Assembly (NCBI GenBank): GCA_016927855.1
Contig: JAFGLV010000037.1
Span: 62,001 to 126,000 of the forward strand
DNA length: 64,000 nt
Origin: Sedimentisphaerales bacterium
GTDB taxonomy: Bacteria > Planctomycetota > Phycisphaerae > Sedimentisphaerales > Anaerobacaceae
Direction: 5' to 3'
Positions 1-64,000 of this stretch are shown here, in pieces. The stretch's first letter is position 1; every line of letters begins with the position of its first letter. A model generated the notes under the pieces. It was not told the origin of the DNA. It ran no database searches and worked only from the letters and a program-made list of their open reading frames with translations. The position numbers and the translations under genes were made by a program.

Positions 1-285
1 CAGGTCCCGGCGAGACTCCGTCAGGCTCGTCACCTGAGCCTGGAGTTGGTTGCGGGCGTTGCTCGTGTCAGCCAATTTCGATTCTGTCTGAGCCAGCGAC
101 GCCTCAAACCTGGCAACGTCCTTCCTGAGCAAATCCCTTTCATTGCGCGTTGTTTCGAGCGTATTCTCCAGGCTCTTGACGCGGCTCTTCAATTCCGTGT
201 TCTCGGTCGCGGTGCCGCTGCAACCACCCAGAATCGCCAGGCACGTCAGCGCGGCCAACCACAGACAAGTATTCTTGCCCTTCAT
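1..285 (-). CDS. Putative lipoprotein with coiled-coil (partial, 3' end outside window)
   Basis: The minus strand is open from an ATG at 285 to the window edge (95 codons, no stop), so only the N-terminus is seen. GGAGGAG lies 7 nt before the ATG. Residues 1-22 form a lipoprotein signal peptide ending in a lipobox LGGC, with Cys22 as the lipidated residue. After a short Ser/Gly linker the chain is a charged, heptad-like helix rich in E, K, R, L and Q (residues about 28-95), which looks like a coiled coil. By family analogy it would be an envelope-anchored periplasmic protein, but I recognise no specific family. The gene is transcribed away from accA. Confidence 0.7.
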   Translation of the reverse strand, partial: MKGKNTCLWLAALTCLAILGGCSGTATENTELKSRVKSLENTLETTRNERDLLRKDVARFEASLAQTESKLADTSNARNQLQAQVTSLTESRRDL

Positions 286-483
286 CGTTCCGCTCCTCCT
301 ATTCCTTCATCGGCTCACCCAGCCCAAATGGTTAACAGGCTTTCCGGCCGCATGGGCCAGATCAAGCCCCAGGCGAATACACCCTCACTACGTACTGCGA
401 GCATATACCAGAACCCGGAGGCGGTCAAGCCTTTTCCCCCGGTCAAACGGGACACGCGGTTTGCTCGTGCAGAGCGTCGATTG

Positions 484-506
484 GGCCCCCGGGCTGGCCG
501 GGGCCC
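484..506 (-). terminator. GC-rich inverted repeat downstream of accA
   Basis: GGGCCCC at 484-490 pairs with GGGGCCC at 500-506 across a 9-nt loop, 25 nt past the accA stop. No T-tract follows on the minus strand, so it is only a possible terminator or mRNA 3'-end hairpin. Confidence 0.25.
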
Positions 507-530
507 CCCAGAGGAGGTAGATGCTGCCAG

Positions 531-1607
531 CTACACCTTGGCTGGGCTCGAATCCCGCTCGGCAGCGACGCGTCGGCCCGTGCTGGCAATGGGCGCGATG
601 GTGGGTGCAGCCTTGGGCCCTTTGCCCAGGCTCGCGGACCCCACCGACCGCCATTTGCGGTAGCGAGCCTCCACCAGATCGGAGAGCTTCATCCGGTTCA
701 GCTCCGCCAGCGTCTTGGCAAGGTAACTTTCCACGTTGTGGACCGTGTCGTGAACATTGCGCTGCGCCCCGCCCACCGGTTCAGGAATGATCGCGTCGAC
801 GAGGCCAAGCTTGTGCAGTTCCCGGCTGGTCAGCTTCAGTGCGGCCGCCGCGTCGGGCGCCTGTGAACCGTCGCGCCAGAGGATCGCCGCGCAGCCTTCG
901 GGAGAGATGACCGAATAGTAAGCAAATTCCAGCATCGCCAGCCGATCCCCGACCGCAATCCCCAGGGCGCCACCGGAACCGCCTTCGCCAATACAAATCG
1001 AGACGATCGGGACTTTCAAGCGGGACATTTCGCAGAGGTTCAGCGCAATCGCTTGGGCCTGGCCGCGCTCCTCGGCGCCGATTCCCGGGTATGCGCCCGG
1101 CGTGTCGATCAGCGTGACGACGGGCAGGCCGTACTTCTCCGCAAACCGCATCTTCGCCAGCGCCTTGCGATAGCCCTCGGGATTGGGACAACCGAAATTG
1201 CAGGCGATCTTTTCCTTGGTGGTCTTGCCTTTGTTCTGGCCCACAATCAAGACCTTGGTCCTGGCAATCTGTCCGATGCCGGTGACGATGGCCCGATCGT
1301 CCCCGAAGCACCTGTCGCCATGCAGCTCGCGGAAATCCTGCACCATCAGGTTCAGATAGTCTGCCAGCAGTGGCCTCTGCGGATGGCGCGCCACCTGCAC
1401 CGTCTGCCAGGCTGTCAAGCCGGCGTAGAGGCGCTTGAGCTCGCCGATCTTGTCCTTCTCGATCCGCCTGATCTCGACGATGTAGTCGATCCCCTTCTGG
1501 GCACTGAGCTTGCGCAGCTCGTCCATCTGCCGCTCGAGGTCGGCCACCTTCTGTTCGAAGTCGAGGTATCCGCCGCCGCTGGGTTTGCTATTGCCTTCCG
1601 GCGCCAT
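531..1607 (-). CDS. accA: Acetyl-CoA carboxylase carboxyltransferase subunit alpha
   Basis: AccA pairs with AccD to transfer CO2 from biotinylated BCCP to acetyl-CoA, the committed step of fatty-acid synthesis in the cytoplasm. The protein starts with the typical LDFEQ...ADLE helical segment. It then has the carboxyltransferase core with RELHGDR, the GQNKGK region, DTPGAYPG and the oxyanion-type GEGGSGGALGI and SPEGCAAILW motifs. At 358 aa it is about 40 residues longer than the E. coli protein because of a low-complexity Ala/Pro/Ser C-terminal tail. I start at ATG 1607; an in-frame TTG at 1619 is possible but less likely. accD, accB and accC are not in the window. It is divergent from tyrA across a 255-bp gap. 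Confidence 0.95.
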   Translation of the reverse strand: MAPEGNSKPSGGGYLDFEQKVADLERQMDELRKLSAQKGIDYIVEIRRIEKDKIGELKRLYAGLTAWQTVQVARHPQRPLLADYLNLMVQDFRELHGDRCFGDDRAIVTGIGQIARTKVLIVGQNKGKTTKEKIACNFGCPNPEGYRKALAKMRFAEKYGLPVVTLIDTPGAYPGIGAEERGQAQAIALNLCEMSRLKVPIVSICIGEGGSGGALGIAVGDRLAMLEFAYYSVISPEGCAAILWRDGSQAPDAAAALKLTSRELHKLGLVDAIIPEPVGGAQRNVHDTVHNVESYLAKTLAELNRMKLSDLVEARYRKWRSVGSASLGKGPKAAPTIAPIASTGRRVAAERDSSPAKV

Positions 1608-1789
1608 GCCGTCGCCCAATCTATTGAACCTGCCGCGACCGGCTCGCCGACATCCGGCCCGCCGCAGCGTGCATACAAAAAACCACCCGCGCTAAAGGCG
1701 GGCATTCTCATGTCGTTTCGCCATGTCCGTCGGCACCATTATCAGAGGTCAGATCGTAGCATTTTCGTAAGACCCCGAAAAGAAAAAAA

Positions 1790-1816
1790 TTGACAGGTCA
1801 GAGGCCCCGCTATACG
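1790..1816 (+). promoter_or_regulatory. Putative sigma70-type promoter for tyrA-purL-purQ
   Basis: A perfect -35 TTGACA (1790-1795) is followed after 15 bp by TATACG (1811-1816, 4/6 to TATAAT). A start near 1823 would leave a leader of about 40 nt before the tyrA GTG. The spacer is short, so this is a prediction only. Confidence 0.4.
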
Positions 1817-1862
1817 CTTAGGGCTCGGACGGGTTCTGGCGCGCAACTACAAGGCCTTATCG

Positions 1863-2738
1863 GTGAAAGACTTACAGCGGATCTCTGTCATAGGAATGGG
1901 GCTTCTGGGCGGTTCGGTGTCGTTGGCAATTCGCCAGCGCATGCCCGGGACAGTTGTGGTTGGTTACAGCCACCGCGCCGCGACGCGCAGCAGGGCCAGG
2001 AGTTCGGCTCTGGCGACGGAAGTGGCCGATGATTTGAAGGCAGCGGTAACACAAGCAGATCTTGTCATTCTGGCAACGCCGATCTTTACGTTCGAGCATT
2101 ACTTCGCGGAGATTTCCGCGACGATACCGTCCGGCTGCATCGTGACGGATGTTGGCTCAACGAAGGTCTTGCCGCACCGCTGGGCCGAGCAGTCGCTCGG
2201 CAAACAAGCCCACTATGTCGGTTCGCATCCGATCGCCGGCTCTGAGCAAAGAGGTCTGGAGTTCGCGCGGGACGATCTGTTGGCCCAGGCACGCTGCATC
2301 CTGACGACCACACCGCAGACGCACCGGGCCTCGGCCGCGACGCTCAGGCAGTTCTGGTCGGACTTGGGCTGTTACGTGCAAACCATGACGCCTGAGGACC
2401 ACGATCGGGTTTTCGCCAATATCAGCCACCTGCCTCATCTGATCGCAGCGGGATTGGTCAACGCCAGTGATTGGCAGGACGTCAAATACGCCGGCAAGGG
2501 CTTTCTGGACAGCACGAGAATTGCCTCCGGTCCGGCCAACATCTGGACCGACGTGCTGCTGGCCAACGGAGACAACATCGCCGACGGCATCGAGCGCGTG
2601 CTGGCGGAACTGACGAAGCTCCGCAAGGCGGTCCAGGACAGGGACAGAAAGGAAATCGAAGCTCTGCTTGAGGCGGCTCGTCGCAAGCGCGCGTCGCTGG
2701 TCAAGTACAAGATCAGGAAGAAGGAACTACTCTCGTGA
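1863..2738 (+). CDS. tyrA: Prephenate dehydrogenase
   Basis: Catalyses NAD(P)+-dependent oxidative decarboxylation of prephenate to 4-hydroxyphenylpyruvate in tyrosine synthesis. The 291-aa protein has an N-terminal Rossmann motif GMGLLGGS (residues 11-18), the DVGSTK segment (96-101) and the family signature SHPIAGSE (121-128, containing the catalytic His). A helical dimerisation domain with HLPHLIAAGL follows. There is no ACT or chorismate-mutase domain, so this is a monofunctional TyrA without an obvious tyrosine-feedback domain. It starts with GTG, with AAGG 8 nt upstream. Its stop overlaps the purL GTG by 4 nt (GTGA), so the genes are probably translationally coupled. Confidence 0.93.
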   Translation: MKDLQRISVIGMGLLGGSVSLAIRQRMPGTVVVGYSHRAATRSRARSSALATEVADDLKAAVTQADLVILATPIFTFEHYFAEISATIPSGCIVTDVGSTKVLPHRWAEQSLGKQAHYVGSHPIAGSEQRGLEFARDDLLAQARCILTTTPQTHRASAATLRQFWSDLGCYVQTMTPEDHDRVFANISHLPHLIAAGLVNASDWQDVKYAGKGFLDSTRIASGPANIWTDVLLANGDNIADGIERVLAELTKLRKAVQDRDRKEIEALLEAARRKRASLVKYKIRKKELLS

Positions 2739-5617
2739 AGCAATGGCGTTTTGAAGTCCTCAACCGCCCCGGCTTCTCGGATGTGCACGGCAACGGAGTG
2801 TTGGACGACATTCACGAGCTTGGCATCACGTCCGTCGAAGCGGTTCAGTCGGCCAGGGTTTTCCTCATCGAAGGCGAGTTCGAGGCGGACTTCGCTCAGC
2901 GCATCGCCAGAGAGCTACTGAGCGATCCGGTCTGCGAGCAATTCCATCTCGGACGAAGCGGTGCTCCGGCCGGCCTGGCGCGCGCCACGCTGATCGAGGT
3001 CCATCTCAAGAGCGGCGTTACCGATCCGGTGGCCGAGTCCGTCATGACGGCCATTTCCGACATGGGAGGCGGTTCCACCCATGTGCGTACCGCGCGCAAG
3101 TACGTCCTGCTGGGTGAGGTACGGCCCGCCCAACTCGAGACCATTGCCAAGCGGATTCTGGCAAACGACTGCATCGAAGACGTGATCATCGGCGACGAAG
3201 CGGAGCCGCCCAGTCCGCACTTGAGTCCCTATCAGTTCGAGCTGGTCCACTGGACCATTCGCGACCTCGACGACGCCGGCCTGGAGGCGCTCAGCAAGGA
3301 AAAGGACCTGTTCCTGAACCTGGTCGAGATGAAGACGATCCAGGCGTACTTCCGTCAGATCGGACGCGAGCCGACCGACGTCGAACTGGAGTCGCTGGCC
3401 CAGACCTGGAGCGAGCATTGCGTCCACAAGACGCTCAGAAGCGCCGTGGATATGACCGTCGACGGCAAGCCGCTCCACTTCGACAACCTGCTCAAAGAGA
3501 CCGTCTTCAAGGCCACCAGCGATCTGAACAAGGACTGGTGCATCTCCGTTTTCGCTGACAACGCGGGCGTGGTCGAGTTCGATGACGAATCCGCGGTCTG
3601 TTTCAAGGTCGAGACGCACAACCACCCTTCCGCGCTCGACCCGTATGGCGGCGCTGCGACCGGCATCGGCGGGGTCATCCGCGACCCGATGGGGACCGGC
3701 ATGGGAGCACGCCCGATCGCAAACACTGACGTGTTCTGTTTTGGCGAGCCCGACAAGAGTCTCGACGAAATCCCCAAGGGTGTCCTGCACCCTCGCCGGA
3801 TTATGAAAGGCGTCGTCGCGGGCGTGCGCGATTATGGCAACCGCATGGGCATTCCCACCGTCAACGGCGCGATCTACTTCGACGATCGCTATTTGGGCAA
3901 CCCGCTGGTCTACTGCGGCAACGTCGGCCTGATGGACAAAGCTAAGGCCTTCAAGCACCAACAGAGCGGCAACCTGATCGTCGTTGTCGGCGGCCGTACC
4001 GGACGCGACGGCATCCACGGCGCGACCTTCTCCAGCGGCGAGATGACCCACGAGCACGAGACCGTCTTTTCGCACGCCGTCCAGATCGGCAACGCGATCA
4101 CCGAAAAGAAGATGCTCGACGTGCTGCTGCAAGCCAACGACGCCGATCTGTACGAAGCCATCACCGATTGCGGCGCAGGCGGGCTCAGCAGCGCCGTCGG
4201 TGAGATGGGCGCCAAGCTGGGCGCAGAGGTGGACCTCGAAACCGTTCCGCTCAAGTACACCGGGCTCAGCTACACCGAGATCTGGATCAGCGAGGCCCAG
4301 GAGCGGATGGTCATCGCCGTCCGGCCGGAGAACCTCGAAGCGATACAGAGAATCTTCGACAGCGAAAACGTTCAGGCGACTGTCATCGGGCGCTTCACGA
4401 ACGACAGGAAGCTGCGGCTGCGCTACAACGGGCAGCAGGTGGCCGAACTGGACATGGACTTCCTGCACGACGGCGTGCCGAAGTACAGCCGACAGGCGAT
4501 CTGGAGGCCTCGCGCTCTGAGCGAGCCGGCGTTGCCTGAGAAAGGTGAATACAACGAGGAACTGCTTGGCATCCTGTCTTCGTATAACGTCGCCAGCAAG
4601 GAATGGGTGATCCGCCAGTACGATCATGAGGTGCAAGGCGGATCGGTGGTCAAGCCGCTGACGGGTGTTGCGAACGATGGACCCAGCGACGCGGCGGTGG
4701 TCCAGCCCAAACTGACCTCACCGCGAGGATTGGCTCTGAGCTGCGGCATGAATCCGCTCTACGGCGACATCGACCCCTACTGGATGGCGCTGGCGGGGAT
4801 CGACGAAGCCATCCGCAACCTGATCTGCATCGTGGGCCGGATCGATCGCATCGCCCTGCTGGACAACTTCTGCTGGGGCAACTGCACGAAGCCCGAGACC
4901 TTCGGGACCCTCGTCAGAGCCGCACAGGCCTGTTACGACGGCGCGATGGCCTACGGCGCACCTTTCATCTCGGGCAAGGACTCGCTCAACAACGAGTTTG
5001 CCTGCGCAGACGGCACGACGATGAGCATTCCCGCCACGCTGCTGATCAGCGCCATGTCGCTCGTGGACGATATCGACAAGTGCGTTACGATGGACCTGAA
5101 ACGGCCCGGCAACCTGCTCTTCATCGTCGGGCGCACGAACAACGAGCTGGGCGGATCGCATTACTACAAGCTCAGCGGTCACCTGGGTGCTAATGTGCCC
5201 AAGCTGGACCTTGAGACGGCGCCGGCGATTGCGGCCAGAATGGCCGAAGCGGTTGCCGGCGGTCTGGTCGTCGCCTGCCACGATTGCTCTGAAGGCGGGG
5301 TGGCGGTGGCGCTGGCGGAGATGGCTTTCGCAGGTGGTTTCGGGATCGAAGCCGACCTCTACGCCGTCCCGAAGAGCAAGGACTGCACACGGATCGACGC
5401 ACAGTTGTTCAGCGAGTCGAATAGCCGCTATGTGGTAGAGGTCGAGCCGTCGAACTACGATGCGTTCGCGACGCTGATGCTGAATCTGCCGTTCGGTCAG
5501 TTGGGCCGGGTCAAGGCGGAGCCCAGGCTTGTGATCCGCGCCGAAGACGGCCGCAGAGTCATCGATGCCGACCTCGACACTCTCAAACAGGCATGGCAGA
5601 GGACATTCGATTGGTGA
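2735..5617 (+). CDS. purL: Phosphoribosylformylglycinamidine synthase, PurL with N-terminal tandem PurS-like region
   Basis: Uses ATP and ammonia delivered by PurQ to convert FGAR to FGAM in purine synthesis. Residues 4-75 and 85-153 each resemble a PurS unit (both have a V/E...PG or SG.TD start, a helix, then a strand). Together they look like a fused PurS pair preceding the PurL ATPase core. The core shows SEHCVHKT (227-233), ETHNHPS (293-299), a glycine-rich YGGAATGIGG motif, and a second PurM-like half with SGKDSL and HDCSEGG. No glutaminase domain is fused; purQ is the next gene. At 960 aa it is intermediate between small PurL (about 740) and large PurL (about 1,300). It starts with GTG overlapping tyrA, and the gap to purQ is 25 nt. 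Confidence 0.95.
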   Translation: MKQWRFEVLNRPGFSDVHGNGVLDDIHELGITSVEAVQSARVFLIEGEFEADFAQRIARELLSDPVCEQFHLGRSGAPAGLARATLIEVHLKSGVTDPVAESVMTAISDMGGGSTHVRTARKYVLLGEVRPAQLETIAKRILANDCIEDVIIGDEAEPPSPHLSPYQFELVHWTIRDLDDAGLEALSKEKDLFLNLVEMKTIQAYFRQIGREPTDVELESLAQTWSEHCVHKTLRSAVDMTVDGKPLHFDNLLKETVFKATSDLNKDWCISVFADNAGVVEFDDESAVCFKVETHNHPSALDPYGGAATGIGGVIRDPMGTGMGARPIANTDVFCFGEPDKSLDEIPKGVLHPRRIMKGVVAGVRDYGNRMGIPTVNGAIYFDDRYLGNPLVYCGNVGLMDKAKAFKHQQSGNLIVVVGGRTGRDGIHGATFSSGEMTHEHETVFSHAVQIGNAITEKKMLDVLLQANDADLYEAITDCGAGGLSSAVGEMGAKLGAEVDLETVPLKYTGLSYTEIWISEAQERMVIAVRPENLEAIQRIFDSENVQATVIGRFTNDRKLRLRYNGQQVAELDMDFLHDGVPKYSRQAIWRPRALSEPALPEKGEYNEELLGILSSYNVASKEWVIRQYDHEVQGGSVVKPLTGVANDGPSDAAVVQPKLTSPRGLALSCGMNPLYGDIDPYWMALAGIDEAIRNLICIVGRIDRIALLDNFCWGNCTKPETFGTLVRAAQACYDGAMAYGAPFISGKDSLNNEFACADGTTMSIPATLLISAMSLVDDIDKCVTMDLKRPGNLLFIVGRTNNELGGSHYYKLSGHLGANVPKLDLETAPAIAARMAEAVAGGLVVACHDCSEGGVAVALAEMAFAGGFGIEADLYAVPKSKDCTRIDAQLFSESNSRYVVEVEPSNYDAFATLMLNLPFGQLGRVKAEPRLVIRAEDGRRVIDADLDTLKQAWQRTFDW

Positions 5618-5642
5618 CGCTGACAGGAGCATAGGAAAGAAG

Positions 5643-6443
5643 ATGGCAGAGGTTCGAGCACTGGCCCTGCGAGCGGCAGGCATCAACTGTGACGTCGAGA
5701 CGCAGTTTGCGTTGGAGATGGCCGGCGCGAAGGCTGACCGCGCCCACGTCAACCGTCTCATCGAGGACAAGGGCCTGTTGGATCGCTATCAGATCCTCGT
5801 CTTCCCGGGAGGCTTCAGCTATGGCGACGATGTAGCCGCCGGCAAGATCCTGGCCAACCAGGTCGTCCACCACCTAGCCGACGCGATCCGCAAGTTCATC
5901 GACGACGGCAAGCTCGTGCTGGGCATCTGCAACGGCTTCCAGGTCCTGATCAAGATGGGCATCCTGCCAGGCAACGGCACCTTCAAGCAGGAAGAGGTGA
6001 CGATCACCAACAACGACAGTGGCCGCTACGAGGACCGCTGGGTCTACCTCCTGCCCCAAACGGACCGGTGCGTGTTCATCGAACCGGAGCGGCAGGTCTA
6101 CCTGCCGGTGGCGCACGCGGAAGGCAAAATCGTCACGAAGAACGCTGAGTTGCTGCAACAACTCAAGTCTGACGGCTACGTGGCCTACAAATACGTGGAT
6201 AAGAACGGCGAAGAAGGCCCCTACCCGATCAATCCTAACGGCTCGACCGAGTCGATCGCCGCGCTGACCGACAGCACGGGACGCGTGCTCGGGTTAATGC
6301 CCCACCCCGAGCGGTTCGTGCGGCGCACGCAGCATCCGCACTGGACACGGTTAGGTGAGGACCTCGATCCCGACGGCATCAAGATCTTCCGCAACGCCGT
6401 CAGGTACGTGCGCGAAAACCTGCTCGAATCCTGCACCGCCTGA
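5643..6443 (+). CDS. purQ: Phosphoribosylformylglycinamidine synthase, glutaminase subunit
   Basis: Class I glutamine amidotransferase that hydrolyses glutamine and channels ammonia to PurL. The nucleophile Cys96 lies in GICNGFQ, and the His221/Glu223 dyad in MPHPERF; PGGFSYGDD supplies the oxyanion-hole region. The 266-aa length fits the longer PurQ type. The frame is open further upstream to 5565, but that would run inside purL. The ATG at 5643 after a purine-rich AGGAAAGAAG stretch matches the PurQ N-terminus, so I start there. Last gene of the tyrA-purL-purQ operon; it converges on folK with a 17-nt gap. Confidence 0.95.
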   Translation: MAEVRALALRAAGINCDVETQFALEMAGAKADRAHVNRLIEDKGLLDRYQILVFPGGFSYGDDVAAGKILANQVVHHLADAIRKFIDDGKLVLGICNGFQVLIKMGILPGNGTFKQEEVTITNNDSGRYEDRWVYLLPQTDRCVFIEPERQVYLPVAHAEGKIVTKNAELLQQLKSDGYVAYKYVDKNGEEGPYPINPNGSTESIAALTDSTGRVLGLMPHPERFVRRTQHPHWTRLGEDLDPDGIKIFRNAVRYVRENLLESCTA

Positions 6444-6460
6444 AACAGCGCCACGCAGGA

Positions 6461-6991
6461 TTAGGTGAGCAGGCGTCTCAACTCGGCCGTCAGGTCGTCG
6501 AGGGGCTCACCGGGGATGGTCGCCGCGCCACTGGCGGGCAGTCTCGCCCTGAGAGCGGCCAGAAGCGTGGCTTCGATTTCATGGCCGGCATCTTCGAGCA
6601 ATTCGATGATCGGGACGTGGACGAACGGACGGCTGACGTCCGGATGAGGCAACGTCGTGACGCCCACGGTGTCGGCCTCACTGACGCACATTACCAGGTC
6701 GAGGTCGATGGTACGCGGCGCAAACCTATCAGCAGTACGGACCCGGCCGAGTCGGCTTTCGATGACTGCGAGGACGTCGTGCTTGAGTTGGGCGTCGCTC
6801 AAATTGCTCGCAATGCGCCAGACACCGTTGACGAAGTCGGGTTGTCGCTTGCCGCCCAGCGGCTTGGTTCGGTAGAACGTCGAGGACGCACGCACGTTGA
6901 CCCTGTCCCTGAGCAGGGTCAGAGCGGCGATGATATTCCGCCTGGGCTCGATGTTCGAGCCTACCGCGATGAAGGCTGGCGATTCACTCAT
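6461..6991 (-). CDS. folK: 2-amino-4-hydroxy-6-hydroxymethyldihydropteridine pyrophosphokinase
   Basis: HPPK transfers pyrophosphate from ATP to 6-hydroxymethyl-7,8-dihydropterin in folate synthesis. The 176-aa protein has the N-terminal GSNIEP (11-16), FYRTKPLGG (39-47) and the metal-binding PRTIDLDL (92-99, Asp96 and Asp98), followed by the LPHPD stretch typical of the family. Its ATG overlaps the folB stop by 8 nt, implying coupled translation as the third gene of folM-folB-folK. No clear ribosome-binding site precedes the ATG, which fits coupling. Confidence 0.93.
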   Translation of the reverse strand: MSESPAFIAVGSNIEPRRNIIAALTLLRDRVNVRASSTFYRTKPLGGKRQPDFVNGVWRIASNLSDAQLKHDVLAVIESRLGRVRTADRFAPRTIDLDLVMCVSEADTVGVTTLPHPDVSRPFVHVPIIELLEDAGHEIEATLLAALRARLPASGAATIPGEPLDDLTAELRRLLT

Positions 6992-7376
6992 TGCCGTCGC
7001 TTCTACTGCGCACGATCTTGACCGCGACCGTCCGCGCGAACCTCAACGCACCGGGCTTCTCCACCACCACCTCCACCTGCCGGACGGGGTCGCGTTGCAG
7101 GCAGATGTCAGCGATGGCCTGGGCCAACGCCTCGATCAGGCGGTACCGCGAACGCTCCGCCATGGCAAGGATGTCCAGCTTCAGGGCCTTGTAGTCCACG
7201 GTGTCTTCGATCGCATCGGTCCGGCCGGCCCGGCGCAGGTCGGTGTGCAGCGTGATCTGGGCCACGATCTCTTGTGTCTGATGCCGCTCCTCTTCGTTGA
7301 CGCCGACGACGCAGCGGAATCTCAGGTCGCAGATACGAATCTCGTCGGAAGGGCCAGGTCCCGTCGCGTCAGTCAT
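6984..7376 (-). CDS. folB: Dihydroneopterin aldolase
   Basis: Cleaves dihydroneopterin to 6-hydroxymethyldihydropterin and glycolaldehyde, feeding FolK. The 130-aa protein shows the family pattern: RCVVGVNEEER near the N-terminus (substrate-binding Glu), TVDYKAL in the middle, an RLIEALA helix and a C-terminal VEKPGALRFA segment with the catalytic Lys. It overlaps the upstream reductase gene by 8 nt and folK by 8 nt. The three-gene stack makes a folate role secure. Confidence 0.92.
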   Translation of the reverse strand: MTDATGPGPSDEIRICDLRFRCVVGVNEEERHQTQEIVAQITLHTDLRRAGRTDAIEDTVDYKALKLDILAMAERSRYRLIEALAQAIADICLQRDPVRQVEVVVEKPGALRFARTVAVKIVRSRSDGNE

Positions 7377-8100
7377 AAGTGTGCCCCTTGATATGGTAGC
7401 CGCCGTCGACGTAGATGATCTGCCCTGTGATGAAACGGCTGTTCAGCAGAAACAGAATGGCCTCGGCTACGTCGGCCGGATCACCGTGACGCTTGAGCGG
7501 GTTCGTGTAGGTCAGTTTCTTCAGATAGCCCTCGTCCTGGCCCGGCGGCGGCAGGATCAAGCCCGGTGCCACGGCGTTGACGACGATTTTCGGCGCCAGC
7601 TCGAGCGCCAGCATCCGCGTCAGGGTCAGCAGGACGCGCTTGCTGATATGGTAGGCCGCGTGCTCGCGATCATACGTCGTCACGCGCGTGTCGAGCAGGT
7701 TGACGATGTGCCCAGGGCGGTCTTGCTGCGCGAACGCCCGAGCCAGGACCAGCGGCGCGGCGGCGTGGATTTGCATGTTGCGCGCCAGCGATGCCTCCGT
7801 GGTCTCCCAGAGGGTCTCCTGCTCGAAGACGGAGGCATTGTTGATGAGAATGTCGATCGGGCCGGCGCGATTCAGGAGGCCCTGAGTCTGCCGGCTGTCC
7901 GAGAGATCGGCCTGGAGCCGCGTCGCGGAAACGGCCAGACGCTCGATCTGCCCGCACAGAGCTTGCGCCGCGGCCTCGGATCGGTGATAATGGACCACGA
8001 CGTTGACGCCTTGCCGGGCGAGCGCCAGCGAGATCGCCTCGCCCAGCCGCCTGGCAGCGCCGGTGATCAGTGCGGTCTTGCCTCTGAGAGAATCGGCCAT
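7369..8100 (-). CDS. folM: Pteridine reductase-like SDR (FolM / PTR1 type)
   Basis: Short-chain dehydrogenase/reductase of 243 aa, probably NADPH-dependent reduction of dihydropterin or dihydrofolate. The cofactor motif is ITGAARRLGEA (12-22). HYHRS (37-41) matches the NADPH-binding stretch of trypanosomatid PTR1. Tyr150 and Lys154 form YxxxK. Where ordinary SDRs have a catalytic Ser, this one has Asp137 (IVNLLD), as in PTR1 (Asp181) and FolM. I start at ATG 8100 because the upstream extension to 8208 has no family homology and overlaps truB. First gene of the folM-folB-folK stack. No folA or thyA is visible nearby, so it may supply dihydrofolate reductase activity (inference). Confidence 0.82.
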   Translation of the reverse strand: MADSLRGKTALITGAARRLGEAISLALARQGVNVVVHYHRSEAAAQALCGQIERLAVSATRLQADLSDSRQTQGLLNRAGPIDILINNASVFEQETLWETTEASLARNMQIHAAAPLVLARAFAQQDRPGHIVNLLDTRVTTYDREHAAYHISKRVLLTLTRMLALELAPKIVVNAVAPGLILPPPGQDEGYLKKLTYTNPLKRHGDPADVAEAILFLLNSRFITGQIIYVDGGYHIKGHTYD

Positions 8101-8160
8101 GTTTCGATTTACTCTTTGCGATCTAGCACTTACTATTCTGATTTTCGCCCGGCCATGAGG

Positions 8161-8192
8161 CCAATCGTAAATCGTAAGCCGCCAATCGTAAA
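8161..8192. repeat. Short direct repeat in the truB leader
   Basis: CCAATCGTAAA occurs at 8161-8171 and 8182-8192, and the core AATCGTAA three times (8163-8170, 8170-8177, 8184-8191). It ends 6 nt before the truB ATG, and no Shine-Dalgarno sequence is visible there. Confidence 0.7.
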
Positions 8193-8198
8193 CAGAAA

Positions 8199-8852
8199 AT
8201 GGACCCATGCATTCTCCCAGAGGGCATCTTCGCGGTCTACAAGGACGAGGGCATGACCTCGCATGACGTCGTAGACCTCGTCCGGCGCCATACAGGCCAG
8301 AGGCGGGTCGGCCATGCCGGCACGCTCGATCCGTGCGCTAAAGGCGTGCTCGTCGTAGGCGTCGGCCGACCGGCGACGAGAAGGCTGAGCGAAGCCGCCG
8401 GTAGTGAGAAAGAGTACGTAACCCGCATCAAGCTGGGCTGGCGCAGCAGCACCGACGATCGCGAAGGCGAGAAGGAGCAAGTGGCGGTCTCGACGATTCC
8501 CTCCAAGCAGCAGATTCTGGACGCTCTGCTGGGTTTCAAGGGGGTCATCAGCCAGCGCCCTCCGGCTTTCTCTGCGGTGAAGATCGGAGGAAGGCCTGCC
8601 TACCGTTTCGCACGAGCCAGGAAACAGGTCGATCTGACTCCCAGAGAGGTGGAAGTGAAGGAGATCGAGCTGCTGGCCTACGACTGGCCTTTCGTCGACG
8701 TCCGGATGGTCACCGGTCCTGGCGTGTACGTCCGCGCGATAGCGCGCGACTTGGGCGAGGTGCTGAATACCGGCGGCTATGTCGAGGAGCTGGAGCGGAC
8801 GCGCGTCGGACCCTACACGAAAGAGATGGCCGTGCGCCTGCCGGCGCGCTGA
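8199..8852 (+). CDS. truB: tRNA pseudouridine(55) synthase
   Basis: Makes pseudouridine 55 in the T-loop of tRNAs. The 217-aa protein has the TruB signature GHAGTLDPCAKGVL with catalytic Asp44, then RPPAFSAVKIGGRPAY, and GVYVRAIARDLG near the C-terminus. It is shorter than E. coli TruB (about 314 aa) and lacks the C-terminal PUA-like domain, as in several compact bacterial TruBs. There is no good ribosome-binding site before ATG 8199; the leader instead carries the short repeat at 8161-8192. It diverges from folM and converges on an ACT gene (9-nt gap). Confidence 0.92.
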   Translation: MDPCILPEGIFAVYKDEGMTSHDVVDLVRRHTGQRRVGHAGTLDPCAKGVLVVGVGRPATRRLSEAAGSEKEYVTRIKLGWRSSTDDREGEKEQVAVSTIPSKQQILDALLGFKGVISQRPPAFSAVKIGGRPAYRFARARKQVDLTPREVEVKEIELLAYDWPFVDVRMVTGPGVYVRAIARDLGEVLNTGGYVEELERTRVGPYTKEMAVRLPAR

Positions 8853-8861
8853 CTCGACGCG

Positions 8862-9296
8862 CTACAGATTGTAGAGCTCGTCGTCTTCCAGGACGGTGAA
8901 GCCCGCCTGCGCGACGATGTCCCGGGCCTTCATCAACTGGGGCTGGTCGATCTCCATGCAGCAGACACCGGTCTTGTGGGGCTGGAGGACGAAACCGTAG
9001 GCGTCGATCACGTTGACGGCATGGTCCGCCAGCGCGGAAGTCAAACGGTGGAAATTGCCCGGCTGGTCGGGCACTGAGATTGCCAGGATGTCCCGCAGGG
9101 CACAAGCATAGCCCAGGTCGGCCAGTGCGAGGTAGGCGTCATTCGGTCGGTCCACGATGAGCTTGAGCAGGCCGTAGTCGCCCCGGTCCTGGATCGTAAA
9201 GGCGCGGATGTCGATGTTGCTCTTGCGCAGGCTGTCGGTGATGGACTTGAGCCGACCGGCCCGATTCTCGACGAAGACGGTGAGCTGCTTGGCCAT
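8862..9296 (-). CDS. Tandem ACT-domain protein (first copy)
   Basis: The 144-aa protein is two ACT domains (about 1-68 and 70-142), small ligand-binding folds that usually sense amino acids. The first starts with a LTVFVENRAGRL strand-turn, the second with AISVPDQPGNF. GAGGG lies 8 nt before the ATG. It follows the upstream paaK gene by 11 nt and is the last gene of the iorA-iorB-paaK-ACT-paaK-ACT operon. From its position it probably regulates the neighbouring ligases or senses aromatic amino acids (inference). The second copy at 10651 is a paralogue. Confidence 0.85.
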   Translation of the reverse strand: MAKQLTVFVENRAGRLKSITDSLRKSNIDIRAFTIQDRGDYGLLKLIVDRPNDAYLALADLGYACALRDILAISVPDQPGNFHRLTSALADHAVNVIDAYGFVLQPHKTGVCCMEIDQPQLMKARDIVAQAGFTVLEDDELYNL

Positions 9297-9307
9297 AGAT
9301 CGATCCC

Positions 9308-10618
9308 TCAGTCTTTCGGTCGCTCATCGACCACGCGTTTGGCTTTTCCCTCCGAGATCGGCAGCGAGCCAGGCTCGTGCAATTCGACGTTGGGCGTAAT
9401 GACGATCGACGAGCGCAGCTCCTCTCGGATGCGACCTCGCAGGGCCTCAAGCTTGGAGACCTCGCCCAGGAACAGCTTGGGATAAATCTCCACCTTCACG
9501 GTCAGCCGGTCCAACGCCCCCTTCTTGTCGACGTAGATCTGGTAGTTGGTGGCGACCTCAGGGATCTTCATGATCTTCTCTTCGATCTGTGAGGGGAAGA
9601 CGTTGACCCCGTTGATAATCAGCATGTCGTCGGTGCGGCCGAGAATGCGCGAGAGCCGGCGGTGGGTCCGGCCGCACTCGCAGGGCTCAGGGTGCAGGAA
9701 GGCGAGATCGCGGGTGCGATACCGCAAGATCGGCGTGGCACGCCGCACGAGGTTGGTTAGCACAACCTCGCCTTCCTGGCCGTTCTCAACGGCCTGGCCG
9801 CTGATCGGATCGATGATCTCGACAATGTACGCATCCTCCCAGAGGTGCATGTCCTTCTTGCAGACGCACTCGAAGGCCACACCGGGGCCGTTCAGCTCGC
9901 TCAGGCCATACGAATTGAACGCGTCGATGCCCAGCAGTTCCTCGATCTTCCGCCGGGTGTTTTCCGAATGGGGTTCGGCGCCGATGAAGGCGCGGCGCAA
10001 CGACAGATCGGCCAGGTTAACGCCGTCCTCGCCCAGCTTCGACTGAATGTGCAGCAGATAGCTGGGCGTCACGTGCAGGACCGTGGTCTGGAAGTCCTTC
10101 ATCGTCTGAATCTGGCGTTTCGTCTTGCCTCCGCTGATCGGAATCACCGTCATGCCGACGCGCTCGGCGCCGTAATGAAGGCCCAGCCCGCCGGTGAACA
10201 TGCCATAGGTCATCATGTTCTGGAAAACGTCCCCGGCGCTGGCTCCCGTCGCAACGATGCAGCGTGCCAGCAGGTCGGTCCAGCGGTCCAGGTCGTCGCG
10301 CGCGAAGTAAATTACCGTGGGGATGCCGGTGGTGCCGCTCGAGGAGTGAATCCGGATGACCTCCTTCATCTCCACGGCCAGAAGCCCCTTGGGGAAACTG
10401 CGGCGCAGATCATCCTTTTCCGTGAACGGGATGCGTTGAAGGTCCGGGAGGCTCTTGATGTCGTCGGGACCGGTGATGCCGGCCTGGGGCAGGCGCTTCT
10501 GGTAGAAAGGCGTCCGAAAGGCCCAGGAAATCGCTTCGCGCAGCCGCTGAAGTTGTAGCTTCTCCAGCATAGGTCGATCCAGGGTCTCGATCTCTTTGTT
10601 CCAGAACGGTACTTCCAT
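9308..10618 (-). CDS. paaK: Phenylacetate-CoA ligase family protein (first copy)
   Basis: AMP-forming acyl-CoA ligase of 436 aa activating an aryl acid (phenylacetate, indoleacetate or similar) with ATP and CoA. Adenylation motifs seen are SSSGTTGIPT (A3), YGLSELNGPG, YRTRDL (A7) and GRTDDMLIINGVNVFP (A8). A C-terminal lid domain ends in GKAKRVVD. A CxC in the PCECGRTHRR stretch is typical of the PaaK family. It sits between two ACT-domain genes. The exact acid is not determinable; its paralogue at 11093 may prefer a different one. The upstream RBS is weak. Confidence 0.9.
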   Translation of the reverse strand: MEVPFWNKEIETLDRPMLEKLQLQRLREAISWAFRTPFYQKRLPQAGITGPDDIKSLPDLQRIPFTEKDDLRRSFPKGLLAVEMKEVIRIHSSSGTTGIPTVIYFARDDLDRWTDLLARCIVATGASAGDVFQNMMTYGMFTGGLGLHYGAERVGMTVIPISGGKTKRQIQTMKDFQTTVLHVTPSYLLHIQSKLGEDGVNLADLSLRRAFIGAEPHSENTRRKIEELLGIDAFNSYGLSELNGPGVAFECVCKKDMHLWEDAYIVEIIDPISGQAVENGQEGEVVLTNLVRRATPILRYRTRDLAFLHPEPCECGRTHRRLSRILGRTDDMLIINGVNVFPSQIEEKIMKIPEVATNYQIYVDKKGALDRLTVKVEIYPKLFLGEVSKLEALRGRIREELRSSIVITPNVELHEPGSLPISEGKAKRVVDERPKD

Positions 10619-10650
10619 CAGTCCACTCTACCCGGAGGCGCGTCGGCGTC

Positions 10651-11082
10651 TCACAGGCCTTCGATTTCCTTCTTCGTCACCACGGAAATACTGTGCTTGG
10701 CGAGGATCTGCTGAGCCAGGTCCGTGTCCTCGAACCGGAAAACGAGCAACGCCTTCTCGCTGAACTTCTCGACGAAGCCGTACATGTATTCGATGTTGAC
10801 GTCGTTGTCGGCGAAAATTTTCAGCACCGCGGCCAGACCGCCGGGCTTGTCGGGCACTTCGATCGCGACCACGTCGGTGAAGTTCGCGACGAACCCATGC
10901 TCGCGGAGCAGCTTGACCGCCGCGTCCGACTTGTCCACCACCGTGCGCATCACGCCGAAGCTCTCCGTTTCCGCAATGGTCAGCGCACGGATGTTGATGT
11001 CATTGGCGCCGAGCAGCGAACAGACGCCGAAAAGCCTGCCTTTGCGATTCTCCAAAAAGACTGATATCTGCGTGATCTTCAT
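10651..11082 (-). CDS. Tandem ACT-domain protein (second copy)
   Basis: The 143-aa protein has the same two-ACT layout as the one at 8862. The first domain opens ISVFLENRKGRLFGV, and the second AIEVPDKPGGLAAV. It follows the second paaK gene by 10 nt and precedes the other by 32 nt. The alternation ligase-ACT-ligase-ACT suggests duplication of a two-gene unit. Likely a ligand-sensing protein for the aromatic-acid operon, not an enzyme. Confidence 0.85.
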   Translation of the reverse strand: MKITQISVFLENRKGRLFGVCSLLGANDINIRALTIAETESFGVMRTVVDKSDAAVKLLREHGFVANFTDVVAIEVPDKPGGLAAVLKIFADNDVNIEYMYGFVEKFSEKALLVFRFEDTDLAQQILAKHSISVVTKKEIEGL

Positions 11083-11092
11083 TTCCGCGCCC

Positions 11093-12394
11093 TTACAACG
11101 TTCGCTTGTCCACGATTCTCTTCGACTTGCCCATGCTACGCTCGATGGTCTTGGGCTCCACCAGCGTCACCTTCACGCCGATCGACAGGACCGCCTCGAT
11201 CTCTTTCCTGATCTTGTCGCGGATCTCGTTGAGATGCTTGATCTCGTCGGAGAAGAACTTCTGCTCGACCTCGACGAGCACCTCGACCTCATCGAGCTTA
11301 CGCGCCTTGCGGTCCACGACGATCTGATAATGCGGCTGGGTCCCCTCGATACCGACGAGCACATGCTCGATCTGCGACGGGAACACGTTGATTCCGCGGA
11401 CGACGATCATGTCGTCGGTTCGTCCCTTGATCTTGCTGATCCGCGGGCTGGTCCGCCCGCACCGGCATTTCTGGTGGTTGATACTCACGATGTCGCGCGT
11501 GCGATAGCGGATCAACGGAATCCCCTGCTTGGTCAACGTCGTTATCACCAGCTCGCCGTCGGCACCCTCCCGGACCTCTTCGCCGGTGGTCGGATCGACG
11601 ATCTCCGGGAAGAAGACGTCGCTGAACGTGTGCAGACCGTCCTTATGAGCGCATTCCTGCGCGACGCCGGGACCGATGATCTCCGACAGACCGTAGACGT
11701 CGGTCGCGAGCATGTTCCAGGCCTCCTCGATCTCGTGCCGCATTGACTCGCTCCACGGCTCGGCGCCGAAGACACCGATCTTCCAGTTGCCTTGCCTCGG
11801 ATCGATCCCCATGTCCTTGGCTTCTTCCGCCATGTACAGCGCGTAGCTCGGCGTGCAGCCGATGATCCGCGGCTTGAAGTCCTGCATGATCTTGAGCTGG
11901 CGGGCAGTCTGCCCCGACGAGGTCGGGATGATGCGCAGACCCATCGTCAGGGCGCCGTAGTGGAAGCCGAGGCCACCGGTGAACAGGCCGTAGCCATAGG
12001 CGATCTGGATCGTGTCACCGGGCTCGGCGCCGGCGCAACACAGGACCCGCGCCATGACGTCACCCCACAGTGCCAGGTCGTCCTTGGTGTAACCAACCAG
12101 CGTCGGATTGCCGGTGGTGCCGCTGGAGACGTGAATCTCGTGGATCTGCTCCTGCGGAGCGGAGAACAGCCCGTACGGGTAGTTGTCGCGCATGTCCTCC
12201 TTGGTGGTAAAGGGCAGGCGCTTGATGTCGTCGATCGACCGTATGCTGTCTGGAGCTACGCCGGCAACGTCGAGCTTCTGCTTGTAGACCGGACAGTGGT
12301 GGTAGATGTAGGGGATGAGCTTCTTGAGGTGCTCGGACTGGACGGCTTTGAGTCCGGCCGGGTCCAGACATTCAACGTCTTCTTTCCAGATCAT
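11093..12394 (-). CDS. paaK: Phenylacetate-CoA ligase family protein (second copy)
   Basis: The 433-aa AMP-forming aryl-CoA ligase is paralogous to the gene at 9308. Motifs are VSSGTTGNPT, YGLSEIIGPG, YRTRDIV and GRTDDMIVVRGINVFPSQIE, with CRCGRTSPRI in the Cys-containing insert. Its ATG overlaps the iorB stop by 4 nt (ATGA), so it is coupled to the oxidoreductase. Together they could interconvert arylpyruvate, arylacetyl-CoA and arylacetate; the direction is not shown by sequence. Confidence 0.92.
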   Translation of the reverse strand: MIWKEDVECLDPAGLKAVQSEHLKKLIPYIYHHCPVYKQKLDVAGVAPDSIRSIDDIKRLPFTTKEDMRDNYPYGLFSAPQEQIHEIHVSSGTTGNPTLVGYTKDDLALWGDVMARVLCCAGAEPGDTIQIAYGYGLFTGGLGFHYGALTMGLRIIPTSSGQTARQLKIMQDFKPRIIGCTPSYALYMAEEAKDMGIDPRQGNWKIGVFGAEPWSESMRHEIEEAWNMLATDVYGLSEIIGPGVAQECAHKDGLHTFSDVFFPEIVDPTTGEEVREGADGELVITTLTKQGIPLIRYRTRDIVSINHQKCRCGRTSPRISKIKGRTDDMIVVRGINVFPSQIEHVLVGIEGTQPHYQIVVDRKARKLDEVEVLVEVEQKFFSDEIKHLNEIRDKIRKEIEAVLSIGVKVTLVEPKTIERSMGKSKRIVDKRTL

Positions 12395-12876
12395 GATTGC
12401 GCCATCCTTCTTCCTTCCAGGAACACTCGTTTGTTTTCCGGCACGAACTCGGCTCTGAACACCGCCTCGATGGCCTTCATCCAGGCGGCTTCCCGGATCG
12501 GCAGCTTGGCCGAGAGCAGGCCCACCAGGAACGTATTGATGTAGCGCGGGTTGTCGATGGCCGCCTCCGCGCGGTCCAGGTACTCCGTCAGGTCGGCGCC
12601 GCCCTTCTTGAGGAAAGTCCGGAGCCGGGGATGCTCCTCGTGATGAAAGCAGACCAGGACGTCAGCGCCGCCGGCGGAGATCAGCGGAGAATAGACCTTT
12701 TTGCCGAAACGCAGGTGCGACTCAACGGAGCCGCCCCGCTGGGCCATGCCGTGAACCTCAGACTTCTTGACGTGGTAACCATCGAACATGGCTGCCCAGC
12801 CGGCGATCTCGGACGCCTTGAGGACGCCTTGCCCGCCGATGCCGCCAAACGTGACGCTGTGCACTTGGTTCTTCAT
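12391..12876 (-). CDS. iorB: Indolepyruvate:ferredoxin oxidoreductase, beta subunit
   Basis: The gamma-type domain subunit (161 aa) of a 2-oxoacid:ferredoxin oxidoreductase acting on arylpyruvates. It shows the family N-terminus TFGGIGGQGVLKASE (8-22) and SEVHGMAQRGGSV (39-51), both diagnostic of IorB/PorC proteins. It starts 15 nt after iorA stops and overlaps paaK by 4 nt. The length is on the short side for IorB but the domain is complete. No Fe-S cysteine motifs are present, as expected. Confidence 0.92.
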   Translation of the reverse strand: MKNQVHSVTFGGIGGQGVLKASEIAGWAAMFDGYHVKKSEVHGMAQRGGSVESHLRFGKKVYSPLISAGGADVLVCFHHEEHPRLRTFLKKGGADLTEYLDRAEAAIDNPRYINTFLVGLLSAKLPIREAAWMKAIEAVFRAEFVPENKRVFLEGRRMAQS

Positions 12877-12891
12877 GGGACTGTCGCAAAC

Positions 12892-14439
12892 CTATCTCTT
12901 CAGTAGCCGGCAGGGACGCCGGGAGATGACCACCGAGAGGGCATCCTCACTGACCCGCTTTCTCAGCAGCGCCTCGAACTCTTTCACGTTCATCGGGTCG
13001 ATCACGTCCACATTGTCAGCGCCACAGGCACGGCAGATATCTTCGAGCACGAGCTGCTTGGTGGGCTCGTTGCGGATGGTCAGACCGGTGGCAGGATGCT
13101 GCTGGCCGCCGGTCATCGCGGTGGTCGAATTGTCCAGGATCATGATCACGCCTTTGGTCTTGTTGTAGGCGGCGTTGATCAGGCCTGTAATGCCCGAGTG
13201 AACGAAGGTCGAATCCCCCACCACGCCGACGATCTTCCGGTCCGGCGCGCCTTTACGCCAGCCCTCGTGGAAGGTCACGCCGGCGCCCATGCAGAGACAC
13301 GAGTGCAGCGCCGACGTCGGCGGCAGGCACGCCAGCGTATAGCAGCCGATGTCGCCGGCCACGTAAGCGTCCATCTTCTTCAAAGCGGCGAATGAAGCCC
13401 AGTGGGCACAGCCGGGACAGAGACGCGGCTTGCGCTTGGGCACGCGCTTCTCGCGTTTGACTTTACCCGCCACGACCTCGGGAATCAGGTCGGGTGTCAG
13501 CTCGCCGATCCGGAACGACGGGTCCTTGGCGGTGAACTTGACCCCCAGACTCCGGATGTGCTCTTCCAGAAACGGGTCCAGCTCTTCGACCACGTAGAGC
13601 CTCTTGACTGTCTTGGCGAATTCCCTGATCTTGTCGTCGCAGAAGGGATAGCTCATCCCCAGCTTCAGGTATGACCCGTCGGGGTACTCGTCCTTGAGGT
13701 ATTGGTAGGGGACACTGGACGTGATGAAACCCAGCTTGGACGTCCCGCGTTCGATGGCGTTGAGCTTCGTCCGCTCGGCATACGCCTTGAGCTTGCCCAG
13801 CCGCTTCTCGACGAAGATGTGTCGCTGGTAGGCGTGACCGGGAACCATGACATACTTGGGGATATTCCGCTCGAACACCGGTCTCGTCGCCTCCTCGCGT
13901 GACTGGAGCGCCACGTCCTCCTTGGTGTGCGAGACGCGCGTAGTCATGCGCACCATCACCGGCGTGTCGAAGCGTTCGCTGATCTTGAATGCCTCTTTGA
14001 CGTACGCCTTCGCCTCCGCGGGACAGGACGGCTCCAATAGAGGCAGCTTCGAGTACAGCGCGACCCAGCGCGTATCCTGCTCGTTCTGCGACGAGTGCAT
14101 GCCCGGGTCGTCGGCGACGATGATGACAAATCCCGCATTGACCCCGGTGTAAGAAGAGGTCATCAGGGGGTCCATCGCGACGTTGAGCCCGACGTGCTTG
14201 CACGCAAACAGACTGCGCACTCCGGAAACGGCCGCACCGAGCGCCACCTCGAATGCGACCTTCTCGTTTACCGACCACTGCGCGTCCACCTCGGGAAACC
14301 GCGCCAGGGTCTCAAGGATTTCCGTGGAGGGCGTGCCAGGATAGGCGCAGGCCACCCCTAAGCCGGCCTCATAGGCCCCATACGCCAACGCTTCATTGCC
14401 CGAGAGCAACGCTTTCTGTAGTGTTTTCTTCTTTGCCAT
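12892..14439 (-). CDS. iorA: Indolepyruvate:ferredoxin oxidoreductase, alpha subunit, lacking the C-terminal ferredoxin domain
   Basis: TPP-dependent subunit that oxidatively decarboxylates arylpyruvates (from Trp, Phe, Tyr) to arylacetyl-CoA. The N-terminal pyrimidine-binding half has LSGNEALAYGAYEAG and AYPGTPSTEI. The C-terminal TPP domain has LCPGCAHW, GDIGCYTL, VGDSTFVHSG and LDNSTTAMTGGQ. Classical IorA (about 580-650 aa) continues into a two-[4Fe-4S] ferredoxin domain. Here the 515-aa chain stops at PCRLLKR, where that domain would begin, and iorB starts 15 nt later, so the domain is absent rather than frameshifted. The leader is only a few nt from the predicted promoter and there is no Shine-Dalgarno. 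First gene of the six-gene operon. Confidence 0.92.
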   Translation of the reverse strand: MAKKKTLQKALLSGNEALAYGAYEAGLGVACAYPGTPSTEILETLARFPEVDAQWSVNEKVAFEVALGAAVSGVRSLFACKHVGLNVAMDPLMTSSYTGVNAGFVIIVADDPGMHSSQNEQDTRWVALYSKLPLLEPSCPAEAKAYVKEAFKISERFDTPVMVRMTTRVSHTKEDVALQSREEATRPVFERNIPKYVMVPGHAYQRHIFVEKRLGKLKAYAERTKLNAIERGTSKLGFITSSVPYQYLKDEYPDGSYLKLGMSYPFCDDKIREFAKTVKRLYVVEELDPFLEEHIRSLGVKFTAKDPSFRIGELTPDLIPEVVAGKVKREKRVPKRKPRLCPGCAHWASFAALKKMDAYVAGDIGCYTLACLPPTSALHSCLCMGAGVTFHEGWRKGAPDRKIVGVVGDSTFVHSGITGLINAAYNKTKGVIMILDNSTTAMTGGQQHPATGLTIRNEPTKQLVLEDICRACGADNVDVIDPMNVKEFEALLRKRVSEDALSVVISRRPCRLLKR

Positions 14440-14448
14440 AGGGGTGCG

Positions 14449-14477
14449 ATTATAACCGCCGAGGTCACCTTATTCAA
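14449..14477 (-). promoter_or_regulatory. Promoter of the ior operon, predicting a nearly leaderless mRNA
   Basis: On the minus strand TTGAAT (14477-14472, 4/6) and a perfect TATAAT (14454-14449) are separated by 17 bp. The expected transcription start near 14442 is only about 3 nt before the iorA ATG at 14439. No Shine-Dalgarno sequence fits between. Confidence 0.6.
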
Positions 14478-14544
14478 CAGGAACCCGCCGAGGACCTGCC
14501 GGTTTTCGCGTCACACCCAACATGCATTGCCTGCGTTGCCTGGG

Positions 14545-15978
14545 TCAGAAGGTATACTCCAGATTGAATCGCAGCCAGAACGCTTCGTCGTTGTTGACGG
14601 CCGCGTAGTAGTCGCCCGGGATGAGATACTCGCCCAGCAGGTGGCCGGCGATGTGCGTACCGTACTTGTATTTGGCCCAACACGTGATCAGGTGGCCGCG
14701 GAACCGGCTGCTGCCCAGGGTCAGACCGCCGGGATTCCAAGGCTGGCCCATCTCGTCGGCCCAGAGGGCATGGTAGTCCGTGGAAATTTCCCACGCTTTG
14801 CAGGGCTTGAATTTGTGTCCCACGTTGAGCCGATGCAGGTTCGTGGATTCGGCGATCATCGTCTCGTTCGTGTACGTGTAGATGTACAGCTCGCTCCAGC
14901 GCGGCCATTCCGCCCAGAGCAGATCGAACTGCTCGTTGTCGGCCGTCGCCGGATCGTCACCCGAGGCGTACTCATACCCGACGTGGAGACTGTTGCTGCG
15001 GGCGTCATTGAACAGGTACTCGAGATTCGTCAGCGCCCCATAGGCTTCGAGATCGCGCATCGTCCCGGCCGAGAGGCCCGAGGTGATGTCCGATTTCTCA
15101 CCTGTCTGGATGGCAGCTTCGGCGCGGTACTTCCAGCGCTCGGCAGGCGTTCCGGCGATGGCGCCGCCAAAGGTGTATATCTCTGCCTTGCGGGTCCATT
15201 GGGCCGGCATGTTGGTCACGGCGCTGTCGATCGGATTGTCGTTCTTGTACATGAAGAAGCCTTCGAGCTGGACGTTCTCGATCGACGTGTTCGTCAGGTA
15301 GAGAACGGCACCGTGCTCGTCCTGCTCGGTGAGCGCGCGGTGCTCATCGCCCAGCGGCTTCAGCCAGCGATCGGTCTTGGCGCCGTTGTCGACGTAGATC
15401 ATGTCGAGCTTCGTTTTCTTGGCCGCCCAATCGTAGGTGAAGCGCGCCGAATCCGTGAAGATGGTGCGCGATCCATCCAGCGGGGTGCCATCGAGCATGA
15501 GCCAGCCGACGCCGAGAATGACGTCCTGCCGACCGATCACGCCGGTCAGCGGCATCCCGAACATGTTACGCAAGGTGATGTTGAAGCGGTCGAACAGCAC
15601 CTCATCGAAGTCGGTCGCCTGGGGACGGCGCGGCGGGTCCGCCCACGTGCGGAATTCCCACGTCAGGCGCGTGTTGAAGTCGATGTCTTCACCCAGGATC
15701 CACTTGGCCCACCAGCGCGTTCGATACCGCTGGAAGTTGTAGATGCTCTGAGCGTTGTCGTCGTTGAGCGTGTCGATGTTCTCCGCGTAGATCGTGCGGA
15801 AACGATGATCCAGGCCCATCTGGAGCCACGGAGTGGGATTGTGGAACTTGGCCCAGAAGGAATCCCAGCCGCTCTCCGGGCCCTCGGCGACCGCCGCCTC
15901 GTCGGCGACGGACACGCCGCACACGACCGCCAGCGATACCCCAACCATCAGTCCGATCCACCATTGTTTCAGTTTCAT
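14545..15978 (-). CDS. Outer-membrane beta-barrel porin, alginate-export (AlgE-like) type
   Basis: The 477-aa protein has a signal peptide (about 1-25, cleavage after SVADEA region). Alternating amphipathic strands then run to a C-terminal Phe (LEYTF), the usual signal for outer-membrane barrel assembly. The pattern of RFRTIY, FQRYRTRWWAK, GRQDVILGVGW and FRGHLITCWAKYKYG strands resembles the alginate-export barrel family. It is probably a substrate-permissive channel. It follows the sodium/solute symporter gene on the same strand (70-nt gap), suggesting passage across the outer then inner membrane of the same solute, not necessarily alginate. A GGGGA ribosome-binding site lies before the ATG. 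Confidence 0.75.
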   Translation of the reverse strand: MKLKQWWIGLMVGVSLAVVCGVSVADEAAVAEGPESGWDSFWAKFHNPTPWLQMGLDHRFRTIYAENIDTLNDDNAQSIYNFQRYRTRWWAKWILGEDIDFNTRLTWEFRTWADPPRRPQATDFDEVLFDRFNITLRNMFGMPLTGVIGRQDVILGVGWLMLDGTPLDGSRTIFTDSARFTYDWAAKKTKLDMIYVDNGAKTDRWLKPLGDEHRALTEQDEHGAVLYLTNTSIENVQLEGFFMYKNDNPIDSAVTNMPAQWTRKAEIYTFGGAIAGTPAERWKYRAEAAIQTGEKSDITSGLSAGTMRDLEAYGALTNLEYLFNDARSNSLHVGYEYASGDDPATADNEQFDLLWAEWPRWSELYIYTYTNETMIAESTNLHRLNVGHKFKPCKAWEISTDYHALWADEMGQPWNPGGLTLGSSRFRGHLITCWAKYKYGTHIAGHLLGEYLIPGDYYAAVNNDEAFWLRFNLEYTF

Positions 15979-16048
15979 CCGAATTCCCCTTCAACGAACT
16001 CTATACTCGTGGACTCTCCAACCGTCCCCGACGCCGGTCACGTCGGGC

Positions 16049-17842
16049 CTATTTGAAACAGCGACTCATATGTTCTTGCGACGGGGGCTTCGTCAACAAC
16101 GACACAACCACCGCCACGATTACAGAGACAGGCAAGGCGACCACTAACGGATCGACCACCGGCCAGTTATGGCTGTTGGCGAGAATGCTGCGCTGGCCAC
16201 CAGTCAGCTTCTGCACCAGGCCGATGTCACCGGCCTCCGCGGCCTTGACGAACAGCAGCCAGAACGCGGTCACGACAAATCCCGCCACCATGGACGCGAT
16301 CGCCGCCGGCCGCGTTATGCGCTTCCAGAACAGCCCTCCGATAAACGCCGGCAGGAACGCCGAGGCACACAGCCCGAAGAATATGGCCGTCGCGCGGGCG
16401 ATGATGTAGCCACCGCGGGCGTAGTAGCTCCAGAGCATCGCGATGATGATCCCGATGATGATCCCGGTGCGATTGACGATAATGCTGTGCTCGTGGCGCT
16501 CCGTCAATTGCTCGTAGACGTCGCGCCCGATGCTCGTGCCGACCGCGTGGAACTGGCTCGACAGCGTGCTCATGGCCGCGGCCAGCAGGGTCAGCAGAAA
16601 GAGCAGACCGAACCACGTCGGCATGGCCTTGGTGATGTAAGTCGGGATGATCTGATCGGCGCTGCCGCCGGCATAGACCACCGAAATGCTGCGACCCGTG
16701 CGGATACCGGCTTCCTGAGCCGCCGCATCCAACTCCCCCTCGAACAGCTTCACCGGCGCCATCTTGCCTTCGACCTCCGTCCAGACGCCGGCATCGTTCT
16801 TGGTCATGATCTGCAGCACCGCCAGACCCTTATCTTCGTCCAGCATCTTGGCGACCCTTCCGGTCATAGGATCGCCGTAATTCGCCAGGTAGGCGTTGGA
16901 GAGGCTGCCGACCGTAAAGGCGACGCCGGTCATGATGATGATGAAGACACCGCCCACTGCGACCGCGCGATTGAGCTCGCGTCTGCTCTTGACGGTCATG
17001 AAGCGAACCACTAATTGAGGCTGCGCGAGAACGCCGATGCCGACGCCGAGGGTAATCGTGGAAATCACGATCCACCACAGGTTGTACTTGGGATCCCCAA
17101 AGCCGAAGGCCGGCATAGCGGTCCACCCACGATGGCCGATCGACTGGAGACTGCCGGGCACGAGCGGAGCCAGGTCGGTCAGCCGGGTGTGCGCCCTCGT
17201 GACGCCCCCGAGCTTGGCGTAGGTGAAGATCAACAGGATCAGCATGCCGAGAAACATGATCGAGCCTTGCAGCGCGTCGCTGTACATCACGCCTTTGAGC
17301 CCGCCCATAACCACGTAGGCGGCGATAATGACGCTGAAGACCAGCAGGGCCACATTGTAGTCGATGTTGAATTGGGTAGAAATAAACTCACAACCGCCGA
17401 TCAGCACCGCCGCGGCATAAAGCGGGATGAAGAGGAAGATGACCAGCCCCGCGAAGACTTGCACGAATTTGCTCTCATAGCGCCGGCCCAGCAGCTCCGG
17501 GAAGGTGTGCGCATCCAGACGATGTCCCATGCGCCGCGCTGGTGGCGCCAGCACGACGAAAGCGATAAAAATCCCCACGAAAATGTTGCAGAACGTTAGC
17601 CAGAGGACACTCATGCCGAACAAGCCGGCGACACCACCGAAACCCACGATAGCGCTGGTCGAGATGAACGTCGCGCCATAGCTCATGGCCATCACGAACG
17701 GGTGTATCTTCCGCCCGGCGACCAGGTAGTCCGTGGCGGTCTTGGTGCGGCTATATCCCAGCCAGCCGAGGTAGACCACCACGAGCAAGTAAAGCACGAC
17801 CACCAGGATCTGCGTCAGTCCTACGCCACTCTGCGCCAACAT
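16049..17842 (-). CDS. Sodium:solute symporter (SSS family)
   Basis: Inner-membrane transporter of 597 aa with about 13 hydrophobic segments, of the SSS/SSF family that uses Na+ to import sugars, carboxylates or similar solutes. Visible family features are LVAGRKIHPFVMAMSYGATFISTSA in TM1-TM2, GGLKGVMYSDALQ, and TLLAAAMSTLSSQFHAVGTSIGRDVYEQ near TM8. A soluble loop of about 90 residues lies between TM8-like segments. The frame opens with a TTG at 17857, but a GGAGG lies exactly where it sets up the ATG at 17842 (8-nt spacing), so I use that. The solute is unknown. A small accessory membrane protein is encoded upstream. Confidence 0.88.
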   Translation of the reverse strand: MLAQSGVGLTQILVVVLYLLVVVYLGWLGYSRTKTATDYLVAGRKIHPFVMAMSYGATFISTSAIVGFGGVAGLFGMSVLWLTFCNIFVGIFIAFVVLAPPARRMGHRLDAHTFPELLGRRYESKFVQVFAGLVIFLFIPLYAAAVLIGGCEFISTQFNIDYNVALLVFSVIIAAYVVMGGLKGVMYSDALQGSIMFLGMLILLIFTYAKLGGVTRAHTRLTDLAPLVPGSLQSIGHRGWTAMPAFGFGDPKYNLWWIVISTITLGVGIGVLAQPQLVVRFMTVKSRRELNRAVAVGGVFIIIMTGVAFTVGSLSNAYLANYGDPMTGRVAKMLDEDKGLAVLQIMTKNDAGVWTEVEGKMAPVKLFEGELDAAAQEAGIRTGRSISVVYAGGSADQIIPTYITKAMPTWFGLLFLLTLLAAAMSTLSSQFHAVGTSIGRDVYEQLTERHEHSIIVNRTGIIIGIIIAMLWSYYARGGYIIARATAIFFGLCASAFLPAFIGGLFWKRITRPAAIASMVAGFVVTAFWLLFVKAAEAGDIGLVQKLTGGQRSILANSHNWPVVDPLVVALPVSVIVAVVVSLLTKPPSQEHMSRCFK

Positions 17843-18127
17843 TTTGGTATCCTCCAAAACGTGAGCCGACTATGCAACCACCGATTATGTCCGCCGGAGC
17901 CCGGCTCCACGCAGAGTCGGGACGGATATCACCACGATGCTGTCACGCCATTTTCGTGTGCGAGCGACAATCTCGCGCGAAGGGACGCGACTCCCGTCTG
18001 CGTGTGGAAACACACCGGCGAGAGCATAAATAGGCAGGCGGGCCGACATCGCGGCCGGATCGGCGGCCTCTGCAACCACGCTCTTGTCTCCCCTTGACTT
18101 TCGAGCACTACCAGGCCATCCGCACCA

Positions 18128-18298
18128 TCACAGCTCTTCTTCTACGTGCTTTTCTTCCTGAGCCCAGCGGACGTCTTCCTCTCTGGTTTCTTCTTGTCCG
18201 CGGTTCCAGTTGAGCAGCCCGTACACGACACACAGGAGGGAACTGGCGATGCAGAGCAGATAGGCCAATGAAACGTACTTGTCCTCGATCCCAAACAT
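18128..18298 (-). CDS. Symporter small accessory protein
   Basis: A 56-aa single-span membrane protein. The first residues MFGIEDKYVSLAYLLC and the transmembrane stretch ending VVYGLLNWNRG match the small accessory proteins commonly encoded beside SSS symporters in Planctomycetota and relatives. The tail is highly charged (Glu/Arg). The upstream ATG at 18337 gives a 13-residue extension without conservation. AGGAG lies 9 nt before the ATG at 18298, which I choose. It precedes the symporter gene by 285 nt on the same strand; I see no gene in that gap, only a small inverted repeat (17896-17908). Biochemical role unknown. Confidence 0.72.
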   Translation of the reverse strand: MFGIEDKYVSLAYLLCIASSLLCVVYGLLNWNRGQEETREEDVRWAQEEKHVEEEL

Positions 18299-18408
18299 GC
18301 GTGACACTCCTGAGACAGTGCCTATGCCTTTGTCCACGGTGCGTCGGACATCCAGCGGTCCCGGCCCGTAGCCACTTTATAATAATCGGGAAATATCAGG
18401 CCGGAACA

Positions 18409-18438
18409 GTATAAAAATAACAGATTTTTCCGGACAAT
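18409..18438 (-). promoter_or_regulatory. Putative promoter for the small protein-symporter-porin operon
   Basis: Minus-strand -35 TTGTCC (18438-18433) and -10 TATACT (18414-18409, 5/6) with an 18-bp spacer, in an AT-rich island (18375-18450) that stands out from the high-GC surroundings. It lies about 110 nt upstream of the 18298 start. Confidence 0.45.
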
Positions 18439-18574
18439 ATCATAAAATCTGGCCTACAGGGCCCGCGGCGGTTGGAAAACGCCCGCTGGTGTGACCCCGG
18501 TTGGGGTGCTCTCCGGCCAGGACGTTCCACCTTCACAACCCCTTGTATCAAGCCGACTTAATACGACAGGGTGA

Positions 18575-19384
18575 CTACTCCGCCACCGAGCCCAGCAGGC
18601 GATCCGCGTTGGCCGACAGCATGCGAGAGAGCCTGCCCGAGGGTAGTTTCAGATCCTGCAACAGCGACAATGTCGCCTGCTGGTCACCCCAGGGCGCATC
18701 CGTCCCGAACAGCAGGTACTCTTGCGGATGCCCGAGAAGCATCTCTCGTGACACAGTCGGTCCCAGGTCCTCCATGGCCAGGGATATCTCGATATGGATC
18801 GGCTGTCCCAGCAGGCAGCGCCGGACCTCGTCCCATTGCTGCCAGGCACCGAGATGGGTCGCCACCAGCTTCAGACGCGGGAAGGCACGCGTCAGGTCCA
18901 GCAGCGTCTGCGGGTCGGCGCGCCGCTCGCGAGGGAACGCGACGTCGAAGCCGGTATGCATGACCAGCAACAGATTCTGCCGGGTCACCTCGTCGTAATA
19001 CGGCAGCATCCTGTCTTCCAGCGCGTAGAAGGATTGATAGAAAGGATGGAGTTTGAGTCCGAGAAAACCTTCGCTCCGGACTTGCCGAATGCGCGCGAGC
19101 GCCTCGGGATCGGCCGGGTGCACCGATGGAAAAGGGATCAGACGCTCGCAGCGAATGTCGCGGCACCAGCGGAGAATCGGCTCGTACTGCTCGGGCTTGG
19201 TCGCGATGCAGCAGACGACGCTGCGCTCGATCCCGGCGCGGTCCATAGAATGCAGCAAGTCCCCCACCGTGCCATCGAGATAGGCGCGGATGCCGGGCGC
19301 TTCATCCAAGAGGGCCTTCATGGCTCGTCCGGCCAGCGCATCGGGAAAGGCATGAGTATGGAAGTCAACGATCCGTTCGCTCAT
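18575..19384 (-). CDS. Amidohydrolase 2-family TIM-barrel hydrolase or decarboxylase
   Basis: The 269-aa protein has the metal-dependent amidohydrolase pattern: DFHTHAF near the N-terminus (His9, His11), a middle LGLKLHPFYQ, MHTGFD, a third metal His in VATHLGAW, and the terminal metal Asp in FGTDAPWG. Such enzymes hydrolyse or decarboxylate small lactones, amides or aromatic acids; the substrate is not clear here. An ATG at 19393 is also in frame, but 19384 sits better behind a GAGG about 10 nt upstream. It precedes the symporter operon on the same strand but has a separate intergenic promoter region downstream of it. Confidence 0.8.
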   Translation of the reverse strand: MSERIVDFHTHAFPDALAGRAMKALLDEAPGIRAYLDGTVGDLLHSMDRAGIERSVVCCIATKPEQYEPILRWCRDIRCERLIPFPSVHPADPEALARIRQVRSEGFLGLKLHPFYQSFYALEDRMLPYYDEVTRQNLLLVMHTGFDVAFPRERRADPQTLLDLTRAFPRLKLVATHLGAWQQWDEVRRCLLGQPIHIEISLAMEDLGPTVSREMLLGHPQEYLLFGTDAPWGDQQATLSLLQDLKLPSGRLSRMLSANADRLLGSVAE

Positions 19385-19570
19385 GATATGCAACCTCGGT
19401 CTTCATGTCACGATCCTGCGTGCCGCTGCGGTCTTCATCGCTCTTCCGAGCGGCGTTCGAGGTATGATAAGCGTCCCTGGCGAATCCGGCCAGTAGTTTT
19501 ACCGGACTTGGCCAGCAGGAGCGAATGCGATCAAGCACGTTTGCAGGTAACGCAGGTGATTGGCGTCCTT

Positions 19571-19690
19571 GTCATGTCGAGCGGAGCGAAGCGCAGTCGA
19601 GACGTCTGGCCACGAATGAGACAGCCTCTTCGTCCTCAACCAGGTTTCTCCGCTCCGGGCTGCCTCCGGCATTCCTCCGGTCGAAATGAC
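19571..19690. repeat. Dispersed MITE-like repeat in the gap between divergent genes
   Basis: The 19385-19844 gap (460 bp) holds no gene. A 120-bp unit begins GTCATGTCGAGC at 19571 and ends GGTCGAAATGAC at 19690. The ends are imperfect inverted repeats (9 of 12 pair). The purine-rich CGAGCGGAGCGAAGC stretch is of a kind widely scattered in environmental bacterial genomes. The rest of the gap contains the predicted paaI promoter. Confidence 0.5.
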
Positions 19691-19760
19691 AACGCGGCTA
19701 TCGGTTCGCAGAATCCACCCACAAACGTGCAGTGCGCCTATGCGATCAACAAGGCTGAGC

Positions 19761-19789
19761 TTGATGATCGACCGTTCACGCGATAGTAT
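19761..19789 (+). promoter_or_regulatory. Putative promoter for the thioesterase-mutY pair
   Basis: TTGATG (19761-19766) and TAGTAT (19784-19789), each 4/6 to consensus, with a 17-bp spacer. A start near 19796 leaves about a 49-nt leader before ATG 19845. Confidence 0.35.
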
Positions 19790-19844
19790 CGGCCTCCAGG
19801 AACGGCGGTGTTCCTACGTCCGATATGGCTTGTGGAGGCTCGCG

Positions 19845-20243
19845 ATGAACGCGATCAAGGAGTTGCTCAAGAACGACCGTTATGCGGCGCTGAGCGGGAT
19901 CGAGTTGCTGGATCTCGCGCCGGGCCGCGCCAAGGCCCGCATGCGGATCGAAGACCATCATCTCAACGGCGTCAACCTGGTCCACGGCGGCGCGATCTTC
20001 ACGCTGGCCGACCTGGTCTTCGCGGCCGCGTCCAACTCGCACGGAACCGTCGCAGTCGCGATCAACGCGAGCATCTGGTTCGTCAAGGCTGCCAGAGAAG
20101 GCACCCTCGTCGCCGAGGCGCGCGAGGTCTCGCTGAACCCCAAGCTGGCGACCTACGCGATTGAAGTCACCGACGACGCGGGCGATCTCGTCGCCTCGTT
20201 CGAAGGCATGGTCTATCGCAAGAAAGACACGATCGGCGGATAG
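19845..20243 (+). CDS. PaaI-family hotdog thioesterase
   Basis: The 132-aa single hotdog-fold protein, likely an acyl-CoA thioesterase. The signature HLNGVNLVHGGAIFTLADL is followed by FAAASNSHG and then INASIWFVKAAREG, matching PaaI-type phenylacetyl- or hydroxyphenylacetyl-CoA thioesterases. The frame extends to 19686, but GGAGG lies 6 nt before ATG 19845 and homology starts there. It is followed 7 nt later by mutY. A link to the arylacetyl-CoA operon 5 kb away is tempting, but it is transcribed separately. Confidence 0.82.
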   Translation: MNAIKELLKNDRYAALSGIELLDLAPGRAKARMRIEDHHLNGVNLVHGGAIFTLADLVFAAASNSHGTVAVAINASIWFVKAAREGTLVAEAREVSLNPKLATYAIEVTDDAGDLVASFEGMVYRKKDTIGG

Positions 20244-20250
20244 ACAGCGC

Positions 20251-21366
20251 GTGACCGAAGCTTCATCACGTCAGAGCAGCAAGCCGGTCAAGAGGGCCGT
20301 CATTCGGCCGTTGCTGCGCTGGTTCGATCGCGCGGCGCGCGACCTGCCCTGGCGCCGCACGAAAGACCCGTACGCGATTTGGGTCTCCGAGGTCATGCTC
20401 CAGCAGACGCAGGTCGAGACGGTCAGACCCTACTACGAGCGCTTCCTGCGACGTTTCCCTACCGTCCAGCACCTGGCGCGAGCGCGACTCGACACCGTTT
20501 TGAAGCTGTGGGAAGGGCTGGGCTATTACTCGCGGGCGCGAAACCTGCATCGTGCGGCTGGCCAGATCGTGGCTCGCTACGACGGCCACCTGCCTCCGAC
20601 CGGAGAGGAATTGGTCACCTTGCCCGGCATCGGCGCGTACACGGCCGGCGCGATCGCCAGTATTGCGTTTGGCCGGCGGGAACCGGTCGTGGACGGCAAT
20701 GTCACGCGTCTCTTGTGCCGGGTGTTTCGTATCCGGACCGATCCGAAAGACAGCGCGACGCAGAAGGAGATTTGGCGCCTCGCGCAGGAGCTTCTGCCCA
20801 CACGACGGGCCGGTGACTTCAATCAGGCCTTGATGGAATTGGGTTCGGAGATCTGCCTGCCGCGCCGACCGCTTTGCGCAGAATGCCCCCTGTGCCGAGT
20901 ATGCCAGGCAAGACAGCACGACGAGGAGACCGTCCTGCCGCTGCGTCGAGCGAGGAAGGCTATACCGAGCTATACTATCGCGATTGGGGTAATCTACAAC
21001 CGTCAGGGTCGCATCCTGATCGACAAGCGCAAGCCCGAGGGCCTGCTCGGCGGCCTCTGGGAATTCCCAGGCGGCAAGAAGGAGCCGAGCGAATCACTAC
21101 AGAAGGCCTTACGACGCGAGGTGCGCGAGGAACTCGGCATTCAGATTCGCGTCGGCCGGCTTCTGGCGGTCGTGGACCACGCCTATTCTCATTTTCGCGT
21201 CCGCCTGCACGCGTTCATCTGCGAACATCTCTCAGGGACTCCCCGGTGTATCACGTGCAGCGACGTCAGATGGGTCTCGCCCGCGTCACTCAGACGCTAC
21301 GCGTTCCCGGCAGCCAACACCAAGATCATCCAAGCCCTGAGGGAGAAAGACCGTCGCCGGCATTAA
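20251..21366 (+). CDS. mutY: Adenine DNA glycosylase
   Basis: Removes adenine mispaired with 8-oxoguanine. The helix-hairpin-helix glycosylase domain has the catalytic Glu47 (WVSEVMLQQTQV), LPGIGAYTAGAIASIAFG, and catalytic Asp148 (VVDGNVTRLLCR). The [4Fe-4S] cluster cysteines are C202, C209, C212 and C218 (C-X6-C-X2-C-X5-C). A C-terminal NUDIX-like domain (about 240-365, GGLWEFPGGKKE and REVREELGI) recognises 8-oxoG. I start at GTG 20251; the upstream extension to 20161 overlaps the thioesterase and has no homology. The product is 371 aa. Confidence 0.93.
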   Translation: MTEASSRQSSKPVKRAVIRPLLRWFDRAARDLPWRRTKDPYAIWVSEVMLQQTQVETVRPYYERFLRRFPTVQHLARARLDTVLKLWEGLGYYSRARNLHRAAGQIVARYDGHLPPTGEELVTLPGIGAYTAGAIASIAFGRREPVVDGNVTRLLCRVFRIRTDPKDSATQKEIWRLAQELLPTRRAGDFNQALMELGSEICLPRRPLCAECPLCRVCQARQHDEETVLPLRRARKAIPSYTIAIGVIYNRQGRILIDKRKPEGLLGGLWEFPGGKKEPSESLQKALRREVREELGIQIRVGRLLAVVDHAYSHFRVRLHAFICEHLSGTPRCITCSDVRWVSPASLRRYAFPAANTKIIQALREKDRRRH

Positions 21367-21432
21367 CGGCGCGTCAGCCTCCCTGCATCGGTCGGATAGT
21401 TGTCGTCTGCGCTAAGGCCGATACACGCGGTC

Positions 21433-23037
21433 TCACTTGATCGCGAGGACCACGACGGATCTGGCCGGAACTGGCACTGTGATTCTGCCGTTGCCCGCGT
21501 TGCTAAGGCCCTCAAGTACGGCCGGCTTGACGGCCTCCGGATTCTCGAAGGTGTTGTGCGCGTTCATCCGGCTGGCGGTGAGGACGCGGCCGGAAAGCTG
21601 GCCTCGCCCGTACACCCGGCCGGATTCACCTCCAGCAATCTCGCACACCAACTCCGTGGCGCTTTGGGGGTCCAGATTGCAGATGGAAATGTGAATGGTC
21701 CCGGCCGCATCGCGTGACGCAGATGCCACCAGTGAAGCCTGCTTTCCGTCCGGCCCACAGCCCCTGCAAGTCATATCGCTCGGCAGAAGCGTGGCGCCCT
21801 GGTGGACCTTGTACATCTCGAAGACGTGATATGTAGGCGTGACGATCATCTGTGGACCCTTGGTCAGGATCATCGCCTGGAGCACGTTGTTGGTCTGCGC
21901 GATGTTGCCCATCTTGACGCGATCGCAATGCTCGTTGAAGGCGTTCAGGAAAATCCCCGCTGAGACCGCGTCACGGACGGTGTTCTGCTGATAGAGGAAG
22001 GCGGGATTCGTGCCCGGCTCGGCGTTCCACCACGTGCCCCACTCGTCGACGAAGAGGGCAATGCGGCCCTGACGGTCGTAGCGGTCCATGATTTCCTTAC
22101 TGCGTTCCAGCAGTGGGTAGATCGTCAGGGTGTTGCGCATGAGCGCGAACCATTCGTCCTCTTCGAAGTCCGTGGCGCTGCCCTTTTGCCCCGCTCCCCA
22201 GCCGCCGGAGCCGCGTACGTAGTGGTGCAGGCTGATCGCGTCCATGTACCGGCCGGCGTTCCTCAGCACGGTCTCCAGCCAGTCGTAGTCATCGCTGCTC
22301 GGACCGCAGGCGACCTTGACGATGGGATTGCCGGAGTAGCCGCGCACGTAGGTCTGGTAGGTTTTGTACAGGTCGGCGTAGTGCGCCGGCGTCATGTTCC
22401 CGCCGCAACCCCAGTTCTCGTTGCCGACGCCGAAGAACTTGACGCGCCAGGGCTCGTCCCGCCCGTTCTTTCGACGCAAGTCTGCCATCTCGCTGCTGCC
22501 GGCAAACGTCATGTACTCGACCCAGTCCTGCATTTCCTCGATCGTGCCGGACCCGACATTGCCTGCGATGTAGGCTTCGCAGCCGAGCATCTCGCACAGG
22601 TCCAGGAACTCGTGCGTCCCGAATGCGTTGGTCTCGGTGACCATGCCCCAGTGTGTGTTGACCATCTCAGGGCGCTGATCGCGCGGCCCGATACCGTCCG
22701 TCCAGTGGTACTCGTCCGCAAAGCAGCCGCCGGGCCAGCGCAAAACCGGGATGTCGAGCTTGCGCAGCGCCTCTACCACGTCGGTGCGGATGCCGCGCAC
22801 GTTGGGGATGGCCGAATCCGGCCCCACCCAAAAGCCCTCGTAGACGCAGCGGCCGAGGTGTTCGGCGAAATGCCCATAGATTTCCGGCGCAATCGTATAC
22901 CGACCCTGGTCGGCGCGGACGACCAGTCGATTGGCTGCTCCCGGCTCGGAAGTCACCGTAGTGGCCGCACCGGAAACGCCGACAACGAATATGACGATCC
23001 CCACGCATACCAGCTTCTTGAAAGTGCTCAGACGCAT
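21433..23037 (-). CDS. GH51 alpha-L-arabinofuranosidase, secreted
   Basis: Releases terminal arabinofuranose from arabinan or RG-I side chains by a retaining mechanism. A signal peptide (about 1-25) precedes a GH51-type (beta/alpha)8 barrel: [13 protein letters not shown] (100-112), acid/base Glu207 in GVGNENWG, and nucleophile Glu332 in [10 protein letters not shown] beta-sandwich tail follows. AGGAGG lies 8 nt before the ATG. At 534 aa it is a normal length plus signal peptide. It is followed (minus-strand order) by nothing on the same strand and preceded by the CE8 gene (30-nt gap), as part of the pectin enzyme run. Confidence 0.93.
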
Positions 23038-23067
23038 CGTGTTTGCCTCCTAAGATCGGTGTAGTTC

Positions 23068-24075
23068 CTATTGTCCGGCTGACGGCTCGGGACCGCCTGC
23101 CTGGACTGCTTCGGTTGGATTCCATCCGTCCCGGCCGCCCAGGACCTTGACGGCAGTGATCGCTTCGGCTTGCTCCGGACTCAATTGGCGCGACCAAGGC
23201 ACACGGGCCTGGGGATTGGCGCCGGATCCTCTGCTGTTGTACTCGGCATAGCGAGATGTCTTTTCGCGCTCAGGCCGGCTCCAATTGTTCCAGCCCTCGG
23301 GGCGCACCACCTCGGACATTTCGGTGTTGAGGAAAGTCACGCTGGCGAAGTCGCGCCACGGCCGGCCCAGGAAGGTGCGGATGTCAGGCGACTCGCCCGT
23401 GATCCTGCAATTGCGAAAAACGAAGCCGAATGGCTCGTTGTCCGGCGTCGAAGCGGCGGTGATATAGCCGCTGCGCAGGCAATGGATGTGACAATCGTCG
23501 AAGAGCGCCGTGGCGCCGCCAAAGATGAAGTCGACGCCGCCGGCAATGTAGCAGTCCTTGAAGTAGTGGCGCCCGCGGTTGGCGAGGATCGTGTCTTGCC
23601 AACCCAGAAACCGGCGGTGTCGAAAGACGATCCGGTCACCGTCGATGCGTACTGCCAAGGCCTGCCCTACGGCGCCGGCAGAGTTCTCGAATGTCAGGCT
23701 CTCCGCAGTGAAATCGTCGGCGTCGATCAACGTCGAGGGAGTGCGAAAGGTGCCTATCGGCTTGCCATCGCTGCCCAGGATGCCCGCGTAGAGATCATAC
23801 GTGAGCACCGTCTTTTCAGCATCCTGGCCGATCAGATGAAGAAAGCGTTTCTCGCGTTGAATGTAAATCAGCTCGCAGTACACGCCCGGCTTGATGCGGA
23901 TGACCGACGGATTGGTCGGCGTTCCGGTGGGAGCGGCGTTGATCGCGGCCTGCACGCTCGTGTACTGACCGCTCCCGTCAGCGGCGACGACGAATTCAGC
24001 ACCCCCAGCTACGGTCGTTGCGACCCTGCATACTGCGAGCACCGTCGCAGTCAAACCTGTCCACCTATGCTTCAC
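23068..24075 (-). CDS. Pectin methylesterase, CE8 family, secreted
   Basis: Hydrolyses methyl esters of homogalacturonan, allowing lyases to act. The right-handed beta-helix enzyme has GWQDT with Asp161, GGVDFIFGG with Asp182 (the two catalytic Asps), and LGRPWR with the conserved Arg. The frame opens with a TTG at 24114. A GGAGG 8 nt before the GTG at 24075, followed by the lysine/arginine-plus-hydrophobic signal peptide, decides the start, giving 335 aa. It is flanked by GH51 and the PL10-GH78 gene, transcribed together. Confidence 0.93.
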   Translation of the reverse strand: MKHRWTGLTATVLAVCRVATTVAGGAEFVVAADGSGQYTSVQAAINAAPTGTPTNPSVIRIKPGVYCELIYIQREKRFLHLIGQDAEKTVLTYDLYAGILGSDGKPIGTFRTPSTLIDADDFTAESLTFENSAGAVGQALAVRIDGDRIVFRHRRFLGWQDTILANRGRHYFKDCYIAGGVDFIFGGATALFDDCHIHCLRSGYITAASTPDNEPFGFVFRNCRITGESPDIRTFLGRPWRDFASVTFLNTEMSEVVRPEGWNNWSRPEREKTSRYAEYNSRGSGANPQARVPWSRQLSPEQAEAITAVKVLGGRDGWNPTEAVQAGGPEPSAGQ

Positions 24076-24118
24076 GTTGTTCGTCCTCCAGCAGAGTACG
24101 ATCTCTTGGCGCAAGACA

Positions 24119-27100
24119 TCAACGGCCCAGCGCGACCGCCGACGTGTCTTCCACCTGCGACTGGAAAGTATAGACGCCGGAGCCGATTTCGTAAACCATG
24201 CGGTCCCCTGCCCTGCCTCGGAAGCGCACCCCTTCGCTGCGTTCGGCGGGTCGGTCGCTCTCTGTCACCGACGCGCCCGGCATGCACGGAACATACACGG
24301 TCGCAGAGGTATTGGCAGGGATCGTGACCTCCAGGGTGAACCGTCCGTCCTCACGCCGCCACTCCGAGCCAATCCTGCCACGGATCGAGTCGTAAAAGGC
24401 GGTGACCCAGCTCAGGTCCCCCACCGGCTGGGGACGGATGATAGTCCGCTTGAAACCGGGACCGTTCGGGTCGCAGGCGATCCCGGCCAGGTCGCGATAG
24501 AACCATTCGATGATTTGACCTAACATGAAGTGGTTCTGGCTCGACGAGGAGCGTGCGTTCCAGGCCTCCGTCAGGCTCGTGGCGCCGTGCTCCAACTGGT
24601 AGCCGTAGCCAGGCTTGTCCGACTGATTGTTCATCGCGAAGATGACATCGGACCGGCCCCCTTCCGCCAGCGCGCGCAGCAGATAGCGATACCCGACATC
24701 TCCTGCAGTCAGCGCGTTGCCCCGCTGACGGACATCGCCCACGACGGCATCGAGCACCGCCTGGCGGTTTGCCGGTTCGACGAGTCCCATCACAAGCGGG
24801 ATGGAGTTGGCGCATTGCGAGCCGGTGGCGTATTGTCGCGTCTCCGCGTTGAAGAACTTCAAATTGAAGGCGGTGCGGATCTTGGTCGCGAGGCGCTCGT
24901 AAGTGGTCGCGTCATCCGGCTTGTCCAACAGCGCCGCGATCTTCGCTAACACGCACGCATCGCGGTAGTAGAAAGCGGTCGCGGTCAGCGGGACCGGTGT
25001 CAGTTGCACGAAACCAGGCGGACTAGGACCGAGATCGTACCAGTCACCCAGTCCGTGCGAGACGATGTGGTCTGTTGCCTTGCTGCCGAGATAGGCAACG
25101 TAGCGTTTCATGCCTTCGTAGTGGTCGCGCAACAAGTCCTGGTCGGCTGTCCAAAGGTATTGTTGCCAAGGCATCAGCAGATAGGCGCTGCCCCAGGCTG
25201 GCGCGTCGCGGAAATCCCCATCGAACACGACGTATTCAGGCGCCGTCGCAGGGATGAGTCCATTGTCCAACTGGCAATCCGCCATGTCGTTCGCGCCTTT
25301 GGTGAACACTTGCGCCAGGTCGAACTCGTAGCGGAGCGATGGACCATTCAGGTGATATTGTTCGAGCCAGCCAAGCTTCTCACGGTGGGGACAGTCCGTC
25401 ATCACACTCATCATGTTGCTCCGCTGCGCCCAGCGAACGAGCGTGCGAATACGATTGAACAGCTCATTGGAGCAGACAAACTCGCCGACCGGCGGCGAGA
25501 TCGAGTGGACGACAACGCCTTCGAGGGCTTGAACGGTCGGGCGCTCGCCACCATCCGCGGCCGGCGTGCACTCGACCTGAAGGTAGCGACAGCCCTGATA
25601 GAAGAACTGGGGAAACCACGTCTCGCTTTCGCGCCCAGCCAGCGTGTATTGCCACCAGCCCGGCCGATTGCCCGATACCGACCGGCGATCCACCGACCCG
25701 TCACGATTGAGCAGTTCAGCGGGGATGATCCTGACAACCGAACCCGCCGGCCCGCTGACCCTCACACGCGGCATTAAGGCAGCGTTCTGGCCCAGATCGT
25801 ACACCAGCACGCCGGTACGAAGCTGTGTGACACTGACGGGAGTCAAGACGTCGAACGCTCGAATCGGCGGCGCGGCGCAGGAATGCCCTCGTAGAGCCTG
25901 CCCTGAGCCTGCCGAAGGGACGAGCGTCCTCGCTCGCCTGTCGTGCGAGGACGCACGACCTACAACCACCGCTGGCGCCCAACCCGAATCGTCGAAGCCG
26001 GGCTCGTTCCAACCTTGCGGTTCCAGGCGCGCGTCGTAGTCTTCACCGCCGAAAACGCACGAGAAAGTGACCGGACCCGGCGCTGTGCACCAACTCGTGT
26101 CTGTTCCGAACACCTCGACGGTCCCATCGGCGTATTCCAGACGTATCTGGCAAATCGCTTTGAGCGGTCCGAATGAGCCTTTGAACTTGACGTACCGTCC
26201 ACCGACGACGTTGTACATGCCGTTACCGAGCGTCAGGCCCAGCGCGTTGTTGCCCTCGCGCAGCAGAGCCGTCAGGTCGTGCGTGTCGTAAAGGCACGTC
26301 CTGTCGTACTTCGTCCAGCCCGGCGCGAGCAGATCGTCTCCCACTTTGCTGCCATTCAGCGACATCTCGTAATGCCCCAGGCCGCACACATGCGCGACAG
26401 CGCGCGTCAGTCCTGGTTTGACGATGAACTCGCGGCGTAACAACAAGGTCTGGCTCTGGCTGGCCGCACCGATCCAGCGAGCCTGCCAGTCGTCGCTGTC
26501 GACAAGCCCCATCGTCCACGAGGCGGCCTCGCTCCAAGGTGACACCTGGCTGTCTTTGTCCCAGACGCGTACCTTCCAGAAAGCCTGTTGCGACGACTTC
26601 AACGCCTGGCCGTCGTAGCGAATGTGAATCGTCTCGTCGGAGGTCACTTTGCCACTATCCCAGAGGTCGCCGCGCCCCTCGGCGAGGGTCTCAGCAGATG
26701 ATGCAACGAGAATCTGGTAGGCGGTCTGCCGCTGGTCGCGTGCCGTGGTCTCGACTTTCCAGAAAAGGCGCGGGTCGGGCACGTCTACGCCGAGCGGGTC
26801 GGAGGCGTATTCGCAGCGAAGCTCCACCGGGACAAGACCGGCACGTGCGGACCTGACGCGTTGCCGCCACTCGGCGTAATCCGCGGCCACCTCCTGACCC
26901 CAGCCGCCGTACCAGGCGTAGCCGTTGCGCCGCTCCGCTTCGATCTCCGACATCGCGTATTTCTTGACGCCGTCGCGTCCACAGAAGATCGGCTGGTTCG
27001 TACCGATCTCATAGAAGCGCGCCCAGAGCGGCGGTGCGTTTGGGTCTTCGACCACGACTCGATCGCGATTGACGCGACGCACGCGGATGCCGGTGAGCTT

Positions 27101-27862
27101 GACCGCTTCGAACCAAGCGGCGGCCGCTTCGATGGCGCGGACGACCTCGGGACTCGGATTGTCAAGCTGCATCAACAGGCGGAGAATCCCGGCGCTTTCG
27201 GCCCCGCTGAGCGAGACGAGTTCATACGTGCGTCCCGAGCGCGGCTCGTAAGTCACCTCGTCATGTTGGGCGCACCAGGCGGTCGGCTTGCCGTCGACGA
27301 CGATCTGGCATTTGAGAATGCACTGAATCCCTCCCTCGAAAGCAGCTTGGGCGGCGGCGCGGCGAGGCGCATCGACGAACTCGTACTCATCCATCCCAGC
27401 CACATCCCGCAGGAACTCCATCAGGCGGACCATCGTCCCGTCGTTGAAGGTGATGTGCCGATGATATTGCCGGCTGGGCGGATAGTATTGCGGCCAACCT
27501 CCGCTGGGATACTGGGCTTCAAGGATGTGGTCAAACCCCTTGAGGAAGGCCTGCCGGTAGCGCGCGTCCTGAGTCGCGACGAATGCGCGGGCCAGGAAAC
27601 GCCTCTCGCCTGTTGTCGCGCCATTGTCGAAAGTCCCGCTGAGACGAGCGCGATCGCCCGAGTACGGTCGAGACATGGTGCGCGTATTCTTGGGCCAACT
27701 GCCCTGATCTGACTGCCACGTGAGGATATTGTCGGCAATGCGGGTCGCTTCGGCGCTGCCATACCACTCGGTCGGTCGATTGCTGTAGCGCGCCGAGATC
27801 GGCTGCACAAGAGCCAAACCGAGACACGTCACAGTCAATAGACATCGTCGGGTCCTGCGCAT
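24119..27862 (-). CDS. PL10 pectate lyase / GH78 alpha-L-rhamnosidase fusion, secreted
   Basis: A 1,247-aa two-enzyme protein. Signal peptide 1-24. Residues about 28-335 match PL10 pectate lyases (WPKNT, TFDNGATTGERRFLARA, YPSGGWPQYYP, ITFNDGTMVRLMEFL, AWCAQHDEVTYEP, SLSGAESAGI, NGYAWYGGW), which cleave polygalacturonate. After a short linker, residues about 345-1,240 match GH78, with LFWKV N-terminal sandwich, carbohydrate-binding insert, and an (alpha/alpha)6 barrel containing MTDCPHREKLGWLEQ and GATSLTEAW. GH78 removes alpha-L-rhamnose. Residues about 635-664 are encoded by an inserted palindromic repeat (25871-25960), where GH78 normally has a surface segment. Lies in the pectin operon between CE8 and the DUF4450-type gene. 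Confidence 0.9.
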   Translation of the reverse strand: MRRTRRCLLTVTCLGLALVQPISARYSNRPTEWYGSAEATRIADNILTWQSDQGSWPKNTRTMSRPYSGDRARLSGTFDNGATTGERRFLARAFVATQDARYRQAFLKGFDHILEAQYPSGGWPQYYPPSRQYHRHITFNDGTMVRLMEFLRDVAGMDEYEFVDAPRRAAAQAAFEGGIQCILKCQIVVDGKPTAWCAQHDEVTYEPRSGRTYELVSLSGAESAGILRLLMQLDNPSPEVVRAIEAAAAWFEAVKLTGIRVRRVNRDRVVVEDPNAPPLWARFYEIGTNQPIFCGRDGVKKYAMSEIEAERRNGYAWYGGWGQEVAADYAEWRQRVRSARAGLVPVELRCEYASDPLGVDVPDPRLFWKVETTARDQRQTAYQILVASSAETLAEGRGDLWDSGKVTSDETIHIRYDGQALKSSQQAFWKVRVWDKDSQVSPWSEAASWTMGLVDSDDWQARWIGAASQSQTLLLRREFIVKPGLTRAVAHVCGLGHYEMSLNGSKVGDDLLAPGWTKYDRTCLYDTHDLTALLREGNNALGLTLGNGMYNVVGGRYVKFKGSFGPLKAICQIRLEYADGTVEVFGTDTSWCTAPGPVTFSCVFGGEDYDARLEPQGWNEPGFDDSGWAPAVVVGRASSHDRRARTLVPSAGSGQALRGHSCAAPPIRAFDVLTPVSVTQLRTGVLVYDLGQNAALMPRVRVSGPAGSVVRIIPAELLNRDGSVDRRSVSGNRPGWWQYTLAGRESETWFPQFFYQGCRYLQVECTPAADGGERPTVQALEGVVVHSISPPVGEFVCSNELFNRIRTLVRWAQRSNMMSVMTDCPHREKLGWLEQYHLNGPSLRYEFDLAQVFTKGANDMADCQLDNGLIPATAPEYVVFDGDFRDAPAWGSAYLLMPWQQYLWTADQDLLRDHYEGMKRYVAYLGSKATDHIVSHGLGDWYDLGPSPPGFVQLTPVPLTATAFYYRDACVLAKIAALLDKPDDATTYERLATKIRTAFNLKFFNAETRQYATGSQCANSIPLVMGLVEPANRQAVLDAVVGDVRQRGNALTAGDVGYRYLLRALAEGGRSDVIFAMNNQSDKPGYGYQLEHGATSLTEAWNARSSSSQNHFMLGQIIEWFYRDLAGIACDPNGPGFKRTIIRPQPVGDLSWVTAFYDSIRGRIGSEWRREDGRFTLEVTIPANTSATVYVPCMPGASVTESDRPAERSEGVRFRGRAGDRMVYEIGSGVYTFQSQVEDTSAVALGR
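25871..25960. repeat. REP-like palindromic element inserted in frame within the GH78 module
   Basis: About 90 bp with two perfect hairpins: CGAGCG/CGCTCG around TCCT (25921-25936) and GTCGTGCG/CGCACGAC around AGGA (25940-25959). A tandem GAGCCTGCC pair (about 25894-25912) lies beside them. It is read through as Arg/Ser/Gly-rich low-complexity protein with no family homology. The GAGCCTGCCGAAGGG-type core is a known dispersed motif in environmental genomes. Confidence 0.7.
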
Positions 27863-27894
27863 CAGAGCGTTTCTCCCTGTAAAGGCAATCTCTG

Positions 27895-30800
27895 CTACCG
27901 CGCCAGCGTTGCTCCCATCAGACCGATGACGACCTCGTTGGCCAGCGTACGTACGGTGAGTGATTCAAGTTCCTTGGCGTCATCCAGCGGCAGATTGAGC
28001 ACCGTGGCAGCGCCGCCGGGGACCTCCCTGCCCTTGCCCTTGAACGTATCGACGTCCAGCACGCGTACGGTCCCGGTCTTGAGGTCCACCCGCGGCGGGA
28101 TCGGCTCAGGCCGGCTGAACGCATAGTCATCGATGAAGTAGTCCTGGTCGATGGGCCACCAGGTCGTCGGGTTGCGCAGCGCCAGTCGCTCGGTCGCACC
28201 GTCGGTGTAGGTCACGATGACTTCGCCGTTGTCAAATTGACTCTGCATCGAGTTCGTCGAGCCCGCCATCAATAGATAGACGCTGCGCGCCTTGCCTTCC
28301 AGCGGGATCGTGACGTCGTTCGGGTAGTTGTCCCACTGCGAGGTGAACACGGTGTTCTTCGCGCCGCCGACACCTGGGCTCCGGAAGGGAACGCCCTGGG
28401 GCAGGACAAACAGACCGTCGTTGCGTCCGGCCGCCGTGCGCAGGCCACTGTCATCGATCTCGACCGTCTTGGCGAAGTTGCACCAACTGCCGATCCCCTG
28501 CCTGGGAATCGCCAGCGAACAGTAAGGCGAGCGCGGCGAAAGGTACTCGTTCTTGAAGATCTGCGTAACCTTGTCGTTGAAAATCGAATCGAGAACGAGC
28601 GGGTCCCATCTGGAACCTCCGCCCGGAGTCTCGATCTTCCAGTTCGTCACCACACCTTCGACGCGCCGACCTTCCCCCAGGTCGGCAACCACGCGATTCG
28701 AGCCAGGCAAGAATCCTTCGGCCGGCAGGACCGTCTCTTCGGACAGCGCGGGCGTCTGTACGGTATTGTCGCGCACGCGGAAGCGCAGATGCTCAGCGTC
28801 CTGGGCCGGCGACGGAATGATTTCGTATGCCGGCCGCACTTCGAACGACACGGGCAGCCACCACGACATTTGTCCCTGCTGAACCTGGAGAAAAGCGGTA
28901 CGATGCCCCAATGTCCCGCGGGCAGTGGCTCGGAAGCGGCGTGGTTCGAGCGTCACCTGCGGTAGAACGCGCTGAGGATCGAAAATGAACCGAGGTGTCG
29001 CTGCTCCCAAATCGACCTCCACCTCACTTCCGCGCGCCACGACCCTACCGGGATCGGTTCGGACCGCACTCTCGCCCGTCCAGGCAATGGCTATCTCGAA
29101 CTTAGCGGCCGCCGGCGCCTGGATCGCAATACGGGGCGTGCCCACTGAATCTCCGACCGCTTGCCACTCGACCGGCGCGCCATTCAGGGTGGCGCCGGCC
29201 ACGCTGTCACGCAGCGCAGGCACCACCAGGCGCAAGGACAGCGGCCTGGCGAAGTTCGGCTCGATCACGTAGGTCTCGGTCAGGCCGTCCCGGCGAAACT
29301 TGAGGCTGAAATCGGGATGGTGAATGCTCGCGTGGTCCCAGTCGGCCGGCAAACCGGGTTGAACCGTCAACTGTCCGCTCAGCACGTCGGGATGGATGCC
29401 GAAGAGGCCCTCGACGACGGCGCGGGAGACGATACCGACCGCGTCGCCGAAATCGCGCTGGGCCTCGCCGCGTGCGGCGTCGAAGTAGGTCGTCATGCCC
29501 AGATTGCCCGGACAGAGACCTTGATACATGCTGTCGAAAATGCAGCCTTTGAAAGCCCTGAAGGCTTCGTCGGCGCGTCCGGCTTTCCAGTAGGCCAGCG
29601 AGGTGTGCGCCACTTCCGCCATCACGACGTTGTTCGTCGACCACGTGTAAGGCATCCAGTTCGTCGTCGGCAAGGTGAAGCAGCCATCCGCAACCGGGAT
29701 GTGCGCGATCTGCGTATCCACGAACCGCGTCATCTGCCAGGCCTCGAAGGGGGTCGGCACTTCGGAATCGATCGTGTGGTAGAAGGTCCAGAGCGCGGCG
29801 GCCGGATGAACCTGCTGCAACCCGAGCGGGTCCTTCCACTCGCCAAACCAGCCGTGCTCGGGCAGCCAGAGCTCACGCCGCATGGCCTTGAGGATCAACT
29901 CCGCTTCTTGCTCAAACGGCCCAGGGTCCTTACCGATCAGCTTCGCAAGGCGCGCGACCATCCTGTTATGGTAATGGTTGTAGGCACTCGCGTGCGTGAC
30001 ACCGCCGCCGTGGTACTGAAGATCGTCGCTGGCCCAGATCGCCGCGTACGCTTCGTAGAGAGGCAGCCCGTCCGATCCGAACGGCCTGCGGAACAACCGG
30101 CGCTCCCATGCCAGATGCCGTTCGATGACCGGCCACAGCTCTGTCGCCAGATCGAGGTCGCCAGTCCATAGCACGTGGCGCAACAGCATGTCGATGTAGA
30201 CCAGGTTCATGTCGTAGTGCCGTCCCGACATGTCACCGTTGCTGTGCAGCGAAGGTTCGTTGCGCGAGAGATTGGCAGTCGGATCGGCCGGCAGGATCGC
30301 ATCGGGAACGGGACGCGTGTTCTGCCGGCGGGCCCAATAGGCGAGGTGGCGTTCGGCGCGATCGTGCCAGCCGAGAGCGTCGCAGGAATAGGGACCGCGC
30401 CAGCCCAGCAGCGTGGAGCGCCACGCGACGGCGCCGTGCATGACCGCCCCCTGCGGCTCGTCCCATATCCCATCGGCCGCGACGCACAGCGCCGCCACGG
30501 CGGCATCGATGAACGGGTCCGGCGTCTCCACCGCCACCCGGCTGGCCAGCGCCGCGCGGTATTGCTCGGTCAGCTCGAAGAGACTCGATAGTTGCTCGGC
30601 CTCCAACGGCACATCGCGCCCACGACCAGGAACGAGCTGGAGCGCGAGATGCAAGGGCTGATCCTGATCCAGCGCGACGTGGCCGACGACAACCGGCGTG
30701 TCCCCCGGTTGGCCGGCCGAGGCGAGCAGCGCCGCCGGAGAGGCCCATTGCGTCGCATCGCCTACCGAGACCTGCGCGTCTGACGGCAGCACGCCGCGAA

Positions 30801-31533
30801 CGGTCCCCGGCTTGCCGCGCAGGGTGAAGGTATTGGCTTCGGCGGAAATCGTATTGTCCCGGCAATACATCGGTCTCAATTGAAAGAACCGGCTCACCGG
30901 CTCGCGCTCGCAGCCGATGTCGCCGCTGCGCGCGCCCCGATCGCCGTTCATGCCGCCATAGGCGAAGATCAACTCCGCCTGCGGTCCCGCGCCGTTGCAT
31001 TCGACGCGCACGAGCAACCCGTCGGTTGTATACATCGTGATCGCCGTGACGCGCAGGGCTGCGTCGCCGAGCAGTGGGTCGCGAATCTCGTACAGCATTG
31101 ACCCGGGACGGTAGCGCGCGATCACCTGCTGAGCATCGAAGAGCCACTTGGCGCCTTCGCTCGTCCTGAGACCGAGACGCAGGTTGCCTCCCCGGCCGGG
31201 CAGGTAGAGCGAGAACTCAGGCATGTCTCCGGCGTCAACACGGAATCCGCGGCTGCGTCCTGAAGACTCGCGCTGGCCCTCCTCGCCAACTGGCGGGGAA
31301 TCGTAGGCGTACAGCGGCCGGTTGAAGAACTCGCGGCTGTTCTCGATCACGAAGTCTTTGCCGTCGGGACGATAGCGCAAAGGACGTGCCGGCGCGCCCT
31401 CGACCGTCGGTCGAACGACTCGAATCCGTTCGGGCGGGTTGTACGGTTGCCCGCCGAACGCTCCGGTCGTCGCGAACAGAGCGAGCGCCGCCTGTAGGAT
31501 GGGCAACTGGTTGCCCACGCTGCTGGTGTGCAT
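27895..31533 (-). CDS. Large secreted glycosidase-like protein, DUF4450 / six-hairpin type
   Basis: A 1,212-aa exported protein (signal peptide about 1-27). The segment PLRYRPDGKDFVIENSREFFNRPLY near the N-terminus matches the opening of DUF4450-type proteins from pectin loci. A beta-rich N-terminal domain is followed by an (alpha/alpha) barrel-like helical region (about 350-720: HGAVAWRSTLLGWRGPYSCD, SLHSNGDMSGRHYDMNLVYID, YHGGGVTHASAYNHYHNRMV). C-terminal beta domains come after that. GGAGG lies 7 nt before the ATG. By neighbours it likely acts on rhamnogalacturonan, but the activity is not assigned; DUF4450 itself is my recollection from motif resemblance. Confidence 0.6.
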   Translation of the reverse strand: MHTSSVGNQLPILQAALALFATTGAFGGQPYNPPERIRVVRPTVEGAPARPLRYRPDGKDFVIENSREFFNRPLYAYDSPPVGEEGQRESSGRSRGFRVDAGDMPEFSLYLPGRGGNLRLGLRTSEGAKWLFDAQQVIARYRPGSMLYEIRDPLLGDAALRVTAITMYTTDGLLVRVECNGAGPQAELIFAYGGMNGDRGARSGDIGCEREPVSRFFQLRPMYCRDNTISAEANTFTLRGKPGTVRGVLPSDAQVSVGDATQWASPAALLASAGQPGDTPVVVGHVALDQDQPLHLALQLVPGRGRDVPLEAEQLSSLFELTEQYRAALASRVAVETPDPFIDAAVAALCVAADGIWDEPQGAVMHGAVAWRSTLLGWRGPYSCDALGWHDRAERHLAYWARRQNTRPVPDAILPADPTANLSRNEPSLHSNGDMSGRHYDMNLVYIDMLLRHVLWTGDLDLATELWPVIERHLAWERRLFRRPFGSDGLPLYEAYAAIWASDDLQYHGGGVTHASAYNHYHNRMVARLAKLIGKDPGPFEQEAELILKAMRRELWLPEHGWFGEWKDPLGLQQVHPAAALWTFYHTIDSEVPTPFEAWQMTRFVDTQIAHIPVADGCFTLPTTNWMPYTWSTNNVVMAEVAHTSLAYWKAGRADEAFRAFKGCIFDSMYQGLCPGNLGMTTYFDAARGEAQRDFGDAVGIVSRAVVEGLFGIHPDVLSGQLTVQPGLPADWDHASIHHPDFSLKFRRDGLTETYVIEPNFARPLSLRLVVPALRDSVAGATLNGAPVEWQAVGDSVGTPRIAIQAPAAAKFEIAIAWTGESAVRTDPGRVVARGSEVEVDLGAATPRFIFDPQRVLPQVTLEPRRFRATARGTLGHRTAFLQVQQGQMSWWLPVSFEVRPAYEIIPSPAQDAEHLRFRVRDNTVQTPALSEETVLPAEGFLPGSNRVVADLGEGRRVEGVVTNWKIETPGGGSRWDPLVLDSIFNDKVTQIFKNEYLSPRSPYCSLAIPRQGIGSWCNFAKTVEIDDSGLRTAAGRNDGLFVLPQGVPFRSPGVGGAKNTVFTSQWDNYPNDVTIPLEGKARSVYLLMAGSTNSMQSQFDNGEVIVTYTDGATERLALRNPTTWWPIDQDYFIDDYAFSRPEPIPPRVDLKTGTVRVLDVDTFKGKGREVPGGAATVLNLPLDDAKELESLTVRTLANEVVIGLMGATLAR

Positions 31534-31557
31534 GTCGATCCTCCGACGACAGGGACC

Positions 31558-31934
31558 TTACCGTTGCCTGCGAAAACCTCGCATCTCTCTCATGCCTCGA
31601 CCCGAGATCACGGCGTCCGCCTGGCGGTTGACCGCGTCCGAGACGTTCATGTCACGGACCTGCTGGGCCAACTCCCGCGCGGCCTGCCGGTCGGTCGCAA
31701 GCATCGCGGCGGCGCACTGAGCGGCCGCCAAGCCGGCTTCGTTCTTGACGCTCCCACCCGTTGCGAACGATCTCGCAGGCGGTCCGGAAGGCCCACTCCG
31801 ACCGCTGCTGCGAGCCGACCTGGCAGGCGTCGCCGACGAGCCGCCCTTCCTGGATCGTCAAAGTCATCGGCTTCTCGAAGAAAACGTCCTTGCCCCAGGA
31901 AATCTCGACGGCTCAAGGAATGGGTCTTCTTCAT
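31558..31934 (-). pseudogene. Decayed Gfo/Idh/MocA-family oxidoreductase, deleted and frameshifted
   Basis: The 31534-32134 gap has no intact gene but this remnant. From an AGGAG and ATG at 31934 come the Tat-type leader codons [14 protein letters not shown]. The sequence then jumps, near 31898 and in another frame, to [25 protein letters not shown] and ACEIVRNG, all internal Gfo/Idh/MocA motifs. Roughly the first 120 residues of the domain are missing. A further frame change near 31750 leads to a third stretch (NEAGLAAAQ... to a stop at 31558), whose identity I cannot assign; it weakly resembles a PurE C-terminus. Confidence 0.75.
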
Positions 31935-32000
31935 CGGTCGCATCTCCTAACCAAGGTCGATCATCTTATGGCACGCTCGCCGGGCCTCCGCAGCCCTTCA

Positions 32001-32088
32001 ACTCTGACGTCCAGAGTACCCTCTGTCCGGCCATCCGTAAAGGGTGAAGACACAGAACGTCCCACGGTTGAGTGGGTTCAGAACCCAC
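32001..32088 (-). terminator. Two hairpins downstream of the spermidine synthase-like gene
   Basis: GTGGGTT/AACCCAC with a 3-nt loop (32072-32088) and ACTCTG/CAGAGT with a 5-nt loop (32001-32017), 47 and 118 nt past the stop at 32135. There is no T-tract, so they may be terminators or 3'-end stabilisers. The rest of 31944-32134 shows nothing else. Confidence 0.35.
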
Positions 32089-32134
32089 GCGTTGACGTCG
32101 GTGGGCGCTTGAACATTGGACATGGAAACCGTTG

Positions 32135-34621
32135 TCAGCGCTGCCGCCGGGCGCCGCCCAATGCCTCCTTCAGCAGGAGCTTGCTGCGTGCCGATCCGAC
32201 GAAGAGCGTCTCAGGGAACGCGCGATAGTCCATTATCTCGTCGTAGATGTGCACTTCCTGGTAGGAGTTGAGCCCCATGCCGGCCATGTATTGCAGCCGC
32301 AGGTTGCGGTCGCGATTGATCTCGGCGCCCTCGAGCCACGGCGCCAGGTCGGCCCCCTGTCCGGCGTAAGTCGCAAGCAGATCGGTAATCGACTCGAACC
32401 CAACCTGGGCCAGCGAATCCGCGACGGGAAGGTGATCGGTGCGGTCCAGGCGCTCTTCCAGCGCCGCGACGTCGAGCTTCGTCGGCTGCGTCTGGCCCAG
32501 CAGGACCACATCGTAGCCTTGGCCTTCGTAGTCGTTGCTCCAGATCGTCCCGCCGGGGAAGACGTCGAAGAACGTCGCGATTTCGCTCCGCACGACGTCC
32601 ACACTGCTCTCGTACAGCGGCACCCACTGGGTGATGACGCCGCCGGGGTTGAGGTGTTCGCGGCATGTCTCGAAGTACTCCTTCGTGTACAACGTCGCGG
32701 CTCCTTTCACCCAAGGGTGAATCGGGTCGGACGTAATGACGTCGAATTTCTCCTTGGTCGTCAGGACGTAATTGCGCGCATCATCGTAGACGACCTCCAC
32801 ACGCGGGTCGCTCAACACGTCGTTGTTCTGCTCGTCGAAGTACCGCGCCACCACGCTCGGAATCAAAGGCTCAATCTCACAAATGACAATCCTCTCGACG
32901 CTGGGGTGCAGCACGAACGTCCCGGCCGTCACACCCGCGCCGCATCCGACCACGAGCACCGAGCGCGGTTTCGGGTGAAACAACGCGGAGATGTGACCGA
33001 GCATGAGCTGGAGACGCATGTCCTGCGGATCGCTCGACGCTTCGACCTTGCCGCTGACGTGGAAATTCAGGGTCCCGTCGCTCAGCTTCGTCACCGCCAC
33101 CGAAGCATTCATGCCTTCGCCGACGTACAAGGCTGTCGCGCTGTTGTCGGTATAGGTCGCCAGGTAGCGCCCATAGGCGATCAGTCCCCAGGGGACCTTC
33201 GCAACGCTCCAGGCCAAGGCGGCGACCCCACCCACCGAAACGATCGCCAGCACCGCGCAGACGGCGCGGAAGGCCAAGGACGGTGACGAGCGAGCCGGCA
33301 TATCCCCTTTTCGCCGCGTTCGGAACGATAGCGCGAACACCAGCAACGCCGCGACACCCGAAGACGCCACCAGCACGCGTTGGGCGGTCTGCGTCCCAAC
33401 CGCCGGCACGACCCACATGCTGAACGCGATGGCTCCGATGATGGCTCCCACCGTGTTGGCGGCGTACACTCCGCCGACCAGCCGGCCCGGGTCCTGGCCC
33501 GGCGACGCTGCGGAAGCCAGCGCCAGGGGAAAGCTCGCGCCCCAAAGGATGGCGGCCGGCAGCACCGCCCAGGTGCAGCGCATTAGGTCGAGTTGGAAGT
33601 TCACCCACGGACTCGTCGAGAGCGACGGATCGATGGGCCAATAAGGCAGCGAACGGGTCAGCACGTACGCGGTCCACGCGATGGCGCCGGCCAGCAGCAC
33701 CTGGCATCCGGCCAACGCCAACCGAGGCCGAGCCACACTGCCCGAGAGGACCGCGCCGACACTGCTGCCGATGCCCAAGCCGGTGAGAAACACCGCCAGA
33801 ATGATGGAGAATGCGTACACGGTCGCGCCCAGCATCAGCGACAGCAATCGTGTCCAGATGACTTCCGCGCCGAGCGCGTTCATCCCCGAAAGCGCGATAG
33901 CGACGTAGACCGTCCAGGCTCCCGCTGCGCGGACGGTCTCTCTCGGCTGAGCCGCGCTTGATGCCGGCGCGTGCGTGGTCCTTGTCGCAAGAACCAAGCC
34001 GATCAGCGCCACGGTCCCGTTGATCGCGGCCGCGACGAAGGTGGCTGTCGCCATGTCGTGGACGCGCAAGAGGTAGAACCCGGCCAGCAGGCACCCGAAA
34101 ACCGCGCCGACGATATTGCCGCCATAGAAAAAGCCCAGCCAGGAAACCCCCTGCGGCGTCGCTTCGAGCCACCGCGCGATGCCTGGCAAGGTCGCACCCA
34201 TCAGGATGGTGGGCGGCAGCAGGCAGATGCCACAGACCAGCCCGCGCAGGAGGATCGCGGTAAAACCTGACGCGACATTGGCCGTGTAAAGCCTTCCGAC
34301 GTGAGGTATCGCGAACAAGACCGCGATTCCGATGATCCCAATCCCCAGCTCCAACAGGGCATAGACGCGCAGAGGATGCCGCCGGGCCGAGATGATCCGT
34401 GGCAGCGCCAGGCTGCCCAGGCACATCCCGCCCATGTACGTGCCCAGCAGCACGCCCAGCGAGACCGCCGACGAGCCGATGACCAACTGGAGCAACTGGA
34501 ACCAGACAATTTCATAGATCAACGCCGCGCAGCCGCTGCCGACGAACAACACCAGCAGCAATGGGAGATACCGTCGCGGCGTCTGGAGGGGCGCCGCATC
34601 ACTCGATTTGTGCTCAACCAT
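32135..34621 (-). CDS. Membrane-fused spermidine synthase-like aminopropyltransferase
   Basis: The 828-aa protein has about 14 hydrophobic segments in its N-terminal half (residues about 20-500). It then has a soluble spermidine synthase-like Rossmann domain (about 560-790): SVLVVGCGAGVTAG, then ICEIEPLIP, VVYDDARNYV and VITSDPIHPW, the cofactor-binding and Asp motifs of polyamine aminopropyltransferases. The membrane-fused form is common in Gram-negatives of uncertain substrate. ATG 34708 is far upstream; ATG 34621, preceded by AGGAC, is the best start and overlaps a seven-codon upstream ORF by TGA. It sits inside the pectin region with no clear link to pectin. Confidence 0.8.
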   Translation of the reverse strand: MVEHKSSDAAPLQTPRRYLPLLLVLFVGSGCAALIYEIVWFQLLQLVIGSSAVSLGVLLGTYMGGMCLGSLALPRIISARRHPLRVYALLELGIGIIGIAVLFAIPHVGRLYTANVASGFTAILLRGLVCGICLLPPTILMGATLPGIARWLEATPQGVSWLGFFYGGNIVGAVFGCLLAGFYLLRVHDMATATFVAAAINGTVALIGLVLATRTTHAPASSAAQPRETVRAAGAWTVYVAIALSGMNALGAEVIWTRLLSLMLGATVYAFSIILAVFLTGLGIGSSVGAVLSGSVARPRLALAGCQVLLAGAIAWTAYVLTRSLPYWPIDPSLSTSPWVNFQLDLMRCTWAVLPAAILWGASFPLALASAASPGQDPGRLVGGVYAANTVGAIIGAIAFSMWVVPAVGTQTAQRVLVASSGVAALLVFALSFRTRRKGDMPARSSPSLAFRAVCAVLAIVSVGGVAALAWSVAKVPWGLIAYGRYLATYTDNSATALYVGEGMNASVAVTKLSDGTLNFHVSGKVEASSDPQDMRLQLMLGHISALFHPKPRSVLVVGCGAGVTAGTFVLHPSVERIVICEIEPLIPSVVARYFDEQNNDVLSDPRVEVVYDDARNYVLTTKEKFDVITSDPIHPWVKGAATLYTKEYFETCREHLNPGGVITQWVPLYESSVDVVRSEIATFFDVFPGGTIWSNDYEGQGYDVVLLGQTQPTKLDVAALEERLDRTDHLPVADSLAQVGFESITDLLATYAGQGADLAPWLEGAEINRDRNLRLQYMAGMGLNSYQEVHIYDEIMDYRAFPETLFVGSARSKLLLKEALGGARRQR

Positions 34622-34668
34622 TTGGTCGTCCTGACATTTGCTCCTTTTCGCGTTCGCAACCGGCGGCG

Positions 34669-34687
34669 CGTTTGTAGTGTGCCCGTA
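34669..34687. repeat. 19-bp dispersed repeat upstream of the spermidine synthase-like gene
   Basis: CGTTTGTAGTGTGCCCGTA here is identical, in inverted orientation, to the sequence at 56637-56655, some 22 kb away. Flanks keep partial similarity (GTAAGAGCATAG versus GTAGGGGCACAG). Confidence 0.7.
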
Positions 34688-34779
34688 AGAGCATAGTACG
34701 AACGGCATACCGGGAGCCCTGTGCTTTCAGGGCAAGTGTGTGCGTCCGGCGAGGAGTTACAGGTCTGCGGCGCGCGACG

Positions 34780-34815
34780 AAAAATTGTTTTTGACGACCC
34801 ACCAGGCGCGTCGTC
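34780..34815 (-). terminator. Possible intrinsic terminator of the GH2-discoidin gene
   Basis: On the minus strand GACGAC (34815-34810) pairs with GTCGTC (34798-34793), overlapping the stop codon, followed by AAAAACAATTTTT. The T-tract is displaced by 8 nt, so efficiency is uncertain. Confidence 0.35.
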
Positions 34816-37800
34816 AGTCGCTATCGGGGCCCTCGATCTCCTCGGTCGCCGTGCGGACGTTTCGATAAGGTGTCGTGCCGCTTGTGATCTGCGCCCCGGT
34901 GGCGCCAAAGATGGCCAGTTCCGCCAGCGCGCAGCTCCGATCGGGTCCGAAGCCCGACAGGGCGCGCAGCCTCAAGTGTTGGGCCGTGACCGCCGCGCCA
35001 AAGCGGACCCGCTGGGGCTCGAACGTCGACTCCAGCTCGCCTTCGCAGACCTGGCGCCACTGCGAGCCGTCGTCGCTCACGTCGATAGCATACGCGCGGA
35101 TGTCGCCCAGGTGCTGGCGCTGATTCTGCCGGTTCATGCAGATAATCCCAGTCATGGAAACCGGCTGGGGAAAGCTGATGGTCAGTTCGTAGGGATGGGC
35201 GCCGCCTCGTTCGCCTGCCGTCCAGGCCGTGTTGGGATTTCCGTCGATGGCATTGCGTGCCGAGCCGCCGCCGGAGGTCGCGGCGCCGAGGTGGGCCATG
35301 AGCTGGTTGTCGAACAGGACGCCGCGGACCTGTTCCGGCGTAACCTCAACCGCCGGGTTGAAGCGCTCCCCTGCCATATACGCCAGCAGGCTGCGACGCA
35401 ATTGCCGCGCGACCGGCCGGCTGTCAAGGTCGGCTTCCAGGTCAGCGGAACAGACCATCAGTTTGCCTGCGCCGACGCGGCATTCGAACACCAGGCCCAG
35501 CTTGTAGTTGCGGTTCCAGTCGTCGATCACCTGCACGATAGGATGCAGCGCGCGCGGCAACGAATCCAGATTCACCGCGCGGCACGCCGGCTGGATCACG
35601 TCCTGCCACTGCCAGTCGTAATGCTCGTCGGTCGCGAAATGGGCCAGAGCGGGATGGTTCGGATCGACCAGCAGTCCGAGAAACCGGTCCCAGCCCGGGC
35701 CCATCAGACGGTTCCAGAAGATCGGCAGGCGACCGATAGGCGGACTCTCCCAGCCCAAATCGTTGTAGAGCGGCAAGAACAACACCTTGCCGCCCTCCGA
35801 CAGCCGGCTCTCCGCTTCCGCAAACGAGCGAGTCACCAACACGTCGGTTGGCGTCCCGCTCGGTGGCGCCGCCGGATAGACCCAGAATTCCCAGTCGTTC
35901 TCGACCGTCTCCAATCCTTTGAGCCCGACCACGAGCCGGTATTTCTGCGGCGCTTCGAACGTCCCTAGGCTCAGCGACAGTTCATGGACGGGAATCGCGG
36001 TGCCAAGGGGGATGTCCATCGTCGCCAGTTCGGCTGCGATTACCGCCTTACCCTTCGGGTCCACGATCTTCAATGTCGGGACGACGCCCGAGAGAGGGGC
36101 TTGGCCGAAGTGGGCCATCTCGATCTTGACCGTCAGCGTCTCGTCCGCGGTGTAGAGGTATTTGTCCATCCGCGCCAGCGGGACGGTCTCGCTGCAGAAC
36201 CGCCGGAACTGCTCCGGCGTGACATACCCCTTCGACTCCCAGAAGACATTCAGCGGACCGACCACCGCGGTGCCCTGGCCGGGATAGTCGTGCAGGTCGA
36301 GCAACTGGAAGCCGCCCATCCCCGGTGTGCGCAGCAGCGCTTCGATTTCCTGCTTGTAGCATTCGACCTGGAACTTGCCGCTGGCTCGCGTGAAGTCGGC
36401 CGCCTGGTCCAGCATGCCGTGCTCAGCGAGCGATTCTCGGAAAATCTCGTAGTTCTTCGGTTTGAGCGAGCCGGTGTACTTGTCCATGTCCGCAAAGCTT
36501 GGATAGGCGCACCACTGGCCGGTCTCGTGCGAGATGACGGGGTAATTCGTGCCTTCGAGAGAGCGCCGCCAGTCGCCGCCGTGCCAGGCACGGTCGCCGC
36601 GGAATCGATACGAGCCGATCCGAATCGCGACGAGGTAGTCGATGTCATCGACGGGACCGGGCCGATTGCCGTAGAAGCGCCCCGTCTGGCTGGCGTAGAT
36701 GCGGCGGTTGTCCTTCTGCTTCCATTCGCGCAGCCAGGGCGTGAGTATCTCTTGCCACGGTCCGGCCGGCTCGTTGCCAGACGAGAGCATCACGAACGAC
36801 GGGTGATTGCCGTACGCCTTGACGATGCGCTCCGTCTCGCGATACAGAAAATCCTCCATCGTGTCGTCGCGCGACGAATATTGTCCCCAGTTCGAGCACT
36901 CGGGCTGGAGGTAGACCCCCAGCTCGTCCGCGGCGGTGAAGGCTGCCTCCGGTGGGCACCACGAATGGAAGCGCACGTGGTTGAGTCCGTAGTCCTTGAC
37001 CACGCGGAAGACCTTGCGCCACGACTCAATGTCCGTCGGCGGATAACCCGTCAAAGGGAACGCACAGCCTTCATGGGTACCGCGAAAGAAGGTCTTGCGA
37101 CCGTTGACATAGAAGGTCGCGTCCTCGCTTTTGATCTCCCGCAGACCGACCGTGAACTCGCGCCGATCATCGGCGTCCTGGCCCGTCAATCTCAGCGTCA
37201 TGCGGTACAAGGCCGGGTCGAATTCATCCCATAGCCTGGCCTCGTCGCCCAGCGGTACCTCCAGTTCAGCGGTTCCACCGTCACTACCCCATTCCACCGG
37301 CACGCTTGCGCCGCCGGCCGCCAGCGTTCCCTTGCCTGGCCGGCCTGTAGCATTGCCCAGGTCAACTGCGATCTGCACGGTTTTGCGCGCGATGTCACTA
37401 TAGACGCGCGCATCTTCGATCCAGACCGGCGTCGTGGACGTCAGTGCCAGAAGCCCGACCAGCCCATGCCAGTTGGATTGGGTTGAGTCCGTGATTGCGT
37501 GTGCGTCTTCGCGGATATTGACCAGGTAGCGATTGTCCACGCGCACGCTGAGTGTGTAGTCACCCGGTTCGAGAATGCCAAGGTCGTAGACGTGCGGTGC
37601 GCCGAGACTGTCGTTGAAACCCATCTGCCGGTCGTCCAGCCACACTGCCGTGGACCAGTGCGCCCGCTCGAACGAAACGACGGCGCGCCGGCTGCACCAG
37701 CTTTCGGGAATCGTGATCCGTCGCTGATACCACGCTACGCCCGTGTACTTGCGTTCGGGCTGGAGCCAGAACGGCACCTTGACGTTGTTGGGCTCGGTGT

Positions 37801-38101
37801 ACTTCTTGTAGTCCTTCCGCAGGTACCAGTAGTGATCGTGCAGGCGGCTCATCCACTCGGTCTGTGCGGTTGTCGGGTCGCCGTAGCCATTGTCACGCAG
37901 CGTCCCAGGCAGTTGAATGGGAGCGGACAGCGTCTGAGTGAACCATTCTTCGTCCACGCCGACGTCGTTCGGATCGAGCGTTACGCGCCACGTTCCGGCC
38001 AGGCTGACCTCGAATACCTCCGGAGTCTGACCACTCGCTGGTATAACGTACGACAGAAGTGCACCAAGACAGACGGTAAGGATGCTGCGTCTGCGTTGCA
38101 T
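34814..38101 (-). CDS. Secreted GH2-type glycoside hydrolase with C-terminal discoidin-like domain
   Basis: The 1,095-aa exported protein has a signal peptide about 1-25. A sugar-binding jelly-roll follows (about 30-240, VAWYQRRITIPESW), then an immunoglobulin-like domain and a TIM barrel. The barrel has GTHEGCAFPL, NHVRFHSWCPP, acid/base Glu444 in SSGNEP and likely nucleophile Glu526 in SHETGQW. Residues about 940-1,075 look like an F5/8 type C (discoidin) carbohydrate-binding domain (ARNAIDGNPNTAWTAG). Substrate unresolved; relatives remove beta-linked galactose or glucuronic acid from pectins. The 38101 ATG follows GAGGAGGAGG; the 38197 start is rejected because it overlaps the next gene. 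Confidence 0.8.
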   Translation of the reverse strand: MQRRRSILTVCLGALLSYVIPASGQTPEVFEVSLAGTWRVTLDPNDVGVDEEWFTQTLSAPIQLPGTLRDNGYGDPTTAQTEWMSRLHDHYWYLRKDYKKYTEPNNVKVPFWLQPERKYTGVAWYQRRITIPESWCSRRAVVSFERAHWSTAVWLDDRQMGFNDSLGAPHVYDLGILEPGDYTLSVRVDNRYLVNIREDAHAITDSTQSNWHGLVGLLALTSTTPVWIEDARVYSDIARKTVQIAVDLGNATGRPGKGTLAAGGASVPVEWGSDGGTAELEVPLGDEARLWDEFDPALYRMTLRLTGQDADDRREFTVGLREIKSEDATFYVNGRKTFFRGTHEGCAFPLTGYPPTDIESWRKVFRVVKDYGLNHVRFHSWCPPEAAFTAADELGVYLQPECSNWGQYSSRDDTMEDFLYRETERIVKAYGNHPSFVMLSSGNEPAGPWQEILTPWLREWKQKDNRRIYASQTGRFYGNRPGPVDDIDYLVAIRIGSYRFRGDRAWHGGDWRRSLEGTNYPVISHETGQWCAYPSFADMDKYTGSLKPKNYEIFRESLAEHGMLDQAADFTRASGKFQVECYKQEIEALLRTPGMGGFQLLDLHDYPGQGTAVVGPLNVFWESKGYVTPEQFRRFCSETVPLARMDKYLYTADETLTVKIEMAHFGQAPLSGVVPTLKIVDPKGKAVIAAELATMDIPLGTAIPVHELSLSLGTFEAPQKYRLVVGLKGLETVENDWEFWVYPAAPPSGTPTDVLVTRSFAEAESRLSEGGKVLFLPLYNDLGWESPPIGRLPIFWNRLMGPGWDRFLGLLVDPNHPALAHFATDEHYDWQWQDVIQPACRAVNLDSLPRALHPIVQVIDDWNRNYKLGLVFECRVGAGKLMVCSADLEADLDSRPVARQLRRSLLAYMAGERFNPAVEVTPEQVRGVLFDNQLMAHLGAATSGGGSARNAIDGNPNTAWTAGERGGAHPYELTISFPQPVSMTGIICMNRQNQRQHLGDIRAYAIDVSDDGSQWRQVCEGELESTFEPQRVRFGAAVTAQHLRLRALSGFGPDRSCALAELAIFGATGAQITSGTTPYRNVRTATEEIEGPDSD

Positions 38102-38121
38102 GAGCCACCTCCTCCTCGCGG

Positions 38122-41100
38122 TTAAGGCTGTATCCGGAGACTGGCCGGACCCAGGATGCCCGACGGCTCCGAACGTGCGCTGCCGCGCGTGCCCCACACG
38201 TCCCAGGCAAATCGGTTCGCGATCGAATTAGACACGACCAGGGCGAGTTGGTTCTCGCCTCGCTTCACATAGTCGGTAATATCGAGCTCGTAGGGCGGCC
38301 AGAGCAAGGTATCCACGAGCTTGGCGTTGACGTAGACCTCGACATAGTGCTGGACGTTCCCGAGATCGAGCCAGACCTTCCCGCCCGCCGGGTCAAGTTG
38401 TACGGTCTTCTTGTAGAGCACTCGCCCACTGTAGTAGCCAAAGCCAAGGTCGGTCCACGACGTCAGGCTCTCTATCCGGGCGGGCCCGCACACAACCGAT
38501 AGCGGCTGTTCGACCCCGGCCGCGGTGTCATGAGCGAAGGTCTCGATGGCCAACACGTTGCCCCACGAATCGGACGAGACAGGCAGCTCCAGCCTCCCGG
38601 CTCCCCCACTTAGCGGCCCCAGGCTCTTTTGCCGCAGACTTTCGTTGAGCCACAACGCGTATTCTCCCGACACCGGCAGCGGCGTCTCTATGGCCTTGGC
38701 GCCCGGCGGAAGCGTGGCGCGCAGCAGAACAGACGCATCTTCCGTGAAAAGACCGTTGCCGCGCAGCGCGTGGACTTGCCTCCAGCGACGGTCGCTGTAG
38801 TCCCGATCCGTCCAGCCGTCGACAGCTTCGTACGGTCCGCGTGTCCTCGCGCGAAAAACAGGTAGCTGTACCTTCGTGTCGCCAAGCGAGCACTGCCACG
38901 CGTCGTCCAGATCCGAGCCGGCCAGTTGCATCTGCCAGTCAGCCGAAATATCCACCCTCCGGCCTTCCGGGCGAGCGCACGTCCATGTGGACAGATCGGA
39001 CTGATCCTCACCGAAAACTGCAAACATGGACTGGTGGGGCCGAAGCTCTATCGCCAGTCCAGATGCATCGACCGTTCCCCGGTAGGCCCGGCCGGTATCC
39101 ATATCAAGCAGGACGGGGCTATCCCCACTGCCGAGCTTGGCTCGGCCGGCAACGTAATCGTCGGAGTCGTTGAAGAGGAGAAAGACGTCTGCCTTCGCGG
39201 CGCGCCGGTGGGTCACGCGCAACGAGTCGAGCCCTGGTGAGACCGCCACCTCGGCTCCGAGCCGGTCGTCGAGGCATTTGCACACGGCCTCAGCGCTCCC
39301 CTCCAACAGCGTGAGCCGGCCATTGCCAACAGCCACAGTCTGTCCCAATTCGAGCTCGGGTGCGCCGAACCAGTCGCGCAGCGTCACCTGGGGTTCGCTC
39401 TCACTGGGTGGCCACGTCAGTCGAGGCATGCGCTCCAGCCAGATGACCCGGCCGCCGGCCCGCAGGAACCGGTCTATCGCCTTGAGGCTCTGCAAACCGA
39501 TGGCCGTCACAGGCGGAACGATGAGAACGCGAAACTGCTCGGGACCGATGCACAGGCTCGTGACTTCCCCGTCCGTCTTCACGGAGCTGTCCGCCAGGAA
39601 CCCGTCATCGACGATATCCATGTCCCAGCGATGCTCGAAGAGCCGGTCCACCAGTGTGTTGAAAACGCGACACGTGCGGCTCGCATCGGAGTTGCCTACC
39701 GTCCGGTGCTGCCAAGGCAACACGTTCTGCCCCTTGCCTCCGACAGAGTCGGCCCAGAGCGACTCGACGGGGTAGTACACCGCGCACGGAGCCACATGCG
39801 TGCCGTAGGAGTTGAAACAGGTCAGCCTCGCGCTCAGGTCGGCGATCTTCTTGTAGTACTTCCAGTAGGGATTGTCCTGGAAGAAGGAAGGCGGGCATTC
39901 GACCCGCGGATTGTCGACCGTCTGGAAGAACGCGTGCGGCACGAAGCGGCGCGTGCCCAGCGCGCCCAGGACGCTGTAGCCGGTGCGCAGCGTGTCAAGC
40001 GTGCAGTTCCAGCCCCCCGCCAATCCCAGACACTCGCACAGCGCGTCCTTGTCCTGCAGGTGCGCCACCGAGATCGCGGCTTTGGCCATCGAAGGCCGGC
40101 AGCGCGTCCCTAGCGCGTCGAAGCCGGGCTTGTCCATCAGCCGCAGAATGGTCATCAGTTGAGCCGAGTGTGCATAGGACTCGATGTTCTCCTCGTAGAT
40201 GTGTCCGGTGAAACCGAGACCATGCGCACCACACCAGGAGGCAATCGTGCCCATCGAGCCGTCCGCAAAGAGATCGGTAACTGTCTGCCAGTAGGCCAGC
40301 CGGACCTTGGCGGCCTCGTCGGAGTTTGGATCGAGCAGGCAAGGCAACTTGTCGAGGATGTCTACGCCGCACCGTGCCTTGCACTCCTCGGCCAGGCGCG
40401 GCGTCCAGGCAAAGGGAGCAGGCGCCATGGTACTGGTCTCGTCGCTGAAGACGGCCGGGATGGTCTCGCCGAAGTCGTCACCGAACCGCTTGAAGTACTG
40501 CTCGTGCGTAAGCGAAAGGAAGCGCTCAGACGGCTCCCGCGCCAGGTAGTCGATGAAAGAGCCGCTGCCCGGGTCCAGGATGCTCGGGTTGCGCCCGAGA
40601 CATTGGAAGAACACGAGCACATCACACGGTCCGGCCGGCAGCGGGCCCGAGAGAGCCGCCCCGTCGCCTGAGACCGCACCCCAAGGCCGATACGAGGCCG
40701 TAGGATCGTCATGGGGTTTGATGAATCCACCCACGATCTTCTCGAACTGCCCAAGGCGATGGTCCGTCGGCGCGGGTCTTTCCACCGTGGCTTGCCGTGG
40801 CCCGTCATTGAACTCGTAGACGTGATAGTCCAGTCCGCGCGGATACCACTCAGGGTGACCGTCGGTGACGCGTCCGGCCGCCCCGCCGCTGGGCCAGTTA
40901 TACTCGTCGTAGAGCCAGATCTGCATACCGAGCTTTCTGGCTTCGTCAATCGTCGCGCTCATGGCCTGCCAATACGGCTCTTCCAAGTATTGTCGCCGAT
41001 CCATGCCGAAGCGCGGATGAGGCATCGCCGCATAGACGCCCTTCTCGGCCATCTCGCGCAACTGCTGGCGGAACTGGTCAGGCTCCAGCGGACCATTCCA

Positions 41101-41280
41101 GAACCAGAAGGGGATTTGCGTGCACGCGCGCGGCGGTTCCTTCAACATTCCCACGATTTCGGTGGCCGCTCGCTCGTCCACAGCGGCACCGGAGGTTTGA
41201 GGTGCGAGCGTCGCAGAGCACAACATCAAGAGCACGTACCGGTATTTCATCGTTTTTGACTTCACTGCTGTTCGTCTCAT
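38122..41280 (-). CDS. GH106-like alpha-L-rhamnosidase-type secreted hydrolase
   Basis: The 1,052-aa exported protein resembles GH106 in layout. It has PPRACTQIPFWFWNG near the N-terminus, a barrel with LREMAEKGVYAAMPHPRFGMD, IWLYDEYNWPSGGAAG and AVFSDETSTM, then a GATase-like region (RVLIVPPVT) and C-terminal beta-sandwich motifs (WLDLGNVQHYVEVYVN, LVVSNSIANRFAW). GH106 enzymes cleave alpha-L-rhamnose, but this branch may have another substrate. The start is uncertain: the 41280 ATG gives a basic n-region; 41250 is also possible, and 41298 is TTG. It is the leftward gene bordering the divergent promoter region. Confidence 0.72.
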   Translation of the reverse strand: MRRTAVKSKTMKYRYVLLMLCSATLAPQTSGAAVDERAATEIVGMLKEPPRACTQIPFWFWNGPLEPDQFRQQLREMAEKGVYAAMPHPRFGMDRRQYLEEPYWQAMSATIDEARKLGMQIWLYDEYNWPSGGAAGRVTDGHPEWYPRGLDYHVYEFNDGPRQATVERPAPTDHRLGQFEKIVGGFIKPHDDPTASYRPWGAVSGDGAALSGPLPAGPCDVLVFFQCLGRNPSILDPGSGSFIDYLAREPSERFLSLTHEQYFKRFGDDFGETIPAVFSDETSTMAPAPFAWTPRLAEECKARCGVDILDKLPCLLDPNSDEAAKVRLAYWQTVTDLFADGSMGTIASWCGAHGLGFTGHIYEENIESYAHSAQLMTILRLMDKPGFDALGTRCRPSMAKAAISVAHLQDKDALCECLGLAGGWNCTLDTLRTGYSVLGALGTRRFVPHAFFQTVDNPRVECPPSFFQDNPYWKYYKKIADLSARLTCFNSYGTHVAPCAVYYPVESLWADSVGGKGQNVLPWQHRTVGNSDASRTCRVFNTLVDRLFEHRWDMDIVDDGFLADSSVKTDGEVTSLCIGPEQFRVLIVPPVTAIGLQSLKAIDRFLRAGGRVIWLERMPRLTWPPSESEPQVTLRDWFGAPELELGQTVAVGNGRLTLLEGSAEAVCKCLDDRLGAEVAVSPGLDSLRVTHRRAAKADVFLLFNDSDDYVAGRAKLGSGDSPVLLDMDTGRAYRGTVDASGLAIELRPHQSMFAVFGEDQSDLSTWTCARPEGRRVDISADWQMQLAGSDLDDAWQCSLGDTKVQLPVFRARTRGPYEAVDGWTDRDYSDRRWRQVHALRGNGLFTEDASVLLRATLPPGAKAIETPLPVSGEYALWLNESLRQKSLGPLSGGAGRLELPVSSDSWGNVLAIETFAHDTAAGVEQPLSVVCGPARIESLTSWTDLGFGYYSGRVLYKKTVQLDPAGGKVWLDLGNVQHYVEVYVNAKLVDTLLWPPYELDITDYVKRGENQLALVVSNSIANRFAWDVWGTRGSARSEPSGILGPASLRIQP

Positions 41281-41558
41281 GGTTGGTCTTTCAGTCAAAT
41301 TCGATGCGCGTGTCGTCGAAGCGTAGTCTAATGACGTTCAGACACGACATCAACGGCAAAACGCCTACACACGGTCCGTTCTACGCGTCGGCCCGGGAAG
41401 CTGGTAGCCGAACGCCGGAGAAAATGACGTCACAACCGCTAAAGCCGCCGCCTGTGTCTGCCGATGCGCGCGAAAGCATTTGTGCGCGGCCGGCGACGTT
41501 TGTCGGCCGAGCCGCTGTCCCAGGAAGCCACGGTATCGACGTCTTATGAGGTGAACAG

Positions 41559-43526
41559 ATGGGTCTTGCGATCAGTCGTACGTTGTCTTGCCTCGTTTTA
41601 TCGGCCCTGGTGCTGGTTCAGCCGTCACGCGTAGCCGCTGGGCCTACGACCGACAGCAAAGATATCGCCGAGATGGACATCGAGGAGCTTCTCGACGTCG
41701 AAATCTCGGTCGCGTCGAAGAAAGACGAACCGTTGACCGAGGCGCCTTCGGTGGTTTCGGTGGTCGGGCGGGACGAATTCACCGTCTTCGGCGATCGGGA
41801 CCTGCGTCAGCTCCTGCAACGCCAGCCCAGTATCTACACGCGACACTCGTTCGTTTATTCCGATAACCTGGCCGGCTTTCGCGGGGACATGGTCACACAC
41901 GCAGAAATGCACACCCTCGTGCTCTTCAACGGCCGGCCCATCCGAGAGAGCGCCCAGAGCCATAATGTCAACATGTATTCGACCTTTCCGTTGACGGCGC
42001 TGGAGAGCATCGAGCTGGTGCGCGGCCCAGGCTCGGTGTTATATGGAAGCAACGCTTTCACCGGCGTGGTCAACCTGAAGTCCCGACCGATTCCGGAGCA
42101 GCATGAGTTTGCTGTCACCGCCGCGGCAGGAAGCTACGAGGATTTCGAGACGACGATCTCAGCCGGCGGGCGGTCCGGCGACCTCGGGTATGTCGCAGAC
42201 GTACGCGCCGCCAGTCAGCGCGGGTTCACCTACCGCCTCGCGGATCAGGCCGGCGTCTACGGCGAGCACAACCAATTCGATCGGAGCGTCTCGGCCGCAG
42301 CCCACCTGGATTACCAGCGCTTCACCCTCGACGTCTTCGCGTCCGATCTCGACGCCTTCGCCCTGGGGGTCTTCCCGTTCTGGTCCAATCCGCATCACTC
42401 GATCGACAACAAGAAGTTGTTCCTAAACGCAGGCTACCGCCTCCCCTTGCACGAACGCATGACCCTGGAGTTCAACGCGACCTACAATCTCCAAGAAAAC
42501 AGCCTGTCCAGCCCGGACCCGGCCATGATCGGCACCAACACGTCCGACCTCCTCGGCGAGGTGACCCTGTTGGCCAATCCGCTGGACAATCTGAACCTCG
42601 TCGTCGGCGGCCTGCAGGAGTACCGCACGAATTACTCGCCCGGAGCCGATCTCTTTCAATCCATCCCTCCCTACCACTACTCACCTGCGAGCGTCTACGC
42701 CCAGGCCGACTATTCGTTCAACAAGGTCGTCAAGGTCGTCGCCGGCACCCAATGGAATGAATCGTCGCAGGGGTATTCGGGCTTCGTGAATCGGTATGGA
42801 CTCATTCTGACACCGAGGAAGAAGTGGGGATTGAAGCTCCTGTGCGGCGAAGCCTTCCGAGCGCCGGTCACACTGGAGACGGACCTCTTCGACCCACGAG
42901 GCCTGGTCGGCAATAAGAACCTGAGACCCGAGACGATCACCACCTACGACGCGCAACTGTTCTACAGCGACAACCAGGTCTTTGCGGCCGTCACCTACTT
43001 CAACAGCGAAATCGAAGATCTCATCATCTACGACACGAGCGTCACTCCGATGTCGTACATGAACGGGGGACGCCAGACGTTCGACGGCATCGAATTCGAG
43101 ACCAAGTACTTCCTCACGCCGGACTGCTACCTGCTGGGCTCGTTCATGCACCAGGACAACGAGACCGACGCCGGCTTGAATCCTACCGTCGCGCCCAACA
43201 ACATGGCCAAGCTTGGGCTGGCGTATACCTGGGAGGGAGGCAGCGCCGCGCTGTCCTACGTCTTCTTCGGCGATCCGCCGGACATTCCCTCAGCGGTAAT
43301 GGTCAACCCTGCGCCTGAGCCGCTGCACCTGCTGTCGCTGAACGTCCGCCTGGACGCCTCGAGGTGGATGGGCCTGGAGAAAGAACGTGCGATTCTGACC
43401 CTCCGTGCCGAGAACGTCCTCAACCAGGAAGTGTACGTGCCGACCTTTGCGTATACCGGCGCGCCGAACTCCTTCCCTTACGGCCCGGGCCTCACGATCT
43501 ATGCCGGATTGACCTATAACTTCTGA
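41559..43526 (+). CDS. TonB-dependent receptor (first of a tandem pair)
   Basis: A 655-aa outer-membrane receptor that would import oligosaccharide or another ligand with TonB energy. Signal peptide about 1-27. The plug domain (about 35-170) opens with MDIEELLDVEISVASKK and EAPSVVSVVGRDE, then LVLFNGRPI and the ELVRGPGSVLYGSNAFTGVVNL signature. A 22-strand-like barrel follows, ending YNF, the C-terminal aromatic. It is of the BtuB-like type with no SusC extension, and no SusD gene is adjacent. AGGTGAACAG precedes the ATG. The leader (41281-41558) contains a GC hairpin (41487-41509). Confidence 0.92.
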   Translation: MGLAISRTLSCLVLSALVLVQPSRVAAGPTTDSKDIAEMDIEELLDVEISVASKKDEPLTEAPSVVSVVGRDEFTVFGDRDLRQLLQRQPSIYTRHSFVYSDNLAGFRGDMVTHAEMHTLVLFNGRPIRESAQSHNVNMYSTFPLTALESIELVRGPGSVLYGSNAFTGVVNLKSRPIPEQHEFAVTAAAGSYEDFETTISAGGRSGDLGYVADVRAASQRGFTYRLADQAGVYGEHNQFDRSVSAAAHLDYQRFTLDVFASDLDAFALGVFPFWSNPHHSIDNKKLFLNAGYRLPLHERMTLEFNATYNLQENSLSSPDPAMIGTNTSDLLGEVTLLANPLDNLNLVVGGLQEYRTNYSPGADLFQSIPPYHYSPASVYAQADYSFNKVVKVVAGTQWNESSQGYSGFVNRYGLILTPRKKWGLKLLCGEAFRAPVTLETDLFDPRGLVGNKNLRPETITTYDAQLFYSDNQVFAAVTYFNSEIEDLIIYDTSVTPMSYMNGGRQTFDGIEFETKYFLTPDCYLLGSFMHQDNETDAGLNPTVAPNNMAKLGLAYTWEGGSAALSYVFFGDPPDIPSAVMVNPAPEPLHLLSLNVRLDASRWMGLEKERAILTLRAENVLNQEVYVPTFAYTGAPNSFPYGPGLTIYAGLTYNF

Positions 43527-43690
43527 CCCCTGCCTGCCGCCGACGATCCGTTGCGGGCTAAAGGCGCGGCGCTCTTACGTCGATAGCGAGCATGGCGTCA
43601 CAGGCCGACAGCGGCCGTACCGGGCATGTCGCGGCCTTCTCCGTCGCGGCGCTCGCAGACGTGCTATATCAAGAAGCAGAAGGTGAACGA

Positions 43691-45646
43691 ATGAACCTCA
43701 GCCCAAAACAGAGATACGCATACCTGCTCATTGGCGTGCTGATGCCGACTCTCCCTGCTATCGCCGCCCTCGATACCGACGATATTGCGAACATGGACAT
43801 CGAGGAACTCCTCAACGTCGAGATCTCGGTGGCATCGAAGAAGGCCGAGCCCCTGACCGAGGCGCCGGGAATCGTGTCGGTCATTCCCACAGACGAGATA
43901 ACGCTTTACGGAGACAGGAACCTGCACCAGCTCTTGCAGCGTCAGGCCAGCGTCTACACGCGTGGCTCCTACATGTACCCGAACAACCTGGCCTCCTTTC
44001 GCGGCGACATGCCAACACACCTGGATATTCACACCCTGATCCTGCTCAACGGCCGTCCCATCCGGGAGAGCGGCTTCGGCGGCGTCAATTTTCCTGTCTA
44101 CATGGCGTTTCCCATGACGGCGCTCGACAGCGTCGAACTGATTCGCGGACCGGGTTCGGTCCTCTACGGCACGAATGCCTTCACCGGCGTGGTCAATCTC
44201 CGGTCTCGACGTGTCCCGAAGGAGACGCAGGTTTCGGTCGCCGCTCTGGGAGGCAGCTATGGGTACCACGATGCCACGGTCTCGCTGGGCGGCCGGTCCG
44301 GCGCCCTTGGATACGTCACCGACGTACGTGTCGCCGGTCAGGACGGATATGCCTATGCCCTGACGGACGGCCAAGGAGTCTTCGGCTCGCGGCACGACGA
44401 GAACCGCAATGTTTCGGCGACAACGCACCTGGAGTACCGCGGATTCACCTTCGACGCCTTCGCGACGGATCTGGAGGCTTTTCATCTAGGTCCCCTTCCG
44501 TGGTGGTCCCTTCCTTACCACGAGTACGGCGTTAGGAAGCTATTTGCCAATGCCGGCTATCGGGCCCCATTGGGCGATCGAACGACCCTGGAGCTGAACC
44601 TCACCTACAACCTCCACGAGAATCGCTTTGCGAATACGACACAAACCGTCGGCCTCAACAGCTCGGACGTGCTGGGCGAAGTGACCCTCTTCACGAATCC
44701 CATAGACCACCTGAACGTCACCCTCGGATACCTGCAAGAGTGTCGAACGAACTACAGACCTGATGACGACTACTATCAATCCATCCCGGCATACCGTCAT
44801 CGGCCCCGGAGCGCCTACGCCCAGGCCGACTACAAGATAGGGAAGTCTGTCAAGCTCATCGCCGGTACACAGTGGAACGACTCCTCACAGGATTACGAAG
44901 ATCTGGTTTCTCGGTACGGCGTGATCTTCACCCCCTTGGACAAGTGGGGACTCAAGCTCCTGCGAGGTGAAGCCTTCCGAGGTCCCTTCGCCCTTGAGAC
45001 GGACGTCTATGACATTCCGATTCTCGTCGGCAATAAGAACCTGAAGCCTGAGACAATCACCACCTACGACGCACAACTCTTCTACACGGACGAGAAGACT
45101 CGCGCGGCCGTTACGTACTTCAACAGCACCATCGACCAGCTCATCATTCGCGACACGAGCGTCAACCCGGCGTCGTTCACAAACGGGGGGCAGCAGGCGT
45201 TCGAGGGAATGGAGTTCGAGATCAAGCACTCTCTGACAGCGCATTGGCAGGTGCTTGGCTCAGCGATGCACCAGAACAACAAACAGACCTCTGATCTCAA
45301 TCCCAGTACCGCTCCCGATTATATGGTCAAGGTGGGGACCGGATATACCTGGGACTGGGGGACGGCCGCGCTCGCCTACACTCACTTCGGCAAACCACCC
45401 CGCTTGGCCTCTGAGGTCGTCGTCAATCCCGAGCCTGAGGCGCTGAACCTCGTATCCCTCAACGTCCGCTTCGACATGGCCCATTGGTCTGGCGGACCGA
45501 AAGGCCGCTCGATCCTGACGCTAAGGGTCGAGAACCTCCTTGACGAAGACATCTGGGTGCCGGACTTCAACCGGGGAGGAAATCCGAACTCGTTGCCCGA
45601 TGGCCCGGGCATGACCGCGTACGCCGGGCTGACCCTGACCTTCTGA
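43691..45646 (+). CDS. TonB-dependent receptor (second of a tandem pair)
   Basis: The 651-aa protein is a close paralogue of the receptor at 41559: same N-terminus (MDIEELLNVEISVASKK), plug (LILLNGRPIRES, ELIRGPGSVLYGTNAFTGVV) and barrel (WGLKLLRGEAFRGP, GNKNLKPETITTYDAQLFY), ending LTLTF. The frame opens at 43592, but the AGGTGAACGA site identical to that of its twin sits before ATG 43691. The 164-bp gap holds no other gene. It ends 18 nt from the convergent GH106 gene. The duplication suggests diversified ligand range. Confidence 0.92.
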   Translation: MNLSPKQRYAYLLIGVLMPTLPAIAALDTDDIANMDIEELLNVEISVASKKAEPLTEAPGIVSVIPTDEITLYGDRNLHQLLQRQASVYTRGSYMYPNNLASFRGDMPTHLDIHTLILLNGRPIRESGFGGVNFPVYMAFPMTALDSVELIRGPGSVLYGTNAFTGVVNLRSRRVPKETQVSVAALGGSYGYHDATVSLGGRSGALGYVTDVRVAGQDGYAYALTDGQGVFGSRHDENRNVSATTHLEYRGFTFDAFATDLEAFHLGPLPWWSLPYHEYGVRKLFANAGYRAPLGDRTTLELNLTYNLHENRFANTTQTVGLNSSDVLGEVTLFTNPIDHLNVTLGYLQECRTNYRPDDDYYQSIPAYRHRPRSAYAQADYKIGKSVKLIAGTQWNDSSQDYEDLVSRYGVIFTPLDKWGLKLLRGEAFRGPFALETDVYDIPILVGNKNLKPETITTYDAQLFYTDEKTRAAVTYFNSTIDQLIIRDTSVNPASFTNGGQQAFEGMEFEIKHSLTAHWQVLGSAMHQNNKQTSDLNPSTAPDYMVKVGTGYTWDWGTAALAYTHFGKPPRLASEVVVNPEPEALNLVSLNVRFDMAHWSGGPKGRSILTLRVENLLDEDIWVPDFNRGGNPNSLPDGPGMTAYAGLTLTF

Positions 45647-45664
45647 CCTGCGGCAGCCGTCGGT

Positions 45665-48541
45665 CTAATCCTTGAAGCTCATGCGTTCGAGCGGCGTCAG
45701 CGTCACCGGCCCGAGCAGGCCGGACGCTCGCGGAGACCATCGAGAAGCATCGAACAGACCGTCGGGCCCGCGATTCTCCGCGCGGCGGGCGGGGAAATTG
45801 ACGTTGTAGAACCTCTTGTAGTCCACGCCGCGCCGGTCCAGCTCGGCGATGCGGTTGGCCATCAGGTTGGAGACTTCCACCTCCAGCGTATTCTGTGCCT
45901 GCATCAGGCCGCCCGGAATCGTGACACGATAAGGCGGTCCGATCAGCGTGCCCAGGTCCCGGCCGTTCAGCCTGGCCCGCGCGCTTTCGCAGACGCCGCC
46001 CAGATCAAGCTGCCAGCCGGCGGGACTGCCTTCGGGCCTGGCAAAGGAGATCGAGTATCTGACCGTACCTGAAAACCTCTTGAGAGCCTCCGGCCCATAG
46101 TCCGTCCAGGAACCCAACGTTGCTATCTCGAAGGCAGGCGGCAACGCCGGTCCGCCTTCCAGAGCAGCGACTTTCCACGTGCCCTCGATTTGTTCGCCCG
46201 ATCCGACTGGCTCGAAGTAATCCCATGTCGAGCCGTTCACTGCGGCGACGAAGGTCTTGAGCACGCAGGCCTCTCCCGGCGCCAGTTGCAGGTAGACTTC
46301 GGTGATATCATCCCCGACCCGTCGAACTGCACCGAGTCCTCTCCTTCCGTTCATAGGATCGTAAATGGCGACAGACGACGCTTGCACGCGGATCGGGACC
46401 CACCCATCGAGCGGATCGTCACCGCTGTGGTGAACGTAGTAGAACGTCCCACGGTCCAGCGTGCGGCGCACGAACGAAAGTCCCTGTCCGACCATCGGCT
46501 CGCGTTTGACGCCGGCAGCGGCAAGCAAAGACTCCAAGTCAGCACCGACGAGGACTCTGCCCCTGCCAACGGCGGCGCTGCGCACGGCCGAGTCGGATAT
46601 CGTCGTGAAACGAAGCGAAGCTGCAATCGCCTGAAACGCCACGCGTCGTCCGTCGAGGTTCGCCCACCCGGGGACATCGCCGGGCGGTTCGCCTTGCACG
46701 AGAATCGTGGCCCCCTGTCGGGCTAAATCCACCAGCTTGGTGAAAGTGGAGAGCGGCATGTGCTCTGTGCGAGGTACCACCACAGTCCTGTATGAAGCAC
46801 CGCCTGTAGCGAGGGCGCCGCCGCGATACTCGACGTTCGCCAGTTGCCGATCCGAAATGAAATCGAAGGTGTAGCCTGCCTGGCGCAAGGTCTGGCCGGT
46901 CTCGGCCGCGGAGCCGACCATCGACGCGCGGAAGTGCGGCATCATGGTTCGCCCCGGGCGCGACCACTCGTCGTAGATCGGGAAGTACACCAGAATGTCG
47001 TTGTCAGGCTTGCCGGCCTGGAGGAACGACTGACAGCGCGTGACGTATTGGTTCAACGCCGCGAAGTCGCGCCAAAGCGAGTTCGTCGGTCCGAAATGTA
47101 CTGACGCGTAGAACATCCAGCCCGGCCAGTCTTCACCCGGCGGCGAGAAGGTCGTGCCGTGATAGCAGACGTGGTTGACGCCGCCCAGGAAGTAGCGATC
47201 GACCCAGCGCTTCGCCTCCGCGAGCGTACCGAGGAAGTGCTCGTCCATCCAAGTCGCGGCTTCACAAGACGTCAGTTGCTTTCCGGTGACATGAGCCGCC
47301 GACGAAGCGATCTTGAAACCGAGGATGTCCGAGCCCTCCGTTTCCGGTATGCCGCTGGCCGCGTACAGGTCCAGCAGATTGGCCGGCGCGCCGTGCGCCT
47401 GGTTGCGCGTCGTAGCGCCCTGGCTCTCGGCCCAGCGGCGCCAGGGAATGGTAAACTCATCGAGCAGCAAGTCCGAAATCGTCTCACGATAGTCACACAG
47501 GACCCGCGCGTTCTTCTCCGATGTATCGGCGCCGAACAACGCCGGAAGATGGGCGCGGAGATCGTAGCCGCGACGTTTCCCGAACTGCTCGAAGAATGCG
47601 GGCGTCCAGTTCGACTCGCCCGAGGCGTCATCGACCTCGTAGGAGTCGTTGAAATAGGCCCGCAACGAGCCGATATCGTGACCGGCGTAAGCGCGATCGA
47701 ACTTGCTCAGGTAGCGAGTGAGGACCTCGCGCGAGAAATGATCGATCACGTTGCCCTCACCGCCCGGACCGGCGCGTTCGACCATCTTGCCATGCCAGCC
47801 CTGAAAGAGCGCGTACAATGTCCACCTCCCCTGCGGCGCCGTCCAGTCGAGCCGGCCGTCGGCACCAACCTGGTCGGTCAAATCGAGCGTCTGTCCTTCA
47901 TCCGAATAGGCCATCAACGTCTGCAAGAGCAACGGCTTCTCAAAGCGCACCTGCTCTAAGGCCAACGATTGAAGGTCTTCGTTGGCGCTGATCGGCTCGA
48001 CGAGCTCACCGATGCTCAGGCGACGTCCGATCGCGCGCACCATGGGCCTCTGCACATAGACAACAGGTTCGCTGAGGCGCGCGCCGCCCTGGAGCGTGAA
48101 CGTCCTGTAAACGGCGTTCTTGCACGCATCCTCGGCGCCAACCCACGGTCCACCGAACGGCCAGCCGTTACCGGTGGCCATGTCGATCCCCATATCGAGC
48201 CGCTCGGCCTCGGCCAACGTGAACTCCAGCATCTCCATCCACTGTGGCGTCAGGTAGTCGAGGAAGCGCTCTTCGTAGCCTCTGACCCCATAGATGGGAG
48301 TGATCTCCAGGCCGCCAAGTCCGGCGTGGGCGTACTTCGCCATCGCGGCCCGCAGGTCGCTTTCGTTGACGATACTGCCCATCCACCACCAGCGGCTCCA
48401 AGGCTTGGTCTGGCAAGTAACCGGCGGCCACTCGAACTGGGTCGGGGCAGGCTCACTCGCACAGCCAACATTGACCAGCGCTAGGACCAGGACGACAAGA
48501 ATCGTTCCACCCATCCCCGAGCGGCGGTTTTCTCTGATCAT
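45665..48541 (-). CDS. GH106 alpha-L-rhamnosidase, secreted (possible lipoprotein)
   Basis: The 958-aa protein shows GH106 hallmarks: WSRWWWMGSIV, GLGGLEITPIYGVRGYE, LDMGIDMATGNGWPFGGPWVG, WTAPQGRWTLYALFQGW, CEAATWMDEHFLG (catalytic region) and a C-terminal sandwich with ARARLNGRDLGTLIGPPY and LEVEVSNLMANRI. It removes terminal alpha-L-rhamnose from rhamnogalacturonan. The N-terminus has a hydrophobic stretch ending VNVGC, a poor lipobox (Asn at -3), so lipidation is uncertain. ATG at 48541, preceded by GGAAGG. First of a leftward run of enzymes and convergent with the second TonB receptor. Confidence 0.9.
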   Translation of the reverse strand: MIRENRRSGMGGTILVVLVLALVNVGCASEPAPTQFEWPPVTCQTKPWSRWWWMGSIVNESDLRAAMAKYAHAGLGGLEITPIYGVRGYEERFLDYLTPQWMEMLEFTLAEAERLDMGIDMATGNGWPFGGPWVGAEDACKNAVYRTFTLQGGARLSEPVVYVQRPMVRAIGRRLSIGELVEPISANEDLQSLALEQVRFEKPLLLQTLMAYSDEGQTLDLTDQVGADGRLDWTAPQGRWTLYALFQGWHGKMVERAGPGGEGNVIDHFSREVLTRYLSKFDRAYAGHDIGSLRAYFNDSYEVDDASGESNWTPAFFEQFGKRRGYDLRAHLPALFGADTSEKNARVLCDYRETISDLLLDEFTIPWRRWAESQGATTRNQAHGAPANLLDLYAASGIPETEGSDILGFKIASSAAHVTGKQLTSCEAATWMDEHFLGTLAEAKRWVDRYFLGGVNHVCYHGTTFSPPGEDWPGWMFYASVHFGPTNSLWRDFAALNQYVTRCQSFLQAGKPDNDILVYFPIYDEWSRPGRTMMPHFRASMVGSAAETGQTLRQAGYTFDFISDRQLANVEYRGGALATGGASYRTVVVPRTEHMPLSTFTKLVDLARQGATILVQGEPPGDVPGWANLDGRRVAFQAIAASLRFTTISDSAVRSAAVGRGRVLVGADLESLLAAAGVKREPMVGQGLSFVRRTLDRGTFYYVHHSGDDPLDGWVPIRVQASSVAIYDPMNGRRGLGAVRRVGDDITEVYLQLAPGEACVLKTFVAAVNGSTWDYFEPVGSGEQIEGTWKVAALEGGPALPPAFEIATLGSWTDYGPEALKRFSGTVRYSISFARPEGSPAGWQLDLGGVCESARARLNGRDLGTLIGPPYRVTIPGGLMQAQNTLEVEVSNLMANRIAELDRRGVDYKRFYNVNFPARRAENRGPDGLFDASRWSPRASGLLGPVTLTPLERMSFKD

Positions 48542-48558
48542 GTGTCCTTCCCATTCTC

Positions 48559-51366
48559 CTATTTGCTCTTGAGGATTTCTTTGCCATCTCGCAGCACGCT
48601 GATGCGCGTCCGGCTATCCCTTCCGCCAGTGAATTCGAGCGTATCGGTCTGGTCCCGCCATTTGAGTGTCACCGTGCCGGCCTCTTCGTCGGCCACGATC
48701 GTGGGTATCTCGGCGCCCCAACGGAAGGGAATCAGCAGCAGTCGGAACCTCGCCTCGACGGCGCTGGTCGCGACCCTGGTCCGGCCATCGCTGTTGTCCA
48801 GCTTGCACGTCGACGGGCCTACCTCGGAAATCAACAGCATCGGTGTCCCACGTTGGGCGTCGGCGCTGCCTTCCGCCAAAACCAACACCTCTTCGTCCAG
48901 ACCCGGTACGCGTTGGGTGTTGTGCGCGCCCATCATGCGCCACTCATAGCGATGCGCGCGATCGTCTTTGCGGACGTCGTCAACGACCACCACGTAAGGG
49001 TGGTTGCCGCGGATCAATCCGACCGAGCGAAAGGCAAACTGCACGGGATTGAACTCCGCGCGGAGCGTGGGCACCCAGGGATTGCTCAACGGCTCGGCTT
49101 CGTACGTGATCCGGTAGCGTTGCGTGCCCTTGAGAATCTGCACGACGAAGGGATCGGTTTCGATCTCCCACCGATGGTCGGTGGCGCGCTTCTCGTTCCA
49201 GTCAGCAATTGGCGCGGCCCACACGTAATCATAGGCGTACCGAACATCGGCGGACGCGATAGCGCCTGCTTCGGAGACTTCGGCGCCGAGATAGTGGACC
49301 CGAGGCGGCGCCAGGCCGGTGCCGTCATCCTGCCCGACGTCGTCGATGAACACGATAGACTGTCTGCCTGGGGTCGCGCCAGCCTGGGCGGATCCTTGCT
49401 CTCCGGCCCAGAGCACTCCGTCGGCTTCCAGGTAGAACGAGCCGGCGTCGTGCGGCGCGCGGGCGGCGCCAACGTACAGGTCCGGTCTCGCCTGCATGCT
49501 CACCCAGACCGCGGTGGCCGTGTTGTCGCTACGCGAGGCAAACACGCCGGCCGACGGGTCACTGAAATCCAGCGGCAGGTCCAGGTCGATTCGCGCGACA
49601 CGTCTCCAGCCGGCCGCGTACAGGAAGGCGTGCGACAGATTGGGCTGTGGCTTGCGACCATCGGCGGCACGATACAAATGAGCCAGCAGGAAATCGGCAC
49701 CCGCGTCGTTGGGATACAACGTCTTGAGCACGCCGACTGTCTGGATGCCCAGCGCGCCGGAGGCATAAGAGCCGCGCGGCGGCGTCAGATGGCCGCTGGG
49801 CGAGGCGCATTGGATCTGGGAACGCAGCAGTCTGCGAAGGTGCGGATGGCCGAAGGCATTCTCGCCTCGTCGCGCCATGGCGATCATCGACAGCATTAAC
49901 GTGTCCATGCCTCCGTTGGTATCAGATTCGTACAGCGTACCGGCCGGGCTGATGCCCCACTGGAGAAACGCCTTGACGGTCTCGACGCTGCGATCGTAGA
50001 CCTCGCGATCGAAGCCTTCTTCGCCTTCGATGGCCACGTCTGCCAGGAAAAGAGACAGGTCCTGCGCGACCCTACTCGTGTCCCGGGCACGCAACGACCC
50101 GTCCTGGCCGTAGCCGCAACGTCCCGCGATGGCCTTGGCGATGACCCCGCGCACCAGTGATTTCTCGTCGTCGGTCATCCACCACGCGGCGAAATCGTAG
50201 CACAGACCGAGGTTGGCGCCGCCGATGCACGGGTCGATAACGCACCAGTGGGCGTTGAATACGCAAGGCCTCCTGTTGCAGGCATCTACGCGCGGCACCA
50301 GGAGGCGACAAAGGTTGTAGGTGGCGATGGCTGCCTTCCTGCCCACCTCGCTGTCGCCGGCCAGCAATGAATACAGCGCGATGGTGCTCAGGCCTCGCGT
50401 CACTTGGCCGACCGGTACCGGCGGGATGCCCAGCATCTGGCCCTGAAGGTGGCGGCCCTCGGCGTCCAGTTCGAGGGGCGCCCCGGCGCAAAGGCGGCGG
50501 AACAGGGCGCCGTCGCTGCTGTTAGGATCGAGCCACGTCCTGTTGAGCGAAGCGACGACCTCGCTCCAATACGCCCGGCCGAGGCTTGACGACTGGACAC
50601 GCTGGACGACGGCTGGGATGTCGTCGGGACCGAACAGCACACGCGGATGTACCCCCGCTGGCGGTACTGCCGCGCCCAACGGCCGCGTCACGAAGCCATC
50701 GTTGTCGTAGTCTTTCTTCGAGATCAAAGACCAGTCCATCTCCGGCCCGTCGTATAAGGCCAACTGCTCGGCAGTGAACCGCACATGTTCCTTCCAGTTG
50801 CCCCAGGCACGCAGCGAAGGGATATTCCGCCAAGCCACCGCCGGGTCCGCGAACTTCTCGGGCGTATCGAACAGCGTAACGATCGAGTCGATCAGCTCCG
50901 AATCCGTCAGGGTCATCGGTTTGTCCGTCACGATCACCAGACCGCGCTCATCGCGAAAGACCTTTTTTCCCTTCCGCGACGCCAGATCGCTGATCGAGAC
51001 CATCCCTTTCTTTTCGAGGATCCGGAAGCCGAACCAAGGCAGCCCCTTGATCCCGAAGGCCGACAAGGCGAACCGCTTCGGCACCATGACCTTGTCCTTG
51101 ATGACAACCGCCTCGGTCCACCAGTCCTTGGGGTCGAGCGGGACGCGCTGGCCCTTGATGAACCCGTATCGGCCGCCGGCGAAAACGGCAACGATGGTCT
51201 CCTTGAGCCGAGCCTTGGCCGCGTCCGTGGCCTCGGGGCTGTAGGCGCCCAAGTCACCGTTTTTGGACACGCCGGGTACTTGGGCGCGCAGCCCGGCCCC
51301 ACCGATCGACAAGCCGAAAACCAGCGTGAGGGCTACCGCCGCATGGATGATCGGTATGGATTTCAT
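48559..51366 (-). CDS. Heparinase II/III-like polysaccharide lyase with stalk domain
   Basis: The 935-aa exported protein has a signal peptide about 1-28. Residues about 60-155 look like a stalk / copper-amine-oxidase-N domain (VVIKDKVMVPKRFALSAFG). An (alpha/alpha) toroid (about 230-600, with HWCVIDPCIGGANLG and ESDTNGGMDTLMLSM) precedes a beta-sandwich heparinase II/III-type domain (about 610-930, DLYVGAARAPHDAGSFYLEADGV). Such lyases cleave uronate polysaccharides by beta-elimination; catalytic residues are not placed with confidence. The 51390 ATG would add 8 residues; 51366 follows GGGGGA. Confidence 0.65.
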   Translation of the reverse strand: MKSIPIIHAAVALTLVFGLSIGGAGLRAQVPGVSKNGDLGAYSPEATDAAKARLKETIVAVFAGGRYGFIKGQRVPLDPKDWWTEAVVIKDKVMVPKRFALSAFGIKGLPWFGFRILEKKGMVSISDLASRKGKKVFRDERGLVIVTDKPMTLTDSELIDSIVTLFDTPEKFADPAVAWRNIPSLRAWGNWKEHVRFTAEQLALYDGPEMDWSLISKKDYDNDGFVTRPLGAAVPPAGVHPRVLFGPDDIPAVVQRVQSSSLGRAYWSEVVASLNRTWLDPNSSDGALFRRLCAGAPLELDAEGRHLQGQMLGIPPVPVGQVTRGLSTIALYSLLAGDSEVGRKAAIATYNLCRLLVPRVDACNRRPCVFNAHWCVIDPCIGGANLGLCYDFAAWWMTDDEKSLVRGVIAKAIAGRCGYGQDGSLRARDTSRVAQDLSLFLADVAIEGEEGFDREVYDRSVETVKAFLQWGISPAGTLYESDTNGGMDTLMLSMIAMARRGENAFGHPHLRRLLRSQIQCASPSGHLTPPRGSYASGALGIQTVGVLKTLYPNDAGADFLLAHLYRAADGRKPQPNLSHAFLYAAGWRRVARIDLDLPLDFSDPSAGVFASRSDNTATAVWVSMQARPDLYVGAARAPHDAGSFYLEADGVLWAGEQGSAQAGATPGRQSIVFIDDVGQDDGTGLAPPRVHYLGAEVSEAGAIASADVRYAYDYVWAAPIADWNEKRATDHRWEIETDPFVVQILKGTQRYRITYEAEPLSNPWVPTLRAEFNPVQFAFRSVGLIRGNHPYVVVVDDVRKDDRAHRYEWRMMGAHNTQRVPGLDEEVLVLAEGSADAQRGTPMLLISEVGPSTCKLDNSDGRTRVATSAVEARFRLLLIPFRWGAEIPTIVADEEAGTVTLKWRDQTDTLEFTGGRDSRTRISVLRDGKEILKSK

Positions 51367-51507
51367 GCTTCGTCCCCCGAAGAGACACAATGGCCACGAT
51401 TTTCCGCGCGACCGTCGGCAGCCCTCTTCTCTCGCACCGCCGACGCTCAGCGACCCCCATCATGCCACAATCGCAGCCGTTTGTCGAGGGGTTAACCAAA
51501 AGCGCCG

Positions 51508-51727
51508 CCGGCGAATCGAGGCGATAGAGATCGACTCGGACCTGGCCTTGCGAATCGACGCTGCCGATGTACATGACACGCTCTATGACGATGGCCCGTT
51601 CGTCGTTGAACCAGGTCCAGCCACCATCGGGAACCAGCAGACGCACCTCCGAGGGTCCGAGCTGCATCCCGGTAGCGGCGCCTACTGTCAACAGAGATAT
51701 TGCGACGATTCCACGCCGGACTCGCAT
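51508..51727 (-). pseudogene. Truncated BNR-type (BNR-4-like) secreted protein fragment
   Basis: Immediately after the GH28 stop, an ATG at 51727 (GAGGAG about 10 nt upstream) encodes a signal peptide, then DGGWTWFNDERAIVIERV and YIGSVDSQGQVRVDLYRLD. These match the N-terminal blade of BNR-4 repeat proteins, which normally run about 400 residues. Homology ends near residue 73; the frame then runs on without similarity through 51254 into the next gene. The stretch 51367-51507 holds nothing recognisable. A relic of a larger gene. Confidence 0.65.
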
Positions 51728-51731
51728 GCAA

Positions 51732-53258
51732 TCACAACTCCTCACTCTCCGCTTTCTCGATCTCAGCGTCCCCGACCGGCTCGCACCGGGACGTGTGGAA
51801 ATCCTCGACGTTCTTTAGCACGAACGTCGGCACGTCCGCCGCCTTCTCGGCTTCGACATTGTTGAATTCGACGTCCTTGACGTCGTCGAGGACAAAAGCC
51901 GGACGCAGATCTTCATTCTCGAAGGCTACTTCCACGTTGTTGAGCTCGATCCCTTGGGCATGGCGGATGAAGAAGCCGTAGGCCGGGATCTGGCCGAACA
52001 TTCTCGGATCGGGATAGTCGGTCTCCAGCTCAGGGACCTCGACCTGCGCCTGCTCGCGCGTCGCGCCGCCTTGAACCAGAATGCGGATGTTGCTGAGCGT
52101 GATGTCTTCGACGTCGTGACCCGGGATCCCCATGATGAGCGACGCATAGCGCGGGTTCGCACCAGATATCACGACGTTGTTGATGTTGACGCGCCGCAGC
52201 TTGCCTACCGGGACCCCTTCGGGTCCGCGCATCCTCCGGCCCAGGCGCAGGAAGAAGGGCGCGTTGACAATCTCCCGCATGGTGATGTTGCTGATCGTGA
52301 CGTCTTCGAGCAGGCCGCCATCGACCGTCTCCAGCGCCAGACCGCGGCAACGCTCGAAGACACAGTTGGAGATGGTGATGTTCTTGAAGCCGCCGTTGGA
52401 CTCGGTGCCGAACTTGATGCGTCCGGTGACACCGCCGCGATCGGGAGCACGCTCTTGCGTGCGCCCGAACGTCCCGTCCAGGAACGTACCCTCGTCATAG
52501 CCGGTCACCTGGCAGTTGGTGATCGTGACGTTCTCGGTCGCCCGCGCGTAGCCCAGCGCGTAGGAACTCTTCAGGACGATTGCGTCGTCGTTGGGCGTGT
52601 TGATCGTACAGTTGGAGATCCGTACGTTCCTACAGCAATCGATATTGATCCCGTCGCGGTTGGTGTCGATCTTGACGTTGTCGATCGTGAAGTTGTCCAC
52701 GCCGGTCGGCAGGATGCAGAAGTGACCGCCCCTCAGGAAGGTCACGTCGCGGATGACGACGTTGCGGCACAGCTTCAACGCAACTGCCTTATTGCCGACG
52801 CCGGGCTGGTCGCGGTCCCACTTGACCAATCCCTTGCCATGGATCAGGCCGGGGCCGAGGATCGAGACATTCTCCAGGTTCTCGCCCCAGATCAGGCTGT
52901 CGTGCCAGTGACTGTGCCCAAAGTCCTGATACCGCAGGTCGCCCCACTTATTGGGTTCGGCGCGGTCATAACCTTCGGTCCCGTTGGGCTCGGCCGCCAG
53001 GAGCGTCGCGCCCTGATCGAGGTGCAGCGCGATGTTGCTCTTGAGACGAATGGAGAAGCTCGCATACGTGCCGGCGGGAAAGTACACCGTGCCGCCGCCT
53101 GCCTCAGCCGCTGCTTCGATTGCCCGATTGATCGCGTCCGTATCGAGTGAAGTCCCGTCGCCGACGGCGCCGAATTCTCTCACGTCGAAAACCCTCGCCT
53201 GGACCTGCGTGCAAAGCAGCAGACCCGTCAGGGCACACAAGCAAAAGCGTCTTTTCAC
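51732..53258 (-). CDS. GH28 polygalacturonase-type glycoside hydrolase, secreted
   Basis: A 508-aa right-handed beta-helix hydrolase acting on galacturonan or rhamnogalacturonan. Signal peptide about 1-21. Catalytic signature: NRDGINID (200-207, Asp202/Asp207), DD at 224-225 (PNDDAIVLK), GGHFCILPTG and TGRIKFGTE with the conserved Arg-x-Lys. The N-terminal RVFDVREFGAVGDG is the usual GH28/pectate-lyase-like opener. It begins with GTG at 53258, AAAGGAAG just upstream. The ending is Glu-rich. Between the PKD-domain gene (21-nt gap) and the truncated BNR fragment. Confidence 0.9.
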   Translation of the reverse strand: MKRRFCLCALTGLLLCTQVQARVFDVREFGAVGDGTSLDTDAINRAIEAAAEAGGGTVYFPAGTYASFSIRLKSNIALHLDQGATLLAAEPNGTEGYDRAEPNKWGDLRYQDFGHSHWHDSLIWGENLENVSILGPGLIHGKGLVKWDRDQPGVGNKAVALKLCRNVVIRDVTFLRGGHFCILPTGVDNFTIDNVKIDTNRDGINIDCCRNVRISNCTINTPNDDAIVLKSSYALGYARATENVTITNCQVTGYDEGTFLDGTFGRTQERAPDRGGVTGRIKFGTESNGGFKNITISNCVFERCRGLALETVDGGLLEDVTISNITMREIVNAPFFLRLGRRMRGPEGVPVGKLRRVNINNVVISGANPRYASLIMGIPGHDVEDITLSNIRILVQGGATREQAQVEVPELETDYPDPRMFGQIPAYGFFIRHAQGIELNNVEVAFENEDLRPAFVLDDVKDVEFNNVEAEKAADVPTFVLKNVEDFHTSRCEPVGDAEIEKAESEEL

Positions 53259-53279
53259 GATCTTCCTTTCTGCCGGAGG

Positions 53280-54410
53280 TTACTTGATCGAAACATCCCA
53301 CACCTTGGCGCGGCGCGACTTGCCTTCCGGTCCCTCGATGTCGAGCACGACGACGAAGTCGCCGCCCCGTTGATACGCGTGGATCGGGTGTTGCTCGGTC
53401 GAGGTCGCGCCGTCGCCGAAGTCCCAGCGCCACGCGGTGATCTCGCCCATTGAGAGGTCCTGAAACGCCACGAGCCGACGGTCCATGTCCAGCACGCGGA
53501 AGGACCACTGGGCTTCGATGGGCTTGCGGAACTGCGGTTCGAGCGGCATCAGCCTGAAGCCGCAGAGCAGCGACGCATTGCCGTACATTCGATGATGCCG
53601 CGAGAGATTCCAGAAGCCGTTGTTGCCCCGGCTCTCGACGTCGTCGTAGTCGATGACCGCCCAGGACAGGCCGATGATCTTGTTCTCGCTCAGCACTGAC
53701 TCGACCGCGCGAGCGGGTTCTTCGGCGCCGGCATGATCGAACGGCGTGATCCAGAACTCCAGGACGAGCTTGCCCGCCTCGCCCGGCTTGAAATCGTACG
53801 AGCACGCAGCGTTCGCGTAGGGCAACTCCTTGATCCAGGGTTGCGCGCCCCAAGCCAACGTCCAGTCCTTGCCTTCAGCAGGGGTGAAGATGTGATAGTT
53901 CTGCGCGTGGACGCCGTGAATGGCCCGGTTGGCCTCCCAAACGCTGATACGGTCGTCCGCCTGCGCCCGCGCCTCACCGACGTGCTCGGCGGTCCACAAC
54001 TCGCGATGTCCCTTGTCGATCAGAGGCCCGCCGGAAGCGTCGCCGTCAACGACGACCTCGAACGTATCGTTGTGCAGATCCGGCCGTGCGAAGTCCCAAT
54101 AGTCGTCGAATGCTTCGTACAGGAAATACAGGCGATTCATCCCTTTGACCCAACCGACCCGCACGCGCACGTCGAGATTGTTCGGGTCGGGTTTGGCGTG
54201 CCTGCCGTTGTCATCGACAAGCTGATCGGTGCCGATGACATACGCATCCGGCACCATCGCCCAGTCGGCCGGGTCTCCATCGACGCGCGGAATCATATTG
54301 GCCGGAAACTGAAAGACCTGGAATGTCACCTCCGGCCGGTTCAGCGCCAGCACCGCAGGACAAATCGCCAGGAGCACCGCCGGAAACACCGCCAAGCGTA
54401 TTCGCACCAT
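53280..54410 (-). CDS. Secreted CBM9-like / PKD-domain protein
   Basis: The 376-aa protein has a signal peptide about 1-23 (ATG 54410, GGAAGG 6 nt upstream; 54434 is less likely). Residues about 38-245 resemble a family-9-type carbohydrate-binding module (PRVDGDPADWAMVPDAYVIG, RVRVGWVKGMNRLYFLYEAFDD). Residues about 325-370 form a PKD domain with WRWDFGDGATSTEQHPIHAY. No catalytic domain is seen, so it is probably a binding or scaffolding protein for the secreted enzymes. It sits between GH28 and a GH106-like gene in one run. Confidence 0.7.
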   Translation of the reverse strand: MVRIRLAVFPAVLLAICPAVLALNRPEVTFQVFQFPANMIPRVDGDPADWAMVPDAYVIGTDQLVDDNGRHAKPDPNNLDVRVRVGWVKGMNRLYFLYEAFDDYWDFARPDLHNDTFEVVVDGDASGGPLIDKGHRELWTAEHVGEARAQADDRISVWEANRAIHGVHAQNYHIFTPAEGKDWTLAWGAQPWIKELPYANAACSYDFKPGEAGKLVLEFWITPFDHAGAEEPARAVESVLSENKIIGLSWAVIDYDDVESRGNNGFWNLSRHHRMYGNASLLCGFRLMPLEPQFRKPIEAQWSFRVLDMDRRLVAFQDLSMGEITAWRWDFGDGATSTEQHPIHAYQRGGDFVVVLDIEGPEGKSRRAKVWDVSIK

Positions 54411-54430
54411 TCGTCCTTCCAGTCGCGATC

Positions 54431-56566
54431 TCAAAGCGTCTCTCCGATCACAACCAACTTGGTTTCGTACGGCTTCAAGACCAGAGGCAACTCGATTCTG
54501 CCCGCCTGAGCAGTCGCGTTTGCGATCGCCTCCGTGCCGCCTGAGAACGCGTTCCAGACTTGGGCCCGTCCCGTTCCGGCCAGCGTGACCTGGCGCTTCT
54601 GCTCTTCGGTGCTCTCATTGAAGAAGAAATACACGTCAGCGTCGCACCAGCGTCGGTGGCAGTACTTGATGGCCGGACAGGGCTGGCTGAATCTCACGTC
54701 GGGGTTCGGCAAACCCTTGAGCACAGCTTCTGTCAGCTTGCCCGAGGGCTCATGCGTCGCCCAGCTCAGGTCGCTCGGCCCCTGCGCATCGAGGAAGGTC
54801 TTGTCCACCACCATCGACGGCTCAGCGCCAATGAAGATCACCTTGCCGCCTGCGTCTGCAAACGCTTTCATCTGGTCCAGCGCCGCCTTCGACATGGCTG
54901 TCACCGATGGGACGACCACGGCGCCGTAGCCTTGGCCGCTGAGGTTCTTCAGCTCACTGCCTTCGCGCTTCAGGACGGAGGCGATGGAACGGTCGTCGAC
55001 AAAGTCGAAGTCGCGCTGGTGCTCCAGCAACTGCTGCGCGATGGCCAACATGCTCGCGTTGGTCTCGTTGTCGCCGAGCCAGAGGCTCATCGTCGACTGA
55101 TACAGCGCGATCTTCGCAGTCGGTCGTCCTTGCGAGAGGACGTAGCAGACGCGATTGAGGTACTTGGCGATAGCGGGAAAACGCTCGTCGGCCAGCCAGC
55201 CTCTCATGCCGGACCGGCCTGACGTGGACGCGGGAATCCACATGGCCTCAACCATGTTGATCCCGCGCACCAACTGGTGGTTGAGAATCCACTCGGCGTG
55301 TTCCGCGTTCGGCGCGGGCTTGTAGGCCGCGAAGCTCTCGGTGAACGAGCGGGGCCGGCCGAACAGATGCGCCGCCGAGGACGCGAACTTTGGATAGTCC
55401 GACACCTTGCCCGGCCAGATCTGGTCCCAGATGGCGTCGACGCCAGGCATCTGGACCGGGCGCATGCAGCGGAAGAAATCGCCCTCCGAGCGAGACAGGC
55501 CGACCATGTCATCTTCGTGATTCAGATGAACCAGGTATTCGACGTTGTTCGCGGCGCACCATTGGGCTTGCTGGCCGAAGAAGCTCTTCTCGAACCGGCT
55601 CGACCAGACGTCCCAGTAGTCCGCTCTGGCACGGCGCTGGGCTTCCGTGAGAGTCGTGCCTCGTCGGGCCACGAACGCCGGCAGGTAGGGACGCACGTCG
55701 TAGCCCTTACGCTGCTGGAACTCGTCGATGATATCGTTCGTCCAAGGCGTGATGCCGTAGTCTGGCTCGTCGCCTCTGAAGCCCAGCACGGTCCGCCCGA
55801 ACTCGTCGCCGACCACCGCCTTGTACTGCTCGTGGGTCCACTCGATGAACTTGGCGACCGCCTCGGGGTTGAGATAGTCGCACAGGGCGTGCGTCCCGTC
55901 CTTGGCGCCGACGTTGGGATTGTTGACCGAGCGCGTCGCGGAGGTGCGATGCTGCTGCTCGATCACATACACGCGTGCCGTCCACTTTCCCTTGGGGGCG
56001 GTCCAATTCAGACGACCTCCTCTTGGTTCAATGATAATGTCGGGAGCCCCGAGTACCGCCACGACGGCGCAGATCGTGTTCTCGGTTGCCTCGCGGTCTA
56101 TGGTTACGCCATTGCCGATCTCGAACTCGTCCACCACTCGGAAGGTCTGCATGGTCAGGTCGGGCCGCTCCTGGCTGAACTTGCCGCCGGCAAAGCCGCT
56201 CGGGTACTTGCCCTCATCGACCAGCCACACGCGCATGTCACGCTGTTTGGCCTGTTCGACAGTGTACTTGACCAGATCGAACCACTCCGGCGACAGGTAA
56301 GCAGCCGTCATGCGATAGCCCGCTTCGAGCGTCACACCTTTGACGTTCTTGGAGCTGTATTCGGCCAGGTCGCGCGCGATCACCTCCTGAGTCACCGGTC
56401 CATCCCAGCCCCAATAGAAGGTCATGCTGTACTCCGGCGGTGGCTCCTTGAAGTTGGCGGCGACCTCGGCCGCGGTCGGGTCGGAGATGTTCTGCCACGG
56501 CCGGTCCAGGCCCAAGGCCGTACCGGCAAGCAGCAACGCAAGCAGAAGGATTAGGTGCTTTTTCAT
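54431..56566 (-). CDS. GH106-like secreted hydrolase, without C-terminal sandwich
   Basis: The 711-aa exported protein (signal peptide about 1-20) has the GH106-type barrel: LEAGYRMTAAYLSPEWFDL, MRVWLVDEGKYPSGFAGG, GRLNWTAPKGKWTARVY and DEFGRTVLGFRGDEPDYG, then SAAHLFGRPRSFTESFAAY and a GATase-like region (AVVVPSVTAMSKAAL). It ends after a small beta domain and lacks the distal sugar-binding sandwich of full-length GH106, so the chain is shorter than its two relatives here. ATG 56566 follows AGGGG; substrate is probably a rhamnoside, uncertain. Confidence 0.68.
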   Translation of the reverse strand: MKKHLILLLALLLAGTALGLDRPWQNISDPTAAEVAANFKEPPPEYSMTFYWGWDGPVTQEVIARDLAEYSSKNVKGVTLEAGYRMTAAYLSPEWFDLVKYTVEQAKQRDMRVWLVDEGKYPSGFAGGKFSQERPDLTMQTFRVVDEFEIGNGVTIDREATENTICAVVAVLGAPDIIIEPRGGRLNWTAPKGKWTARVYVIEQQHRTSATRSVNNPNVGAKDGTHALCDYLNPEAVAKFIEWTHEQYKAVVGDEFGRTVLGFRGDEPDYGITPWTNDIIDEFQQRKGYDVRPYLPAFVARRGTTLTEAQRRARADYWDVWSSRFEKSFFGQQAQWCAANNVEYLVHLNHEDDMVGLSRSEGDFFRCMRPVQMPGVDAIWDQIWPGKVSDYPKFASSAAHLFGRPRSFTESFAAYKPAPNAEHAEWILNHQLVRGINMVEAMWIPASTSGRSGMRGWLADERFPAIAKYLNRVCYVLSQGRPTAKIALYQSTMSLWLGDNETNASMLAIAQQLLEHQRDFDFVDDRSIASVLKREGSELKNLSGQGYGAVVVPSVTAMSKAALDQMKAFADAGGKVIFIGAEPSMVVDKTFLDAQGPSDLSWATHEPSGKLTEAVLKGLPNPDVRFSQPCPAIKYCHRRWCDADVYFFFNESTEEQKRQVTLAGTGRAQVWNAFSGGTEAIANATAQAGRIELPLVLKPYETKLVVIGETL

Positions 56567-56602
56567 GTCATCCATCCCCTGATTCAACGAACACATCGGT
56601 TT

Positions 56603-56655
56603 CCGTAGGGGCGAATGACCATTCGCCCTGTGCCCCTACGGGCACACTACAAACG
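56603..56655. repeat. Nested palindromic dispersed repeat
   Basis: CCGTAGGGGC (56603-56612) pairs with GCCCCTACGG (56632-56641). Inside is GCGAATG/CATTCGC (56611-56626) with a 2-nt loop. The 19 bp at 56637-56655 recur inverted at 34669-34687. It lies upstream of the GH106-like gene in the gap before the GH2 gene. Confidence 0.75.
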
Positions 56656-56695
56656 GCATCTTATTACAGCCAAGGCTGATCTCGCAAGACATTCC

Positions 56696-59173
56696 TCAGA
56701 GCGCCTCGGGCAGCGGACTGGCGCGCACGGCGACCTCGATGGATGCGCCTTCGAGCCCTTCGGACCGTGCGCTCAAGCGAATCTCGCCGGGCTCGCGATT
56801 CGACTGGACAATGGCCAGGCACAGACCGTTGAAGGCGCGGCGTTGCGGCGCCTGGAACGAGTCGTGATCCCTCGGGTCGCTATTATCGACGCCGATGAGG
56901 CGCCCCTGGCCCGTGACATCGAACTGCACGAGGTTGTCCGCCGTCGGGACGACGAGACCGTCGGCGTCGACGATCTCCACTTTCACGTGCGCGACGTCCC
57001 GGCCGTCACCTGCAATCGTCTCGCGATCGACACTCAGGCGGACCGCGGCCGGGGCACCGGCCGTGCGAATCTCCTCGGTGCAGACGACCTGCCTGCCCCT
57101 CTTGCCGACCGCCTTCAAGACGCCGGGCTCATACGGGACGTCCCACGCTATGTGCAGGTCCGCGGTCGTGGCGTTGACGCGCGGACGGGCATAGCGATTC
57201 CAACCACCCGAGGTGCCCTGCCGGGGGAATTCGAGGCGCTTCTCGCCCAGGGACTTGCCGTTGAGGAACAGCTCGACCGCATCACAGTTGCTGTAGGCCA
57301 GGACGGGAATGACCTGCCCTTCGCGCCCCTCCCAGTTCCAGTGCGGAAACACGTGGACCATCGGCTCCGTGGTCCACTGGCTCTGGTAGAAGTAGAAGCC
57401 ATCCTTGGGGAAGCCGCACAGGTCGATGACGCCGCTGGAGGCGTGCTTGCCCGGCCACCAGGCTTCGCCCAGGTAGTCGATGCCGGTCCACATGAAATCG
57501 CCGATGACGTAATCGTGTGTCGCGACGAATTTCCAGAGCTGTTCGGCGCGGATCATTCGCGTGTTGTAGTTGGGCTGCACCGCTTCCGGGTCGTTGCCCA
57601 GCGAGTAGCCGCCGCGAATCCCTCCGACCGAGACGCTTTCGGTACCGACAAACCGCCAATCCGGATGGTCGTGACGGTCCAAGCTGTAGAACAACTCGCG
57701 GCGCTCGTGCCAGCGGTCCACGTAGTTGTAGCCGACGATGTCGAGCCCGTCGAGGAAGGCCAGCGTGGTCGAGCCGCCGTCGGCCGCGATATTGTCGCAG
57801 CCTAGCGTTACCGGCCGCGTCGGATCTTCGCGGTGACAAGTCTCCACGAGCGCGCGCAGAATCTCGTGGCCGTTCTCTCTCGGCTGCTCGCGGATTTCGT
57901 TGCCGACGCTCCACATCACCACCGACGGATGATTGCGATCGCGATGCAGCATGGCAATCAGGTCGCGCTGGGCCCATTCGTCGAAGTACCGGTTGTAGCC
58001 GTACCGCGTCTTGCCGATGCGCCACTCGTCGAAGGCTTCGTCCATCACGAGAAACCCCATGCGGTCGCATAGGTCCAGGAACTCCGGCGCCGGTGGATTG
58101 TGCGCCGTCCGAATCGCGTTACAGCCCATCGCCTTGAGCGTTTCGAGCCGGCGCTCCCACACGCGCGGCGGCACGGCGGCGCCGACACAGCCACCATCGT
58201 GGTGGAGGCAAACACCGTTCATCTTGACGGGCTGGCCGTTGAGCAGGAAACCTCGATCCACGTCGTATTCGATCCGCCGGATACCAAACGTCGTGGTGAT
58301 TTCGTCCACAGGTTGACCGTCGTTGAGCACGACCGTTCGCAGCGTGTACAGTTGCGGCGTCTCGACCGACCACAACCGCGGCGCGTGCACCTCCGCCGGA
58401 GGACCCTCAACCTCGAGCGAGCCGCCAGGCTCAATCGTATCATACGTTCCTGCGCCGCCGCAGACCTGTACGCCGTTAGGATCCATGATCCAGAACTGCC
58501 ATTGGCCGGCCCGGGTCGGGGCCGCGCTCTCGTTGACCACCGTCGTGCGTATCACCGCCTTTGCGGTATCCTCCGACACCTCCGGCGTGGTGACGGACTG
58601 GCCCCAGTGACCGATGTGAAGTGGATTCAGAACCACGAGCCGCACGTGACGATAGATGCCGGACCCACTGTACCAGCGCGTGTTGGGCTGATTCGAGTTG
58701 TCCACGCGCACGGCGACGACGTTCTCGCCTTCGACCAGGTGCTTTGTGACGTCGTAATGGAAGCTGATGTAGCCGAAGGGACGTGTGCCAAGTAGATGAC
58801 CGTTGACCCAGACCGTACTGTTCTCGTAGACGCCGTCGAACTCGATCCAGGCGCGCTGTCCTTCTGCCAGCAACGGTAGTCTGAAGTGCTTGCGATACCA
58901 GCCGATCCCGGTGGGCAGGTATCCTCCACCGCCACCGGTTGGCGCCTCACGGCTGAACTCGCCCTCAATGCTCCAGTCGTGCGGCACGTCCAGCGTCCGC
59001 CAGGCGCTGTCGTCGAGGTTCGCCGCCTCGGCGCCTTCGACGTCTCCCAGATGGAACTTCCAGCCTCGATCCATCGAGAACTGCCGGCGTGTCGGCTCGG
59101 CGGCGTTGATGCCCTGCGAGGACGTGAGAACAACCAACATCACCGCGAGACTTGCGAACGTGCCTTTCTTCAT
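56696..59173 (-). CDS. GH2 beta-galactosidase-like enzyme, secreted
   Basis: The 825-aa exported retaining glycosidase (signal peptide about 1-25) has a jelly-roll (about 30-185), an immunoglobulin-like domain, and a TIM barrel. The barrel has VKMNGVCLHHDGG, CNAIRTAHNPP, acid/base Glu426 in WSVGNEI and nucleophile Glu512 in VGTESVS. Beta domains with FLNGKSLG follow. Motifs fit beta-galactosidase of PUL type, which would trim galactan side chains. The start at 59173 has AAGGAGG 8 nt upstream; the 59236 ATG is rejected. Confidence 0.9.
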   Translation of the reverse strand: MKKGTFASLAVMLVVLTSSQGINAAEPTRRQFSMDRGWKFHLGDVEGAEAANLDDSAWRTLDVPHDWSIEGEFSREAPTGGGGGYLPTGIGWYRKHFRLPLLAEGQRAWIEFDGVYENSTVWVNGHLLGTRPFGYISFHYDVTKHLVEGENVVAVRVDNSNQPNTRWYSGSGIYRHVRLVVLNPLHIGHWGQSVTTPEVSEDTAKAVIRTTVVNESAAPTRAGQWQFWIMDPNGVQVCGGAGTYDTIEPGGSLEVEGPPAEVHAPRLWSVETPQLYTLRTVVLNDGQPVDEITTTFGIRRIEYDVDRGFLLNGQPVKMNGVCLHHDGGCVGAAVPPRVWERRLETLKAMGCNAIRTAHNPPAPEFLDLCDRMGFLVMDEAFDEWRIGKTRYGYNRYFDEWAQRDLIAMLHRDRNHPSVVMWSVGNEIREQPRENGHEILRALVETCHREDPTRPVTLGCDNIAADGGSTTLAFLDGLDIVGYNYVDRWHERRELFYSLDRHDHPDWRFVGTESVSVGGIRGGYSLGNDPEAVQPNYNTRMIRAEQLWKFVATHDYVIGDFMWTGIDYLGEAWWPGKHASSGVIDLCGFPKDGFYFYQSQWTTEPMVHVFPHWNWEGREGQVIPVLAYSNCDAVELFLNGKSLGEKRLEFPRQGTSGGWNRYARPRVNATTADLHIAWDVPYEPGVLKAVGKRGRQVVCTEEIRTAGAPAAVRLSVDRETIAGDGRDVAHVKVEIVDADGLVVPTADNLVQFDVTGQGRLIGVDNSDPRDHDSFQAPQRRAFNGLCLAIVQSNREPGEIRLSARSEGLEGASIEVAVRASPLPEAL

Positions 59174-59259
59174 AGCGCTGCCTCCTTGATCTGAGAGCTC
59201 ATTGCAGCGCCCACACAACGCTGCGCGCGTCGCCATCGTACCTTAGAATGCCTTGCGTT

Positions 59260-59877
59260 TCAAGGTCGGCATCTCACCCGCGCCCGGATGTGCAGCGTAA
59301 ACGATTCCAGGCTGCTGCCGTCCGAAATTACGCGCCAGGTTGTCTCTGTCAGCGCATCCAGGAAGCGTTCATCGTGGCTGACGAGCAAACCCACGCCGCG
59401 GAAGGATCGCAGTGCATCGGCTACGATGTCTCGCGCCGGCGCGTCGAGATGGTTCGTCGGTTCATCGACCGCCAGAACATCAGGCTCCCGCCAGAGGGCT
59501 ACTGCGATCTGGGCACGCTTACGCTCACCATGGGAAAGCGTTGGCCAGCGGTCGAACCAGTCAGCCTGAACACCCAGCATGTCGCGTACGGTCCCTGCGG
59601 CTTTCGTCTGCGTGTCCAGCAATTGGGCAAAGTGCTCCGGCGCGTTGTCGGTGCGCTGCGGGCAGTAGAGCGTTCGTGCCGGAGCGTCGACCGCCCCGCG
59701 GTCCGGTGTCAACACCCCTACGGCCAGTTTCAACAGCGTGGTCTTGCCGGCTCCATTGGCACCAACCACGCCGCTCCAGCCACAGGGAAGGTGCAGGGAA
59801 AGGTCGGAGAACAATGGTTCTACAGAAGACGGATACGCAAACGCGAGGTGGTGGAATCGGACAAATCGCTTGCTCAT
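59260..59877 (-). CDS. Truncated ABC-F-like ATPase (single ABC domain)
   Basis: The 205-aa protein has Walker A GANGAGKT (39-46), signature SHGERKR (115-121), Walker B VLAVDEPTNHLD (134-145) and switch His168. ABC-F proteins act on ribosomes and need two such domains plus a linker (about 510-650 aa). This is a first half followed by a divergent tail ending VRCRP. No second half follows within 86 bp before the GH2 gene. It may be a relic or a stand-alone half. Start at ATG 59877; the 59913 ATG is possible. Confidence 0.7.
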   Translation of the reverse strand: MSKRFVRFHHLAFAYPSSVEPLFSDLSLHLPCGWSGVVGANGAGKTTLLKLAVGVLTPDRGAVDAPARTLYCPQRTDNAPEHFAQLLDTQTKAAGTVRDMLGVQADWFDRWPTLSHGERKRAQIAVALWREPDVLAVDEPTNHLDAPARDIVADALRSFRGVGLLVSHDERFLDALTETTWRVISDGSSLESFTLHIRARVRCRP

Positions 59878-60066
59878 GGCCTCGTTCGCAACTGGCTGGC
59901 GACGGCGCGGCATGCCAGCACCGCTATCGCCGCACGGTCAACCTGTCTCGGGCAGTCTCGTTGGACAATGGCTCGGCTGTATTCGTCTAATTCCGCACGG
60001 ATCTGATTCCTCGATATCAGAGCAAATTCAATGCGTTCATAGCGCCTCCCGGCGTGGGTGTCAAAC

Positions 60067-60121
60067 GCAAAACCGATTAGGCACCCGAGAGCAGTGCACC
60101 TACCCAAGAAAATCGGTTTGC
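60067..60121. repeat. Inverted repeat downstream of the MFS gene
   Basis: GCAAAACCGATT (60067-60078) and AATCGGTTTGC (60111-60121) pair with one bulge over a 32-nt loop. It lies in the 59878-60135 gap, 15 nt past the MFS stop. No T-tract, so it may be a terminator or a dispersed palindrome. Confidence 0.35.
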
Positions 60122-60135
60122 CTGGCCGATCGCGT

Positions 60136-61488
60136 CTACTCGATGCCGAGTCTGCGCTGGATTTCTTCGAGCGGGACGCCTTTGGTCTCAGGCATGATGA
60201 AGACGACCCAAAGCAGTTGCAGCACCATCATGGCCGCGAAGAAGGCGAAGGCGTGCCCGCCGGAGACCTTCGCAATCACCGGGAAGGTCCAGGACACCAA
60301 CGCGCACATGAACCAGTGCGTGAAGCAGCCCAGCGCCTGGCCCCGCGCGCGGACGCGGTTGGGGAAAATCTCGCTGATAAAGACCCAGATCACCGCTCCC
60401 TGGCCGAAGGCATGCGACGCGATGAACAGCATGAACGCGCCGAGGACGATCATGCCGCCGGTGGCGGTGAAGTCCGTCCCGTACGTGTAGAACGTCCAGG
60501 CGACGGTGCCGAGGCTGACGATGTAGCCGATGGACCCGACCAGCATGAGGGCCTTGCGGCCGAAGTGGTCGATGACCGCCAGGGCCAGCATCGTCACGAC
60601 CAGGTTCGTGCCGCCGACCGCCACCGTTTGCATTAGCGCGAGATTCTCGCTGGCGCCAGCCATCTGGAAGATGTGCTTGGAGTAGTAGATCAGCGCATTG
60701 ATGCCCGAGAGCTGGTTGAACATTGCGATCGCCACCGCCAGCATCATCGGCTTGGCGTATTTCTTGCGGAAGAACGGCTCGCGCAGGCTGTCGCGCTCGG
60801 CCGTCAGCGAATGGCGAATGGCGTCGATCTCCTGCTCGACGTTGCCGGTGTCGGTGCCGAGCGTCCCCAGGACCTGCCTGGCTTCATCTACCCGGCCGCG
60901 CGCGACCAGCCAGCGTGGGCTGCGCGGAATGCCGAACAGCAGGAAGAAAAACGCCGCGGCCGGGAAGGCCTCCACCCCGAACATCCACCGCCACGTCACG
61001 TCCCCGAGGTTCATACCCACCACCAGGTAATTCGAGAAGAAGGCCAACAGGATGCCCAGCACGATGTTGAACTGCGTCACCGCCACCAGTCGACCCCGCA
61101 GGCGAGCCGGCGAAATCTCGGCGATATACATCGGCGAAACCACCGAAGCGCCGCCCACGCCCAGACCGCCGAGGAACCGGAACGCCAGGAACGAGTACCA
61201 GTCCCACGCCAGGGCGCTGCCGACCGCCGAGACGAAGTAGAAGACCGCCAGGACGAACAGCATGAGCCTCCGCCCGACGAGGTCTGTGGGCTTGCCGACC
61301 GCGACAGCACCGACGATCGTGCCGAGCAGCGCGCTGGCGACCGTGAAGCCAAGCCAGAACTCCGACAGCGAGAAGATCACCTCCAGCGTGTCAGTCGTCC
61401 CGTTGATAACTGCCGTGTCGAACCCGAAAAGCAGGCCCCCGAGGGCGGCTACGATCGTGCTCTGCAACAAACTTATGCGTGCTCTCAT
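60136..61488 (-). CDS. MFS sugar porter
   Basis: A 450-aa inner-membrane transporter with 12 hydrophobic segments and sugar-porter motifs: GFDTAVINGT in TM1, GRRLM after TM2 (RxGRR), PARLRGRL, IPRSPRWLVARGR, LSGINALIYYSKHIF, DHFGRKALM, and C-terminal PETKGVPLEEI. It probably takes up a monosaccharide by H+ symport, for example arabinose, xylose or galactose liberated by the enzymes here (inference). Start ATG 61488 with AGGAG 10 nt upstream; the 61563 start is far less likely. Confidence 0.92.
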   Translation of the reverse strand: MRARISLLQSTIVAALGGLLFGFDTAVINGTTDTLEVIFSLSEFWLGFTVASALLGTIVGAVAVGKPTDLVGRRLMLFVLAVFYFVSAVGSALAWDWYSFLAFRFLGGLGVGGASVVSPMYIAEISPARLRGRLVAVTQFNIVLGILLAFFSNYLVVGMNLGDVTWRWMFGVEAFPAAAFFFLLFGIPRSPRWLVARGRVDEARQVLGTLGTDTGNVEQEIDAIRHSLTAERDSLREPFFRKKYAKPMMLAVAIAMFNQLSGINALIYYSKHIFQMAGASENLALMQTVAVGGTNLVVTMLALAVIDHFGRKALMLVGSIGYIVSLGTVAWTFYTYGTDFTATGGMIVLGAFMLFIASHAFGQGAVIWVFISEIFPNRVRARGQALGCFTHWFMCALVSWTFPVIAKVSGGHAFAFFAAMMVLQLLWVVFIMPETKGVPLEEIQRRLGIE

Positions 61489-61969
61489 AGTGTTGCCGTC
61501 TCCTGTCCCTTCACTGGCCGACGCTGAACGCAGCACCGTCACGCCGGAGTTGAGCGACAGCATACTACCTACAGCTCGGTGTCAAAGCAAACCCCTTTCG
61601 GTCGTTTCGGCCCGCGCAACCCCAGGATACTCAAGGACCACCAACCGATGACGAAGGTCCGCCGGGCGGAACCCTGCGGCGGGCAGGCGAGCCCGTACTT
61701 TGGTCGCCCGGCGAGATCCATGTGAGGCTCAATCGGGCCGGTTATCGGGACCAGAGTGGTACACGCGATCATGAGACAGAGAGCCTGATCGAGCATAAGG
61801 ATCATGACGATTGGAGGTTTTTCCCTATCGCTACAGGCCGGGCCGACGTTCATGATAGCAAGCGAGAGTGTATTCGGCTGACTCGCGCGGCTGGAGGGTG
61901 TTCAGTTCGCGCCTGAAGGAGTGCATGTGGCGCGGCTGGGCGAAGCGCGGCCGTTGTGGATGGAAGCAC
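61489..61969. other. Intergenic region between MFS and LuxR genes, no gene seen
   Basis: The 481-bp gap shows no credible coding region. A hairpin TCCGCC/GGCGGA with a 1-nt centre lies at 61658-61670, next to a GCGGCGGGC stretch. The many small ORFs lack homology or codon character. The region should carry the divergent promoters, but none is convincing by eye. Confidence 0.5.
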
Positions 61970-62599
61970 ATGACTGACGCCTGTAGAAAGCATGTTCTCG
62001 TCTTGGAACGTCAGGCTGAGCTTCGTGCGATCCTGGAGAACGCTCTCGAAGGACGACGCGTCTCGATCGAGTCGGCTCCCACCCCGGAAAGCTGTCTCAG
62101 AAGGCTTTCTTCTCGGTCCTGTGACTTGCTCATCGTCGATGGAAACGGAGACGCCCCAGCGTACCTCGAGTGGTTGCGTGCCTTGAACCGCCGGTATCCT
62201 CCCGTACCTACCCTCGTCGTGGTCCAGCGTGGTGACATCGCCACGGCGGTCCAGGCGGTAAAGGCTGGAGCGCTCGACTGTCTGGAGCGGCCTATCGAAA
62301 GTACTCGACTGCGCTCATCGGTCGAGGCCATGCTGGGATCGTCGGGACGAGGTGATCCCCCGATGCCGCCGCTTCTGACGCCAATCGAGATCCAGGTGCT
62401 GCGTCACATCGCAACCGGCCGAACCAACAGAGAAATTGCCGATATGCTACGCCGTTCGATCAGGACCATTGAGGTTCATCGGGGCAACCTCACGCGCAAA
62501 TTAGGGACGGTCGGCCTCGTCAACCTGGTCCGGCGGGCGGCCGCCTTGGGTCTCATCGATCTGGCCGAGCCAATCACCGGCAGCTCACCGACGCCGTGA
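61970..62599 (+). CDS. LuxR/FixJ-type DNA-binding regulator with degenerate receiver domain
   Basis: The 209-aa protein has an N-terminal receiver-like domain (about 7-125) and a C-terminal LuxR-type HTH (about 140-200, LTPIEIQVLRHIATG.. then TNREIADML and RTIEVHRGNL). Asp57 fits the phosphoacceptor site (IVDGN). But the acidic pocket (usually D-D/E) reads Glu13-Arg14, and the conserved Lys is Arg107 (ERP). It may be phosphorylation-independent or use an unusual signal. Start is uncertain: the frame opens at 61868, and 61970 gives the standard receiver N-terminus. The only regulator near the sugar region; no histidine kinase is adjacent. Confidence 0.8.
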   Translation: MTDACRKHVLVLERQAELRAILENALEGRRVSIESAPTPESCLRRLSSRSCDLLIVDGNGDAPAYLEWLRALNRRYPPVPTLVVVQRGDIATAVQAVKAGALDCLERPIESTRLRSSVEAMLGSSGRGDPPMPPLLTPIEIQVLRHIATGRTNREIADMLRRSIRTIEVHRGNLTRKLGTVGLVNLVRRAAALGLIDLAEPITGSSPTP

Positions 62600-62804
62600 G
62601 GTTCCTCATCGGCTGTTAACACACCTCGTCTTCTTACCTCCAAGAGGGGATTCCATGCCTCACCCACGCCGAGCCGGGTACAGACTGTAGACAGTCCAGG
62701 CGGCGTCGATCGGGTAGTCGAAGGGCCGGCGATTGAATCGTGGGTCCGTTGATATCTTCGTGTCGTGCCGGTAGACTTGTGACGGACCATTCAGGAGAGC
62801 ATTC

Positions 62805-64000
62805 ATGCAAAAGCCAAGCTGGATTCTGCTGTTGTGTTCGTGCGTAGCCACGGCTGGTGGCAGGTTAGTCGTTGCATCGGGGGCTGAAACAAACGGGCTG
62901 ATGGCGCGCCCAGCAGCCGTGGCGACGCCACGGTCGGGTCAGGTGCAGAACCCGGTGTCACCCCGCGCCCAGGAGTTTCCACTTTCGGCGGTGAGACTCC
63001 TCGATAGCCCCTTTCGGCGAGCCATGGAAACCGACAGGGCCTACCTGCTGCGCCTGGACCCGGATCGGCTGCTCGCGGGTTTCCCCCGTGAAGCCGGTCT
63101 GCCGAAGAAGGCCGATCCCTACGGCGGCTGGGAAACGATCCCCGACGAGGGTCGCTACTCGCTGGCCGGGCAGGCCCTCGGCCACTATCTCAGTGCCCTG
63201 TCGATGCTGACCGCGGCCACCGAGACCCCGAGGCCCGCCAGCGAGTCGATACCATCGTCGACGAGCTGGCTGCCTGCCAGAAGGCCGCCGGGACCGGAAT
63301 CCTCTGCGCCTTTCCCGACAGCAAGGCGCTTTTTGCGGAACTCGCGGCCGGCCAGATCAAGTCCGACCACCTGTTCGGTCTCAACGGCGGCTATGTCCCC
63401 TTGTACGTCACTCACAAGGTCATGGCAGGCCTGCGTGATGCCTGGCTGCTTCTCGCCCACCGGACGGCGCGCGAAGTCCTGGTACGCATGGCCGATTGGC
63501 TGCAAACCGTGATCGAGCCCCTCACCGACGCGCAGATACGCGAGATGCTCGAGACCGAGCACGGCGGCATCATGGAAGTCGTGGCCGACGTCTACGCCAT
63601 CACCGGCGACGCCAAGTACCTCGCTCTGGCCAAAAGGCTCAATCACCAGAGTCTCTTCGAACCTCTCGTGCGCGGCGAGGACTGCCTGACCGGCCTGCAC
63701 GCCAATGCCCAGATCCCCAAGGTCATCAGCATGGAACGGGTCTATCAGTTGACCGGCGAGCCCGCCTATGGCAAGGCGGCCCGCTTCTTCTGGGACAATG
63801 TGGTGAACACGCGCACGTTCGTGATTGGCGGACACGGCGCGAACGAGTTCTTCTTCGCGCCCGACGCATTCGCTACTCTGGGAGTGATCTCGAAGACGGG
63901 ACCCGAGACCTGCAACACCTACAACCTGCTCAAGCTCTCGCGCCAGCTCTGGCTGGTCGCGCCCTCCGTCGCCATCGCCGATTTCATCGAGCGAGCGCTG
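62805..64000 (+). CDS. GH127-type beta-L-arabinofuranosidase, partial, with apparent frameshift
   Basis: Runs off the window end. Signal peptide about 1-25, then (alpha/alpha)6 barrel motifs of GH127 (DUF1680): EFPLSAVRLLDSPF, LDPDRLLAGFP, LGHYLSALSMLTAAT. The frame then changes at a CCCC run (63226-63229), with one base apparently missing. In the new frame come GLNGGYVPLYVTHKVMAGL, GGIMEVVADVYAITG, ISMERVYQLTGE, FVIGGHGANEFF and GPETCNTYNLLKL, with the conserved Glu-x-Cys. The second part (63233-64000) is open to the end. The frameshift may be a homopolymer error or a true lesion. AGGAG lies 8 nt before ATG 62805. GH127 releases beta-L-arabinofuranose. Confidence 0.85.

Follow-up and report, generated by a model that had tools for sequence, protein, structure and literature searches.

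Domain architecture of the fused gene

The window, a stretch of 64,000 nucleotides from a Sedimentisphaerales bacterium, contains a fused PL10-GH78 gene at 24119-27862 on the minus strand. It is a single open reading frame of 1,247 aa with no internal stop, and its coordinates, strand, residue limits and open frame were as first described. Residues 1-24 (27791-27862, minus strand; MRRTRRCLLTVTCLGLALVQPISA) form a probable Sec signal peptide. The original prediction spoke of one exported chain; the one frame was confirmed, and export is probable, the signal peptide having been judged by eye only.

We compared the protein with Pfam, NCBIfam and PDB sequences. Residues 50-325 (26888-27715, minus strand) matched the PL10 pectate lyase profile PF09492 over positions 1-291 of 292 (E = 6.6e-102; 341 bits, cut-off 22), and the pectate lyase equivalog TIGR02474 of NCBIfam was also above its cut-off. 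Five GH78 Pfam domains, at 70-326 bits each and all above cut-off, tile residues 345-1201 on the same strand: an Ig-like N-terminal domain (PF25788, residues 345-454, 26501-26830), the GH78 N domain (PF08531, residues 486-637, 25952-26407), a concanavalin-like domain (PF05592, residues 680-786, 25505-25825), the six-hairpin catalytic domain (PF17389, residues 792-1124, 24491-25489) and the C-terminal domain (PF17390, residues 1127-1201, 24260-24484). Two NCBIfam rhamnosidase equivalogs were below their cut-offs for this half. Chance is no factor in domain matches at such scores. Known structures were placed likewise, with the PL10 structures 1r76 and 1gxm aligning to residues 27-335 and the GH78 structures 6i60, 3w5m and 6gsz to residues 344-1234. 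Two AlphaFold models were made, the first used for the PL10 part alone and the second built from an alignment without PL10-only rows; the PL10 part matched the 1gxo fold (TM by target 0.84) and the GH78 part the 6i60 fold (0.89). The assignment of the N-terminal half to PL10 and of the C-terminal half to GH78 was thus upheld by profile search, by structure alignment and by predicted fold.

The junction lies at residues 336-344 (26831-26857, minus strand; about 9-12 aa), as judged by comparison with unfused relatives. It falls where the PL10 of these relatives ends and where the signal peptide of unfused GH78s sits.

Within the GH78 half, an extra in-frame stretch (25865-25939, minus strand) contains PSAGSGQALRG, is missing from the homologous fusion described below and is predicted with low confidence. 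Its DNA, CCTTCGGCAGGCTCAGGGCAGGC, resembles a short mobile repeat translated as protein. It occurs as a single copy in the window, and its 15-base core was found in no retrieved locus other than copies of the PL10-GH78 gene.

Catalytic residues and motifs

At the level of sequence, the known catalytic residues are retained in both halves. In the PL10 domain, D79 corresponds to the Ca-ligand Asp that is substituted in structure 1gxo, and the same alignment pairs R211 with the catalytic Arg524 of Cellvibrio Pel10A; the Ca-ligand and catalytic roles of the two positions are presumed to be those of Pel10A. The GH78 half has the proposed acid (E828), the proposed base (E1099) and the Asp of the TDC motif (D823), and both Glu are invariant in an alignment of 18 rows.

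The surrounding motifs differ from those of most GH78s. The clade to which this domain belongs carries TDCPHREKLGWLEQ and GATSLTEAW, whereas most other GH78s compared carry TDCPQRDERLGWTGD and GATTIWERW; in nearly all of the clade, WLEQ replaces WTGD and LTEAW replaces IWERW. The WTGD-type Asp of SaRha78A, which we did not treat as family-defining, is replaced by Q835. As this canonical Asp is missing, the activity and specificity of the GH78 half are extrapolated, and the change of motifs could alter specificity.

The join is genuine

To the prediction that two enzymes are fused, the obvious objection is an assembly join between separate genes, and the source genome is indeed a draft of 180 contigs that is 87% complete. 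However, the join is in frame, at a domain border and inside a long contig, and the two halves have nearly the same composition (GC 0.630 and 0.625, GC3 0.759 and 0.758 for PL10 and GH78, respectively). Moreover, G419, an independent genome from a different genus within the family, encodes a PL10-GH78 fusion of 1,233 aa (locus L103, 4280-7981) in the same order and frame, with all six domains, 68.6% (PL10) and 68.4% (GH78) identical to the window protein. It is preceded by a GH2 gene and followed by a GH51 gene, 71% and 75% identical to window genes. On the second fusion and the matching GC and GC3 we discarded an assembly join, the probability of which we consider negligible.

Gene neighborhood

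The fused gene belongs to a same-strand run of CE8, GH51, DUF4450, GH2 and GH106-like genes. The next gene encodes a CE8 pectin methylesterase (PF01095; 23068-24114, minus strand) and is followed by a GH51 alpha-L-arabinofuranosidase (21433-23037, minus strand), the gene that adjoins the fusion in G419. On the other side, the preceding gene encodes a large DUF4450 protein of 1,212 aa (27895-31533, minus strand; Pfam). Profile matches identified a GH2 related to the exo-beta-1,4-galactosidase BT4151 (34814-38197, minus strand), whose counterpart immediately precedes the fusion in G419, and a GH106-related, BT4145-like protein (38122-41298, minus strand). Beyond this run, the locus gene scan found two TonB-dependent receptors divergent from the enzymes (41559-45646, plus strand), two GH106 alpha-L-rhamnosidases (45665-48541 and 54431-56596, minus strand), a GH28-like pectinase (51732-53258, minus strand) and a further GH2. 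This is a pectin utilisation locus of RG-I character; the gene scan turned up no RG-II hallmark family.

Some features of the region are worth recording in their own right. A fused MFS/spermidine-synthase-like gene (32135-34708, minus strand) sits amid the pectin enzymes, and a 943-aa open reading frame without a Pfam match (48559-51390, minus strand) lies between two GH106-type genes and possibly represents an undescribed enzyme family. An Opitutaceae locus (L051) also contains a DUF4450 homologue, close to a GH78 that shares its wider clade with the fused GH78.

Rarity of the fusion and other partners of PL10

We searched with the PL10 profile in 89 genomes of the window's family, 148 of its order, 130 of its class and 392 of its phylum. 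The search also covered the three phyla to which an Opitutaceae genome (309 genomes), a Bacteroidetes genome (316) and a Terriglobia genome (199) belong; some sets partly overlap, and together they comprise about 1,460 genomes. The PL10-GH78 fusion was found only in the window genome and G419, a count from which contig ends may hide more. None of the other long PL10 frames that were opened (in G475, G505, G517, G541, G548, G753, G821 and G871) contained GH78; these had other partners or none recognised. A candidate in G320 was rejected as unfused, its PL10 frame being 370 aa. A possible third fusion was considered in G277, where a GH78 (51%) begins at a contig edge, and that genome has no PL10 match. 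Viral contigs yielded nothing, and no place in plasmids covered 80% of the query. Our literature search found no publication naming a PL10-GH78 pairing, in agreement with the view that such a fusion is little described.

PL10 was joined to a variety of other domains. In a sister genome, a PL11-PL10 fusion (L104, 2597-5305) combines an RG-I lyase with a homogalacturonan lyase. Elsewhere, PL10 was found with CE8 and an alpha/beta hydrolase (L107, 2027-5500), with an FGE-sulfatase and DUF6807 (L106, 2269-5025), with a Sde182 nucleoside-hydrolase-like domain (L119, 4016-6418), with CBM6 (L124) and with CE8 (L130). With so many fusion partners, PL10 is a promiscuous module. Because PL10-GH78 is one among several such partner swaps, it varies a known theme only modestly: the join is genuine and rare, present in two related genera, and its novelty is of an ordinary kind.

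Relatives and origin of the fusion

In G505, PL10 and GH78 are adjacent separate genes, 65-66% identical to the fused parts. The PL10 gene stops soon past its last conserved motif, and after a short spacer the GH78 gene begins with its own lipoprotein-type signal peptide. Four close relatives (G434, G475, G477 and G519) have PL10 without this GH78, and we found no ortholog of it elsewhere in their genomes, where the best full-length matches were 43-44% identical and G477 gave fragments only; the pairing is therefore not essential. In G434, PL10 follows GH2 and precedes GH51, from which its stop is only about 40 bases away, and GH78 is absent there.

The two fused PL10 domains form no clade (AU test p = 0.005 when forced into one), which suggests two separate fusion events, as far as these trees can tell. 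The junctions of the two fusions also differ in length and sequence. When the two fused GH78 domains were forced into one clade, p-AU was 0.061; as their monophyly is not rejected, a single fusion with several later losses is possible. In the simplest reading, a PL10-GH78 gene pair probably fused twice, at the PL10 end and just past the lost signal peptide; each event would have removed the stop of PL10, the short stretch between the two genes and the signal peptide of GH78. Outside the family, the GH78s most similar to the fused one come from Acidobacteriota MAGs and are up to 67% identical, which suggests that this GH78 was transferred between phyla.

Proposed function and alternative explanations

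We propose, with a probability of roughly 0.7, that the gene encodes an exported pectinase of two activities, formed from fused neighbor genes of a pectin/RG-I locus, probably in two fusions, and benefiting from proximity. It is most likely a working bifunctional pectinase acting on neighboring parts of pectin. From family knowledge, the N-terminal PL10 would cut unesterified homogalacturonan by Ca-dependent beta-elimination, with the adjacent CE8 esterase presumably unmasking this substrate. The C-terminal GH78 would act by inversion, releasing terminal alpha-L-rhamnose from RG-I close by or from other fragments of pectin, and may work beside the GH106, GH2, GH51 and GH28 enzymes.

The original prediction held that one chain would couple cleavage of the backbone with that of its side groups. 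Such coupling is hypothetical: the PL10 substrate, unesterified homogalacturonan, does not carry rhamnose as a side group. Rhamnose belongs to the backbone in RG-I, and RG-II alone bears it on side chains of a galacturonan backbone. As rhamnose is no side group of homogalacturonan, the PL10 and GH78 sites more likely act on neighboring pectin blocks, and the fusion would help by exporting both enzymes together and keeping them close on the same wall particle, not by obligate coupling on one chain. Strict coupling fits RG-II alone, for only there do galacturonan side chains carry rhamnose.

An RG-II-specific enzyme, whose PL10 cuts the galacturonan backbone while its GH78 strips side-chain rhamnose from the same molecule, would make sense of that arrangement, and BT_1019 of B. 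theta has an RG-II context. BT_1019 is a characterised GH78 (PMC6828813). The enzymes at the present locus, however, are of RG-I type (BT4145-like GH106, BT4151-like GH2, GH51) and the scanned genes lack an RG-II hallmark, so that we consider an RG-II enzyme improbable. We are equally doubtful that the GH78 half acts on another deoxysugar or linkage, and not as an alpha-L-rhamnosidase on pectin. The nearly clade-wide replacement of WTGD and IWERW and the sub-threshold rhamnosidase equivalogs would fit another substrate, whereas the five Pfam domains above cut-off and the retained acid and base Glu argue against one.

A neutral origin deserves appreciable weight, though it falls short of even odds: a small deletion may have joined two secreted enzymes that are functionally uncoupled and possibly cleaved apart after export. 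The unfused adjacent pair in G505, the many unrelated partners of PL10 and the unlike linkers of the two fusions are all as this would predict; yet two genera carry this unusual pair as a fusion, which probably arose twice, and both domains are still intact. At the other extreme, at least two fusions could reflect synergy from tethering at homogalacturonan/RG-I borders or in RG-II, which would make the protein a new intramolecular debranching lyase; this we think rather unlikely. If synergy were true, PL10-GH78 would be a ready-made pectin-debranching tool. With PL10-GH78, the known multi-catalytic pectinases gain a pairing that seems not to have been described. One bacterial family offers a natural series of separate genes, a fused gene, PL10 alone and PL10 with other partners, in which one could measure directly what the tethering of two activities on pectin is worth.

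Comparison with known systems

The PL10 half shares its full-length domain, fold, ligand Asp and catalytic Arg with Pel10A of Cellvibrio (1gxm/1gxo) and the Azospirillum irakense PL10 (1r76), but these matched chains, unlike the window protein, have no GH78 partner. Likewise, DtRha (6i60) and SaRha78A (3w5m) have the same GH78 domain architecture, fold and acid and base Glu as the fusion, which differs from them in having PL10 in place of a signal peptide and WLEQ/LTEAW instead of WTGD/IWERW-type motifs. A survey of Planctomycetota reported that multi-modular CAZymes make up 10% on average in Sedimentisphaerales, with the most unique module combinations; the main text of that survey does not name a multi-modular case of PL10 or GH78 (PMC11131199). 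The CE15-GH106 fusion OtCE15C also joins a rhamnosidase-type domain to another wall enzyme, although the families differ on both sides (PMC10807430). The PL10-CE8 fusions of Bacteroidota (L130) likewise place PL10 and a second pectin enzyme on one chain; there the coupling is direct, because the CE8 esterase prepares the substrate of PL10, and in this they differ from PL10-GH78.
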